DNA of 64,000 nt. Origin: Flammulina velutipes. Its lineage: Eukaryota; Basidiomycota; Agaricomycetes; Agaricales; Physalacriaceae. Made by a program: the position numbers and the translations under genes. Position 1 is the stretch's first letter. Each line of letters opens with the position of its first letter. The DNA lies in NCBI GenBank assembly GCA_011800155.1, contig CM022368.1, positions 3,162,001 through 3,226,000 on the forward strand. The letters run 5' to 3'. Positions 1-64,000 of the stretch are shown here, piece by piece. The notes under the pieces are model-generated. The model searched no databases, was not told where the DNA came from, and was given only the letters and a program-made list of their open reading frames with translations.

Positions 1-50
1 GCAGTGTGGGAAAGTGTGTGTATGTAGTAAACTGGGGGACCAGGCTTACA
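1..50 (-). repeat. First 50 nt of the 3' LTR (cut by window edge)
   Basis: Positions 1-50 are identical, 50 of 50, to 18836-18885. In element orientation the block begins TGTAAGCCTGG, directly after a polypurine tract, as a 3' LTR should. The remainder lies to the left of the window. Confidence 0.9.
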
Positions 51-64
51 CCCCTCCCCCCTCT
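51..64 (-). other. Polypurine tract of the retrotransposon
   Basis: On the minus strand this is an uninterrupted run of 14 purines (AGAGGGGGGAGGGG) ending exactly where the LTR start TGTAAG begins. That is the expected primer site for plus-strand DNA synthesis. Confidence 0.88.
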
Positions 65-171
65 GAAACATTCCGTTAAAAAATAAAAAAGTACGTGCAG
101 AAAAAATGAAGCGATTCCGATGGGAATTGAACTCTTGAGCCCATTGGTGATTCGATTATGTAATCGTCTCC

Positions 172-282
172 TGGCGCGATCCAGGGGGCCCGCGCCATGA
201 CGTCATGTGACGCGTGACGTGACGTGACAAAAAGCTCCGGTCCAAAGTCCAAAATCCATTGCGTCATGGCGCGATCCAGGGG
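172..282. promoter_or_regulatory. Repeat-rich 3' untranslated segment of the retrotransposon with a CRE-like cluster
   Basis: The 16-mer TGGCGCGATCCAGGGG occurs at 172-187 and again at 267-282. Between them lies a perfect TGACGTCA palindrome (198-205), the consensus of ATF/CREB-type bZIP factors, followed by further TGACG half-sites to about 227. The segment is noncoding and sits between the pol stop and the polypurine tract. A regulatory role is inferred only. Confidence 0.4.
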
Positions 283-297
283 AAAGGCGCCATTACA

Positions 298-2638
298 TCA
301 CTGTTGTTGGCCAGCCTCCCATGCGTCCAGTGCGATAGAGTCCTTGAGTGCAGATCCGGGTTCCCAGGAGTCGTGTTCAACTCCGTATCCAGCCCAGCGT
401 ACAAGATAGCGCATTCCACGGCCCGCGCGCTTTGAGTCTATGATTTTCTCGACCGACCACTCCTCAATCCCATCTTCAGTGACGACAGGACCAGGCTTGG
501 GTAGTTCTCGTTCGGGAAACAGTGCAGGATCATTTGGGTGGTATGGTTTAAGGAGGGAAGCGTGGAATCCGGGGAACGTGCGACGATGGCCAGGGAGTTG
601 GAGGGTGTATTCAGATTTTTCTGGGAAGGCTTTGACGACGGTGTAGGGGCCGTCGTTCCGGGGCATGAACTTGGCAGTGCGTTTCTTTCCTGCTCGCTTA
701 TATTCGTTTCGGCGGTTCTTGGTGGATAGCATGACCTGGTCTCCTACAGCGTAGGCGATCTCTGGAGCGCGATGTTTGTTTGCGTGGAAGGCCTGGCGGA
801 TTTTGGCAGCGAGCAGATTATCTTGGGCATCCTGGACGTCAGTGGTGATACGCGCAATAATGGCTTGAGCGGTGGACTCTTCCGGAGTGGCATTGGCAGG
901 TAAGGGAGCAAGTGGGGGAATAATACGAGGTGAGCGACCAGTTTTCAGTTGGAAACCCGAGTATCCAGTTGACGCGTTGACAGTGTTCATGATGGCAAAA
1001 CGAGTGCGAGGTAGAGCAGCGAGCCATCCCTTCTGTTGTCTATCGACATAATATCGAAGAGCTTGATTGACTGTTTTGTTGGTGCGCTCGCTTCCGCCAT
1101 CAGTCTCGGGATGATATGCGGTGGACATCTTCAGCTTGACGCCAGTGAGCTTGTGGAGCGCGGCCCAAACCTTGGATATGAAAAGTTTGTCTCGGTCAGA
1201 GACGAGCTGCAGCATTAGACCGTTCTCGCAATACCACTCGTCGAAGAGGACCACAGCGAACTCTTCGGCGGTGATTGTGGATGTGATAGCAGCCATGCGG
1301 ATGTCTGCGCCTCCAAGGAGGTCAGTGAAGGTGACGATAGTATCCTTCCCATTCTCGACGGGGAGTGGTCCGACAAAGTCAAGACCAACGACATCGAAGC
1401 GGTTATCTGGGACAGGAAGTGGATGAAGGGGACCAGGTGTTTTGGAGGTACGACTCTTGTTGCGTTGACATTCAGTGCATGACGGGATATAGGCTTCCTC
1501 CAAGTCACGGCGCATATTTGGCCAGTAGTAGGATCCGCGCAAGGCAGCGTAGCTTTTGTCAAACCCAAAATGACCTAGCGCATCATGCGCGAGACTGTAT
1601 AGAAGTTCGCGGACCTTGAGGACCCGCGGGATGACGAGTCGTCGACCAACATAGAGAAGGCCTGTAGCAGCATCGAACATGGCGCCTTCGGTACTGGACA
1701 GGTTGGTGAGGAGTTGTTGGCAAAAATCATCCTCGGTATAGCCTTTCTTGATACTCTCAAGGAGTTCAGTATCAGCGGTGATGACGATGGACGTGGAGGC
1801 AGCCGTGAGGCGTTCACGTCTAGATTGGACTGGGTCTTCCCCAGTGCCAGAGCGTGCTAAACAGGCAGCGATGATGACTGGTTCTGGGATGGTTGGCAGC
1901 TCGTCTGGTAAACGGGAAAGTGCATCGGCAACAGTGTTATCTTCGCCTTTGACATAGTGGATTTCAAAGTCGAACTGGGCAAAGTGCATGGCCCAGCGAG
2001 CTTGTCGGCGAGACATATCCTGCTGTGAGGAGAAGTACTCGAGGGTGCGGTGATCGGTCATGACCTGGAAGGTGACATTTAGAAGGGAGCTACGCCACTT
2101 CTTCAGTGCTTTGACGATGGCGAGGAGTTCTTTCTCGTGCGTGGGGTAGTTTCGCTCTGCGCTGTTGAGCTGATAAGACTCGTAGGCAACGGGACGGGCA
2201 GTTTCCCAAGTCTCTCCAAAGCTGAGGACAGCTCCGGTACGGCGGTCACTGGCATCGGTGGTAACAAAGATCTGTTTGGTGGTATCCTCGTAGTCGATTA
2301 CTGTGAGGCATTCTCGACTGAGGACTAGCTTTTTGATGGCGTCAAATGCGATACGATGAGCTGGCGTCCAGGTAGGGAGTGCTTTGTTATACTCCTTGGC
2401 TGTTAACGGCGTCAAAACGGCAGTGTGTTCAGCTAGCGCTGGGAGGAAAACGGCAATGTATCGGACTAATCCGAGAAAGGAGCGGACGTCTGTGGCTGTC
2501 TTTGGAGTAGGCCAGGACATAATACGGTCCACCTTGCGGGGATCGGCAGCGATGCCTTCCCGAGAGATGACGTGTCCGAGGAACTCTACGCGAGTGAGAA
2601 AGAGGTCGGATTTCGTTGGATTACAAATGAGGCCAGCT
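298..2638 (-). CDS. Retrotransposon pol, C-terminal part: end of RT, RNase H, integrase, chromodomain
   Basis: This is the downstream half of the interrupted polyprotein, open from the KDZ junction at 2638 to the stop at 298. In order it shows the RT thumb (FLGHVISREG), an RNase H domain (VTTDASDRR, HEKELLAIV, MTDHRTLEYF, VADALSRLP), the HHCC zinc region of integrase (H..GHFG then CTECQ), the DDE integrase core (GLDFVGPLP, VSDRDKLF, AYHPETDGGSERTNK), and a terminal chromodomain (VEKIIDSKR, YLVRWAGYG, DSWEP). No stop or frameshift is visible. Because the insertion separates it from gag and the start codon, it cannot be translated as part of the original polyprotein. Confidence 0.93.
2632..2638. 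repeat. Left target-site duplication of the KDZ element (GCCAGCT)
   Basis: GCCAGCT here and at 16075-16081 flank the inserted element. Removing the insertion plus one copy restores an uninterrupted RT reading frame (Arg-Glu-Ala-Gly followed by Leu-Ile-Cys-Asn), which proves the boundary. An 8-bp duplication with one mismatch is also possible. Confidence 0.9.
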
Positions 2639-2725
2639 CACCTGTGGCAGCAGGCAGATAGTAACATGTAGGCATATATCCCTATTGCTATTTTGTAATC
2701 CTGGGGATCTATCCCCAGGCAGGGT
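2639..2725 (+). repeat. Left terminal inverted repeat of the KDZ element (degenerate)
   Basis: Reads outward-in with landmarks GTAGG, ATCCCTATTGCTATTTTG and GGGGATCTATCCC. These match, at equal spacing, the reverse complement of 15988-16074. The outermost 34 nt are only weakly similar; the next 50 or so are clearly alike. It contains the palindrome CCTGGGGATCTATCCCCAGG at about 2700-2719, one mismatch from perfect. Confidence 0.7.
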
Positions 2726-2947
2726 ACAGGTCAGGGTATATGTCTCCTCTCCAAGTCTCCCCCGGGCCCAGCCGAGCCTATCCGATGTCATGTGATCTCA
2801 GTTACATCATATCCCGCCTTGTTCCTGCCCGTGCCGCCTTGACACCCGCCCTCGACAGCCCAAACGGGGCTAGAAAGCACAGAATTTATATATTCGACCT
2901 AAAACGGACCATAGATATTGTATTACATATCATTTTAATCAAGATAT
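2726..2947. other. Noncoding left subterminal region of the KDZ element
   Basis: About 220 nt between the inverted repeat and the transposase stop codon. No convincing ORF. It is C-rich near 2750-2860 and AT-rich toward 2947, and presumably contains the transposase 3' end. Confidence 0.5.
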
Positions 2948-5900
2948 TTACACCGCCACCTTGTTTACGCGCCTCTTCTTTCCCGTCCTCCCTAGCTCGT
3001 CCGTCGACTCGAATCGTGCCTTAAAATACCCCGCCAGTCGCTTCCGTGACATAGCCTGCCGTAGCGCATAAGCACGTTTCCCACCTGCAATACGGTCTGC
3101 GCCACATTCTTCGTTGCCGCGCCGTACCCATTCACCCCGCTCGTACTCTAAAGAGGCTAACACCCGTCGCATCTCCTCCTCCAGAAGCAAGACCTCCTCT
3201 CTCCACCTCTCTTTCCGTGCGTATCCCTTCATCCATTCCACTCTGATTGCTGAACTCAACAATTAGATTGGTTCGTGAATGTGATAAAAGAACCACTTAC
3301 ATTCGTGCAAGAGCATATCACTGTCAGGATCTGGTACCTCCTGAGCCGTCCAGATCCAACTGAGCTTCCGTCGACTTGCCCCACGGACTTCGGCTCCATT
3401 GTTTTCCTCCTCTACCTCAGCGTCTGCCACCATGCCTCGTTTCCCATCTCGGCCAAGCTTTGCCAAGCGTCTGGCCCGCTGCCCATCATAGTCGGTGACG
3501 AAGCGCGTGGAAACATCTGCGTCCTCGAGTACACGGAAATGTGCCCATTTTCCCTCACCATCCAAAGCCACTGCAGCCCGTCGTGCCACACGGTATCGCC
3601 GAACAGCGCTGTCGATACGATCACTGAGACGATCCAGCGCACCACGTGAACGCGTAGTCTTGGTCTGGCCTCGCAGGTTGGCGTTTCGGAACCGAATGAG
3701 ATGAGATTTCGAATGCAGCCGCATTCGCAGAGTAGAAAGTTGGGTCGAACACTGGGCTTCCCGCAGACGAGATTCCGTTGAGAAGATTGCACGGCGATAG
3801 GAAGTGCCACGCTCCGCCTGCGGAATTTCGGAGGGGAGGAAGAGCTTGACATGCTCAGCCTCTACTGGCCTTGGAGAAACATTCGCCTTCCGAGCAGCCT
3901 GCTCTCGCTTCAGCGTATCTGCTTGCTCGTACTCTGAGACCAACCCCAGTGCATGTGGCATATGCACCGCCTGCAGGCCACGGAAGCGACGCAGCTTCTT
4001 CCAGAAGCCTGTGCGACGGGATTGAAGTAAACGAGCATGGCCGTCATCCTTTTGTCGTGCCTTTCTCATATTCTTGATGCGAAGCCTTTGGAAGAATCAG
4101 TTGAATGTCATTAGAGAGAAAAACGACGTACTGCGTGCTTTGAATATCTAGCCCCAAGCGAATGAACGCCAAGACACCTGCGACACCCTTTCCTTCCGGC
4201 GAAGAGCCCCCGCGAGGATTGTTGCCATTCGCCTCATCCTGTTCTTCACGCAGCTCTTGCAGCTCTTCTCGATCTAGCTCCATGTGGACCTTGTCCACAG
4301 TGATTGTATCTGTATTCTCTCGTCAGAACATACAAATATTCAACAGTTAAATGTCGGGGACATACCTTGTTTATACGACGCCTCATATGGATTTGCCACC
4401 GTTTTTTCTTTGCGCTGAAGGTACTCTTGGGCGTGCCAATCATTAAGCCATGTCATCCAGCGCTCGCGTAGGTCGATGTCGAGTGTGGCACTGGTGGTCT
4501 TGAAGTTTTCCAATTGCTCCTTTTGCTCTTTTTTGGCGACTTCATAGCGGCGTCGTAGTAGAATACCTATCATTGAGTGTCAGTATTTCACAACATCAAT
4601 GAGAAAATCCCACTAACCGAGTCCCAGGTTTTTCGTCCAATTGGCGTCGTCCATAGTGTCTTCCAAGCTCTCATGCCGAGTATTCTCATGCATCTCTTTC
4701 GTAGCCCAGGCCTTCGGTCCGAGTTTACTCCAGACGCGCTCCACTCCCTCACCGTCAGTCATGGCAGCGCCTTGTTTGTAGCGTAGAGACTCTGCCGACG
4801 AGCAAACATCCTCGTGTACTCCTCCATGCCAGACCGGCAACCCCACACAAATCTTTCGGCCCTCGACCTCCTCGCGCAGGATAGCTGGCAGGTGCGTCCG
4901 ACGCTCCGTCATGTTGATTTTCCATTGACAGCCAACGTCGTATGACACGATGTACTGCAGGAGCTCTTCACCCAGAATCGAAGCCCAGAAAATATAATCC
5001 ATGTTGGCATATCTATATTGACCGTGAGCCAAAAATAAAACACGTATAGGGATGAAATACCTTTCACCTTTGAGAAGGTCACCCAATCCCAGTGGTCGTA
5101 TAATCTCGTGACGCGTGCAAATACAACCGCCGACCCCAGTGGCCCGCAGACCTTTGGAGAGGCGAGTATCCTTCTGCATAAGAGCGGCAAACGCGATGCA
5201 ACTGCTGATCTGACAGATTCATTAGTGTGTGTGTGTGAATGACACAGCGAGGATGATACGTACATCATCTTCTTTCACATAGTTTTTCAGATGCGTAAAA
5301 TAGCTCTCGTGTGGGACGAAACATCCTAGGCCATCCGCCAGGATCGAGTACTGCTTATTCTTGCTCTTTGCACGAAGTCGATTTTCCATGCGAAAACAAG
5401 CGTCCATGCCGAGCACAAGCGCATACTTGAATCTTAGAAATCCCGTTAGTCTCATCGACATCGAAGACCAGAGGAGCTTACTGGAGATTTTCATCCACTT
5501 CCTTCCAATTCTCTGGAAGATTGACGTTCGCCCTTGGGCATGCCCAGCACCGAACAGCAGCAGAGCCCCAGGGTGCCGTGCGCACCCCTCCCTTGAGATA
5601 AGCCACCCCAGATCTCCGCATCCGGTCCAAGTAAGAGACTTGTTGCGACATCAAGCCAAATGACTTGTATCGGTCAATGACAAACTCCTGGCCCATGGGA
5701 TCAGTCAGGCGCTCCAGCGTCGTGACATAGTCGCGGACGTTCACGTTCGCGATAACATTGAGGCGACGAAAAGTGCGCAGACATTCGAAAGTCGCCAGGG
5801 TCCGGGGTTGTGCGGTGGATGCGGGATACCATCCCATGCGGATATACTGTCTCCACTCGTTGGTGTCGTCAGAGAGGTTGCACCCGCAGATTGAAGTCGA

Positions 5901-7293
5901 CACAGTATGGACTCCATTGACATGCATGACCGTTACTGTTCTGAGCGCACCAGGTACCGGACACGGTCCACCATTGTGACCTAGCTGATAGCAATAGTCC
6001 ATATCGTGGAGTGACGTCCGAGAGAAGTGACCTTCCGGCGTCCAGACCTACGGCAATATAAGTTTCACATTAACGAAACTGGATGCTCTAAACTCACCTT
6101 GAGCATATGAAGGGGGGTGAATGCATGCCGTTTGAGGCAACATGAACGACACTCCAGAAATTCGCCGCATGTTGTACATTTATAGAGGCGAGTCACCGGA
6201 GCGGGATTGATTTCACCAGTCGACGAAGTTGTCGTAAGGGGAGTCGACAAAGTTGGCGTAGGAGGAGGAGTCGACAAAGTTGGCGTAGAAGGAGCAGAAA
6301 CCTCACTCTCTCGAGACGTCGAAGGGGCAGGGTGCGAAGTGTGCGAACAGTCAAAATCCGGGGGCAGAGGTGAGGGGCTCCCTTGTGGCGGAGAGGGAGG
6401 AGGCGGGGGAGGGGATGTAACGTCCGTTTGTGAATGCGCCGAGGACGTAGCTAACGGAGATGCAGGTGGCAATTCCAGAGGAGCTCGACAGCTCTGACAA
6501 CAGGCCTGCGAGGGTAGACTCTCTCGAACAAATGTTTCGTCCAAGATGGTATCGACCATGGGCAGGAAAAGGGACATAGGATCATCCTATATCCATCCAA
6601 GTCAGATAAGGACACTTCAAACAGTAGAAATGATTAGCGTACTGAACTGGCGTAGGTCTTGCGCTTGCCCTCGCGAATCTCCCCCGTTTCGTCCATGACC
6701 GCCGCTGGATTGATACCCTCTTCAACATCCTGCCAAAGATCCTCCCCGTCTGACTCCTCCGATGCCACACTCCCTTCAGCGTCAGAGATATCACCTCCAA
6801 GCGCGTGCTGGTCGTACCCTCCCTGTCGACCAATCCAACTGGCGTCGTCCCCCAGACGGGCTCGTTTGGTTATGGGGACGTTGCGTGGCTCAGCGACCCG
6901 ATGGGGCAATGTTCCATCCCCAGAGAATTCAATTGTGGTATCGACATCTTGTCGAATGAAGCCAGCGACGGTGGGTGGAGGAGCACAAGGAAGAGATATG
7001 TCTGAGAGTTCCCCTCTTCTAGTTCTCCTACGAGGAATGGCAGGCTGTGTGACTCCAGGGATTGTGTATACACCTGGCAGAGGTCGACGGGAAGTTTCTG
7101 GGCCGGGATGAGGATTGCCAGATGTAGAAAAGTTTGGACGTGGGACGGAAGTCGACCCAAAATTTAGGAGCTCAAAACGGCGTATAGCTGCGAGCTCTTC
7201 TGGCGTTCGTCGGGCGTGTGTTCGTCGGTCATATGAGGCCATGAGGGCGATTCTGTGCGGAATCTGCAGTGGGCCATTTTGCGTTGGTTGCAA
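2948..7293 (-). CDS. KDZ transposase with CxC2 cysteine cluster
   Basis: A DDE-type transposase for cut-and-paste movement. I model ten exons: 7293-6643, 6586-6098, 6047-5482, 5432-5264, 5209-5061, 5012-4618, 4566-4366, 4309-4132, 4085-3301 and 3249-2948, giving 3885 nt and about 1294 aa with all phases consistent. The N-terminus (MASYDRRTHARRTPEEL) is followed by a Pro/Ser-rich linker. A CxC2 zinc-ligand cluster follows (YKCTTCGEF, CRSCCLKRHAFTPLH, then CGCN) at roughly residues 350-420. The catalytic core shows Asp in LGMDACFR (about 579), Asp in SYDVGCQW (about 701) and Glu in TDGEGVERVW (about 763), the KDZ signature. The C-terminal 400 residues are basic and helical. All catalytic residues are present and there is no stop. 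An in-frame Met at 7242 is an alternative start. Confidence 0.93.
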
Positions 7294-7676
7294 GAGAACA
7301 GAAGTAAATTAGTGACGTACGACAGCACAGCACGTGGCTCTGTTTCCTCTTCTCCCTCGACAATCTTGCTTCGTCGTCTGCGTCGTTCGAAAAGGTCTTC
7401 GCTTGCGCGTCTCTGGCAGGATATGTGAGGATATGTGGGGTCCAATTACCAGATCTCCGTCTGGCGCTGTGCTAATTGGTCTGATTTTTTCGGGACTATC
7501 TGCTAATTGGTCTGATCCTCTGCGCATTCACCAGGGAACATTACCCCTCCCAATTTGGCTGATGGTGGACCACCAGCGCATGGGTATTCTTCCGCTTATC
7601 TGTGCTAAGCCTTCAGACTCAAAAAGGGGGCCTGATACTTACGCTCCCAACGCACCACCTCTTCTCGCGTTGAACG
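7294..7676. promoter_or_regulatory. Divergent promoter between transposase and first accessory gene
   Basis: This 383-nt gap separates the transposase start from a plus-strand gene. It holds an exact 15-bp tandem repeat, GCTAATTGGTCTGAT, at 7471-7485 and 7502-7516 (31-bp period). Each copy contains ATTGG, the reverse of a CCAAT box. A looser copy (CAATTTGGCTGATGG) follows near 7551. I infer shared control of the two divergent genes. Confidence 0.5.
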
Positions 7677-8166
7677 ATGCCCAAGTTGCCATCGACCATC
7701 AAGTGTGCCACTGTCTCCACTCCTAGTGTGGTGAAGCCCAAAGGTGTACCCAAGGAGAAGGCTTTCCGTATCAGTAACGGTTAGTTGCTTCCGACACTGC
7801 CTTCAAAGCCTGTACTTACCATGTCAATCCTTCTAGCCACGTCTTTTTATCTGACGTCCGCCCAGTTTAAATTCCTGAGAGCCCAGCGCCCGGAATACCT
7901 GGCGCATCGGCGCAATAAGGAGGAACGGTCCCGATATTTGCAAACCCTCTGGCGCACTTTTTTGGTCACCTATCCTGAACACGATATTCCCCCATTCCCA
8001 GAGGACGACGAGATGGTTGAGCGTTTCCATCTGTCCCGCGCGACCGTACGTGCCCCCGTTTATCCATGGCTGTCAACTAATCAATCGTTCACAGGCTCTT
8101 GGACGCAAACTGGACAATATCATCGTGTTCGCTCAAGGGGTTCAGCATCGTGTCAACGAGACGTAG
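7677..8166 (+). CDS. KDZ accessory protein 1, 127 aa, unknown
   Basis: Three exons (7677-7779, 7837-8045, 8095-8166) join in frame with good GT-AG signals and give a 127-aa protein. It starts MPKLPSTIKCATVSTP, has a Lys/Pro-rich N-terminus, then a compact, probably helical core (FKFLRAQRPEYL, RSRYLQTLWRTFLVTYP) and ends QHRVNET. There is no signal peptide or membrane segment. I do not recognise the family. The FLRAQRPEYL...YLQTLWRTFL pattern, with aromatic residues spaced among basic ones, is reminiscent of small DNA-binding helical domains, but that is a guess. It is transcribed divergently from the transposase across a repeat-bearing promoter, which suggests co-regulation. Confidence 0.72.
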
Positions 8167-8307
8167 AATTATATTGTGTAACTCTTTGTGTATGGGTCGC
8201 TAAATGCAGTGCTTCTCTTTATAACCCTTGTGAATAAGACAGACGCCACACGTGGCTGTGCATTCGGGGTCCTATCATCGCGGGTGTCCTTCTGTCATCT
8301 CACTACC

Positions 8308-8650
8308 ATGTCACAACCTTCTCAACACTTGACCATGGCTCGCCGTCCTGTCTCGCACAGTGCAACTGGTACGTGGCGATAGACAATTATCTAGTCACTC
8401 ACCTAATAGGGTTCGTGGTGCAGAATCTCCGGCCAATGCAGACGCGCGCTTGATGGATCGCTTCTACCGTCGAATGGTCTTCCGCGTCTTTGCAGCTACC
8501 ACTTGGCACTACAACACTCATCGATATCCATGTTCATTTGATAGTAATTGTCATTGGCAGCGACAGTGGCAGATTGTAGATGGGGAGTCTGTGGAGAAAG
8601 TTTGGCAGCGTCCGAGGGGGACAAGAGGGAAGACCGGGACTCGATTGTAA
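8308..8650 (+). CDS. KDZ accessory protein 2, about 95 aa, unknown
   Basis: Two exons (8308-8368 and 8424-8650) join in frame and give about 95 aa, starting MSQPSQHLTMARRP. The second exon encodes a Trp/Arg-rich segment (RFYRRMVFRVF, TTWHYNTHRYPCSF, NCHWQRQWQIVDGE) with two Cys residues, and ends in a basic tail rich in Arg, Gly and Lys. No family is recognised. It lies 141 nt after accessory gene 1 on the same strand. The acceptor chosen (GTGGTGCAG) is the only nearby one that keeps the long second-exon frame. An additional upstream exon cannot be excluded. Confidence 0.55.
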
Positions 8651-8766
8651 CCTTTTCGTTGCGCGGGAGCGCTCAGTAACACTTTCCCCAATGCATCACC
8701 ACTTCACTGGCACAACATTGTACAGGCTATGTATAATCGCGCGAATCCGAAAATGATCACTCCCAC

Positions 8767-9550
8767 TCAAAGCTCCTCCATCTTCACCTCGATCTTCACC
8801 TCTGTCTTCACGGTAACATTGTCCCCCGTCCTTGCGCACATAGAATCAATCCACTCTTCCCTTGTCCGGTCTCTAATGACACCTGCCTCCCCTTGCACCT
8901 CTTGCAGCTTTCTATCCCATGCCGCATCATCGAAAAGATATTCGAACCGACCATCAGGATCGACGGAAGCCACGGACGCCTTGACACTGGCGTATTTGAA
9001 AGGTCGAGCGTAGCGCATCAGAGCCCCTTCCATGGATAACCAAATATGTGGCGCTATATTCAACCCTCGCTGTAAAGAGAGACGAAATTCTCCCGAGCGA
9101 CGCAAGCCACAGGCGAGGTTGACCAAATCCTCATGCTGGTAAACGCCCATTTGTAGAAATTGATCCGCGACCGACTCCAAGGAATTATCACTGAGCCAGT
9201 CAAGCACACCAGCATGAACGAAGCGGGGGTCGGGCGACAACGCCAATCCAGGGCCTAACCTGGAGGTATAGTAAATCAACTCAGGATTTTCAGGAGAATA
9301 CTCTAGAGCTGCCAACGATGAGGTTCGTTGAGAAACCATTGCGTGCAGGTAACTCACATTGATAGCTGGCCGCCTGTTCAAGAAAATAACGTTCCTGCAG
9401 CGGACGCGCTTTGCGGAGCGCCAACTGGATTTGCCTGCGGACTCGGTATCAGGACTGCTCATGTCACTCCAAAAGATAATCATACTCGCAATGCTTGGCC
9501 GCGAAAATGGCCCGTAGGTGCTCTCTCTCGGTAGGAACAGTGATAGACAT
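8767..9550 (-). CDS. KDZ accessory protein 3, 227 aa, unknown
   Basis: Exons 9550-9486, 9434-9358 and 9308-8767 give 684 nt and 227 aa; all phases fit and the first intron has a CTGAT branch site. The protein starts MSITVPTEREHLRAIF, continues through a basic helix (LALRKARPLQERYFLEQ), and has a conserved-looking core (VADQFLQMGVYQHEDL, HIWLSMEGALMRY). The C-terminus is charged (VKTEVKIEVKMEEL). It is soluble, with no signal peptide and no recognised catalytic motif. The QFLxMGVYxxEDL stretch resembles a short SAM-like helical motif but is not sufficient for a call. It is convergent with accessory gene 2, 116 nt away. Confidence 0.68.
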
Positions 9551-9879
9551 AGGGTGTATTGGTGGTGGTAGGTAGTCACTGATGAAGCAAGCATTTCATA
9601 TTGGACGGTACGACGAATGATATTGCTGAGAACGAGCGTCAGCCAGTATGTTCTATATGTTCCATGAAACAATTATTGTGGACGCCTTTTTTTAATGTAA
9701 ATAATCTGGAAAGGGTTATAGAGATGTGCTGAGTCGACGGTAAGGTATAGATACAATTTAAACATAAATATCCAATAGAAATCCAATAAGACGGAACATT
9801 GATCTTGAATCCGTACGCACTTTAAGCAACAACATTGATCTCTCTTGGGATACTCGCCACATTTGTCGAACGCTCAAGC
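9551..9879. promoter_or_regulatory. Divergent intergenic region between accessory genes 3 and 4
   Basis: A 329-nt AT-rich stretch between the starts of a minus and a plus gene. It presumably contains both promoters. I see no strong repeat or recognised factor site. Confidence 0.35.
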
Positions 9880-10638
9880 ATGGGGCGTAAGCGAATTCAC
9901 CTCACAGACGATGCTAAGGCTGAGGCTAAGCGTCGTGACCGGATGAAATGGTACGACCGGTAAGCATTTGACCTCTGTACCAACTCTATCATATTCCTAT
10001 GCACTAACACACATTCACCAGGAATCGGAAGAAAATCCTGAAGTCATATAAGATTCGCAAGGCTGAACAAGCCGCCTCCAGCACTACTCCCAACCAAGTG
10101 AAGGTTGGTACAAAGCATGTGGCGCTCCCCACCAAAAGTTTGACTTTGACCGGGAACTCTATCAAACCTTCGTCTGATCATGCAAGCAAAAGGTATCCTT
10201 TCCTATTGTGTAGGCGCTTAGGTTGTACGACTGAGAGCTTATTTTAGTGACCATGATTTTCCCGAATGCGACACTGCGCCACAGATGTTATTGGGCCGTG
10301 TACAGAAGCAGATGCGCGAACTCCAATCCTTCATGCAGTCCGACACCTCTGATTTTTGCGCTCGCGTTGCCGAAGAGATAACACTTCTTCCCACCCAGAA
10401 GGACCAGCTTGAGTCCATCACAATATACTTGGAACGCGTGGCGGCGTTCATCGATGGAGCGCGTCCTCACGCGGTAGCAATTTTCAATAAATTCGGACCG
10501 AACCAGGAATGGAAGGAAGCGAGACACGTTCAGAACAGCATGTCCGTGGTCATGGAGTACCTGGATGAAATCCATCATCGCGTTGAAACCGGGGATCTAG
10601 CTGCAGCGCTTGACCTAAATTTATTGTCGTTCCAGTGA
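9880..10638 (+). CDS. KDZ accessory protein 4, 213 aa, basic N-terminus
   Basis: Exons 9880-9959, 10022-10192 and 10248-10638 give 642 nt and 213 aa. The first 45 residues are very basic (MGRKRIHLTDDAKAEAKRR, WYDRNRKKILKSYKIRK) and look like the basic arm of a DNA-binding protein. Proteins beginning GRKR-x-H-x-T with an Arg/Tyr/Asn-rich arm are common in mushroom genomes, but I know of no assigned function. A Ser/Thr-rich linker follows, then a helical acidic domain (LGRVQKQMRELQSFM, QLESITIYLERVAAFI, VVMEYLDEIHHRVE) that could pair as a coiled coil. Its stop at 10638 lies 4 nt from the stop of the next, convergent gene. Confidence 0.75.
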
Positions 10639-10642
10639 TAGT

Positions 10643-11601
10643 CTAGGGCATAGGGATAATACATATCTCATTCTTCCGCAATGCCGCCGAATATTTCTGT
10701 CGCGCGACCGTGATGGAGTAAAATCTCTCATGGAGAGAAGTGGGTACGCCTACAGCGGACAAATGAGCCTCAATGCTAGAAATTTTTAAGCACGCTGATA
10801 ACCGGAATAAGATATCTAACACACTGGGAAGCATATATTCCCGGGCGCTGCCCTCGATATACGCAATAATATCGCCGGTATTGGTCTGTTGGACACAACG
10901 GTGTCAACGGTGGCGCTGCAGGGGATGTCGGATCCAATGGAACAGGGAGAGTGCGAGGACGCGGAGCCTCTCCATCACGACCGCCAAGCCAGCCCCTAGC
11001 CTCTGCATATTCCAGCGCGTTTTGTGCCAGTGCCAGTGTGGCGTACCCGAGTACACAATTGCCACTAATTCCTGAGGTAGCAGCACGGGCACTCTGCCAG
11101 CCCGTGTGGAGCCCAGAAGGCCGTCCGATAAAGACAATGTAGAAAGGAAATTTCTGACGCTTCTTGGAGCGCTTTCTGAGAGCGACAACATCAGATCCCG
11201 CCACCTGGGCGTTACCTGCAGTCGCCCTGAGAATCCTGTCAGCGTGTGGTGAGACATCCGAGATGATATCGTACCAATCAGCTGTAGTGGACTCCCCCCT
11301 CGCCGATACAACACGGTAGAGCGTGGCATCTCTATCGCCCGAGTTTGCTGACACCCCACATCAGTGGGCAGTATTGATCCATTGCAGCAATCAGATACGC
11401 ACCTGCACCTGCACCTGCATCTGCACCGTTACCTGCCTCCTCTTCCGAAATATCCAGCGCACGGATGAGGCGAGAGATCTCATCGTCCTCCATGAGTTCC
11501 AAATCAATACTGTCCTCTGCACACGTCGCGTACTCTTCTGAGCTCTCGGATTCTGACGACGAGCTCACCCAGATGACAGGAAAGCCTTGAATATCAGCCA
11601 T
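10643..11601 (-). CDS. KDZ accessory protein 5: two RNase H1 N-terminal (viroplasmin-like) domains
   Basis: Exons 11601-11403, 11347-10825 and 10775-10643 give 855 nt and 284 aa. After an acidic Ser/Glu-rich N-terminus come two domains that read as the RNase H1 N-terminal/caulimovirus VI fold, which binds RNA:DNA hybrids or dsRNA. The first is at about 130-180 (FYIVFIGRPSGLHTGW with a helix ending ALEYAEARGW). The second is at about 220-270 (YYCVYRGQRPGIYASH followed by FYSITVARQKYSAAL). The second appears only when the 10776-10824 intron is removed, which supports the model. A basic stretch (LRKRSKKRQK) precedes the first domain. There is no RNase H catalytic domain. The family call rests on motif recall, not a search. 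Confidence 0.75.
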
Positions 11602-11708
11602 GGAAGTAACAGAGCGAGAACCAGGTCCATTGCAAATTGAACGCTACAATAGAACTATGTATCGGTTCCTGTGGTACTGCGTGCATCGAAATAATTATGT
11701 CCGACGGC

Positions 11709-12339
11709 TCACAAATCCGGGCGGCTGCAAACAAACATGTGAGTGACTGGTATGATTGATCAACAGAAGGTGCGTACATGCAGATGCGCATCCAGTCGGA
11801 GTTGCGAGCAGCGTTGAAATGGTCAACGGCATCGCGTAGGCTATCTTCCTTCTTGCCATGGGCTGAACCGACCTTGCGCGTAGCCTGATCGACTTGGAAA
11901 CTAAAGAATACTTGAGCAGGGGATCGAGAATAATTGGAAAATGGAGACCCACGAATACTTGAACACACCGACGAAGACCCCGCGGGTAACGACATACCAC
12001 TCACGAGCCTGTTCTTCGGCCGCGATATAGACCATATCAATCGTAGGAACGCTGTAGTACGGGACACCGTGGACAACTGTGGTGAGTTGAGTCGCCTGCT
12101 GGGTCGCCTGCGGGGCCGGTACGGTTTGGATAGGCCCAGCTAAAGACAGAGGTCAGAATTACGTCGGACGACAGGGAATATTCCTTACTGATTACACTGT
12201 ATTCACTGAAACTCTCGCTCTCCGCGTCGATTTCTGTGCGGGATGTGGAATCCCCATCGTCGTTCGACGGCGACGAGCAGCGCAGGTCGGGCTGATCGTT
12301 GGCGTCAATGTTGTCGATGGTTTCTTGGATTTGGGTCAT
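11709..12339 (-). CDS. KDZ accessory protein 6: single RNase H1 N-terminal (viroplasmin-like) domain
   Basis: Exons 12339-12189, 12139-11959, 11900-11778 and 11724-11709 give 471 nt and 156 aa, with all four phases consistent and a 5-codon last exon ending in TGA. The N-terminal half is acidic and Gln/Pro-rich. The C-terminal half reads WYVVTRGVFVGVFN followed by a helix ending HFNAARNSDWM, the pattern of an RNase H1 N-terminal-like domain. The domain is assembled only across the 11901-11958 intron. It lies directly upstream of accessory gene 5 on the same strand, so the two may have arisen by duplication. It lacks any catalytic motif and probably acts by binding nucleic acid. Confidence 0.7.
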
Positions 12340-12538
12340 GAGGGGAAATATAAAGAAATTGATATTGAGGGACTGACCTTTAAGGAATTTCGACGTGGTC
12401 GAATTTGGCTATAGGGGTTTGATCCCACGTGGTGGCATGGCGAATGTGGCGGAAACTAGTATTGCCAATCGGCGGGGTCGTGGTCCGTGTTGTCCCTCAT
12501 TGGCCCTCGTCGTATCTATCTGCTTGCCGTCAGTCAAG
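12340..12538. promoter_or_regulatory. Divergent promoter between accessory genes 6 and 7
   Basis: A 199-nt gap separates the starts of a minus and a plus gene and presumably contains both promoters. I see no clear repeat. Confidence 0.35.
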
Positions 12539-15118
12539 ATGCCCCGCAAAAATCCCAAGAAAGCGAAGGATCAACGCGAAACCAATAAAGGTTGGGCGGA
12601 CGGTGCTCGAGAGGAGTTTTTGGATGCCTACATCGACGCGTTTGCGGAAGCCTTGGGCCAGGGTGCTAGCGCAGAGGATGAAGTGTTGCGCAAGGTGTTC
12701 CGCCAGTATTTCTACCACTTCGACCTTGATGACACCGTCGAACCGGCTCTGCCTCTTAAACCCTTCGATGAGGCCTGGGTTGCACCACTTGAGGACCTGC
12801 CACTCGAGGAATTGCGCACCAAGAGACAGCTACGGGAGAAGAAGAAAAAAGTGAGCCTTTCCGTGTTCAACATCGTTATATTGTACTCACAAAAGTCGTA
12901 GGCCATCCGTGCATGGTTGTTGTATCGAGCCTTGAAGTTAACGTCAATTCGGGCTACGGTGCGCCGTCGCATGCTCAGCGACGCCTACTTGGCGTTGCTG
13001 AATAGGGTGGGAAAACTGGGCCTCCGCCCTCCGAAAGCACGGTCAGCAGTCCAGGAATGGCAAACGCAAAATAAGAAGGAGGCGTCGCGTATCGTGAAGG
13101 ACCTTTGGGACGTTGAGGTCAATGCGGGGAGGCAAGAGATTCCGACGAGGGGAGGGATCTGTCCAAAGTTTCGCCAGGAGACGGTCCTCGCCCACTTCCA
13201 CTCGTTCAGCCCCGAAACCCAGAAGACGTGGGCAGAGACCGCGAAGAGGGTGGCTGACGTGAAGAAGGCGGAGTGGAATCGCGTTTACAATGGCCCTCCT
13301 TCGACGGCGCCTGAGGATCGTGCTGCGTGAGTTGCATTGTTATTACACATGATTGTAAAGGCTCACACTTTATACAGTTGTCTTAAAGCTCTGCCGACTT
13401 TTTTGCAGCCTGTCGCCGAGGGTATCATGGCTCTCACAGGCCTGATGACGATCGTTCATGTGGTTGGTCCTATGGGTGCGCTGGCTGGAGAGATAGGTGT
13501 CGTGAGGTAAGCAAAGTTGACCTTCGAGGACACACAACGGGCTGACCTTTTATCTAGTGTTTGTTCAGGAAAAAACCTGGACGTTGTGCCCGTTTCTGTC
13601 GCCAAGTGGGAGCCAACTGCTTACGAGGCATGGCGGACTCATCTGGTTAGGTACGCCAATACAGCGTACACCCAAACCGACCGAGACAACGTGAAACTGG
13701 AGGCAACACCGCAACTTCCAGCGGACTTCAAAGGCACTCTATTTGAAGATGACACACTGGATCATGTCGATACGGCAATGCAGGAGCAGGTGGCGGCAAA
13801 GGTTGCTGAAGGGCTGGACGATTCGGGCAACGATTCAAGTGCCGACGAGGATAGCGACGACGAAGGGGCTCCAGGGCCGAAGAAGAGGGCTGCCGTAGAG
13901 GAGTCGTCCTCCAGGAAACGCCAGAAGACGGCAAATACTGGCGTGAAGGAGAAGACGGCAGATACTGGCGTGAAGGAGATGTCAGTAGCGGAGAAGGCGG
14001 GTTTGTTGGTCCGCGTGAATGGGAGGTTGATATCCCAGTACGAGTTGGACAGGGAGGAGAATATTCGGAGGAACAAGGCGCTGCTGGAGGGATTACATAT
14101 CAACATGGATGCTTTGCCGAAAGCGACTGGGAAGAAAGCGCGTCCGATAGCAAAGGATAAGGAGGGCGCTAAAGAGGTCGTTGAACGGCGCCAGTCGGGA
14201 CGGCTGAGTGGCAAGCCTGCAGTGTCTGGCGAGGATGAGCCCATGGATGTCGACCAGCCCGACGATCATGACATACCGATGCAAGTAGATCCACCTGTAA
14301 CAGAACCAGCTGTCCTCGCTACTCCTGCGCCATCTGCCTCCGTCGTCGCAATCGTTCCCCAAGCTGCCCCATCCGTACTCAGAGTTGTTCCCGCCCCACC
14401 CACGCCAGCCGAATTCACAGTCGTTCCACCCACGCCAGCGGTCATGCCCGCCATGCCTGGAATCGCAGTCGTTTCAGCACCACCCGTGCCAGTCGTCACT
14501 CCCGCCCTGCCCGTAGTCGCAGAAGTTCCCGCTCTTGCCCTATCCACACCTGAACTTGCAGGTCCAGGAACGCAGGTAGACGACGAGGCGCGCGAACTGC
14601 TCATGGAGGCCCCACCTTGGTTTTTGTTGCCTTATCGTGTGTTTGCTGGGCCGGATTGGGGTGAGTCGTGGAGGAATTTGCTAGAAGTGTTCGTGAAGTT
14701 GGAGGGGTCAGTTGAATTCGCGGTCGCGGAGGGGTATTTGCCGAACAATGGTCGACCAAAGATCCTGTCAGACTGGGTAGGCGATGGGCGTTTGAAACCG
14801 AAGAAGGGCGGAGCAGCGAGGAAGATGTTGTTGTTGAAGGAGAAAGAAGTTCCAGTTTTCAAAGCGGCATTTGTGGCGTGGTGGGATTCGATCCAGCCTC
14901 CGTGGAGGAAAGAGAGTGGAGAGGGTCGATGGACTCGGAAACGCCATGGTCAAGATTACGGTGCCCTGGATGCTTGGGGGCAGAATGGCTGGTTGTCGGT
15001 CGTTGCGTGTCTTTTTTGGTGGAGACAGGCGAAGGTAGGAGACGAAGAGTGGGAAGAGTACGTAAAGGACGCCGCGTGGTTGATGGAAGGGTTAAAGATA
15101 CGTGGGTACAACGAGTGA
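12539..15118 (+). CDS. KDZ accessory protein 7, about 800 aa, basidiomycete-specific family of unknown function
   Basis: Four exons: 12539-12850, 12902-13326, about 13379-13504, and about 13557-15118. The N-terminus is MPRKNPKKAKDQRETNKGW, followed by an AFLDAYIDAFAEAL-like helix and an AWLLYRALK segment after the first intron. The middle is acidic and Lys-rich (EDSDDEGAPGPKKR), with two MDVDQP/MQVDPP-type acidic motifs and then a long Pro/Val/Ala low-complexity stretch. The last 170 residues are rich in Trp and look folded (WFLLPYRVFAGPDWGESW, ALDAWGQNGWLSVVACLFWW). The architecture, including an NGxLSVVxxLxWW motif near the end, recurs in many agaricomycete hypothetical proteins, from memory. 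Lys-rich clusters suggest nuclear location. No catalytic motif is seen. Confidence 0.78.
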
Positions 15119-15987
15119 CGGTCTGAAGTGATACTGGTAGACTACTTGTCGCGTCTTTGCGACCGAGTTTTATTTTACATGTACTTAGATGTAACTTAGA
15201 ACATTCAAAGGGGCCGGAAGTTGCCGCATGATGTCATTTGGATGGACTTGATGAATTTTACATGAACGTACACGTAGATTTTAATTTGTAGGCTTTGGCT
15301 AGAGATATGTTGTTGTTCCTCGCATGCCAGCCTGACGCCAATCTTATTTCTATGTATCGATCCAATGGGTACGAAGCTCAAAGCTGCTATTAATAATTAG
15401 TGCAACAGCAAGGTAAGGGAATTGCTAACAGTTTGCCCGTCATTCAGATGTTGCTCACACTTTACTGTGTGATCACTGGGTGGGCTACAATCCCGCTGGT
15501 AAAGGGCTAATGTAGGTGCGCCACCAACACGGCAGTGGCCGGATATGGTTATTCTGCGTAAATCTAATTGGCGTGTCAGTGGGGAATAGTGCAAACATTG
15601 AACTACAGCACGTTACAGAGTTAACGCTGCCGCTACCGGCGCTATCCAAGGTGCGCCACCTGCACGGCAGCGGCCGGGAGCTGTCATTCGGGAGATACTG
15701 AGCTGGTCACCTGCAGTTGACATGGAATAGGTGCGATCAGCGCAAGGTATCACTGAGCGGGTTGGGTAACGATCCTGATTGAAATGTAATTATATGTGCG
15801 CCACACGGGATCAGCGGCATACCGGATACTGCCGGGCTGAATATATTGGGACGTATTTGCGGGGATTGATGGCGGGAAAAGGACTGTCCCAAAGGAGCTT
15901 TCCGGTGTGGTGTACCTGATCATACATTGGCGGGGCGGGAGGCTTACCAAGCTGTGGCAGGTACAGGCCAGAACAGGCATTCCCTCA
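15119..15987. other. Noncoding right subterminal region of the KDZ element
   Basis: About 870 nt without a gene between the accessory gene 7 stop and the right inverted repeat. It holds a TCACAC-N6-GTGTGA inverted repeat near 15455-15472 and the subterminal repeats listed separately. It is much longer than the left counterpart. Confidence 0.6.
15515..15823 (+). repeat. Subterminal repeats, right end of the KDZ element
   Basis: A 28-bp unit, GGTGCGCCACC-NN-CACGGCAG-Y-GGCCGG, occurs at 15515-15542 and 15650-15677 with 25 of 28 positions equal. A shorter relative (GTGCGCCACACGGGATCAGCGGCATACCGG) starts at about 15796. Spacing is 135 and 146 nt. Subterminal repeats are common transposase-binding sites in DNA transposons. 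No good copy is seen at the left end. Confidence 0.7.
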
Positions 15988-16074
15988 AGCCCAGTAGGGA
16001 TAGAACCCCACACTTGCAAAACAGCGTTAGGGATAGATCCCCTACCTTTTGTCTGTGTAGTACAGCTATGGCTC
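15988..16074 (-). repeat. Right terminal inverted repeat of the KDZ element (degenerate)
   Basis: On the minus strand it reads GAGCCATAGCTG, then GTAGGGGATCTATCCCTAACGCTGTTTTG, then GGGGTTCTATCCC. It aligns with 2639-2725 with the GTAGG landmark at the same distance, 34 nt, from each end. Overall similarity is moderate. Confidence 0.7.
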
Positions 16075-16081
16075 GCCAGCT
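16075..16081. repeat. Right target-site duplication of the KDZ element (GCCAGCT)
   Basis: Exact copy of 2632-2638. See that entry for the frame-restoration argument. Confidence 0.9.
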
Positions 16082-18342
16082 TCACGGAGGGCATCTAGGA
16101 CAAGCTCAACATTCCGAGTGTGTTCTTCGAGCGAGTCAGACCAGATGATGATATCGTCTAGATAGACGTGACAGATTTCCCCGATAAGGTGTCGAAGGGC
16201 ATCTGTCATACGGCGTTGATGAGTGGCGGGAGCGTTGCACCCACCCTGTGGCATGACGACCCATTCATAGAGTCCCCAGGGTGTGCGTATAGCAGTGAGA
16301 TGGATGTCATCGGGGTGTACGCGGGTTTGGCTGAATGAGTTGGTCATGTCGAGTTTGGCCCAGAGTTTTCCTTTCCCGCAGTCGGCGAGGATATCGTCAA
16401 CGCGGGGCAGGGGATAACGATCACGGACAGTGTTCTTGTTGAGTTCACGATAGTCGTTGACCATGCGAGGTGGGACAGTGTGGTCGGGAACTCCATTCCG
16501 GTATTTAGGTACACAGAAGGATGGAGAGGCGTACTCCGAAGACGATGGACGTAAACGTCCAGCTGCTAGGTGATCGTCAAGGAGGGCTTTCCAAGCTGCC
16601 TGGTTCTTCTTGGCAGCTGCGTAACCACGACCATTGTTGACCTTGGTGGGGTCTTTGAGTCGTATGCGATGATAGATGTGGTCGGGAATATCTCCAACAT
16701 CAGGGAGACGATGGGTGAAAAGATCCGTGTAGCGCGCCTTCATCTCTGCTTCCTTTTGCTTAAGGTGCGCTTCGAAGGCTAGGGTTTCCATTCGATCACG
16801 AACTTGTAGCATGACCGCAGCGGGAAGGAGAGTATGAGCGAGAGGAACTGTAAAGTCTCGTTTGGGTTTTGGTGGTTTCTTGATGACAGGTGGTGGGGGT
16901 GATGCAGGTTTATCAGAGGCCCACTCACGGGGAGGATATAGTGGGGGGTTCAGCAAGTCAAATCCAGTTCGCTTATCGATGGCAGTGCGGAGTTCAGCAT
17001 CAACAACGATTTTTTCTTGTAAAAGGAAGGGTAGTCCGAGGATAAGGGGAATGGTACAGTTATGAAGAACTTTTGCTCGATGAACACCCGAGGTCCAGCT
17101 CCCATCTTTCGACGACACTTGCAGCTTCACATACTCCCGCGAACCCAGCCCATGACCCGACAGCGACGCCAAATTATCCTCTTGCAAGGGTAACTGGAAA
17201 CGACGTAGACCAAGCTGGGTGACCAGCTGGTCGTCAATCACTGTAGAGGGGCAACCATGGTCAATGAGCGGTTTAATGAGTATGGGGAAGTCGCGTATAG
17301 CGGGACCAGTGATGGTCATGTGAGGGATGAGGTGGGGGACAGTGAAAGGGACGCACGAGTCATCAGACGAATCATCGACGTCCTCGATCTGGGTGGTGTA
17401 GACAGCGCCTGAGGTTTCTTTCTTGACGGTGGCAGGTTTTGTGGCTAACGCCATGTCAAGAGTGAGGGGACGATAGGTGGCAGGGTTGACACGGTTGTTG
17501 GGGGGAGGAAGACTGCGCATTGGGCAGGAGTCGCTATAATGACCAGCGTAAAAAGTGCGACAATTGAAACATCCCTCGTGTGTAGAGAGAAGTGCACGTT
17601 CAGCTTCAGTGAGCTTTGGGACACTCGCAACAGTATAGCCTGTTCCAGCGCTAGGTGCGGAAGTGAGACGTTGAGCGAGCGGGGGATTGGAAATGCGAGA
17701 GAGTAGGGCAGGAGTGGCAGCAGCTTTCCGGTGGGTCCGTTCGGCACGTTGTTCGGAAACAATTCTCCTGACCTCGTCTTCATCCTTGACGAGCTTCTCT
17801 TCTCGAGCCTTGACCTCCTTCATCCAGACGGAGAGGGAGTTGGCGAGAGGAGGCTCACTGCGGATACTATCACGAAGACGGGTACTCATGTGTGAGATGA
17901 TATGTTGCCGAAGTCCAGCCTCAGGTAGAGCATGAGTGGAACCAGCGTTAGAGAGGGTGGCGTTGCTATCCTGAAGCGAGATGGCCCAATCCCAAAAGGG
18001 TCGCTTCCCCTGTTGGGAGAGCTGAATGGAGTCGAGGAGTTTGACGTCCCAGTCAAAATCCAAGACCTGGTTCTGAATCTCCTTGAGAAAGGAGGGAAGA
18101 CCCATAGCGTTGATACGGGTCTTGTCGGCCCGATACCATTGTTTCAGGATAGGTTGTTCGAGACCGTCGGTGACGTACTTGACAATGTCAGCGGCATCAA
18201 TGGCGCCATGGCGCATATATTTTTCACAGGCGTCAGAGTATTCGACGAAGACGGCAGGAGTGACCTTTCCTGCAGAGAGGATTGGACAGTCCTTGAGTTT
18301 TGCCTGTTTGACGGATGCGGTTGTGGGGGTTGTGGAAGACAT
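16075..18342 (-). CDS. Retrotransposon gag-protease-RT, N-terminal part
   Basis: The open frame starts at ATG 18342 (MSSTTPTTASVKQAKLKD) and runs into the KDZ junction. Gag spans about residues 1-290 and ends in a zinc knuckle CFNCRTFYAGHYSDSC, spaced CX2CX6HX4C rather than the canonical CX2CX4HX4C. The aspartic protease active site reads LIDHGCPSTVI, with His where DSG or DTG is usual. RT follows with CVPKYRNG, RMVNDYRELN, AKLDMTNSFSQ, FxxPQGG-like VMPQGGCNAP and the catalytic YLDDIIIWS. The reading frame continues in the other half (2638-298) once the insertion and one target copy are removed. The host copy of this protein is truncated after the RT palm and is followed by a few KDZ-derived residues and a stop near 16066. 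Confidence 0.93.
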
Positions 18343-18518
18343 GGTGGGTGAGGGCAGTGGCAGTGGCAGTGGCAGTGACGGTGACGGTATGCGAGACTCT
18401 GGTGGAGAATCGGTAATGGTATCGGTGGTGGGGGATGGTGGCAGTGACGAGAGGTCTGAATCAGTGGAAACAGCAGGTGATGGGGAACGGTGACGGCGGT
18501 GGTGGGCACGGGTGACCA
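18343..18518 (-). other. Leader region between 5' LTR and gag start
   Basis: Noncoding leader of the retrotransposon with a short (GGCAGT)4 microsatellite near 18355-18378. A primer-binding site could be the minus-strand TGGTCACCCG next to position 18518, but I cannot match it to a tRNA with confidence. Confidence 0.35.
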
Positions 18519-18885
18519 GTGGGGTTGGCGTTGACGGTTGTCTACGTGAGTAGGACGTGGTGACTAGTATCCAGCTGGAACCGTTCCGTAGTGGGTGATC
18601 CCAGTACGATGGCTGCCGGTACGAAGGTTGTCGGTGTCAAAAAAAAAGTGGAAGGGTGTCGTGTAAACGACAACCAACACTAAACGGGCAAGACAGACAG
18701 GACAAAAGAATCTTCGTTGCGTGCAATACAGAGTCAGCTAGTAATACAAGAGAGAGATAAGTTATGTACCTTCGTTGCGTGCAATACAGAGTAAAGAGCG
18801 ACGAAGGAGAATTGATCGTAAATAATGGTTCGGTGGCAGTGTGGGAAAGTGTGTGTATGTAGTAAACTGGGGGACCAGGCTTACA
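18519..18885 (-). repeat. 5' LTR of the retrotransposon (inner boundary uncertain)
   Basis: The outer boundary at 18885 is fixed by identity with the 3' LTR fragment at 1-50 and the TG start. The inner boundary near 18519 is a guess from a CCA/TGG junction. Because the other LTR is cut off by the window edge, only 50 nt can be compared. Confidence 0.55.
18712..18792 (+). repeat. 23-bp direct repeat inside the LTR
   Basis: CTTCGTTGCGTGCAATACAG plus AGT occurs at 18712-18734 and again at 18770-18792, exactly identical with a 58-bp period. It could mark promoter or termination signals around the R region. The function is inferred. Confidence 0.75.
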
Positions 18886-18930
18886 ATTGACAATATAAAG
18901 TACAAGTAGCTTAAAATATCGTACAATGCA

Positions 18931-21089
18931 TCAATCCAACTCGCGACCTATCTTCAACCTCAACTTCTTGTTTGTTTGTTTTATCTTCGACAACAATGAC
19001 TTCCACGCCAGAGAAGATTTCTTGGGCTTCCAGGCTTCGAGCCAAATACTAAGGGAGAGAAGTACACGGTCCCGAATCACTGCATGCCTTGTGCTTATGT
19101 CGGAGGATATGAATCCGTTGTCTATCTTCAACAAACTATGAGATGAATTTTCACTAGGGAAGGAAATTCCACTTTTATGCCACGCATCATCTAAAGATCA
19201 TCGTGAGAGAAGATGGATCCACGAAAAAAAGGTCCTTACACTCTCCGAAGGTGGCAATTAACCTGTCTGCACGCCTATTGCGAAAACGAGAATTCGTATC
19301 TGAAAATCTCATGCCAGTGTGGTCAAGTTTCCTGAAAGTTTTTGGAAAATGTGCTGAACATAACCTCTAGAAAGGTCGATCCGTCAGTGATGCTACACGA
19401 AAAATTGGTATCTGGATGCTCACCTGTTCATTCTCAATATTAAGCAGGTGTGGCACGAGCGAGGGACCATTGGGCGCAGCCGTCTAGTATCATACTTTGA
19501 ATATCTCTCTGGTCGATATTGAGATCGATCGCGAACTTACCCGAAACCAACCCAGCTCGTTGCATCTACCAGTGCGATCAAATAAGGAATGTATCTCGCT
19601 GCCTGAACAGATGAGATTTCTCACCGTAACCAATGCCATGGGCGATCTGCCCAATTCCTTTTTGTATATCTGTCAGTGCGGCTCCAAAATTCACTGGGAG
19701 CTCTATAAGAGGAGGATGATCTTGTTCTATTGGCTAAACTCACTCGTTGTTTGCTCTGAATACTCTGTTATTCCACTTTCCCCAAGCAGCTAAGATATTC
19801 GTCACATTTCCACTATCGCCAACAGCTATTGCCTTGCAGAAATCATTGAAAGAAGGTTTCTCTTCGTAGGCGTCAGTGACAGGTTCGCCATCGTGGTCTA
19901 CAGTAGGCAATTTGGTGTCCCAAAGTTCCAAAGAGGATACAACTACACAACACAGGTAAAAAATCATTAGGGTGAATGACGGCGACGCTTACCAGAAGCT
20001 GCCACATCGTAAAGGTATGTCACATTATCCAATTGAAGTTGTTGCTTGAGTCCAAAAAGCTTCTCGTTATTGTCGACTTGGTCGATGATTGTCGAGACAG
20101 CTTGGATATTGGAGGAGCACTTCTTGAGGTTGTCAGTCTTCAACATCTGTTGACGGACGAAGTCCCAGTATTGCCACAGATCACTGGAAATGAGCAAACG
20201 AACATCATTAAGAGACGGATTGGAAGGGAAAAAAATTACATGCTCTTTGGCTACCACCAGTGCAGATGATGCATATCCCGCGAAGAAAACTTTTTCGTGT
20301 CTGCACGGCGAATCAGGATTCATAGGTTGAGATAAAAAGGAAAAGGCGATGCGTACTGAAGCATAGCCCAATTCGCAAGCGCACCTGATAGAATTCATTA
20401 ACACCTCATCTGGGCGCCGAGAGGAGAGGGGGTCGAACTTACCAGCGTAGCCTGCTCCGACGATTATCCATGGATTTGTGTTTGGATGCGTTGATGAGTT
20501 TATTGGGAGCTTCACGTTCTGCGCAAAGTACGCCAGGTCGTCTATTGATTGCTGTACCGTTAACCGCTTGAGGCTCTTCTCAGACAAGTCATTATACGGA
20601 AAGCTTCCTCCAAAGTACCGGTGCTCCAGGACAATAGCAGCGCCGTGTAGTGTGTACGCAAACTCGCCAATAATACCTTCATCTCTAATGAGAGATAGGG
20701 AGTCTGTGTGCATTTGTAAGATTCGGGTTTGAAGAGTAGGTCAAGTGCATACGTACCCGTCCCGGGGCGATTCCCTCCGCTCACAAGAAATATTGGCCCA
20801 GCTTGGATAGAATCGTTTTCAATTTGTGGGGAACGTGACGAAACTGAGTGTACTTACCATCATCATAGAATTTAGAGTTTACCCAGTAGCGTTGCTTGAA
20901 CTTTCCTGAAAGTATGTTCTTGTGGTTGACACGTTGATCAAAATAGTACGCGGTATCGACGTCATTAGCGCGCGCGAAATGTTCTGTCCGTGGTGAGAGG
21001 GGGTTACGGTGAGACGCAGACACTCCATCAAGGAGATGGCTACTGAGTGCGAGAAAAAAACAGATGGATAGAAGCATCCAGTTGGCCAT
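18931..21089 (-). CDS. Secreted S28-family (Pro-X carboxypeptidase-like) pseudopeptidase 1
   Basis: Multi-exon gene (about ten introns) with signal peptide MANWMLLSICFFLALSSHLL. S28 landmarks are the N-terminal FDQRVNHKN...FKQRYWVN, GPIFLVSGGN, VLEHRYFGGS, DDLAYFAQNV and CNELGWFR. The nucleophile motif GGSYGG of active S28 enzymes is replaced by VGAGYAGALANW, so Ser becomes Gly. The Asp region is kept (GEYDAW), but the His position reads NGFISSDI. Two triad members are therefore missing and peptidase activity is unlikely. The C-terminus adds a basic tail (KPKKSSLAWKSLLSKIK) not typical of the family. One intron (20184-20243) has a GC donor and is in-frame, so it may be retained. The retrotransposon LTR ends 45 bp beyond the stop. 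Confidence 0.88.
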
Positions 21090-21604
21090 GGCCGAGTACA
21101 GTCAAAAACAAAAATTCGGATAAGACGAGGGTATACTTCATTTTAATAGGCAGAGGTCTAGTTAAGTATCTCAGTAGTCAGAGAGATTGCCATGGCGTAA
21201 TTGCACACACCGACATCTAGTTTCCAACCTACTGATACTATGGCAATAGCGGCGTAGATCTCCCTGTGAACGGTCCGAGTCAATGGGATACGAAGGGCAT
21301 GAAACGCGGCGAAGAGAGTCGGACTCCTTTAACTCGACGAGTCTCAAGTAGTTGAGAGATATTATCGCGGCGTTACATAGAGCACTGCTTTGGATGCGGA
21401 ACAATTGTAGTGTCATTGCACTAGTAGTAGTCCTAGGACTTCCCCCAGTCGTTGTTAGGTAGGAGCAACCGGGTTGTCGGCGTTGTGAGGAATATAGAGC
21501 TATGGTCTAAGAAGGACTTGCGATTGTGGAGGAAGTGGGACGAGTCAACACGGCTCGGGCCGAATGTTGGAACGTGGAAATTTTGGACCTCGTCACCGAC
21601 CATC
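21090..21604. other. Divergent intergenic region between S28-1 and TIM23
   Basis: About 515 nt containing the promoters of both flanking genes. I see no further gene. Short ORFs here overlap no recognisable domain. Confidence 0.5.
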
Positions 21605-22381
21605 ATGTCGAACAATCCGTTTGGTATCTTCAAAAGCGCCGTATCGACTACGCCGTCACATTCAGACGACGCGTCGTCGTCGTCGAGCGCGCACATGTCC
21701 GCCAGCGACCTGCTCATGGGCGCGTACGACCCGAGCAAGCTGCACCCGCTCGCGGACATTGGTGACAAGCTGGACTACCTACTACTCGACGACGATAAAA
21801 ACCTTTCTACCGAGGGCGAAGCTCCCCTTCCCTCTCGCGGATGGAGCGACGACTTGTGTTATGGTACGGGCACCATGTACGCTAGCGGTATGTGAACAGC
21901 TCTCTTGTCGACCACACCCTAATTTATATATCCGACGATAGGTTTGGCTTTGGGCGGTCTATGGGGCCTCAGGGAGGGCGCATCAAAGAATCTGGCCGTC
22001 AGCAATTCCCGTCTACGGCTGAATAGCATACTCAACTCTATTACACGGCGAGGGACATTTGTTGGCAATTCTGCGGGTGTTCTAGGTCCGTCCCATATTC
22101 TTTTCATGCAATGTCCCATGTCCTCTGACAAGTCGAAAAGCACTGGGGTACAATGGCGTCAACTCGACTATCGATAGCATAAGGGGGAAACACGACACGT
22201 TTGGTAGCATTGGTGCGGCGGCTTTGACCGGAGCAATGTACAAGGCGACAGGTGTGTATATTCGCATTATATCCAGTACTCGCTGACCTTCTATGCAGCT
22301 GGTGTGAAGCCTGCGCTAACAGCGGCTGTTTTCATGTCGGGTGTCGCTGGCGCTTGGAGTTACCTCAAAAGGATTGTTTAA
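21605..22381 (+). CDS. tim23: TIM23, mitochondrial inner-membrane presequence translocase channel subunit
   Basis: Exons 21605-21887 and from 21942, with a third from about 22142 and a last one from about 22299, end at TAA 22381. The protein imports presequence-bearing proteins across the inner mitochondrial membrane as the pore of the TIM23 complex. The hydrophilic N-terminal half (MSNNPFGIFKSAVSTTP, AYDPSKLHPLADIGDKLDYL) is the intermembrane-space receptor part. The C-terminal half carries the Tim17/22/23 membrane signature (LRLNSILNSITRRGTFVGN, NGVNSTIDSIRGKHDTFGS, AALTGAMYKATAGVKPAL). In-frame codons extend upstream to 21452, but the start at 21605 matches the family N-terminus. Confidence 0.93.
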
Positions 22382-22876
22382 TCTACCTACACCCTCCCTA
22401 CTTAATACAATACTACTTAGATCAGACGAGTTGAACATAGTGTTGCGCCACTACTATAGGCACAAATTTTTAGGATGCGCTACCAGCCCACCCACGTTGA
22501 TAATGTGTGACAAATCTTACGCAGTGCGCATTTCGTCGCGATCCCTTTCACTCGTGACATCCCGGTAAGTACTCTAATCGAGCTACGAGTCTTCAAGCAA
22601 AGTATGAGGTGGACTACAAGTAATGTATTATTTGTGGCGTGTAATAGAAAATACAAAGACTGCAACTTTTGGGAGCCAGAAACCTCCAGAACAGGGAAAT
22701 TTTGGTTCGTGAGATACTCGTTATCAAGTTCAACTGTTACACCCTCTTCAACACTTGAAAACGGTGTGCAAAATAGTGTTACAATACAGTGCAAAAAAAG
22801 CGAGAAGAGGAAACCCGGAATAGGACGTGAGAGATATATATGCGCGAAAGATAGCAAGGATAATAGCAACGAGATT
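22382..22876. other. Convergent intergenic region between TIM23 and NOT1
   Basis: About 495 nt lying between the two 3' ends. AT-rich, presumably containing both polyadenylation sites. I see no additional gene. Confidence 0.5.
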
Positions 22877-25800
22877 CTACGGAGAGAAAATGACCTTTCC
22901 AACCTGCAAAGATTGTTAGTGGATGAACTTCGCTGGGGGGCAAAATGTACTCACGCTGTCCAGGAGTAGTTTGACTTCAGGAGCAACATTGATGAAGTCC
23001 TTGTTCCAGAATTGATATTTGGTGTTGCGGAGAAGTTCAATGAACGTCGCCAAGGCTCCCCACGGATGAGGACGGTGAACGATGAAGCGTTCTAGGAGGA
23101 CCTTGGTGAGAACTTCTCGGAAGCGGTCATCCTGCACCTCGACGAAGAGATGCAGGAGGAGAGAGCTGAACCAGAGCGTGTGGGCATTAGGGTAACGTAG
23201 GTGTAGCACGATGGCGCTGAGAAGGTGATGTTGCCCTATACAAGTCGTCAGTACGCAGGTTACTTGTTAGAACAGTTCAACGTACCTTCGATATCCAAAC
23301 TCGAGGCCAGGTATTGTAAAGCAATAACGCCGGGGTCACTTGGAATGAACACCGGCATGGCACTACGGGTCTTGGTTTGCGCGACCGAAGAGACACCAAT
23401 GTACATAACAAGAGCGTTGATGAGAGATAAGTTATAGGACTCAGCAGAACCTGGATCCGCGACGGGGTTCAACCTCAGGCGTTCCTTTAGTGTTGGCAGG
23501 AAAGAGGGCGATCCACGATTGAGCAGGTATTGATCGAGATGGCCACGTAGATCCCCATTCTTCAAGCCAGACGTAAAGTCGGACAGGATAGGAGGTATAA
23601 CTCCAGTCTCGGGTAGGCTTTCGAGGGTCTGATCACGAAGATGCGGGTCAGGAAGTAAGATGGAGGAGGGGAAGGCGCTGAGAATGATGTTACGAAGTTG
23701 GATGCATCGGGGAGGGATGGCGTCGCAAAGGGTGAAGTAATACTCGCTTAAGAATTCGGGGAAATCGTGAAGGAGGACCAAAAGGATACGCAGAGCACCT
23801 CGATATAAATCTCTGGCAGCGTGCTGAAGGTCGGCGTCCCTCAAGAATGGCGACAAAAACTTGAAGAGGGAGAGGAGGAGCTTGTGGAAAGCAGACCAAC
23901 CCTGACAAAACAATGAGTGTGTTTTCAAGCATATGGATTAGTCAACTAACCTCTCTGTTTTCCGCCAAAAGAAGCTTCGACATGTACAACCGATGAGAAA
24001 TGAGACACATCCATGAAAACGAGAACCCAGGGAAGTACGTGGGCTGCAAAGAGCTGAACGCATCGCTAGAAAGAAAGAACGAGTTAGCGAACAATAACTT
24101 TGGTGCGACATGGTGGCTCACCTAAGGGCCAAAAGAAGCTGGAAGTAGGCAGTCCCGAGCTGACTTTCAATCGAATGGAAGTCGTTGATGAGGCTCGAGA
24201 AGAACCTGAAGAATGGCTTTTGCTGGAAGTTAACACCCTGCTCTTCATGCATATTGGCGACGACGAGGACAAAGATCGACAAAATCTTCGTCAAGTAATG
24301 GACCTTGGCATGATCGTTGTCAACGCCACTCGCATCCCCGTGGTACTTGATGATGAAGGTGATCAGGCGGGACAGAGCATCCAACGCCTGGAAACACGCG
24401 CTGCTGTTGGGATACTTCAAGTATGTGTTGATACTAGACTCCGCGCAGACTCGGAAAAAGAGAGAAGACACTTCTTCCGCCTTGAGGATTCCCTGTTTCG
24501 TCATCTGGGTGATGAACGGAATGAAGTTCTTCTCTGGCGCAGCGGAGCGCTGGAAAATGAGGACCCATTGGTTGAAGCACCCTACGAGTTTCTCTCGCAT
24601 CTCAGTGTCTTGTTTGACGTTGGCCATCCGGACAGGCGGGTCCACTAAGACAGGACGACGTGGGCCACCCAAATCCTCAAGCAACCGGTTTACCCTTGAA
24701 AGAGGTGTAAGCTCGAAGTCGGAAGATGCAATGTCTTATCGCTTACTCGTCATTGGCCTTTCCTGCTTGATTGAGTTGACCCAAGACCTCCAGAGTTGAA
24801 CTAAACTGGGCCTGTGATGCGATGGGAGGATCGCTCGAGAGACATTGTCGAACCAAGTTGGCGGCAAACGTCAAGATGCTCGGACGAGGGTCTGCGTACA
24901 CAGACTTAGCTAGCTGCTGATCTTGAAGAGTTATGTTCAACAGCCCGCTGCCCAGAAGCGTAACCGTAACGGGAACATTGAGTTTGCGCTAGAATGCAGG
25001 TTAGCATGAGAAGAAAGAAGAACATTAGATCCCCACCTCATCTTCGGCGTACAACAACCAGTTGATAGCTTCCTTCGCGACGTCTTCGTATTGACGGCAA
25101 AGCTGGTCCAGTAAAGTGACATAAACATCTCTCCCGAGCTGGGAAGGTGTCTTGTAGAGAAGCTGCACAATCTTCTGAGAAAACGCCAACGGAGTTCTTG
25201 ATCGGTCCGCGCTTTCCATAGAAAGATACATGACTTGACGGACGAGGTGACGGATGTCGTGATTCTGCGGTAGGAGTCCAAGACTCTGGACTGGTATCTG
25301 CATCATGACGCTCTCCAAATCCCGAGTTATAACCTAAGATTTCCATGAATATCGAAGATAAAACATATTTCAAAGGGCATACCGCAAAACGATCCATTGC
25401 CTCCTGATGGCCGACATAGGGTGCTTGGTTGAGAACAGCGTCAGGAGCAGGTGAAGGAGTATATGGATTGTAGGACATTGTCGAGCTGGGTCTGCTGATC
25501 CCCCGTCGTCTCTGAGTCTCAACTCCTGCAGTCGATAAGTCTGACTGACCCCAAGACAGATCAAGACCACATACCAAAGTCATCATAGACACCGACTTGA
25601 TTGTTCTGAATGCCAGTGGCCCTAATCCGAAGCGGGTCGGGTAGGGAGGCGGAAAAGTTGGTCTGTTGTGCAGATGGCGCCCAGAATGCTTGTCCGGTCC
25701 TCAACTGTGCAAAAAATTAGCCAACATTCGTATAGAAAACATTTCCCGTACCTCGCGGTGACGCATGCGAGCATCGTATTGATCTTCAAATGCCGCGTCG

Positions 25801-28800
25801 ACGTCCGTCAATGCTCGCTCCATTGCTGCCTTTTCGATGGCAGCACAAGCAATCTCCAAGTTATCCGACATCAGAATCAAAGCGACCTGATCTTGCTGAA
25901 GAACCTCCGTAAATCCAGACTCGATCAAGTAGGTCCGGAGGTGGTTGGTCAAGTTGCTCTTGAGCGGTTCCTTGCAAGTTACTAAAGCCAAACTGCCAGC
26001 CAGCTTCTGTGCCATCAAGTGAGACGCCTTGCGTAGTTTCTCCTCGTTAGGCTCAGTAGCAAAATCTTTGACAACCAACTCGCGCGTTGAAATACCCGCT
26101 ATGGTGACCGATCTTTCTACGACTGGCAGGATGATCTACACAAACAGTTTGTTAGATGGAAGACAAGTGCTATTCTGAAATATACTCACCTCCCGAACGG
26201 CACGGTCAACAGCAAGTTGAACCGCGCGTTTGAAATTTGGATTGTGATTAAGGGGTGCGAGTTGAGCATTAACGTGTACATGCATCGAGAGGGTGGAAAG
26301 GATGGATTCGATATGTCCTCCGAGAGGTCGCTGTGACTCTGCCGCACTGGCCGGGTTGAGAGGTGGTAGTATCTGCGACTCTCCTCCAACCATGTGAGGC
26401 GATGGGTCGTATTCACCACCAATAGGAAGAGAGTTGATGTCCGCCACATACTCAGGCAGAGGAGGCCCAGCCATGCTATCGGAGAGAGGTCTGCTCCGAA
26501 GGATGTTCGCGGGCTCCACAGTGCCGAGGTCGATTTCGAGCGTAGTGCACAAGAGCTCAATCTCGAATTTGGGATTCAGTCGTAGCTCGGCGAAGAAGTA
26601 GAATTCGGCCAGCAGACCAATGACCGCCATCAACCAAGGATTGGGAGGCTTGAAGACTTTGGACTTCGCACTGCCTTCCAACGTCTTGCAAACGAACGAT
26701 AATGCGATGTTGAGTCGGCCACCTTCGTATCCCTCGATGAGAATGTCCTTGAACGACATGTTCTTGTACTTCACGGGCCTGTCTCGCGCCAGAGTGATTG
26801 ACCCGAGCCACGAACCAATGTTCTTCAACGCGGTACGCTCGGCACCCGATTGCATGACCCGTTCGGAGTTCAGCATGTTCATCGCCTTGACAAACGTTTC
26901 GTTGAGAATGAACCTCTGGAGTGTCTTGGAGCCTAGAGCATCCAGGAATCGAAGATAGAGAGAATGGTTGTTGGGTTCGGTACTAATCCGCTGGTCGACG
27001 AGGTAGTTGGCGAACCACCTCGAGTACTCGTCTGTGAATAGCTCCTTCATGTCGCTCAGCTTGGATTCGAAATTACTCGGCGCCAAGTTGTTGACTATGA
27101 AAAGGATCTTGTCAGATGTTTCTTCTGGTGGCGGATCCAGCGAATCCTCGATAACGTCAGGCCGGATAGATGTAAAGACGTTCACGACCTCTTGCGAAGG
27201 CCCTACAGAGAGTGTGCGAATGTCGCCATTCGTAACACCGTCGGCTGTGGACTTGGCGAGGTGACGCTGGATGCTGGCAATCAACTCCGGTTTGGCTTCT
27301 GCTAGGGCAGGTATCTCCACCAGCTTCTCGCACAATGGGCGCCATTCCGCCAGCCTAAACTCGAACCTGCTCAGCGCCTGCACACCAAATTTGAACAAGT
27401 TCGTCTCTGGCGGGCACGAAAGAGCATCCAGGACGTAGCGGATGGCGATGCCGAGAGGGATGTAGTCGATGAGTTGATGCTGAATGAGGGATCCAAAAAG
27501 ATACCCAGTCATCGACAGTTCGCGGGCCGGATAGTAGGATTGGAAGAACTTGTACTCGTCGAAGAGGAAGTGCAGCATGCACGAGAATACCTCGTGGTCT
27601 CGGGGGTTGGTGGATTCCTTGTGTCTCTGCAGCATGGCGATGACCTCGTCGATGGTGATATTCTCATCGTACATCTGCTTGTAGATGCCATCGACCTCAG
27701 CTTCGATTTCAGTTGAATAACTGACGACCGTTGTACCCGCTTCCACGTCTGATCCAGGAATGAGATTCATGAGACGAGGGTGAACTTGCAAGCAGGAATT
27801 CCGGACATCGACAGTGCGCTGGAGATCTTCTTCCTCCATCTCACTGGCACTAAGAAAAATTAGGTCAAAAAATCACGACTTGGTGCGTGTAACGTACTTG
27901 TTTCTAACCACACGAAGGATGATGGTGATGGTACTAGCACTGAGAGCCATCGTCCTGCCTTCAACTTGGGGATCAGAGATACGCGCATTCTTCTCGCTCT
28001 GCATCTTGTCGTCGAGGAATTCGACAACGGCATGAAGGAATTCGCCTCCGTGAGCAGTCACGTTGTCCGCGAGCCATTTGTCGAGATTTAGATACTCTCG
28101 TCGAGAAGCCAGAGCAGCTACGTCCAAAGCAAACGCGAAAGGACGAACTTCCAACAGCGCCTCGAGAATCTGACCGGTACGGTCAACTTGTTGTTTCAGC
28201 TCTTGTAGAGGTATAGTATGTACCTTGAGATCTTGCGCGACGTCAAGGATACGGGTGATGTTAAGAGGATTATCAGTGTAGAAGTCGCGGAATGCGTTGG
28301 TGAGGTACGTTGGTTCGATTTGCCATATCCTCATGAAGACGAGTTGATGATTCGGATGGCCGCCCAAGAACATGGCCAAGAGTTTCCGAGAGTACTCTAA
28401 ACGGATCTCGTTCCAGTTGGCATCCTGCAAAGCTATGTGTAAGTCATTGCAGACAATCGCAAGAAGGCCACCCACCGGAACCTGCAATAATCCCATATGG
28501 ACCAGCTCAGCGCTAATTTTGATTGCCTTGTCCAGCATCTCCCGTACATATCCACGGATCTCTTGCGACTCCGAGTCAGCCAGACGAACCAGTACCTCGA
28601 AGAGTTCCAGCGAGTTCCAAGTATGTCCTTGCACGTTTGCCGCCAAAGCTTTGATTGTCGGACTGGCAATGGCAACATCATCAACTGTGACAATGCGCCT
28701 GCCAGGCAATTGGACAAAGTTGAAGGTATCGGCAGGGAGTGAAAGAAGTGCGTCCAGAAGGCGTAGCTGGTGGAGGGAGTTGGTCCAAATCGACCAGAAT

Positions 28801-30029
28801 CCAGTTACGGCATGCGGCTCTTGGTCGCGCGGGCTGCTCGTGAGAATCGCAATGAGCAATTTTAGCGTCGCAGTGTCAACACCATGTCTATCAGGCCAAT
28901 CAAATGACTTGATGACTGCTGCCCAATTAATGGTGACGGACTGCAGGTTGTTTAGTCAGGTAGCACATTTGAATAGTAAAAGACGCACGTAAGACGACAA
29001 AGCTCTAACAAGGGCACCGACATCACATAGGGTTGCACCTTCCGTTGCGTGGCGAGCCAACGTTGAGATAATCTCCAAGACTTGTCCATCACGTGGCGGT
29101 GTTGCATCCGTTATACCAAAGCGTTCCAGTACGGCGCGCACTATCTCTTGGTCGCTGGTGAGCTCGGGTCCGAGCTGCAGAAGCGCTTGCACGAGTGTCG
29201 TCCCAGGCGCCAAGCTGCAAAATTAATGTTGAGAAAAAAGAGGCGCATACGTAAGACGCTTAATACTCACCTCAACGATGGCAATATGTGATGTAGCATT
29301 GGAATAACAGTGTCGCGCCCGTATTTAGTCTGCGCGGCTTGCAAGAGCGCGTTCCTTTCTTGGTAGTCGAGGATGGGGGATTCGGAAGAGTCAGAGAGCA
29401 AATTGGACAACAATTTTCCAACTTGGCCTGGAGACAAGTCGGCGTGGTCGAAGGACGGGTTCGAATGGTACAACGTTGAGATGGCTTCCTTGACCTCTGC
29501 TTTGATCACAGACACGGCTTGTGCTGCGAGTTCCGGGCGGGTAGCAGATGCCACTGATGACGCCAATACCAAACGTTCCAATGGGTGAAGGCCAATGCGT
29601 TCCACAAACCGGACAAAGTCGAAATGCCTAAAGATATCGCCTTCCCCCTTGTCTATACCGTCACGAAAGCGATCTGCGAGGAAAGGGTCGCGTGCAAGAC
29701 GTTGAGTTTCTTGAACGAGAAGGCGAAGCGTGAGGGTATTGGATGAGTCAAAGGATGAAGCGGGGGGATTGGGCGCTCTGGATTGTGAATGGACGATTAA
29801 GCGGCGAATGAAATGCAGGTAGGTGTCTATTCCATGCTGCTCCGAGAGCTAATAACAGCCGACGCTCGATGTTGAGTGATAAGTAGAGGCCAGGAAAAAA
29901 GACACGTACCGAGCGAATCTCAATTTGGTTCCTCTCGAAATTGTCCTCTGTGAGTGTTGACAGAAGGAAGACGATTTGGGCCCGGACGATTGTATGGATG
30001 TTCGTGGTACTTGTTGGCGGATTGTCCAT
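22877..30029 (-). CDS. NOT1: NOT1, scaffold of the CCR4-NOT deadenylase complex
   Basis: A gene of over 7 kb with a dozen or so short introns, encoding roughly 2100 residues. CCR4-NOT shortens mRNA poly(A) tails and NOT1 is its backbone. The start is taken at 30029 (MDNPPTSTTNIHTIVRAQI). The N-terminal HEAT region spans about 30029-28000. The MIF4G domain that docks the CAF1 deadenylase lies near 27150-26500 (ILFIVNNLAPSNFESKL, NPWLMAVIGLLAEFYF). The DUF3819 domain follows near 26080-25700. The NOT-module-binding C-terminal domain is near 23930-22877 (HPWGALATFIELLRN, FWNKDFINVAPEVK). The last exon is ambiguous: a GTGAGT donor within it allows a spliced end at 22877, while read-through ends at 22916. 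Confidence 0.95.
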
Positions 30030-30448
30030 GTGAGACCTGGACGGGGTCACCGAGCGCCGTTGTGCAGCGTTTCCGTGACCGGTCGCCGTTTTTGAGAGTG
30101 AAATGGTAGCAGGATGAACGGGGGAGGGAAAGGAGAGGAGGTGGCGGCAAGCAAGTCGTCGACCCAGGTCGTCGTCCTCCAGAGAGTCAAACACGACCAA
30201 ACTCGGCCGCGGTCCGTAACGTGGCTCAAAAAGGTAAATGCACCGCAACACGTTGACACGTTGCCACAAGCTTTATTATATTGAGTACACCTGAAGACTG
30301 GAGTACACTACAACGAAGCAAAATAGCAGCATAAAAAGCACTGCATGGGGACCATTCTTTTTTAAACGCGTAGGCTGGGTAGAATTTTTCAAATGAGTCA
30401 CCTTACCGGCACCGTCAACGAGTTTATTCCACCTGGGAAGGACTCGGT
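30030..30448. other. Intergenic region upstream of NOT1
   Basis: About 420 nt that must contain the NOT1 promoter and the 3' end of the neighbouring hydrolase gene. No other gene is supported. Confidence 0.5.
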
Positions 30449-33400
30449 TCAGGTCGCCCAAGACATCGGGCCATTCCAGCTCCAGTCATTCCCCCATACC
30501 CTACAGGAACTCTCAGCACAATTCTCACAGCAACATGAAAAACTCACCCCGCACTCAACACACCACCAGCACCACGAGTATCAGCCAAAGGACTTACGAT
30601 GATCCAATCTGGCACCGGTATACCAGTACGAATCGGGAGCAACCTCGCCACCCTCTCCAAGCCCGCATCATCAGTCGATCGCATCATCGCCATGTTTCCT
30701 TGAGGATTGGATGGATGTGAATGAAGGAACAGAAGCCCTAAAGGTACAGAGATCAGAACAGCGCACCCGAGCACACCGAAAGATACCTACCTATACCTGG
30801 ACCGTTCAGCGGTTCGTCTGGCTCGATCAATTGGCGCACTCGATCCGAGGCGAGGGCCAGTGATGCGTCATTGCCGATAACAACAACGTTTCCTGGTCCT
30901 AAGGCACCTGGGAGAACAGCTTCTGAGCTAGTGATCACTTCTGCATCGAGTCGATGGTACAGCGCCAGATCGTGAGCGAATCGCAATGCCACCGACATTT
31001 CATGAGCATTGGCCTCATCAGAAACGACGAGTGTAAGTAACCCAGTCCCAGAAAGAACGGCTTGCATCCTTCCCGATGCTTGTACACTATTTTCTGTTGC
31101 TTTGCTGACGATCTAAGAGCATCATCAGTCACTTCCTGGTGAGGTAACAAAGATTCCGGACCTTCCAAATCTTTGGATTAACAGCTTCGAAGTAGACAAC
31201 GCCATCTTCGTCTTCCTTAAGATGGATTGGTGTTCGATCGATGGTGAGGGTGGTGACATTGAAATGATTGGTGTCAACAGATATCTTGTCCAAGTTGGCA
31301 GTCGTGACCTTGACTTGGCCATTTTGCCCGCGTTCAACTGTTAGTCGACCTAGTCTAATCACTTAGTTAGCGCGGCAATCGTCGATCAGATATGAATAGT
31401 TCACCTTCCAGGCGTTGTCAAAGCTTGAACCTTCCAGCCATGAAGAGATCCGCTCTCCCAGGGTATAGAAACGGTCAATGTAAACACCTTCGCAACGATA
31501 GGTTGTCTCGGCGGATATGAATCAAGCAATTCCCGAACGAAATCATTAACTTGGTCATTGTTAAGGACGCTGGGGTACCAGTGGCCTTCGCCTGGTTCTT
31601 CTAAGAAACTTTGATCCTTCAGATGGTAAAAATACGACGTAGAAGAACTCGGACTCACGTCACATTGGCACTCGGATTCCATGTCTTCAACAAGCTCACC
31701 GCTTCGCGGGAATGCCATACAGGAACATTTTCGTCATCACCGCTGGACAGTCTGGTAAGCCGGAGTAGCAATTTCTAGCCGTTCCACCTACCCATGAACA
31801 GCGAGTATGGGCGTATCGACCAAATTGCCGATAAACTGATCATTGTTGTCTGGCGTTAAGGACGATTCTAGGATGGCCATGAGCATGGGGTCTACGAAAT
31901 GCGCAGATCTTAGATTGTTTAGTATTCTTTTCTATGTGACTAGAGGACATTTACCTTGACATCGTTAGCGGCACATAAGATTGTGATTTGATATAACCTG
32001 CTGCTGGGACGACTAAAGAAAGATCATGCTGATTGCCAGTCACAGAAAAGTAGGACCGACCTCCAATGACTTTATCGGGATATCTTGAGGCGCTATACCA
32101 AGCACCCTGACCCCCATTGGAATGTCCCATTAGAACAACAGGTGTATTTTCTGGATATCCCCAACTTTCCCATGTCGCGGAATTGTTCAGGATACGGGAG
32201 AGCGCATCCACCGATGCCCAGGCATCTTTAGCACTAGGACCGTGCCAGTCCAGTCCCTAGCATGACCATGAAAATCGGATCTGTACACCGAAAAGTGCAC
32301 CCACCCAAGATGTTCTTCCAGAAGGCAAAACAATCCAGCTATTGTCGTTGCGTAAGAGAGAATTAGCCCAAAATGTGCTCTCAACTATGTCGACACCAGC
32401 TCCATCTAGAAATTGTTTAAGTGTCAGAGAAACAAATAGAAGAATAACGAGCGTACGGAGGGCCAATATAGGAGGCCTCACAGCGCCTCCGTTCTTGAAG
32501 CGCGGAGGCACTACTGCGAATTGTGTTGGCGTAAGTTTGGAATAAAAGTACGAAGCCAGGATAGGTGAATATGAATCCTCAGACCATGCAGGAATGTGCT
32601 TGACAGGTAAAGTGACTAAGATCGCTTTAGTCCGAGCAGGAGACGCGACGTCAGACGTTAAGAATATTTCCAGTTCAATGGTTTCGTCGACAAATGGCTC
32701 CGTTTGGGCTATGCGTATGGGAACGATGCGGGTTTGGCCATCTACAATGCGTGTCGCTCGAGCGAGATCCAAAGAGAAGGACTACGGTTGATGGTCAGTA
32801 TTCATGGCTGGACAGTGGTTCCTGACGATGATTAACCTTGGAGTGAGATATTGTCCGTGTAACTGTCCACGATCCAAGAATACTTCGGATACCCAGGCCA
32901 ATGGCGTCCCCAAAGGCCAGGCCACCCACAATGTCGCAGATAACATCCTGCGAAGGTTCCCGCACGAAGGGAACGCTGAGCCCCTCGATTTCGACATTGA
33001 TATTGATACTTTGAACTGGAACTTGGCTGTTTTTTGTATGGGGATCACCGAATAGGCGAATCTATAATAGTGAGAAGCAGGTAGATAACAAGAAGGAAGA
33101 AAGTTACCTCATAGTCCCCGCTTACGAAAATATCATAATGCGTCGGAGATTCGAAGGATGGCGTAACAGGCAAGGCAACTACTTGAGGCAAAGCCCGCTC
33201 CATAGCATAGATGTTACCAGCATACCAGTGCGGGAGATGGTCGGACGCGTTGCTGGTCGGACGGATTGCAAAATAGGATCCCTGAACTAGCTGCACCAGT
33301 AAGTGGGGTATATCGTGGGTTCCAGCCTGACGCGGAGGGTATACAGTTAGAGTAGCACGGAGTACAGCGTGGTGCTGCAAAGCAGCCCATCCTTCGGTTG

Positions 33401-33909
33401 CGCGAAGAGACTCCCATCTGGGCAATTGAATAAGTGAATTGCACTATGAGAGTCATAGGACCTACCCACCGGACATCAGGAAAGGATATTTTCAGCTCTC
33501 CTTTGTCTGTGGCGCGCACAGTAGTCCATGAAACGCTTCCGCCATCCGCATAGGACGAGGGCCAAGATTGGAGATAAACGATGGGTTCTGATACTGGTTG
33601 TTCTTAATCGAATGCACGAGAAGAGGACAAGAAAGTTACAGTTCAGAGGGAAGGACGGGGAGAGATATTGCTGCTCGCGCGCCTGAATTGGGAAAGGTCC
33701 TAGGACCTTGGTGAATGTAAATGTTCGACTTCGCGGCTAGATTGAGGGTAGCTCACGTCCCAGGTCGTAGACACCACGACCGTCCAGTTATCCGAGGCGT
33801 TAAAGGAAGTTTGGGTATCTTGAGCAGTAGCAAATGTAGCCATCGGACACAATCGAAGCGCGTAAATTACAAGTAGGAAGAACATCTGAATAAGGCTTAT
33901 GTGGGTCAC
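30449..33909 (-). CDS. Secreted alpha/beta hydrolase of the prolyl oligopeptidase (S9) type
   Basis: A multi-exon gene of about 860 residues. The start (MTHISLIQMFFLLVIYALRL) gives a signal peptide ending near ATFATAQ; a second Met at 33885 would give the same mature protein. The N-terminal half is a beta-rich domain. The catalytic domain lies in the middle: nucleophile motif GHSNGGQGAWY (about 32130), an Asp in the DENVPVWHS region (about 31730), and His in EPGEGHWYP (about 31580). The C-terminal third is conserved in fungal relatives from memory and ends GNDWSWNGPMSW; the last exon is joined across an intron near 30500. Substrate unknown; an extracellular peptidase or esterase is likely. 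Confidence 0.87.
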
Positions 33910-33966
33910 GTTGTCACACTCGTACTTTTAATTTCTAATTTCCATCGTCTCCCTCAAACCATCAAC
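33910..33966. promoter_or_regulatory. 57-bp divergent promoter between the secreted hydrolase and TMA7
   Basis: Only 57 nt separate the two start codons (81 if the hydrolase starts at 33885). The stretch is pyrimidine-rich on the plus strand toward TMA7, as in many fungal ribosome-related genes. Any core promoter must overlap the transcribed regions. Confidence 0.5.
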
Positions 33967-34368
33967 ATGTCTGGACGCCAAGGTGGCAAGCTGAAGCCTC
34001 TCAAGGTCAATGGACATGTACGATCCAGTCGAATCTAACCTCAAGATCGCTTCGTAGGCCCCCAAGAAGGACAAGAAGGAAGATACTGAGGACGAGAGTC
34101 AGATTGCTTTCAAAGAGAAGAAGAAGGCAGAGGCCGATGCTCTCAAGGCCGCGCGAGAGAAAGGTATGCACTATGTTCTCATCGGGCCATTTTACTGACG
34201 AAAACGTAGCCTTGAAAGGTTTGCACATTTCCCTCATTGTATACAGAAGCATTTACAGCTGTACCTATCAGGCGGTGCTCCAGGCGGCGGCATCAAGAAG
34301 TCAGTAAAATCTTTGCATGGGTTCTGTGTGTACTCATCAGTCATCCTTGTAGGTCGGGCAAGAAATAG
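33967..34368 (+). CDS. TMA7: TMA7, translation machinery-associated protein
   Basis: A short, five-exon gene. Exons join to a protein of about 63 aa starting MSGRQGGKLKPLKAPKKDKK and ending GGAPGGGIKKSGKK. This is the TMA7/CCDC72 family, small basic proteins that co-purify with ribosomes. The first exon is only 13 codons, and one internal exon (CCTTGAAAG) is only 9 nt, a true micro-exon needed to keep the conserved frame between KAAREK and GGAPGGGI. Length and both termini match the family. Confidence 0.92.
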
Positions 34369-34662
34369 TCATCGAGTTACTGCGACACGACTCCCCATTT
34401 GTTGTATTTTGCGGTCGTTTTTCGTGAATGGTATCCTGATTGAGTTCCGGACGTCGTCAACGTTGAGCTCAAAGAAACGAATTACGTGAATTAGAGCGAG
34501 TGCATTAAGTAGCATGAGTACAGAGCAGTTGGTTGACGAGCAAGACGTGGATGTCGTTGCCAGGTTTGATTTGGCAATGTTTGGAATGGCCACGCTCAGC
34601 CGAAATTTGGGCCTCCGAGCCTATACCCATACTGCCACTACCGCTTACCGCCATCCGTCTCC

Positions 34663-37369
34663 ATGTCCATGCTGGGCCCGCTTCAAGGGCTTCAGTCCAG
34701 CCAACAACAGCAGCAGCAGCTAGGCCAGGGCCAGCAGCAACAGCAACAACAAGGACCACAAAACAACATACCCCCTCCTCCCCCCCAGAATGGCCAGGAC
34801 TATACGCTTTCCAGTGTCCTCCATTTTCTACAGACAGAATGGCGAAGATACGAACGCGACCGGAACGAATGGGAAATTGAGCGTGCGGAGATGAGGGTGC
34901 GTCGCCTTTCGTGTTCTCGTGGCACGCGTGCTCATTATTTCATAGGCACGTATTGCGCTGCTCGAGGGCGAAAGACGCTCGTTCGAGAACGTGAAACTTG
35001 ATTTAATGCGCCGCATAAAAATGCTCGAGTATGCCTTGCGAATGGAACGGTTAGTCCTTCGTTTATCCTGCGAATTCCCGAAAGCCCACGATTTTTGCGT
35101 GTCTTTTTCCCCAGTTCCAAGCAGCTAACAAGCTCCACGTCACAATCCGCGCCCTTGAAGTCGTCAGGCCTCAGCCAGCTGCCATTGTCTAAAGACGACG
35201 CCCAGAACCAGAAAGAGGATAGCAGCGGGAGCGGCTCCCCAAGAAGTGACGGTACGTCAGGCCTACCAACTACTCTTCGCGCCGTTACGTGATACCTTTA
35301 TCTAGATTCTCCATTGCCAGATGCACGGATGCCAAACGGCGCGCCCTCTATCGTACCCTCCGGACGACCCGCATCCTGGGCAGGCTCCGTTTGGCCAACG
35401 AGCGCATCTACCATGGGTGGTGTTGGAAAGCCTCCTCCCGGACGCGACCCAAAAAGCAGAGCTCGGAGTCGCGACTATCTAAAACAGTACGTTATGTTCT
35501 GGCCTATTTCGTCGACCCGCGGACCTTAACCAACTCCCAAGGTGCCTCCAAGAAATTTCATACCTAACCTCTCCCCAAGCTATGAACCCCCTTCCGAACC
35601 GACCTCTACTCAATAATGCCGCCATGCCTCTATCCCTACCGAATGTTCCTTCCTTTGACCAGATGCCTTACAATGGCCGCCCGCGAAAAATACTCCCAGA
35701 AGGCAACAATATCCTCAATGGCATCAACCTCATGTCGGGTCCCTCTTCTGCACCCGCAGGCGCTCAAATGAACACCCTCGAGCGGGGCAATCCATTGGCG
35801 GCTGCTATACACGGACAACATGTTCCCGTGCCTTCAATCCCCCAATCCAACCAGTCGCACCACTCTGGTCCCTCGCAGTCAACTACGCCCTCCTCTGACA
35901 TTTCACAAGGCAGAGAGAAAGACGGCGAAACGGAACCTCGCCAACTCACCGCTATCTTTCGTCCAGATGCTGACTGGAAGGAAAGGCTAGCACGGCAATC
36001 TCAAGAAGCTGCTTTATCTCATGAGAATCATGTTGAAGAAGAGCTGAAAGAGGAAGATGGTGATATGGAGGACGAGGAAACTGCAGTGGAGGAAGGCGGC
36101 GGCAAACTATGGAAGACCAAGCGCACGTTGAGAAAGTAAGCCGCTCCATTGCCTTCTTCAGACAATCAACTAAGAATGACCATTCAAGCCATCTTGACGC
36201 TGTCCGTGCCTTAGCCTTCCATCCTACTGAGTTGTGTTTAGCCACTGGAGGGGACGACTGTACAGTCAAGATATGGAGAATGGACGTCGCTGGCTTGACA
36301 TCATCTTCGTGAGTATCTATCTAACTCGCCTTGCATAGAATCTCATAGGCGTGCAGATCACGTCCAACAACTGAAGTGGAACCTCAGTTGACACTTCGTG
36401 GACACTCGGCAGCCATAACAAGACTCATCCATTCGCCCTCAAAGCGACTGATATATTCCGCGTCGTTAGACTCGTCAATACGCGTATGGGCATTGCCCCC
36501 GCCTTCGCATACCACGTACGCGCCTTATGACGAGACTCGTGCGCGGGGTGAGTTGATAGGGCACACGGACGCAGTGTGGGATCTTGCTCTTGTTAGAGAT
36601 GAGACTACCCTGATTAGTTGTGGTGCGGAAGGCGCTGTGAAGGTGTGGGACGTCAGTGGTTCCAACGGGCCAGGTCAACTTCGACTGACTTGGGGATGGA
36701 ACGGAATCGATGGTGGAGATACCGACGACCTCCAAGGCGACGATGCTCCGGGCGCAACAGCGGTTGAGGCGCTGAAGGTGGACTTAAAGAAGGTCGCCGT
36801 CGCGTATCAAAACGCCGTTGTCAAAATCTTCGACATCCAGACCGGCAAGGAGCTTTCAAGGCTGGCTAGCAATAGTACATCAGGTACGTCCATCCTGAGA
36901 GTGCCAAGGTTCTCTAACTTATTCTATTCTTCATAGATAAAACGCCGGCAACTCAAATCAACCAGATAGTATCGCATCCAACGATGCCTTTACTTGTGAC
37001 CGCCCATGAGGACAAGTACATCCGTATATTTGATATTGAGACCGGTATGCATCCTTTATTTCTCTTCAGCACCATGTCTTCTCACGCAAATTTCCATCGG
37101 CAGGCCAATGTACTCATTCAATGCCGGTGCATTTGGACGGCGTCACGTCTTTGGCCATTGACCCCTCAGGCTTCTCCTTGGTTTCTGGAAGCCATGATTG
37201 CTCCATTCGGTTCTGGGATGTACTGGGAACCCAAACCTGCGTACAGGAGATAACAACACATCGGGAAAAAGCACGGGAGGGTGTTCTTGACGTCGAGTTT
37301 CACCCATCGCTTCCTTTTATGGCCAGTGCTGGTGCCGACGGTGTCGTCAAGATATACGCCTCGTCGTGA
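34663..37369 (+). CDS. PRO11: Striatin-family WD40 protein, STRIPAK scaffold
   Basis: A multi-exon gene of about 720 residues. The N-terminal part has a polyglutamine/proline stretch and then the striatin block: caveolin-binding/coiled-coil [19 protein letters not shown] continuing [15 protein letters not shown] and [16 protein letters not shown] long disordered Ser/Pro-rich linker follows, then a conserved [19 protein letters not shown] segment and an acidic region. The C-terminus holds WD40 repeats ([84 protein letters not shown]). Striatin bridges PP2A and kinases in STRIPAK, which governs fruiting and fusion in fungi. The true N-terminus may lie slightly upstream, since the frame is open to about 34570 without a Met. 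Confidence 0.93.
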
Positions 37370-37851
37370 TGACGATTCTTTCCCGGTCGGCTTTCATTGC
37401 TCTCGGTGGTGGATGGACGGGAATAACACCTATAGACTTGGCAAGGAATAGTTGGCATGTTGCATGATGATTCCTTTTTTCCTATTGCTACTACATTCTT
37501 CATTCTTGTATGTATCTTTGTGATCATGACTTATTATGACTTGTTGCGTGCACTGTAATTCTGACAGGTCGTTCCTATTAGCTTTGTGCGGATAGAAGTC
37601 ACTGGATGAACTAACACTTAAATATTAGATAGTCAAAGCTTGCGCCACGTAGTAAGGCGGGAGCGTGGGAAAACATGATCATGGCCGACGGCGTTTCCAC
37701 CTCGACCAAAACTCCACATTTAACGTTCAACAAGGACAGCAATTATCAATCCCCTTTACGACCACTATGGTTACACAAGCTACTGCAGTAGCACTTATTA
37801 GTCGGTTATCAACGGACAGCCCTCTTTCAAAGTATTCTCAACCACCCCAAC
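37370..37851. other. Intergenic region between striatin and S28-2
   Basis: About 480 nt containing the striatin 3' end and the promoter of the next gene. No other gene is supported. Confidence 0.5.
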
Positions 37852-40038
37852 ATGACTGGCTTCAAAATGCTTCTATGCCCCTTTGGCTTCCTCGTTCTCG
37901 TTTTGAGCCATACCCATCAAGCTGTCGCTCAATCTTCCAGGACGGCCAACAACAGGATGGAAAGGCGAGCAAGGTTTTCTACGCCACCGGTCCCGGTCGC
38001 AGTCCAAGAGCGAGCCCCCGAGACGTTTGGCGTGCATTGGTTCGACCAACTAATCGACCATAAGAAAAAACGCTTAGGAACGTTCAAGCAGCGCTACTGG
38101 CTCAGTGGACAAACATATTATCCTAGTACGTGTACGCGAATAAGGACACTCTCTTGTCACGTTCTTCTCGACCAGACACTGAACGCATAACCAGAAGGAC
38201 CTATATTACTAGCAAGCGGGGACGACGGCGATGGAGAAGGTTCGTCTCGCCGTATCTACTGCTCTTTCAACCTGACGCCTTAAGACAGATTCATTAGAAT
38301 TCATTAAGAAGAACGGCCTCATGGGACGTTTTGCAAGAGGAATGCTCGGTGCGAGCGTTGTTCTTGAGCACAGATACTTCGGAAAGAGCATTCCGTACGA
38401 GGACTATTCGGAGGAGAACCTCAAGCATTTGACGATAAAACAATCTGTAGAAGATCTGGTGTATTTTGCCAAAACGGTGAATCTCGAAATGCCAGGAGGT
38501 CGAGAAGTGCACCCAACTGAGGTCCCGTGGATTATCTTTGGCGGAGGATATACTGGTATGTTCAATCGCACTCTCTTCCTGGCATTCGGGCTAACAATAT
38601 TGATAGGCGCACTTGCAAATTGGGCAATGCTACGGTACGTTTGCTGCCCTCTCATGACGGCAACCTATATAGACAGCACACCCAGAGCACCAGACATCTT
38701 CTTTGCCGGATATGCTTCCTCCCCTACTGTTCAAGCCTTGGAGTATGTCGTTCAATATTTTGTTCTATATATGCTAATGGTCTCACTTCTCGTTCAGAAA
38801 TTACTGGGAATTTTGGGACTTTCTTCGTCAAAATATGCCTCAGAACTGCTCAGCCGACGTCCAGGCCGTCTCTAGCTACATAGACAAAGTCGCCACAGGT
38901 AATAAGGCTCAACACCGCAGGTTGATAAAGGAACTTGGATTGCAGAAGGTCAATGGTCTTGCCGATGCGGCGGCATCTAGTGCGTTTCGTATCCAACTTA
39001 TCCTCCCGTGTCTGACATATAACAGTCCCAGCAGCTCTTAGAACTCGGCAGTATCTGCAACCTGGTCAAGAGGGCTTCATCTTTTCCGAGTTCTGTGACA
39101 CATTAGAATTCTTATTCGAAGATCCTCCTCCAGCTGAAGGACGAGGACTGGAGTACGCCTTGTATTCAATAAGAAGGTGGAATGAAGAAGAATATGGGTT
39201 GGCGGGACTTGATACCGAGTGAGTGTTAAGACATCTATCATCATCAGCTATGGTCTCATCTACATTCCAGTGACTATTGGGGAACTCAAATGAACCCAAG
39301 ATATACTGATCTAAGTACTAATGGAACTCAAGATCGCCCACAGGCTTGGTTGAGGTGAGGAAGGACACTCCCTATCTCTGGCTGTATAAGGCATTGACGC
39401 GATCACTTGAATAGATGCAATGAGCTAGGCTGGTTCCGTGTAAGTCCAATGCACTACGTTAATCCTGAATAACGATGGGAACTTACTGCAAGACTGGCGC
39501 ACCACGAGGGCTGCCGAGCCTTGTGCCCCGAATTCTGAATGTTGAACGCGAACGGGTATCTCCTCTCCTACCGGCTAGCGGTATATCATTAAACATTTTT
39601 GTAGGGCATCTGCGCAATGTACTTTCCCGATACGTACAAACCCTCAGCTTCAAGAATTCGAAGGACAAATTCAGTCTTTGGTGGTTGGAAGAAGCGCGCG
39701 AAGAGGCTGTACGTCACTGACGGAGCCAGTAAGTATCTAATTTGGTATGCGTTTCACGTTTAGCTCTGTCCTGACGTCCATCTTTAGACAACGCATGGAC
39801 TGGTGTGACATTCGCTGCGCCAGGCGCGCAGAAATATAATAAAGGGATGCTAAAAGTACAGATCTCAAAAAACGGATTCCACATGTCCGATCTTTGGACG
39901 AACGATAAAGCCGTGGACGATCTTCGAGTGAATGGTTACAACGTCATTATGGGTTGGCTCAACGATGAGTGGGAAGCTAAGAAGGGTTCCAAATGGAAGT
40001 CCTGGAAGTCGAAAATACTGCAGAAATTAAGATCGTAG
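37852..40038 (+). CDS. Secreted S28-family pseudopeptidase 2
   Basis: Same fold, exon pattern and length as the copies at 18931-21089 and 53556-55734. Signal peptide MTGFKMLLCPFGFLVLVLSH. Landmarks are FDQLIDHKKKRLGTFKQRYW, VLEHRYFGKSIPYEDYSEE, EDLVYFAKTVNLEMPGG, DIFFAGYASSPTV and CNELGWFR. The nucleophile motif reads FGGGYTGALANWAML, so the family Ser is Gly. The Asp motif is altered to GANNAW (Asp to Asn). The His motif appears kept (NGFHMSDLW). With Ser and Asp missing, hydrolysis is unlikely. The C-terminus ends in a Lys/Trp tail (SKWKSWKSKILQKLRS) shared in pattern with the other two copies. The gene is followed at 264 bp by a flavin oxidase. Confidence 0.88.
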
Positions 40039-40302
40039 GAACTTGGAAGTGTGTATCCTATTGATTTGGACATTGAGGACTTGCGCCACAGTTACACGAT
40101 ATTAAACTTGTCTAAAAATGGGTATTTCAAGACGTTACCTTTACAGGGTCCCGGTCAAGGAACCATTACCGAACTATCATCATGTGAGCATTTGCGAGCT
40201 TAAAGGGTGGGCACAGAGTCGTTTCGTAGGTAAATCTGACCGTGACCATCTCTTACGCTGTTACTCGGGAATTACTCGCCTCGTTCACTCATTCACCCAC
40301 CA

Positions 40303-42134
40303 ATGGCCCACAGCCATCTACTATGGAGTACCCTACTCGTTCTAGCTCTCGTGGCTAGTACACATGCCCAGAGTAGCTTGGAGAACTCACTGACAGCGGC
40401 CGGTGTTTTCGCGCTCTTTTCCGACGACGCTGCCTACGAAGAAGCCAGCGCGTCTTGTACGTTGTCGCCTTCTACCTCATATCTCCTTCCCTGAAGTCTT
40501 CACTCCAGTCAACCTGCGCTACGAGTTCAAGCCTATCGCTGTCACATATCCCACGTCTACAGAACAAGTAGCCGCTGTGGTATCCGCGGGTTATGGCGAG
40601 AACTATCAAGTTGTGGCGCGGAGCGGGGGCGTACGTTATTTGCGCTATCAAATTCTTGGAGAAAGCTGAAGGAAAAACAGCACAGCTATGTCTCCAATGG
40701 CCTTGGGGGTAAAGACGGAGTCCTGGTTGTCGACCTCAGCAATATGACCTCCATAAGTTACGATGGAGCCTCCGGGTACGCCACCCTTGAAACAGGTTTG
40801 AGGTTGGGGGATATTGCTTTTGCCCTCAACGACAACGGTCGCGGATTACCTCACGGAAGCTGCCCATCTGTCGGTATCGGAGGACATGCTGGTAAGGAAC
40901 TTCATCTTTCTGATGAATGACCTATGTGCTCACAAGGACGTCAAGCTGGTGGCGGCTTTGGCCTCACGTCGAGGATGTGGGGTCTCACCCTCGACACTAT
41001 ACAGGAATTAACAGTGGTTCTCGCTAACGGTACGGTCGCCACTGCGTCCAACGATGAAAATTCGGATCTTTTCTGGGTGAGTGTCTTTCTCCATTGCCAA
41101 GACTGTGCATGGGTGTATCTCGCATCATCGCGCGTTCCCATGTCTTCTCATTGATATTGACCCTCTGTCATTAGGCCATGAGGGGTGCAGGCTCGTCGTT
41201 TGGTATAACCACCTCTATGGTTGTCGAGACCTACCCCGTCCCCGACCACGCGATAATATATTCATATTCATGGTGGGATGTGGATGTGGAAACTGCCGCA
41301 AACGCGTTTATAGCCTGGCAGGAATATATTGTCACCGACATCCCCTCCGAGCTTGGGATAGAGGCAGTTCTCACTCGTGGATCTCAGGCTGGACTCGTCA
41401 GTTTCTCAGTGACCGGTGGATGGTATGGAGGGAGTGAAGAAGCTTTGAATACCATCCTTGAGCCCTTCCTCTCCGAAGTACCTGGATATTCCTCAAGGAC
41501 TATTAGCGGAGACGGAACGTACATCGACACCGTCAGAGTCCTTAGTGGCGGGACGACCTATCCAAACGATACTTTCTATGCGAAAAGCTTGATGACTCCC
41601 GAGTCTGAGCCCATGAGCTTAGAGGCTTCAACGGCCTTCATAACATACCTGGCCAATCAGGGTTTTACAAGTCGCACGGTCAGTTTTCGCACCACCATAA
41701 TTTGACATTTTACTTACGGGTGCGCAGAACTGGTTTATACAATTGGAGGCCTTCGGTGGTGGAAACAGCAAGATTAACGCCCCGGATAAGATCGACTCGT
41801 CATCCTTCGGCTCGCGCAACTCCTTGTTAACAATACAGTTCTATACCTCAAGCTCCTTCCCTCCGTTTCCCGAGGAAGGATTCTCCTTACTTGACGAGAT
41901 GGTCGCAAGCATTACAGACACTATGGGAGATGACTGGGACTACGGAGCGTACTACAACTACCCGGATGATCGCCTTAGCGATTGTAAGTCTTCTGTACTA
42001 TTCAGACAGGTCCTTGACAAGATCGACTTTTAGGGCAACACTTGTACTATCGCGCACATGTCGATCGATTGGTGGTGCTCAAAGACGTATATGACCCTAC
42101 TGGGGTATACAGGTTCCCTCTCGCAGTTGAATAA
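40303..42134 (+). CDS. Secreted berberine-bridge-type FAD-linked oxidase
   Basis: A multi-exon gene of about 500 residues with signal peptide MAHSHLLWSTLLVLALVAST ending at HAQ. FAD-binding PCMH domain: VARSGGHSYVSNGLGG contains the His for 8-alpha histidyl-FAD, and LPHGSCPSVGIGGHA contains a Cys placed for the second, cysteinyl flavin link. Both are features of bicovalent glucooligosaccharide/berberine-bridge oxidases. Then GGGFGLTSRMWGLTLD and, at the C-terminus, the BBE domain YYNYPDDRLSD followed by WQHLYYRAHVDRL and YDPTGVYRF. The protein likely oxidises a carbohydrate or alkaloid-like substrate outside the cell with release of hydrogen peroxide. The exact substrate is not predictable. 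Confidence 0.9.
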
Positions 42135-42510
42135 ACATAATGCGTATGGAATATCTTGTTGTCTATAATCTATGCATTGCTTCAATTCAACTGAGTTCTT
42201 GAACAACCAGATGCCTTTGTGCGCCACACTTTTGCTCTCCCGTTCCTTGTCAACAGCACGAAGTACTTAGTAGTAAGTACAAGCTCTTGACATCCCTATT
42301 AATGTTCCAGGACTGGTCCGAATAAACAACGTGATTGTTCTTGGAATCATAAACTTGTACATGACCTATTCATCGTAAAATGCGAAAAGAAAAACTAGAG
42401 CTACATGATGAGATAATAGATATAGAACTACAACTGATATAGATCGTTCTGAAGGGGATTACCACTAAATCGCTATATTAAAGATGATTAGTGCATCTTA
42501 TAAAGGCCAA
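42135..42510. other. Convergent intergenic region
   Basis: About 376 nt between the 3' ends of the flavin oxidase and the phosphodiesterase. AT-rich; no gene seen. Confidence 0.5.
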
Positions 42511-43743
42511 TCAAAGCCACTCACTGATATGCATTCCTTGTTCAGCAGCAATAATCTCTGCACCTAGGCCCTTCGCATGGACCAGCGCTCGGACTTGTTC
42601 CAAGATGATTTGTCGTGGGGCCACGCGACTACGCATGTCATCTTTGCAGTGAACGATCACCACGCGAAGACCTGCCAGGGAGCCGCGCAAAGCTTCAGGA
42701 TCCAGAACAACCTTTTGTTTCTTCCTGGCTCGTCGAGTAGAAGTCGAGGATTTGTACTTCAGTACCTCCTCTGCCAAAGCGACAAGCTCGTTGACCAGGT
42801 GCTCAGGCGAGAGATGGCCGTAAAGCTGGTCGTCCTTTCGTCCCGATGGATACGAACATTCGATAAATATTGTTGAGAGAAACTTGGGGAATTTGTGCGC
42901 AACGATGTTCCAGACATAGATAGTCTGAGGATGTGAAGCTAGCGAGTCCGGTTCGACGTCGCCAAAGAAGAGAAATTCCTTCCTGGTGGGATCATGTCTA
43001 ATGAAGAAAGCGGCAGACTGATAATCTTCAGCGCCTGTGCTTCCATGACTGACAGGAAGCATTCGAATAGATATGTCCTGATGAACTGCTTGGTATTTGA
43101 TTCCGACTCGAAGCCTGGGAGACTAACTGTCAACATGATCTGAACACGAAGAACATGGGACTTACTCTTTTAACCAATACTTGTGACAGTCATCATGCTC
43201 CTTATGACTTGCCAGATCTGGCCATACGAGGCCTTGGAATATGTGTGTCTTGAGGACGTCGAGGACATGTTTTGCGGCATAGATGCGTTTACGTTGACCG
43301 GAGGATGACCCGGCGGCAATGACAAGACTGTTGATATGATCCAGGTGTGGATGGCTCAAGACGAATGATCTGTCGACAGTCAGAAATTGACAGAATGCAC
43401 CGGAATCTGTCAGCGACGCACTGGATCCAGGAGTATATCTCTGCAACGGAGCAATTTGTGTCGTCGAAGAGAGCTGGACTTTCTGCGAGAATTCGACGCA
43501 AGGCGCCTTGTCCAGAGCCTTGGGTTTCCTGGTCAGCTAGTGTAGCCGTAGGTTGCATTGGTTTCTACTCACCAGCTTCCAAGGCCACGATACCGTCGCT
43601 CCATTCGCAATCTGCAGGCTTCAGCAGATAGCTGGAAGATGGATGAGTGTCTGGCGGACAAGCATTGGCACGACGTACGCTGATAAATCTGTCTCGTCGA
43701 TGCCACCGCCTGCGCCGACGACGACGAGGTCGAAAGTAGGCAT
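42511..43743 (-). CDS. PDE1: Class II cyclic-AMP phosphodiesterase (low-affinity PDE1 type)
   Basis: A multi-exon gene that hydrolyses 3',5'-cAMP and so dampens PKA signalling. The N-terminus MPTFDLVVVGAGGGIDETDL followed by LLKPADCEWSDGIVALEAG is typical of fungal PDE1 proteins. The metal-binding class II signature HxHLDH is present in LSHPHLDHINSL. Downstream come LPVSHGS and FFGDVEPDSLA, both conserved metallo-beta-lactamase-fold elements of the family. The end reads HISEWL. An in-frame Met at 43830 would add 29 residues; the start at 43743 matches relatives better. Confidence 0.9.
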
Positions 43744-43968
43744 TGGATGGGTACAGGGCTCTTCAGCGTCGTTAGATAGAGTGAGCCGGTATGGGCGGTG
43801 ATGAGATGGCGAGCGGTGGGGAAAAGACAAGAAGAGAACAATGTCAGACCACGAGTGTTTAAATATTTGACAGTGCCACTATTACTGCGTGCAGGAGCAA
43901 GAATTAACGGATACGCTCATTGTCGACGGCGGTCAAGCCAATTCAGGTAATCAAGGAGTCAATAAAAT

Positions 43969-44507
43969 GATTGTGCATGTTGGGCCATCTGCATTTGGTC
44001 TTCCTTGTTACCCTGAGACCATCATGAGCACTGCCAGTGGCAGTCGCGTCGGCAATATTCAAGCAAATCCTGAAAAATTCGCCAATTATGAAGAACACCT
44101 TTCTGGAAACGATCTGGAACTGTTCAGGTCAATCGCAAAACGATTTGGCCAATGGCTCGACAACAAAAGAGCGTATTACCATGACGCGAGACCAATCGTG
44201 AGTCGCGATTATAACGCGTCTTGTGTAAATGATTGTAATGAGCGATGCCAGATACTCAGAATTTTCATGGTACGCACCTCTCTATCCCGTGGATACCCTC
44301 TCATACTGCTCGCAGGCTGCATACCGTAACGTCCTGACAAAGTTGGAATTCAGTTCAACAAGTCAACATCCGAACGCTCCCCTCAACCTGACGGAGCACA
44401 GAGACAATCCATGGGTCCAAGGTTACATCAACATGGCCTCCTCCCTCGCGAAGTATGCAATCGCCTTCAAGAAGGATGGTCCCGATATGAAGAGCAAGTG
44501 TTCATGA
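43969..44507 (+). CDS. Hypothetical protein, start uncertain
   Basis: An open frame with two short introns (after DARPI, donor GTGAGT; after ILRIFM, donor GTACGC) encodes MIVHVGPSAFGLPCYPETIM, a FANYEEHLSGNDLELFRSIAKRF segment, AAYRNVLTKLEF and a C-terminus DGPDMKSKCS. No family is recognised. The frame is open upstream to about 43888 but without an ATG, so an earlier exon may exist. The start of the next gene is also unclear, and a weak GTTACA donor near 44430 could fuse the two into one protein. Divergent from PDE1, which starts 226 bp away. Confidence 0.4.
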
Positions 44508-44677
44508 CACATCGTCCTCGAACCTGTGCTTACGCCACTGTAGACAATCTGCTTTGTATCCTCCAGACCATTGGTGTCTCGTCATTACCACAGGATGCCC
44601 CCGCACAACCCCCGCCACCACCCACTCCCCCAGCTCCTGCCACTTCTGCATCTGCCAAGGAGAGAATCCGCTCTGCG

Positions 44678-46743
44678 ATGATCGCATACGACCTTCAGCA
44701 CTTTGAATCCACCAGAGCAAGTCGCGCTTTGTCTACTACGTCTGAGGATAAACCAACCAGAGAGTCTATTATCGCAATGGATCTCCAGCACTACCAGGAA
44801 ACTAGGGGGGCTTCTTCGTCCACGACACGCGATAACTCAAGCCCGGGGCTATTCCATCCCTCAGCCACTCCGGAAACTACGCGATATGGCTCAGTGGACG
44901 CGCCACATCCCGACCCTCAGCATGTCTCCGGGTCTGACCAAAGCGAGCAGCCTTCAAGTCCAGGAATGGAAAATGCGGCAGCTCTTCCTCCTTCAGACCT
45001 TGGCTACGAGCCCCAGCAATCAATGTCTAGTGATATGGATATTGACTCCAGTCATGAAGACGTAGTGTGATGTTCTTTCTCTATTTCATGCTTTTGTGAC
45101 GCTGTCGTAGGGAGATGCTGAAATGCATGCCGAAGAAAAAGGTTCAACACCCAAACCCAGTAACGACGCTCCAACTCAAGCTCCAGCTAGCGCAATCGAT
45201 GCGCCAGTCTATGATATGGCTTCTCGCAATCGTACGTGTTTTCTTCTCTAAAGATTATCATGCCTACCGAGCCTCGCAGCTCTATTACCGGATGATACCA
45301 AGGTACTAAGTATCATCGAGGCACCATGGCCCGTATCGTCTGTTGTCATCGAGGTATCTACACAGCAATATGCCTCGCTTCAGAGGTGGAATGCCCGGTT
45401 TCAGAACCCCCAGTGAGTGTCACAACTCCCCCTTTTTGGCCGATTTTGATAGATAATCCGTAGCGGAATTGAGCACTGTCGAATTCTATCGGTGTGTGCC
45501 TACCAAGTCGCGGACATAGTAGCGCACAAAGGAGAGGGAACTCATAAACTGGACACTCTTTGGCCCATTGAAGGTGGTCTAACATTGACAACTCCACATT
45601 ATCCTTCACCAATAGCGCTGACTGACTCAAGTGTGGTAAGTCGCTTGCGGATTTGTTATTCAAGCGTAAACACCAACGTTTTATAGCGACCCTATGCACT
45701 CGTTGACCTTGCTCCCTTCTTGGGAGAAGGACCCAACCCTGTAAGCTTTGCCCAGAGCTTACAGATTGTCAACTATTGTCTAGCTATCGTGCAACACACA
45801 CCTACACCCCGTCAGCTGCGTGAGGTGGAGGAAGTCTTTCGTGCCCAGACTGTCAAGACGGAGGCTGAGCCGGAAGATATTGTCATACCAGACGTAGACC
45901 AAGGTGTGTAACGTTACACTTGCAGTATCGTGATCTGATGTAGACCCCAGCGCGGCCGATCGATAAAAAGGCTGTTAATCCGCCGAGCCTGATCAAAGAA
46001 ATAACTCTCCCACAGGCTGGTGAGCCGTTTGGCCCTCCGGATGCCAAGTTATTAACATGAAAATAGACGAGTTGATGCTGAGGTCGACCGAGATTCTCTT
46101 CACACAGCAACTCCCGACCGTTTCTCCCCATCGCCAGACAATATCATTGGACATATCTCAATCTCAGCTCCAAGACCTTGCACGCTGGAACGAAAGGTTT
46201 CGTGGCTCTGAGTATGTTCTAGCACTGTTATGTATACTCTTTCTGAACTTTCTGGCACGTTCAGCAACGTCGAGACCTCTCTGATTATATCTTTATCTTG
46301 TTATAAAGTCACCGATGTGGCACACGCCGCCAACGGATCTTTCACACATATAACACCCACGTGGCCTTCTTCTGGTAATCTATCCCTCAAGCACCCCGAT
46401 CACTGTGCCATTTCATTGTCACCCCCCGGCCTGGTGGGTTTGCCCCTGCCATTTAATGCCCAAGTTATTGACGAGTTTTTGATAGACCGACGAGAAGGGT
46501 TTTGTTGACCTTTCTGGATATCTTTCATTGGGGGAAAATCAGCTGGAGCTTTCGCAAGACAAGAACATGATGGAATACATCATTGTTATCATCTCACAGG
46601 CGCCTACACGAGACCAACTCCTACCAGTGGTATTGCGGAGGAAGAAAGAGCTCGAGTGGAACACATTCCTTCATGACTTCGCGAGGCCCATTGAGTTGCC
46701 ACCGATTCAACCGCCGTGGTTAAGACCTGCGCAACCCACCTGA
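44678..46743 (+). CDS. Uncharacterised protein with a duplicated domain of about 125 residues
   Basis: A multi-exon gene. The N-terminal part is Pro/Ser-rich with two copies of a 20-residue motif (AMIAYDLQHFESTR and SIIAMDLQHYQETR). An acidic linker follows, then two divergent copies of one domain. Copy A is about 45300-45880 (VVIEVSTQQYASLQRWNARF, ADIVAHKGEGTHKLDTLWP, IVNYCLAIVQHTPTPRQL). Copy B is about 46060-46740 (QTISLDISQSQLQDLARWNERF, TDVAHAANGSFTHITPTWP, MEYIIVIISQAPTRDQL). The shared pattern RWNxRF...D(I/V)AHxxxGxxHxxxTxWP...QxPTRxQL is clear. I do not recognise this domain. The first exon is uncertain (44411 or 44678). The exon containing the end of copy B's core is inferred. Confidence 0.55.
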
Positions 46744-46852
46744 ACATCTATTTTGTCGCTTATTTATATGTATCTTGCTATCTTCTTGCTGAACCCCATG
46801 TCTATGTCTAGATATCCATGTTGTCTGTAATCTCACTATTGCTGACTGTGAT

Positions 46853-48532
46853 TTACGCAGGTAAGACTTCCATCGGAAGAAACTCTACGTGAAGACCGTT
46901 CTTCTCCAAATACCGCAATCTCTGCATGAATGGCCTACTCCAGAATTCAACGGGAAACTCCTCCCGTCCGAACGTCCAGCACGATGGATCATAATTCCCG
47001 TTCTGAAGGAACCCACAGTACCTCAGCTGCAACAACTGTAACTTCGATCCCGGCCGTCGCAGGATTAACTCAACGAGGGTGATCAGCTCCGTTTCAGCAG
47101 GCCCCTTCAACGTATCTGCCTCAAAGACCATTGGATGGAGGGATGCCAGTGTACAACGTAGTGTAACACTTAAACACTGCAAGTCGGGGTATATAGCGGT
47201 ATACTCCCCATTCGTTGCGCTATGCAGACGAAACAGTGACGCCAGCGTTTCCCCGCCAAAATCCGCGTAGTAGCGCAAGTCCAGATGAAGTCTGGAAATC
47301 GTGGGGAAGAGTTGCAGCAATGCGCGATAACCATCGTCCGAGACCCACAAGACCGTTTTTAACGAGTCGATGTGACACTGGGAGCGATTTAGGAACGACG
47401 ATAGAGTCTCTGCGAAGTTTGAGCCGAAGTTATCTGGATTGAAGATTTCCAACTCGACTAGGGAAGGGCAGGTGAGACGGTGGAGGATAGATGGAACCAA
47501 AAGAGATAGTTCTCTGAGATGTGGCAGGATAACTGGCTGGGGGATATCGCTGTCTGGGGCTAAGTCGTGTGATTTATGGCGGTCTTTGAAGGAAAGAAGG
47601 TTTGGGCAGAATGAGAGCAAATTGAGAATGTGTGCAGGTTGGCCGCTCTGAAAGCACCCAGCACATTCATATTCCAAGTGGGTCAAAGAGTGATACGGGA
47701 GTCGAATGTACCGGGGAAGCTTTGGGAAGCCTTCAAGGCGGAGTTTGAGGTGCGTTAGGCGGGGAACACTGCGGGATGGGTCCGATTGGGGTTCATCGAG
47801 GAACTCGTCTCCTAGCGGCGCCGACACCCCTTTGGATATGTCACGGGTTGGTTCCACTGCGAGGTCCAAATGTGATATGTTGGAGAGGAAATCAAAATCG
47901 CCGAGCTTGCTGATTTGGGTGTACGACCCCCGAAGGGAAAGGCTCTGTATACGATGAGCCTCGCCTAAAACGAGGGCGAGACAGGATGAAGGCCATACAG
48001 TGTCGTCGAACTGGATGGTGAGGGGTGATTCCTTGCTACGGGAGAGGAATTCCTTTAGCGCGCGCGCTGCTTGTAGCCGGAGCGGACACAACAGCAACTG
48101 GAACGTCTGGGAGTCCAAGACGAGAGATGACCACAGCCTCGCATTTCCAAAGGCCACCAGTCGCCATCTACGACAAACATGGGCCAGCTTGAATGGCATT
48201 TGTCGTCCACCAGGCTTCACCGCGATGGGGCCTGTCATGGCAAGAGAGAAGATGTGTTCCAGGAGTTCTTTAGGATAAAAATGAATAGGTGGAGCTATGA
48301 AGACGTGTGCATCTAGTATTGACTGCACAAAGACACAGTCTGCCTCTGCCTTTTGTAGCGCAGCACGTAAGCACTGTGCTCGTATCCGCGCCTCGTTCAA
48401 CTCGTTGCGAAGGTGAGAGGTGTAAATGTTGAGTTCATGTCGAACTGGAGTGTCTTCGAGCAATTGCGAAGCAGTATCGATGAGATGTTGAAACGGCGAC
48501 GCCGTATCGCAGACGCGTTCTCTTCGTGTCAT
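46853..48532 (-). CDS. F-box-like protein
   Basis: A single 559-aa ORF without introns. The N-terminal helical segment (LDTASQLLEDTP-like, LRNELNEARIRAQCL) precedes an F-box-like domain at about 78-130 (PPIHFYPKELLEHIFSLAM, FKLAHVCRRWRLVAFGNARLW). The remaining 400 residues form a leucine-rich array (LTHLKLRLEGFPKLP, LRELSLLVPSILHRL, LVELEIFNPDNF). This is the standard architecture of the large basidiomycete F-box family, predicted to recruit substrates to SCF ubiquitin ligases. The target is unknown. Confidence 0.85.
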   Translation of the reverse strand: MTRRERVCDTASPFQHLIDTASQLLEDTPVRHELNIYTSHLRNELNEARIRAQCLRAALQKAEADCVFVQSILDAHVFIAPPIHFYPKELLEHIFSLAMTGPIAVKPGGRQMPFKLAHVCRRWRLVAFGNARLWSSLVLDSQTFQLLLCPLRLQAARALKEFLSRSKESPLTIQFDDTVWPSSCLALVLGEAHRIQSLSLRGSYTQISKLGDFDFLSNISHLDLAVEPTRDISKGVSAPLGDEFLDEPQSDPSRSVPRLTHLKLRLEGFPKLPRYIRLPYHSLTHLEYECAGCFQSGQPAHILNLLSFCPNLLSFKDRHKSHDLAPDSDIPQPVILPHLRELSLLVPSILHRLTCPSLVELEIFNPDNFGSNFAETLSSFLNRSQCHIDSLKTVLWVSDDGYRALLQLFPTISRLHLDLRYYADFGGETLASLFRLHSATNGEYTAIYPDLQCLSVTLRCTLASLHPMVFEADTLKGPAETELITLVELILRRPGSKLQLLQLRYCGFLQNGNYDPSCWTFGREEFPVEFWSRPFMQRLRYLEKNGLHVEFLPMEVLPA

Positions 48533-48950
48533 ACAACTCTCTGCGTAGACATCAGCACTTCGTTCGCTGCGATGCTAAAACGCTCACCGTTATTCATTAT
48601 ATAGGGTACATAACAAAGGTCGGCTCGCTGTTAAGTAACGAGGGAAATGTGCACTTCGTCGTCCGAGATTGCCTAGCTCAAGCGCTCACGGGACGCTCGG
48701 CTTCTGCGAACTACCGCCCGAGACCGAGTGCCATGAGTTGTTCTGGGCGCCATGAAGGACGTGGTGGATATCAAAGGGAGATGAAACGAAATTGAAAACT
48801 CCGTCTGGCGATCATGAAAGTTGGGAAGATCGAAATTCCCACGCGGCGGTGTTGCGCCTAACAATTGTCCAAGACTACTAGCAGGATGGTTAAAAAAAAC
48901 GGGAGGATTCCGGTTGTCATCCTAATTCTACAATAGAGATGCTTTTCGTT
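48533..48950. other. Intergenic region between F-box gene and hydrolase
   Basis: About 418 nt, presumably the F-box promoter and the hydrolase 3' end. No gene is seen. Confidence 0.5.
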
Positions 48951-50549
48951 TTAGAGAGTATCCAACCATTCATCGATATCCTTCCACACATCCTTCCGAA
49001 TTTCCTCGTCCCACCAGCCAGGAGGAATCATCAGGACATCATGAACAGCATCCTTGACCCACCGTGTTTTTATATCAACCCCATCTCTACACATGGCCCT
49101 TGTTAGGTTACCCACCTCTGTGGTCAGCCGTTCCGCGTCTCCGATGACCACCATACACCTGGGGTACGCTGCAAACAGACCCGGCCAACCAGCAACATCC
49201 TCGGGGAGCATCGAAGGCGCAAGCTCACCAACAAGTATCTTGGGACAGAAACTCATCCGTTCCATCGACGCAGACCCGTCCTTCTGTCCATTGTACAGAT
49301 CCACTTCGTGCCCCCATCGCCTCAGAACCTTCGGACTGGCAGGGCTCACATATTCCGAATGAATGATCTCATCCAGACGACGCTCTTCTTCCTCGATTTC
49401 GGCTTTGACTTGCTCGTTGTCGGTAACGGTTTTGAAGCCCACTTTGCGAGTGCGTTTGAAGAGAGAAGACGGTCTGAGATGGATCTCCATTTGATCTTCG
49501 CCTTCTCGTCGAAGAGGTTTCCAACCGACGTTTTTGGGTCGATATTTGAATCCCAAGAAAGTTCGCTGTAGGAGTGCGCGCGGTTCAGGTGTATCAGTGA
49601 GGTAGTCTGTCTCCGCATTAGGGCGCGCAATGTACTCAGAGGCGACCTCCGGGAATGCATGTGCTAGAACGAACAGAGCAATGACACGGCCGCATAATTA
49701 GTAGAAGGAAACACTCACAAGCATCGCACGATGGAGACAAGAGTAACAATCCCGCAGGCATAGGGAGCTTGCCATGGTCTCGGATCCATCGCGTTAGTGC
49801 AAGCACCAAGTTACCTCCCGAGCTGTCACCAATAAGGACGATCTTAGCGTCGGGTCGGGCGCGGGAGACATGAGTGTACGCAGTCGCTGCATCGACAACT
49901 GCAGCAGGGAACGGAGCAAGCTGCAAAAGTCGATATTCGATACTGTATATCTCAGAGAAGTGGTCTCCCTTCATCAAACGACGAGGGATGTTTGAGGTGC
50001 GCGAGTTTTCATGGGCGGACATGTGGCAGTATCCACCCCCATGCATGAATAGGCCAATAATGGGTACTTTACAGAGATAAGCAAATGCGAAGAAAAGGAG
50101 GGAGTCTATTTACCTCTATCTCGGAAAGCTGGTGTGTGTCTAGGCCATACAAACATGCCAACTCGTTTGAATGGCACACGGCCATAAACTTCGCCGACGG
50201 CACCTTCGCGCAAGTCATCTGGAAGTACAGGTGCCCATTCAAAGCGAGTCTCCTTCAAAGATGACGCGGAAGGTTCCAGCTCAGGATCTCTGGTATTGAA
50301 CGTCACACCCGCCACTTCCGTGACCTTGTAGATCCGCCGTGTGAAGTTGACATAGATAATCTGCTTTACGCTCCAGCTTTCCCGGGGCCGGAAGCGGGGA
50401 GGTAGAGCTCCGTAGTAGACAGCCCAAAATGGCACAAGACACAGAGTAGTGAGGAGGCGTTGGAAAACATAGATGGCTTTTAGAGGTTCTTTCGCAAAAG
50501 GCAGATGCTCGAAATGGGCGTACGGATGAGGGGTTTTGTCGTAAATCAT
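48951..50549 (-). CDS. Alpha/beta hydrolase of the hormone-sensitive-lipase type
   Basis: Exon 1 (50549-50106) encodes MIYDKTPHPYAHFEHLPF and a hydrophobic segment (LLTTLCLVPFWAVYYGALP) that may anchor the protein to a membrane. Exon 2 has the oxyanion motif MHGGGYCHMS and the nucleophile elbow GDSSGGNLVLAL. Exon 3 supplies the rest, with VVIGDAERL near the acid residue and His in DAVHDVLM. These make it an HSL-family esterase/deacetylase. The substrate could be a sterol ester or acetylated metabolite. A degenerate copy of the exon 2/exon 3 junction lies at 52690-52870. Confidence 0.87.
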
Positions 50550-50710
50550 GGAGGAATTGAAGCAAGGAGAGTATGCGATGGATATGGAGTGGTGCTGATG
50601 CTTACGAGGCGTGAACTGATGATATGAGCGAAAGTATCACGTCATCAGATAACCTAAGAACCACCTTATAAAACGCCCTTGGAACCAATTGAATCCATTG
50701 AACTTTTACC

Positions 50711-52000
50711 ATGTCTCACAATTCCACACCCGAATCTACCTCATCTATAGAGTCTACGGACCTTTTCGACGACGAACTTTTTGGCCAACCAGATGATAGT
50801 GGCAGTAGTAGTGCCTCTACCAATGGGCTATCCCCGCATAGTGCAACCGGTCAGCCGAGCTTCGACAAGTCCACCATTGCTGATCTCGTCGCCAAGTATG
50901 GTTCTTCCAGTGCCACAGCATGGCTCGAGTTCGACCGCTACCTCATCTGGCGGGCCCCGCCCGATCAAGTGCCCGAATCCTCGTTCCCGCCAGTACAGGG
51001 TTATATGGCGCGCCAACGTTGGGTATTTGCATGGGATGACCCTCTCATCTCAGATCCCATCGCCCTCGAAGCTACTGCTAGAGTGTTTATTTCGTGGGTC
51101 CGAGATCAAGGATTGAATCTAGTTTGGTGTTGTGCCGACCTTCCGCTGGAGAAAGTGTTAGCCAAGCTTGGTTGGAGTACGGTCGAGTGCATCTATGAGG
51201 ACGTACTAAATCCCGAGCACATCGTCCAGCTTACGTCTCCCGACGCTAAAGGGCATGAAGGCCAGCATATCGTAAAGGACTTGCGAAAGAACCTCCGCCG
51301 AGCTGACAAGGCCAATGTCACTGTTGTCGAGAGTACGGGAAGGTGGACGGAAGAGATGCGCCAACAAGTCATACAAGGCATTGTCGGTTGGAAGAGAAAT
51401 CGGGATGGAGTCCAAATCGCATCTGTAGGTGTCAATTACCATGTAGGTTGAATAATGACCTTGCTGTATCAACATCTAGACCAACTTCCAAGCATTCACG
51501 GACGAGGCGCATCGTCGATACTGGATAGCCCAGCACGAGAATAAGATCGTCGGCCTTCTCATTCTCACACCGATGGGACCAACATCCTACCTTATCAAGA
51601 ACGCAGCGTCCTTCCCGGACGCACCTCGTGGTACATCCGAGGCTCTCATACACTCCGCCATTGAATCCATACATCGAGAGGAGCAGGAGACTGGTCAATC
51701 GATTACCGTTAGCTTCGGCATAACGGCAGCAGACGATGTCAAGCCGGTGGATAACCTCTCGGGCTGGAGGATAACGTCCCTCAGCAAAATCTACCATTCA
51801 GTCACGACGAGTGCAGGCTTGCTAAAACGAGGTAATTTCAGAGTAAGTGCAACTTTTCAGCCTTTGGCAGTATCATGCTCACAATACTGTGATCATCATA
51901 GTCGAAGTTTGACGCAAAACACCAGCCCATGTATGTTTGTTATGATGAGAAATTGGGCGTCGAAGGTATTAGAGCACTTTTGAAACTACTGAGGAAGTAG
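50711..52000 (+). CDS. Stand-alone DUF2156 (aminoacyl-transferase-like) protein
   Basis: Three exons. After a Ser/Thr-rich N-terminus (MSHNSTPESTSS) the protein shows two GNAT-like halves typical of DUF2156: ADLVAKYGSSSATAWLEF, GYMARQRWVFAWDDPL, DLRKNLRRADKANV, then KIVGLLILTPM, YLIKNAASFPDAPRGTSEAL, GWRITSLSKIYHSV and a final FDAKHQPMYVCYDEKL. Bacterial DUF2156 enzymes move amino acids from aminoacyl-tRNA to lipids. In fungi, DUF2156 proteins (fused or free-standing) make ergosteryl amino acids. No AspRS domain is fused here, so a free-standing sterol or lipid aminoacylation enzyme is a reasonable hypothesis, not a proof. Confidence 0.8.
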
Positions 52001-52016
52001 AGACGCACGAAATTTC

Positions 52017-52589
52017 TCACTCAGCTGTATTGGTAAACCACGTAATGCCATTAAGACTACTGTTGAATATCTGAACCTTCAGTGGTCCATATGCGATACG
52101 AGACAACATGTACTCTCCGATGACACCTATGCCTCCTGAAGATAGCGACAGAAGTGAAGTGACAATGTAAAGGCTGAGTGGTCTGCCCGATCTCCCAAGA
52201 ACCTGGCGAACATTGTCAATGATTCCAACAAACAGAAATGGGCGACATGACCTGTATCCGTAACATTGAATAAGAACATGAGGGCCATGCCTATGCGATA
52301 TGCATTGAGTTGACATCAAGAGACGGGAACATACCATCAATTAGCATCAAAGCGTTAAGGAAGAGCGCAAACGGTGGTAGATGCAAACGATATGTAATAG
52401 TCGCAAACACTAGTGCCAGAATCAAGTACAAAGAGACAATTTTGAAGACCTGAGGTGAGATTTAGCTGTGATGGAGTTTGATGGAGTCAAACTTACCAGT
52501 AGTGTACTAGACATGTGGAATGGATTGAATACTGGGATCATGGACGTGGTAGACAGGCGACAGATAGAGCGAGGAGACAGAAGCGACAT
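52017..52589 (-). pseudogene. Probable degraded membrane-protein gene
   Basis: The start (MSLLSPRSICRLSTTS) and two exons fit with good splice signals and encode a membrane helix (VFKIVSLYLILALVFATITY followed by LPPFALFLNALMLID). After MALMFLFNVTD the frame leads to a stop, while the next frame encodes further membrane-like sequence (LSLYIVTSLLSLSSGGIGV, SRIAYGPLKVQIFNSS) ending at 52017. Either an unusual splice joins them or a frameshift has broken the gene. I do not recognise the family. Confidence 0.4.
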
Positions 52590-52689
52590 TGATTTAACGA
52601 ATCAGAGGAGTTATTTGCATGTTGAGAGGTTGCATAAACTCGTTTTCCCGCCCCGAAGAATCCAACTTTTACAAAGAACAAGAACAGGA

Positions 52690-52870
52690 TGATTCGCTGT
52701 ATCAGTGAGGTAGTCTGTCTCCGCGTTAGGGCAAGCACTCAGAGGCGACCTCAGGGAATGTGTGTGCTAGAACGAGCAGATCAATGATATGGCTATATGA
52801 TTGGCAGAAGGAAACACCACAGGCATCACCCGATTTTTCACAAGTAGTAACAAAGCCTTGCCCTTCGTTC
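52690..52870 (-). pseudogene. Duplicated fragment of the neighbouring HSL-type hydrolase gene
   Basis: This stretch aligns with 49584-49762, in the same orientation. Shared blocks include GTATCAGTGAGGTAGTCTGT, AGAGGCGACCTC, GTGCTAGAACGA and AGAAGGAAACA. It covers the end of one exon, the whole intron and the start of the next exon, so it arose at DNA level and not from mRNA. Small deletions and substitutions break the frame. Similarity fades after about 52870. Confidence 0.8.
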
Positions 52871-53555
52871 TGTTGCACTTGGGAAAACATCAAATCCGGC
52901 CGAGTGTTGTGTATCCACGCCCCGAGCGGTCAAGCTATGTATTACCATAGTACCGCTGTACCGTCGGCCTCAGCGCATTTGAATTTTGAACGTGTTGACA
53001 ACGTAGGAGGCTACCGGCGGAGAAATCCGAAACTTGAAAGTTCTCGCCAGGGTCTTTCCTTTTCGAGGACGACTTGCCGCTGGAACCTGGCACCAATACT
53101 TTATGTCTACAGTATATGACCCAGAGAACGAATGAACTGCGGGACTTTAGGCTCGATTTCTCATTGTTGGGGGGAAGTCATTTGCATTGTGGTAACGATT
53201 TTTTTTCGGTCCATGAAAACCACAAATTCTTTTGGATAACAGCAATTCTTCCTCAGCCATAATTTCTTTGAATTTATATAGTATTACCCTTATTCAAAGT
53301 CAAAGGGAGTAGAGACGCGAACATAGCACATGAAAGTACCTTGAGCGCCACATAAGCGGCACCGGCGGCACCGGCACGCCGTCAAGTTGTCCTCGAAAAG
53401 GAAAGACCCTGGCGATGACTTTCACCAAGTTGACGACGCGTGCGTTCCCATTTCAACAATCAGCCTTTGCATTCGTTACAGCCATCATCCAGTACCGCCA
53501 CTGGTCTACATCTCACACATAAAAATGTCATCTTCCTGTTTTCCCATTCCTATTC
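52871..53555. other. Noncoding region upstream of S28-3
   Basis: About 685 nt holding no convincing gene. The right part presumably contains the S28-3 promoter. Confidence 0.5.
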
Positions 53556-55734
53556 ATGATCCGGCTCTCACTTTTTATCATCAATTTCCTTCTCCTAGGC
53601 CAGATACTCGAGGCAAGGCCTACTTCAGGTTCAGCTCTCAGCCGCCCTACTGATACGATCCTACGCCATTCACGAAGACGAAATAGCTCTTCTCCCGAAC
53701 CTGTTACTGTGCATTATTTTCAACAACGCATCGACCATCCTAGGGGTAAATTCTCGGGAAAGTTCAAGCAACGCTATTGGTTGAATGCTCAAAGTTACCG
53801 ACGTGGTACGTACACCTCCTCCATCATCCGACGGAGAACAAACTCGAAGGCTCAATGTTCAAGGTGGACCTATATTTCTGGTGACTGGGGGAGAAACCAA
53901 CGGAGAAGGTATACCTGCGTCTTCTCATACATTTTTCCAAGCCAAGAACTCAAAATGTACCACAGACGTAGTACCCTTGATTGAGAATGGTACAATCCAA
54001 GTATATACGGATGTGCTTCAGGGCGCAAGCATTGTTCTTGAGCACAGATACTTTGGCAAGAGTTGTCCATATCAATATCAGGACTTGTCCGAAAAACACC
54101 TCAAACACTTGACAATTCAACAAGCAATAGACGACCTAGCCTACTTTGCGAAGAACGTGGAACTTAACCTTGGGGCTCCTGGGAGTTCCAAGTCATCATC
54201 GCATCCAGATAACACGCCATGGGTTATTGTCGGTAACGGCTATGCAGGTGCGCATGAGTTGCGCCTTCAAGTGGACCGATTGGATGAACATGGTATTTTT
54301 TTCAGGCGCACTTACGAATTGGGTAATGCTACAGTATGTTCGTCGTCATTATGAATACTGCCGTTGCTTACAGAAATTCGTTGTAGACACGAGGGACTTT
54401 TTGCCGTGGGATATGCTTCATCTGCACCTGTTCAAGCTCAGGAGTGCGTTTTCTGTGTCCTCTATTGGTGTCCTGATTGTTGCTAACGGTCACTGTAGAG
54501 ATCTATGGCAATACTGGGATGTCATCCGTCGAAAAATGCCCAAGGAGTGCTCTTCTGCCGTTCAGGCTGTTTCCGAATACATCGACAAAGTCGCAGCAGA
54601 CGAAGATGAACAGGAAGAAGAGGAATTAAAACGTCTGCTCGGGCTAGACGCTGTCACACACATGGTTGACGTGGCTAATTCTGGTAAGTCGCATTCGCCA
54701 CTAGAGGACGAACCTTGAACGTATGTTTCCATTGTTACAGTCACATTCTCTCTACAATTGTGGGACGAGTTAGAACCTCATGCAGTCGATGAGTCTCTTT
54801 TCATCCAGTTCTGTGATACATTAACGGCCTCGGGCGCTGGAAAATCGAAACTACATGCTACGTTGGCTGCTTGGGGAGAATGGAACAGAAAAAGGTTCCG
54901 TCGAAATGATGAGTGAGTCCCACAAAAATGTCAAACTTTCGCCCTCATTAGTAATTCTCCCCAGTGAATACTGGGGCTCCTATGACAAAAACCATGGAGT
55001 TTACCTCGCGGATCGCCAATGGGTTTGGTTACTGTGAGTCCCACTTCCAGTCGTTGGATATCAATATTGATGCCAGAGCATGTAGATGTAACGAGCTGGG
55101 CTGGTTTGCAGTACGGACATCATCTTTCAACGATTATCATACTGATACAGGTTAGACGGCCGCTCCAGAAGGACACCCCACCCTCGTCCCACGGCTTCTA
55201 GATGTTCAGAATGAACGGGTACACGCTAAATTTCTTTGATTCCTGACGAGACCTGATCCCGCTTCCTAGAGGATGTGCTCGCTACACTTTCCCGAAACGT
55301 TCAAAAAACTTGTAGGGCCGAGAGTCGATGAAACAAATTCGATCTTTGGGGGATGGAATAAACACGCCAAAAAACTGATCGCTACCACCGGAGCGCGTAT
55401 GGATTTCTTCTATGAAAAAACTATTTTCTTCTGAACTGAATCTTTAGATGATGCATGGGCAGAAGTCTCATTTTCCGCCAGAGACGCTAAGAAATTCAAT
55501 TCCGATGAACGGCCATTGGTGGTGGTAAAAAAGGGATTCATGAGTTCCGAACTATTCTTCTCAAGTCCAACAGTGCGAGCGGCTCAGGAACAAGTCGACT
55601 CATATCTTGCCGAGGAGCTTGAGAAGTGGAGGCCCAAAAAACCCTCTTCATCCTGGAGATCGTGGTGGTCGAAGTTGAAGGAGAAGTTAGCCAAAAAGGG
55701 CTCTGGCAAGTCAGAGGAAGGCCTGAGGGCCTGA
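53556..55734 (+). CDS. Secreted S28-family pseudopeptidase 3
   Basis: Third copy of the S28 fold in the window. Signal peptide MIRLSLFIINFLLLGQILEA. Landmarks are FQQRIDHPRGKFSGKFKQRY, GPIFLVTGGE, IVLEHRYFGKSCPY, DLWQYWDVIRRKMPKECSS, and CNELGWFA joined across an intron. The nucleophile motif reads VGNGYAGALTNWVML (Ser to Gly). Asp is kept in GAHDAWAEV. The His site reads KKGFMSSELF (His to Met). Activity is therefore unlikely. The C-terminal tail is strongly cationic and Trp-rich (PSSSWRSWWSKLKEKLAKK), matching the pattern of the other two copies. Ten or so short introns sit at equivalent positions in all three genes. Confidence 0.88.
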
Positions 55735-55792
55735 AGGCTCGATACTGACACAAAGATCAGAGCCCAAAGGATTGTGGGTTGGAGATTCGCAG

Positions 55793-55866
55793 GGAATGAT
55801 GGCGTAGTTGGTTATCGCATTCGTCTTACACACGAAAGGTCCTCAGTTCGAACCTGTGTCATTTCA
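55793..55866 (+). tRNA. tRNA-Val (anticodon UAC), intronless
   Basis: Acceptor stem GGAATGA (55793-55799) pairs fully with TCATTTC (55859-55865), including one G-U; discriminator A at 55866. The D-arm is TGGCGTAGTTGGTTATCGC. The anticodon arm TTCGT-CTTACAC-ACGAA is perfect with anticodon TAC at 55827-55829. The T-arm CTCAG-TTCGAAC-CTGTG has a single U-U mismatch at its second pair. A T-run follows at about 55867. The gene lies 58 bp after the S28-3 stop. Confidence 0.88.
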
Positions 55867-56062
55867 TTTTTGACGGGCAAGATGACTGTGAAGGTCCATA
55901 TTTATTTACGCATACCCACTGCCATCGTCGCATTTAAGAATCATTTGCTGTGTACATACATAGACAAACTATTCAATTCGTCGTTCGGGTTGTGTTCGGG
56001 TCCGGACCGGTTTATAATTAACAGTAGTCTTCGATCCCTAGTACCAGCTACCATCATCCTGT

Positions 56063-57329
56063 ATGCTCTTGTCTCTTGCCAGGAATGCTATGAACTTCTT
56101 CAGAAAACGAATCAGCGAGTTATACATGCCTTCCAGTCTCTTAAGCAAGGTCTTTGTCTTCCTTATGTCTCATTCGAACTCTTCTGAACAGCAGTCTGCA
56201 GATAATATGCCACGGGCAATACTTCTGCATTTACCCTGCAGCTTACGACTCTGAATATGAACGAAAAGCTGGTACGAGATATGTTTCTTTATCCGCTTGT
56301 TATCTGACGACTTGACTGTAGATGTTGACCCTCTACTCCATTCTTTGGGGGACATTGAGACGGACATTCGAACGTCGGATGGTGTCGCTCTCAAATGTTA
56401 CCTCATGAAGCAGGTGAACATGCACATTGTCTCGAGCTTGTACAACTCCACTGAACACGTTTATGAAGTCGAAGCTTCCTACTGCGCGCGGGACAATAAT
56501 TATGTTCCACGGGAATGGCTATCACAGCTGGTGTTATCTGACCTGCGGAAACATGCTTTCCAGCATGGGATTCAATGCGCTCATGGTTGAATACAGGGGG
56601 TACGTGCACAGTTCGCCTCCTAGGACATGCATGGCTGTCTAACACTGTCAACAGCTACGGCGCTTCGAAGGGGAAGCCGTCCGAGAGTGGAATAAGACGT
56701 GATGCCCAGGCTGCGCTTGACTTTGTTCTCGCTCGCGACGACTTCCATAACGTACCTGTTGTACGTGTTATTCGACGTGTCCTTGTTACGTCTCTCAACT
56801 GCGTAGATATTACACGGGCACTCAATGGGTGGTGCTGTTGCAATTGACCTTGCCAGCCGCAATCCTAGTAAGGTATGTTCAATAAGCGCCTCGTTCTGCC
56901 GTTTTTGAAACTGAAGCATTAAAGATCGACGCTATAATCTTGGAGAACACTTTCCTCTCCATACCATCTGTCGCTAAGAACATACCCATCATCAAGTATT
57001 TTACATTCTTGATCCACCAACGCTGGAATTCGGCGGCGAAGATACACAAGATTCGTCGCGCGACACCAATTTTGTTCTTAAGTGGAGCATGGGACACCGT
57101 AGTACCAGCATCGCATATGTCTGGCCTGCGAGATAAGGCTTTCACCAGAGATGCTGAATCGAAGGTCGAGTTGCAAGACGTTTTCAAGTCATTCCCTAGA
57201 GGAACCCATGGTATGCCCACTGTCTTCTACAACCTCGTAATCACTGACCGTTGCTTAGCGGATACTTGGATACAGCCTGGTTATTTTTCGGCGATTGATG
57301 ATTTTTTGCAGAATTTGAAGAGCACTTGA
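56063..57329 (+). CDS. BEM46/ABHD13-like alpha/beta hydrolase
   Basis: A multi-exon gene. Starting at MLLSLARNAMNFFRKR, an intron near 56150-56200 leads into YFCIYPAAYDSEYERKAD and SDGVALKCYLMKQ, then GTIIMFHGNGYHSWCYL (oxyanion region), YGASKGKPSESGIRRDAQAAL, the nucleophile elbow GHSMGGAVAIDLASRNPSK, DAIILENTFLSIPSVA, LFLSGAWDTVVPASHM (catalytic Asp) and FPRGTHADTW (catalytic His). The family includes fungal BEM46 proteins linked to hyphal growth at the endoplasmic reticulum and plasma membrane. The ACTTPLNTFMKSKL segment may come from an inexact exon boundary near 56430. Confidence 0.85.
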
Positions 57330-57718
57330 CTGGTATGTAGTAATGCTTCGTGCTATGCAAGTAACGATGTTCTACAGTATGTAAGAAACGACTAGATATC
57401 ACAGGATGTGCTTCGTCATTAGAGTATCGAATATACTTATCTTCATCTCCGGATAATCAACGCACAACAGCACATCGCAAACAGTTGAGTGTGAGGAAAC
57501 TCCAAAGGAACGTGCTCCATTTCAGGACTATACAAAAGAAACTGTACACTGTCCATCACCATTGAAATTAGATAGAACGAACGGTAAGTAAATCAAGTTC
57601 GACGATTGGGAGAAGGAAAAAAGAGAATAAGGATCCGTAAGGTGTAGTCGAATGAGTGTGGGTGGGGATATAAACTTGAACAGGGGGATAGGTATTGTGG
57701 TGAATATTCATCGAGTGG
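57330..57718. other. Convergent intergenic region
   Basis: About 389 nt between the 3' ends of the BEM46-like gene and EDE1. No gene is supported. Confidence 0.5.
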
Positions 57719-60700
57719 TTATGCGGTACCCAACAAGCTGTTGAGGGCGCGCGGCACGTCATAAGCATGCTTCTCCAAAGCCTCTACAGCTTGAGAACGA
57801 CTGAAGCCCATAGCCGTGATCTGCTTGACAGATTCCACATCGTCGTCTCCCGCCGGTGTACCCGTACGTGGCTCTTCCGCAGGAGGCGTCAAGAACTGCG
57901 AGGGAGGCGGCGGAATCGCCTCTTGCTGCTGCTGTTTCTTCTTCTTCCCAAACGGTAACCGGATCTGAAACAAGAAGGCTATCAGTCAAGGGACAGCCAA
58001 ATGGCTAGGCAAAGACATACACTCAGTTTTGAATGCCGTGGAGGAGGCGGTTCTTTGAACTTGTCGGTCTCTTTGGTCGAAGATGAAGTCGAGGGCCGAG
58101 GACGAGGCGTCGGGGAGCTCACACGGGGTGGCGGAGAGGTCGTACGGGAAGTCGTAGAGTTAATCGATTTTGGGGGTGATGTCGCAGAAACTGGGAAGGG
58201 ACTTGCCACCGGAGGTTGTTCAGGCGCTTTGACAGGAGGAGACGTCAAGGATGCCCCAAGATCGGGCGGTGATGCCGTGTCAAACCCCGAGAACACATCA
58301 TCGAACGACGGCGCCGGAGCAGGAGCAGGAGCAGGAGCAGGTGCGGTAGAAGTAGACGCAGCAAAAATCTGTGGCTCCGGGGTCGGCTGGCTTCCATTGG
58401 GCGCTACCTTCGGTTGAGTGAACAGGGAATCAAACCCATCGTTGGTCGTAGGCAAAGGCGAGATAGCTCCGTTAGCCTTAGGTGGCTGCGGGAACGCAGG
58501 TTCAGCCGCCGGGGTGCTTCCAAAATCAAAGTTATCATCAAAGGCATTGTCGAAAGAGAACGTGTTCTTTGCAGAGTTTTCTTGACTAGGAGGAATGATG
58601 CCCATCGCTTCGTCAAAGGCGTTCACACCGGCGATAGTCGCCTCGGGTTTGGCTGCGTCAGAGGACGGAGAGCCAAAAACATCGGAAGGGCCGAAGGGAC
58701 TGGCCGACGTCTGGAATGGCGAATTGGACGTTGCCAATGCGGGTGCAGGGGTTATAGAAGCTGGCGGTGGTGACGGCGGGCGATCCGAGCTCACACCGAA
58801 TACGTCGTCGAAAGAAGAGGTTTGGGTGGCTGCAGGTGGGGTTGCAGCACGAGCAGCCGAGCCGTTGGACCTCGACTCCGCAAGCTTAGCCAACGGCATC
58901 TCGTCTTCGTCGCTGTCGCTGTCTGAATCGTCCACCTCGATTTCTTTGAGAGGCGTGTTGAGGTCAGTGCCCGCCGAGGTCTCTGGGAAATATCCTGGGA
59001 TGTTCTGGGATGGGGTAGAAGCTTCAATTGCCGCTTCGTCAAGCGCAGGGAATTTAGACGATACTGCGTCCAAAGTGGAACCGCGCGCTGGAGACAGCAG
59101 TTCAGGCAACCCGCCAGACGAAGTGGGTGGTGTCTTGAAATCCTCTGTACCCTCCGGGGACGTGGGCGGCGACGCCTCGGAAAGCGTTGCGGTCGAAACG
59201 TCGGCACTCTGAGAATGAAGCGAAGTGTCACCCGTGGAAGGAGGCGCCGGCTCAGTCTCTGTGTCGAAGGCCTGGGAGAATCCAAAAGGATCCGTAGAGG
59301 CAGAAACGGAGGTAACAGGAGGCGCAGCGTTAACCGAAGGGCTAGGGACTGCAGTTCCTGCGAAGGGCATGAAAGGCGATCCAGTTCGCGTAGGAGTAGT
59401 CGTGCCCGAAGCCATAGCGAGACGTTCAAATGGATTGTTACTCTTCCCGCCGGGACTCGAAGGATCCGGCGTAGCAGGTAAAGCAAACGAGGCTGCAACT
59501 GCCACAGAATCGGACGACAATGACCTTTCTTGCGAAGGGGCAGGAGGGCTTTCAACAGAAGGAGGGGCGGTATCGAGTTGGGCGATCGCAGCCTCAACTT
59601 CATCCTTCTCTTTCCCGACGTCAAAGAGGTCGGCGCTAGCTTCCTGCAGTTCGTGCGCAGCTTTGGCCTTCTCTGCTTCCTTCGTACTCAACTGCTTTCG
59701 AGCAATAGCCAAAAGACCACGTTGTTGTTTGGCTTCCTTCTTCAACTTTTCCGTTTCAACTTTGAGTGATTCTGCCTGTTGGCCAAACTCCGCCATCCTA
59801 CGATGAAGTTCTCGGACATCCTCCTTGTCCCTAAGAAGAGTGCCTTCAACCTCAGCCTTCTCAACGCGGACAGCACTGAGATCGCTTTCCGCGCTGATAA
59901 TTGCGACCTTTGTCGTCTGCATTTCAGCAGTCTGCGCAGCCAAACGTTCCTTGAGGGCAGTAAGTAACTTTGTTTCAGTCTCGTACGCCGCCTTGGCAGA
60001 GGAAAGCTGTGTCTGCAGAGTTGAGAGCTGAGAGGCTTGGTTGGCCAGCATTTGCTCGGTAGATTCCCGGTCCGCTTTCACCGTTTCGAGTGAGCGATTC
60101 GTGGAAGAGAGTTGGTTCTGAGCGTTTCCGATCTCGGCTGACTTGTCTTCCAGCGAGGGGACAGCACCATGGTCGTCATCTCCCATGAGATCGTGTGCTG
60201 CATCTGAGTACGGAGTTAGTTACACAGTATGGATTAGTCGTTGAAAACTTACGTGAGCCGAATGAAGGCACTCCGAATGGTGAGGACGCCGTAAAGGGAT
60301 CTCGAGCAGCTGGTCGAGGGGGCGGAGCGGGACGCGTAGCAGCGATGTTGGGGGAACTATATGGTCCCGTGGCTTGAGGCACAATTGGAGGAGCTACGGG
60401 CGCAGCGGCAGGAGGAGGATCGTCCCACAACAAGTCGGCCAAAGAGTCCTGAGTAGGAGGCGCGGGAGCAGGCGGTTTAGCAAACTGTGATGAAGGACCA
60501 TTTATCTTGCGCATGGAAGGCGGCACAAGAGAGGGAGGAAGAGTAGCTGGGACGTCAATACCGGCCAGCTTCTTTTTAATAAGATACATGGCGACAGCAA
60601 AGCCATCCTTCGTTAGACGTCCATCGTTGTTGATATCAGCAAGATCCCTAAGTTAGAGTCAGTAATATGATTGGAAATTGGAAAGGCAATACTAACCAAA

Positions 60701-61908
60701 CTTGTGCGAGATCCTCTCCTGGCAATTGGGACTCTAGCATGAAAGGGACTGCTATTTCTCCTTCAATGTAGCCTTGGCGGTTTGTATCGAGGTTGTCGAA
60801 AAAGCCATCCGACTCTGCCTTTTCTGCTGCGGAAATGTCCCAAGGTGGCTGGGCGTGTTGCCCAAATGCACTGCTAGCAATCTGAGATAGATTTGGACGC
60901 GCAGGAAGATGGGGAGGGACTGGTGGTCCACGGCGCGCTGGAATATTGGGTACGTTTCCGGTCAGATTAGGCTGCAACATTTGAGTCTGGCCGGTGTACT
61001 GGGGCTGTATTCTGTTTTGAGAAAAGGTGCTGCCGACGGGACTGTAGGATCCGCTATTGCCGGTGTGATGCGACCTGACACTTGCAGTCGGGCCGCCCAT
61101 TCCACTAGCTTGCTGGTAGAGACCTGGAGGGAGTGTTTGAGGGACGTTAGCGATCTGGCCGGACATGACGCCCTGGATGAGATACATGGCGAGAGTAAAG
61201 TCGGTTGCGTCGAGTGAGCCGCGGTCATGTGTGTCAGCAAGCGTCCTGGATCCCAATGTGAGCGCGGGGGCGGACCAAATACGCACGCAGGACTTACCAA
61301 ATCTGTCCGAGTTTCTCGTTTGACAACCTCGATTTGACGAATATCTCCCTGGCTTGGTCACCTGGTGGCGGTGTTACTCAGGCGGGGGCGCAGCGCATAG
61401 ATGCATACCTGTCAAAAGACCGTTTGAAGGGCCCGATTTGTTGAACATGTTCTGAAATTTCGCTCTGTCCTGCGCCGTTAATGGCGGGAGCCCCGGAATC
61501 GGTGGGGGAGAGCGCGGAATCGACATGCCCGTATTTTGTGCATTGAGATCGCTTACACCGTCGATAGTAGGAAGTGGCCCAGCTTTTCTCATTGTTAGAG
61601 CATTCGGGGCAATCAAGACGCGCAAGCTCACGTTTGTTGACCAGAACTGGCGTCACCGGCTCGCCTTTCTGCGCCCAGCCCATTAATCTGACCGCAATGG
61701 CGACGCCCTTGCTGCTCAACGCTCCCCGATTATCCTCGTCCGCGATAGCCCATATCTCTCCGAGCGAGGTAGGTGGCAGTTTAGCGCCGCCAAATATGCG
61801 CACTGCAATGTCTCCTGGCAATAGTCCTGTTTTCTTTGGATCTCCCTGTGCAAGGATGCGAGATACGAGCGCCAGCTCTCCCGCCGTTGCTTGAAAATTG
61901 ACGGACAT
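57719..61908 (-). CDS. EDE1: EDE1/Eps15-like EH-domain endocytic scaffold
   Basis: A multi-exon gene of about 1250 residues that organises early sites of clathrin-mediated endocytosis. It starts [19 protein letters not shown] at 61908. Three EH domains follow: the first near 61900-61620 ([35 protein letters not shown]), the second near 61480-61130 ([28 protein letters not shown]) and the third near 60850-60550 ([34 protein letters not shown]). They bind NPF peptides. Then comes a coiled coil (60150-59600), a long Ser/Pro-rich tail with a (PA)n run near 58330, and a C-terminal UBA domain ([18 protein letters not shown]) encoded in its own last exon, which would bind ubiquitinated cargo. Order and length match EDE1. 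Confidence 0.94.
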
Positions 61909-62144
61909 CGTCGGCGACAGCGAAGACGAAGTGTAAGGCCCGGGCGGACAAGGGTACACACTAATTCTACTGGCCGTGCCGCGATGCCGGCTTACGTTGC
62001 TTTTGTTTGGTCGCTCACGCTCACGTGTAAAAGACAGCTCACTTCCAACATTCCTCCTTGTTCTCATACCTCGACGTTGTCCGGCACTCTTGCCTTTTCT
62101 CGTTTGCACGATACCCTTCACTCTACTCGACCCTTTACGAAAAC
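61909..62144. promoter_or_regulatory. Divergent promoter between EDE1 and UBC11
   Basis: 236 nt between two divergent start codons. Presumably shared promoter DNA. No specific site was recognised. Confidence 0.4.
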
Positions 62145-63032
62145 ATGGAACAAGTCTCTGCTACTTTGCCACCACGCGCCGCCCAGAAGAGTGCAGTCAC
62201 CGCTCCGCACCAGCAAACGGCGGGAAGTGTAGCTAAACGGTTCGTGTCAAGTCTAATCGCCGGGAACGCTAGACGCTGATGTGCTCTCTCTCAGACTGGG
62301 CAGTGAATTAATGACTCTTATGGTGCGTCCCGCGCGCCTCGCGCCTCCAGAACCATGCTGATAAATATTACAGATGTCTGCCTCTCCCGGCATTGTTAGC
62401 ACTCAACTCTCTGTCTCTTCTCTCTGCATAACTGAACATCACACAGTCCGCATTTCCCAAGAACGATGGCAACCTTTTCGACTGGACTGGCATGATTGAA
62501 GGACCCGCTGGCACCGTCAGTCGAGCATATTTCCATTATCCTCGCATCGCGCTTATCCTATCCCAGATCTATGCTGGCCTTACTTTTAAAATATCTATAC
62601 ACTTCCCCGCCAACTACCCATACGTGCCACCTTCCATCAAATTCGATACACCGTGCTTCCACCCTAATGTTGATATTGGTGGCGGCGCTATCTGTCTAGA
62701 TATCCTACAGGTACGTACCAATCTTTTCCAGTCTACCACAACGCTCACCGGTAGTAGGACAAGTGGTCAGCTGTCTACAGTGTACAAACTATCTTGCTAT
62801 CGTTACAGTCTCTTCTCGGAGGTACGTACCAATCCTCACGCCGGTCTATCCCGTCTAAAAACTTCTATAAGAACCGAACAACGCCTCGCCGCTGAATTCT
62901 GAAGCAGCATCTCTCTGGACTAAGCCTGACTGTTCGCATTCCTTTCGCTGTTGTTTGGACATTGCTGATATCTCGACAGCCTTCAAGGCTCAATTGATGA
63001 AACACTATCGGGCCGCCAGTGATGCTGCATGA
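62145..63032 (+). CDS. UBC11: UBC11/UBE2C-type ubiquitin-conjugating enzyme E2
   Basis: Seven or so small exons give about 180 aa starting MEQVSATLPPRAAQKSAV. This N-terminal extension before KRLGSELMTLMM is typical of the E2 that works with the anaphase-promoting complex to ubiquitinate mitotic cyclins. The UBC fold is complete: SASPGISAFPKNDGNLFDWT, LTFKISIHFPANYPYVPP, CFHPNVD with the HPN motif, active-site Cys in AICLDILQ, DKWSAVYSVQTILLSLQSLL and LNSEAASLW. It ends KHYRAASDAA. The active-site loop reads HPNVDIGGGAICLD, one residue longer than the usual HPNVDTQGNICLD, as recalled from animal UBE2C. Confidence 0.92.
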
Positions 63033-63567
63033 ATGGTGTTCGCTGGCGCTACATGCCCTTGAAACCCTGAAATGGCAGTTTGTGTACTGTTACATCATGT
63101 TCCTTCTCATACCAGATCATCGTTTGTTGTATCCCTTGCATCCTTTATGTTCAAACGTGACTTTTGGTTCATCGTCGACCTCGAAATATCTTGTTTGTGT
63201 GCTACATTGCTATCAGTTCAATCCGGAAGAGTCCAGAATCCCGATCGCTACGAACAACATTTGCAACACGCTGCGACCATAGAATTCTGGGACCCATAGT
63301 TACGTAAATCAGTAGACGTGCTTCCCTCCCATCACCGTGACATAGGTCCTTACTGAAGACAAGAGTCTTTAACGCTCGACGAAAGGACCATTGCACAACG
63401 ACCACAGCACTGGTTGCTTCTGTGAAGACCACTTTCCATTTTACTTTATAACAAGTGAGAAGACTTGGCTCAGTTTCCAACCTATCATCTAACCAACCGA
63501 CCTGCCTCTTCAGAAACTTGCTCTGCGAGCACTTCCTCGTTCGATACGCCCATTCATTTTCCTACCC
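63033..63567. other. Intergenic region
   Basis: About 535 nt between UBC11 and the next gene. Short ORFs only; no domain is recognised. Confidence 0.5.
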
Positions 63568-64000
63568 ATGACTCGCCGCTCTCCCCCCAGCGCTTTGCGC
63601 CTTGTGCCCGGACCTGCGCCACCCCGGAAGTAAGTCCTCTTTTCCGACGGATGACATGGCGGAGACTAATACACGATTAGCATACCCAAGCACACCTTAC
63701 CATCTGTCCCCCGTCCGACATTCCATCCTCCCAGCATTGTAGCCAAGGAAGCGCCGCCTCGTGGAAGCTGGCGAACATTGTCCCTGTCTCTGCCGGCTTT
63801 CCTGGCTAGTTTCAAGGAAGAAAAGAGGCTGGAACCTGTGCAGAAGAGATCTGCAGCCAAAGTCCGTGGGCCTTGGGATCACTCTGGGACGATCAGTGTA
63901 TCCATTGATGTTGACGCGCTGCTTCGTCCACCGCTTCCTGTGGCTGTGGGTCCTGTAAGCAGATAGTTAGATATGTTGGAACAAGGTATAGCCTCTGTTT
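63568..64000 (+). CDS. Hypothetical protein, 5' part (continues beyond window)
   Basis: ATG at 63568 (MTRRSPPSALRLVPGPAPP). An intron after codon 21 (donor GTAAGT, acceptor ACGATTAG near 63679) leads to a second exon encoding a Pro-rich stretch, then LSLSLPAFLASFKEEKRLEP and GTISVSIDVDALLRPPL. A GTAAGC donor at about 63955 suggests the gene continues past the window edge. No family is recognised. Confidence 0.55.

Follow-up and report, generated by a model that had tools for sequence, protein, structure and literature searches.

A Kyakuja-like KDZ transposon of Flammulina velutipes that probably encodes a fixed set of partner genes beside its transposase

The element at positions 2639..16074 of a 64,000-nucleotide stretch of the Flammulina velutipes genome (the window) is best explained, with a probability that we put at about 60%, as a cut-and-paste DNA transposon that has moved recently, is probably autonomous and belongs to a Kyakuja-like lineage of KDZ elements in which the transposase is accompanied by a fixed set of partner genes. 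This whole KDZ transposon (13,436 bp, no strand assigned) is delimited by a 7-bp TSD, by empty sites in the genome and by ends common to other copies. KDZ transposons are abundant in mushrooms, as the available text of PMC8290104 states for Marasmius oreades, and the accessible portions of the literature note them mainly for TET/JBP genes. The original prediction had described the element as lacking such a gene, and an exon-by-exon search with PF12851 agrees: it found no TET/JBP inside the element and three sub-cut-off matches genome-wide, which rules out that a TET/JBP gene had been overlooked.

The element is bounded on both sides by GCCAGCT (left TSD 2632..2638, right TSD 16075..16081, both unstranded), and the uninterrupted target is seen 14 times elsewhere. 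When the joined flanks were used as a 220-bp query in a genome search, we obtained 16 rows, of which 14 were continuous over the joint and two were the window's own halves; 13 of the 14 empty sites cover positions 1-220 of the query at 96-100% identity, and the remaining one covers 14-220 at 96%. The predicted limits, 2639-16074, are thus base-exact, and the single mobile unit that had been proposed is supported by a precise, TSD-flanked insertion. All nine copies in which both ends were read, including that of the window, have 7-bp TSDs, each different; copies E, G, I, X13 and X5, in which one or both ends went unrecognised, fall outside this count. Two pairs of copies are nearly identical at different targets, namely A and B (99.98-100% identity over the 9.3 kb compared) and C and D (99.94-99.98% over the 9.1 kb compared), B and D having been compared in part only. 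These near-identical pairs therefore indicate recent movement of the elements.

Long terminal inverted repeats are absent; the ends instead show a degenerate inverted match of about 13 bp, together with subterminal palindromes. The left terminus, CACCTGTGGCAGCAG (2639..2653, plus strand), has a start similar to that of copies A, B, C, D, F, H, J and K (CACC.GTRGC), and the right terminus, TACAGCTATGGCTC (16061..16074, plus strand), is just a degenerate inverted match to it. Ends of the form CACC..GGCTC are found in all nine copies with both ends and in copy D2, whose TSD is one of two candidates from a scan (about two expected by chance, as an estimate) and was picked for these very ends and a 9-bp inverted match. 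CA..TG termini occur, among the elements read, in N1 alone, an element nested in copy K. The subterminal palindromes, all unstranded, comprise an imperfect one at 2671..2682, starting 33 from the left end, and GGGATCTATCCC at 2704..2715, starting 66 from it; these are mirrored by a palindrome at 16030..16041, 34 from the right end, and an imperfect one at 15997..16008, 67 from that end. In the five copies examined (the window copy, A, C, F and J) and in nested N1, each end has mirrored palindromes at distances of roughly 33 and 67 bp; their sequence varies by lineage and their spacing is constant. When ends were tested by palindrome score only, 5 of the 14 (A at both ends, C at the left, D2 at both) matched the 30-36 site at fewer than 10 of its 14 positions. 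The ends of D1 and D2 escaped an initial motif search, and the D1 sequence as compared starts inside its KDZ gene.

The KDZ transposase gene lies on the minus strand at 3021..7242 and encodes 1229 amino acids in 11 exons (6643-7242, 6098-6586, 5482-6047, 5264-5432, 5061-5209, 4618-5012, 4366-4539, 4132-4309, 3301-4085, 3085-3249 and 3021-3040), of which the last, small one is uncertain. The gene is identified by Pfam, by models from other copies and by its D, D and E motifs. KDZ reportedly owes its name to Iyer et al. in 2014. The protein matches PF18758 (E 2.5e-52) and the CxC2 domain PF18803 (E 1.1e-27), a cysteine cluster of the CxC type; before these searches, 15 residues attributed to an unspliced intron were removed from the query, and the later homology-guided model agrees with this. 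The motifs MDACF, SYDVGC and DGEGVERVW, which we take to be the catalytic D, D and E motifs of KDZ, are all present, and together with the two Pfam domains they uphold the prediction of a full-length transposase.

The seven further spliced genes with open frames that had been predicted were recovered as intact spliced genes. Their models are homology-guided and take the window's own proteins as templates, and are therefore biased towards agreement. The first, g2 (7677..8166, plus strand; exons 7677-7779, 7837-8045 and 8095-8166; 127 aa), has no family assigned; its three-exon model is also found in copies C, E, F, G, H, I and J and differs in A, and D1 and D2 give weak matches on the opposite strand. 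Likewise without an assigned family is g4 (8767..9550, minus strand; exons 9486-9550, 9358-9434 and 8767-9308; 227 aa), for which Pfam, queried with an earlier gene model, gave none. The basic N-terminus of g5 (9880..10638, plus strand; exons 9880-9959, 10022-10171 and 10248-10638; 206 aa) opens with an invariant MGRK, and its C-terminus is conserved. The largest partner, g8 (12539..15118, plus strand; exons 12539-12850, 12902-13326, 13378-13506 and 13558-15118; 808 aa), carries a Trp-rich C-terminal domain. A public protein search returned two short metagenome proteins for g5 and no match for g8; g2, g5 and g8 had no match above cut-off in Pfam, nor did g5 and g8 in PDB.

Two viroplasmin-like proteins had been proposed, and the proposal holds clearly for one of them. 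The g6 protein (10643..11601, minus strand; exons 11403-11601, 10825-11347 and 10643-10775; 284 aa) has the N-terminal domain of RNase H1 (viroplasmin domain), of which a further stretch is present: Pfam Cauli_VI matches two stretches of an earlier, C-terminally shorter model (E 2.3e-8; 34.6 bits, cut-off 21), and a PDB search returned the RNase H1 chains 1qhk (E 0.011) and 3bsu (E 0.077). The resemblance of g7 (11709..12339, minus strand; exons 12189-12339, 11953-12139, 11778-11900 and 11709-11724; 158 aa) to this domain is weak, since none of seven members matches Cauli_VI at the curated Pfam cut-off and hhalign of the g7 and g6 profiles gave E 0.0063 with a probability of 6%. Initial gene models joined g7 to g6, but a single gene is ruled out by the short last exon of g7, which ends in RPDL and a stop in the window copy and in A, F and H, and similarly in C, E, J and I.

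The remaining gene, g3 (8308..8650, plus strand; exons 8308-8368 and 8424-8650; 95 aa), resembles that segment of the catalytic domain of KDZ which bears WH..H..C and [DN]GE..E.VW. It matches the catalytic-E segment of Pfam KDZ with E 3.8e-4, under the curated cut-off. In a small database its profile matches fragments of KDZ from two other families, with E-values of 2.8e-9 and 1.6e-8 overall and of 3.4e-7 and 1.1e-6 for the best stretch. The resemblance is to a part of that domain that lacks the two catalytic aspartates. Identity of g3 is 29-44% over pairs of copies other than F/G; the two such pairs that yield a ratio give dN/dS 0.29-0.43, weaker than for the other seven genes.

The gene set is not peculiar to this element. 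KDZ, g2, g4, g5, g6, g7 and g8 occur in the same order in all nine other copies (A, C, E, F, G, H, I, J and K), and g3 is matched in six of them, tblastn finding no g3 in A, E and H; these counts refer to the expected strand only and to one genome, within which the proposed check, recurrence of the set in the same order in other KDZ elements, came out positive. The seven genes other than g3 have dN/dS values of 0.06-0.32 in the non-F/G pairs yielding a ratio, with silent sites near saturation; these ratios are rough (dS 1.2-3.4), and saturated pairs yield none. The values are signs of purifying selection on the seven genes. The near-identical F/G pair gave 0.74 for KDZ, 1.17 for g5, 0.72 for g6, 0.33 for g3 and 0.15 for g4; copy G, whose KDZ model is without MDACF, seems to be decaying.

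Proximity to KDZ extends beyond these copies. Matches to g2 (12/12 loci), g4 (17/18), g5 (12/13) and g7 (14/15) lie within 16 kb of a KDZ match, in total 55 of 58 loci, which are mostly copies of one family and hence not independent; among the matches listed, the one locus of these genes without a nearby KDZ is a truncated copy on contig C13. Relatives of the genes are thus not confined to unrelated host loci. For g8, a divergent KDZ lies 3-16 kb upstream of 37 of 50 g8-like loci, against a random mean of 2.2 and a maximum of 8 in 2000 (sizes of contigs C2, C3, C12 and C21 assumed); the other geometries give counts of 4, 5 and 5, and 13 of the 50 loci have no KDZ in this position. The 3-16 kb range was narrowed after a first look at 3-22 kb (25/31 loci; random 2.7%), and it holds for 23 of the 31 first loci and 14 of the 19 added ones. 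Conversely, 55 of 90 KDZ loci, condensed from the listed part of 166 matches, are without a g8 partner among the matches listed.

The KDZ-g8 pairing extends to distant KDZ families. Two families whose catalytic domains show 49-61% identity in the aligned segments have a near-complete set, and another, at 33% catalytic-domain identity, has a set that is both weaker and reduced; D1 and D2 yielded no match to g4. Nested N1, which has a 7-bp TSD, carries a weaker, reduced set in which g2, g4 and g7 were not seen. Since near-complete or reduced sets recur across distant KDZ families, the word cargo used in the original prediction is misleading. The partner genes look like standing associates of the transposase, and the genes of the element as a whole look like the core set of a KDZ lineage that is Kyakuja-like and carries no TET/JBP.

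This conservation suggests that the set works together; the joint role that had been proposed for it, in transposition, target choice or escape from silencing, is inferred. The transposase would work with element-coded nucleic-acid-binding partners. The palindromes are putative operator-like sites on which the transposase, or else g5 (the partner with a basic arm) or g8, may assemble at the ends. With its RNase H1-type hybrid/dsRNA-binding domain g6, and perhaps g7, could shield the element from RNA-based silencing or handle R-loops, and g3 may tune the transposase by interfering with assembly. In bacterial Tn7-type transposons, a DDE transposase works together with multiple partners encoded by the element, and each end has several binding sites. 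We tentatively suggest, at somewhat less than even odds, that much of the KDZ transposon complement of this fungus consists of multi-protein transposition systems that are a eukaryotic counterpart of Tn7. Such a system would comprise a DDE transposase and a catalytically dead fragment of a transposase, a protein with a basic arm, a large protein rich in Trp and proteins that bind RNA:DNA hybrids, with paired palindromic operators at fixed distances from the ends whose sequence co-diverges with the binding protein. We claim no sequence kinship with Tn7; here the genes are spliced and eukaryotic, the TSD is 7 bp, and the partnership is deduced from conservation alone.

A doubtful alternative is that the transposase alone moves the element and that the partners mainly counter RNA interference or chromatin silencing, replacing the TET/JBP of other Kyakuja elements. 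The domain of g6 and the lack of TET/JBP agree with this, as TET/JBP is interpreted as anti-silencing in the available text of PMC12730594. However, seven proteins are many for a single task, the dsRNA or hybrid binding of g6 is deduced from its domain, and the constancy of the gene set, together with the mirrored sites at the ends, points to a part in transposition itself. Considerably less probable is that host genes were captured once by an ancestral KDZ element and then carried as passengers. Gene capture is known for Pleurotus Helitrons, one with a viroplasmin gene (helpo1.3 below), and some Cauli_VI matches (on C2 and at C3:1347763), like 13 of the 50 g8-like loci, lack a KDZ at the position tested; but g2, g4, g5 and g7 are apart from a listed KDZ only in the truncated C13 copy, gene order is held despite near-saturated silent sites, and the sets recur in distant families. 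Accidental cargo is largely ruled out within this genome by the KDZ proximity and the g8 geometry. A composite of independent, separately mobile neighbours is scarcely credible: nested insertions do exist, as in copy K, but the single end pair, single 7-bp TSD, clean empty sites and copying of the entire arrangement to different targets in the A/B and C/D pairs refute it.

Among known systems the element comes closest to Kyakuja of Agaricomycetes (Kojima 2025, PMC12730594), with which, by the available description, it shares the KDZ transposase, the 7-bp TSD, the CA start and the lack of long TIRs; it differs from that description in having no TET/JBP, an end in GGCTC rather than TG, the genes g2-g8 and the mirrored palindromes. 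We call it Kyakuja-like, by likeness in described features, and not Kyakuja because its termini are CACC..GGCTC, not CA..TG. KDZ1-KDZ3 of Cryptococcus neoformans are KDZ elements as well, about 9-11 kb long and with demonstrated mobility, but they have TIRs measuring 139-241 bp, a TSD length of 4-8 bp and CxC1 in place of the CxC2 seen here; the available description (PMC12810828) mentions no comparable gene set. The Helitron helpo1.3 of Pleurotus ostreatus, with its capE viroplasmin gene, likewise has a viroplasmin-domain gene in a basidiomycete transposon, and differs as a rolling-circle element reported, in the accessible text, as a case of gene capture (PMC4289320). A literature search of titles and abstract openings found neither the gene set nor the palindromes described, which does not establish them as undescribed.

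If the whole lineage carries a fixed gene set and its ends obey a geometric rule, KDZ transposition becomes open to biochemical tests. A fixed set would also place orphan gene families, g8-like matches occurring at 50 loci here, and, with one partner bearing a domain of the type that binds RNA:DNA hybrids, would offer a new route for an element facing RNA silencing. Should the palindromes prove to be binding sites, the ends alone would suffice to distinguish KDZ systems from one another.

The original prediction had placed a multi-gene KDZ transposon at 2639-16074 of the window (C1:3162001-3226000), and these coordinates proved exact: the single DNA transposon of 13,436 bp is flanked by the 7-mer GCCAGCT (2632-2638 and 16075-16081), and element-free versions of its insertion site are present in the genome. 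The insertion lies in a Ty3/gypsy-type pol gene on the minus strand and divides it into pieces at 298-2532 and 16066-18342, one holding the reverse transcriptase and the other the RNase H, the integrase zinc-binding domain and the chromodomain. We joined the flanks into a 220-bp query and obtained 16 rows from the genome, 14 of which span the joint without the element, the remaining two being the window's own halves. Thirteen of the 14 element-free sites are full length (96-100% identity) and one covers 14-220 (96%). The minus strand of the window also carries a piece of a serine carboxypeptidase S28 gene (19967-20713), the host gene for CCR4-NOT subunit 1 (26136-28859, about 10 kb from the element), an F-box-like gene piece under the cut-off (46853-48532) and an EH domain gene piece (61378-62121).

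The eight predicted genes, the KDZ transposase and seven spliced partners (g2-g8), were all recovered by splice-aware models, in the order KDZ (-), g2 (+), g3 (+), g4 (-), g5 (+), g6 (-), g7 (-) and g8 (+). The KDZ protein contains the transposase domain (Pfam, E 2.5e-52), a CxC2 cluster (E 1.1e-27) and the motifs MDACF, SYDVGC and DGEGVERVW. Two of the partners had been described as viroplasmin-like; this holds for g6, which bears the RNase H1 N-terminal (viroplasmin) domain (Pfam, E 2.3e-8) and whose closest solved chains are, weakly, RNase H1 (E 0.011 and 0.077), but at most weakly for g7, where the Pfam domain gave no hit in any of the seven members searched and likeness to g6 is weak (hhalign E 0.0063, probability 6%). 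The g5 protein has an invariant MGRK start and LLSFQ at its end in eight aligned sequences, and g8 (808 aa) has a Trp-rich C-terminal domain and no relatives in Pfam or PDB. The 95-aa g3 is similar to the portion of KDZ that holds H..H..C and DGE (Pfam E 3.8e-4, under the cut-off) and is missing both KDZ aspartate motifs.

Searches of the 38.1-Mb genome for copies and relatives revealed family copies at about 65-75% DNA identity, as well as a single copy at 99%, copy K on contig C8. Counting matches on the expected strand only, KDZ, g2 and g4-g8 are present in the window's order in all nine copies compared (A, C and E-K), and g3 is matched in six; KDZ is partial in copy I, and its model in copy G lacks MDACF. 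Modelling in the other copies used the window's proteins as guides, a bias toward agreement; g5 has three exons in 9/9 models, g2 three in 8/9 and g8 four in 4/8, and counts vary in g6 (3 or 4), g7 (4 to 6) and KDZ (9 to 14). Seven-bp target site duplications, nine different sequences, flank all nine elements read at both ends (the window's element W and A, B, C, D, F, H, J and K); one or both ends were unrecognised in E, G, I, X13 and X5. Identity is 99.98-100% between copies A and B over the 9.3 kb compared and 99.94-99.98% between C and D over 9.1 kb. In both pairs the two copies occupy different targets, which means that elements have moved recently. The g4 gene of copy K carries a 714-bp insertion (locus L034), perhaps a non-autonomous MULE-like element, whose ends are AGGGTTT/AAACCCT and which shows a duplication of 9 bp.

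Are the partners host genes captured by chance? A KDZ match stands no more than 16 kb from 12/12 related loci for g2, 17/18 for g4, 12/13 for g5 and 14/15 for g7, most of these loci being copies of one family; for the last three genes the sole exception is a truncated copy on C13. A simple calculation puts at most about 8% of the genome within that distance of the 90 KDZ loci, which were condensed from the matches listed. Two g8 queries gave 50 loci, 37 with an opposite-strand KDZ match 3-16 kb upstream, against a random mean of 2.2 and maximum of 8 in 2000 trials; the remaining three geometries account for 4, 5 and 5 loci. This range was tightened after an initial look at 3-22 kb (25/31 loci; random 2.7%). 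The 37 pairings use 35 of the 90 KDZ loci, leaving 55 without a partner at this search sensitivity, among the matches listed. In this genome, these partner genes are read as belonging to the elements and not to the host. Relatives of g6 were sought via Cauli_VI only; among its 23 genome matches, those on C2 and at C3:1347763, which may be host genes, lack a KDZ neighbour among the matches listed. TET/JBP, known as KDZ cargo, gave only three matches in an exon-by-exon genome search, all below the cut-off (C1:2940553, C8:958790 and C6:2819659), in contrast to about 90 KDZ loci among the matches listed.

The association extends to distant KDZ elements. In D1 (C13) and D2 (C1) the KDZ catalytic domain is 49-61% identical over matched stretches, versus 72-76% for the whole protein within the family. 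Profile searches of small databases found KDZ (-), g5 (+), g6 (-), g7 (-) and g8 (+) in both and g4 in neither, with g2 matching weakly and in the opposite orientation (E 1.4e-4 and 0.0029). The ends of D2 read CACC..GGCTC, and its 7-bp repeat, CAATTTC, was one of two scan candidates, picked for those ends and an inverted match of 9 bp. A third element, N1 (C8:470440-481637; 11,198 bp; loci L032 and L033), has inserted into g8 of copy K; its ends are CA..TG and its 7-bp duplication is AGGTGTC. It carries a KDZ (33% identity), a g8-like match (+, E 2.3e-9) and a weak g5-like match (minus strand, E 5.2e-4), and g6 at E 0.013 only; g2, g4 and g7 were sought there and not found. In small databases, the g3 profile matches KDZ fragments of D1, D2 and N1 (E 2.8e-9, 1.6e-8 and 2.4e-5; best stretch 3.4e-7, 1.1e-6 and 2.6e-4).

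Outside the near-identical pair F/G, codon position 3 is the most divergent in every gene but g3, where the W/F pair runs the opposite way. For the non-F/G pairs yielding a ratio, dN/dS is 0.06-0.09 (KDZ), 0.22-0.32 (g2), 0.29-0.43 (g3), 0.15-0.18 (g4), 0.18-0.26 (g5), 0.14-0.26 (g6), 0.12-0.25 (g7) and 0.10-0.15 (g8), rough values because dS is 1.2-3.4 and many pairs are saturated. In F/G the ratios are 0.74 (KDZ), 0.33 (g3), 0.15 (g4), 1.17 (g5) and 0.72 (g6), and copy G appears to be in decay.

The element ends lack a long inverted repeat. A scan of W, A, C, F and J for a loose form of the palindromic motif GGGATNNATCCC, one mismatch allowed, located motifs beginning at 33 and 66-67, counted from the left end, and at 34 and 67, counted from the right, with 3-9 interior matches. 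N1 carries a different palindrome, GTGGNTATANCCAC, at distances of 33, 67 and 100 from its left end and 32 and 66 from its right end but nowhere in its interior, and D2 has weaker AGCT-rich repeats near the same places. By palindrome score alone, 9/14 ends reach 10/14 matching positions at the 30-36 site, versus 8.0% of interior stretches; both ends of A, the left end of C and both ends of D2 fall below. Constant spacing with changing sequence is as expected of paired binding sites, for which these palindromes are candidates.

The best reading of the gene set is that it forms the core of a Kyakuja-like KDZ lineage. As described in PMC12730594, the Kyakuja group resembles the window's element in target site duplication length and lack of terminal inverted repeats but has a right terminus TG; since ours is CTC, and the comparison was made without a reference Kyakuja protein, we do not file the element as Kyakuja. 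Searches of the open literature listed no description of this gene set, the founding KDZ paper being outside those searches. From these sequences we infer that the transposase and element-coded nucleic-acid-binding partners would act together at the paired end sites, that g6, and perhaps g7 too, would face RNA or R-loops, and that g3 is a possible brake. The main alternative, that the partners act against silencing, is compatible with a role in transposition, and both may be true.
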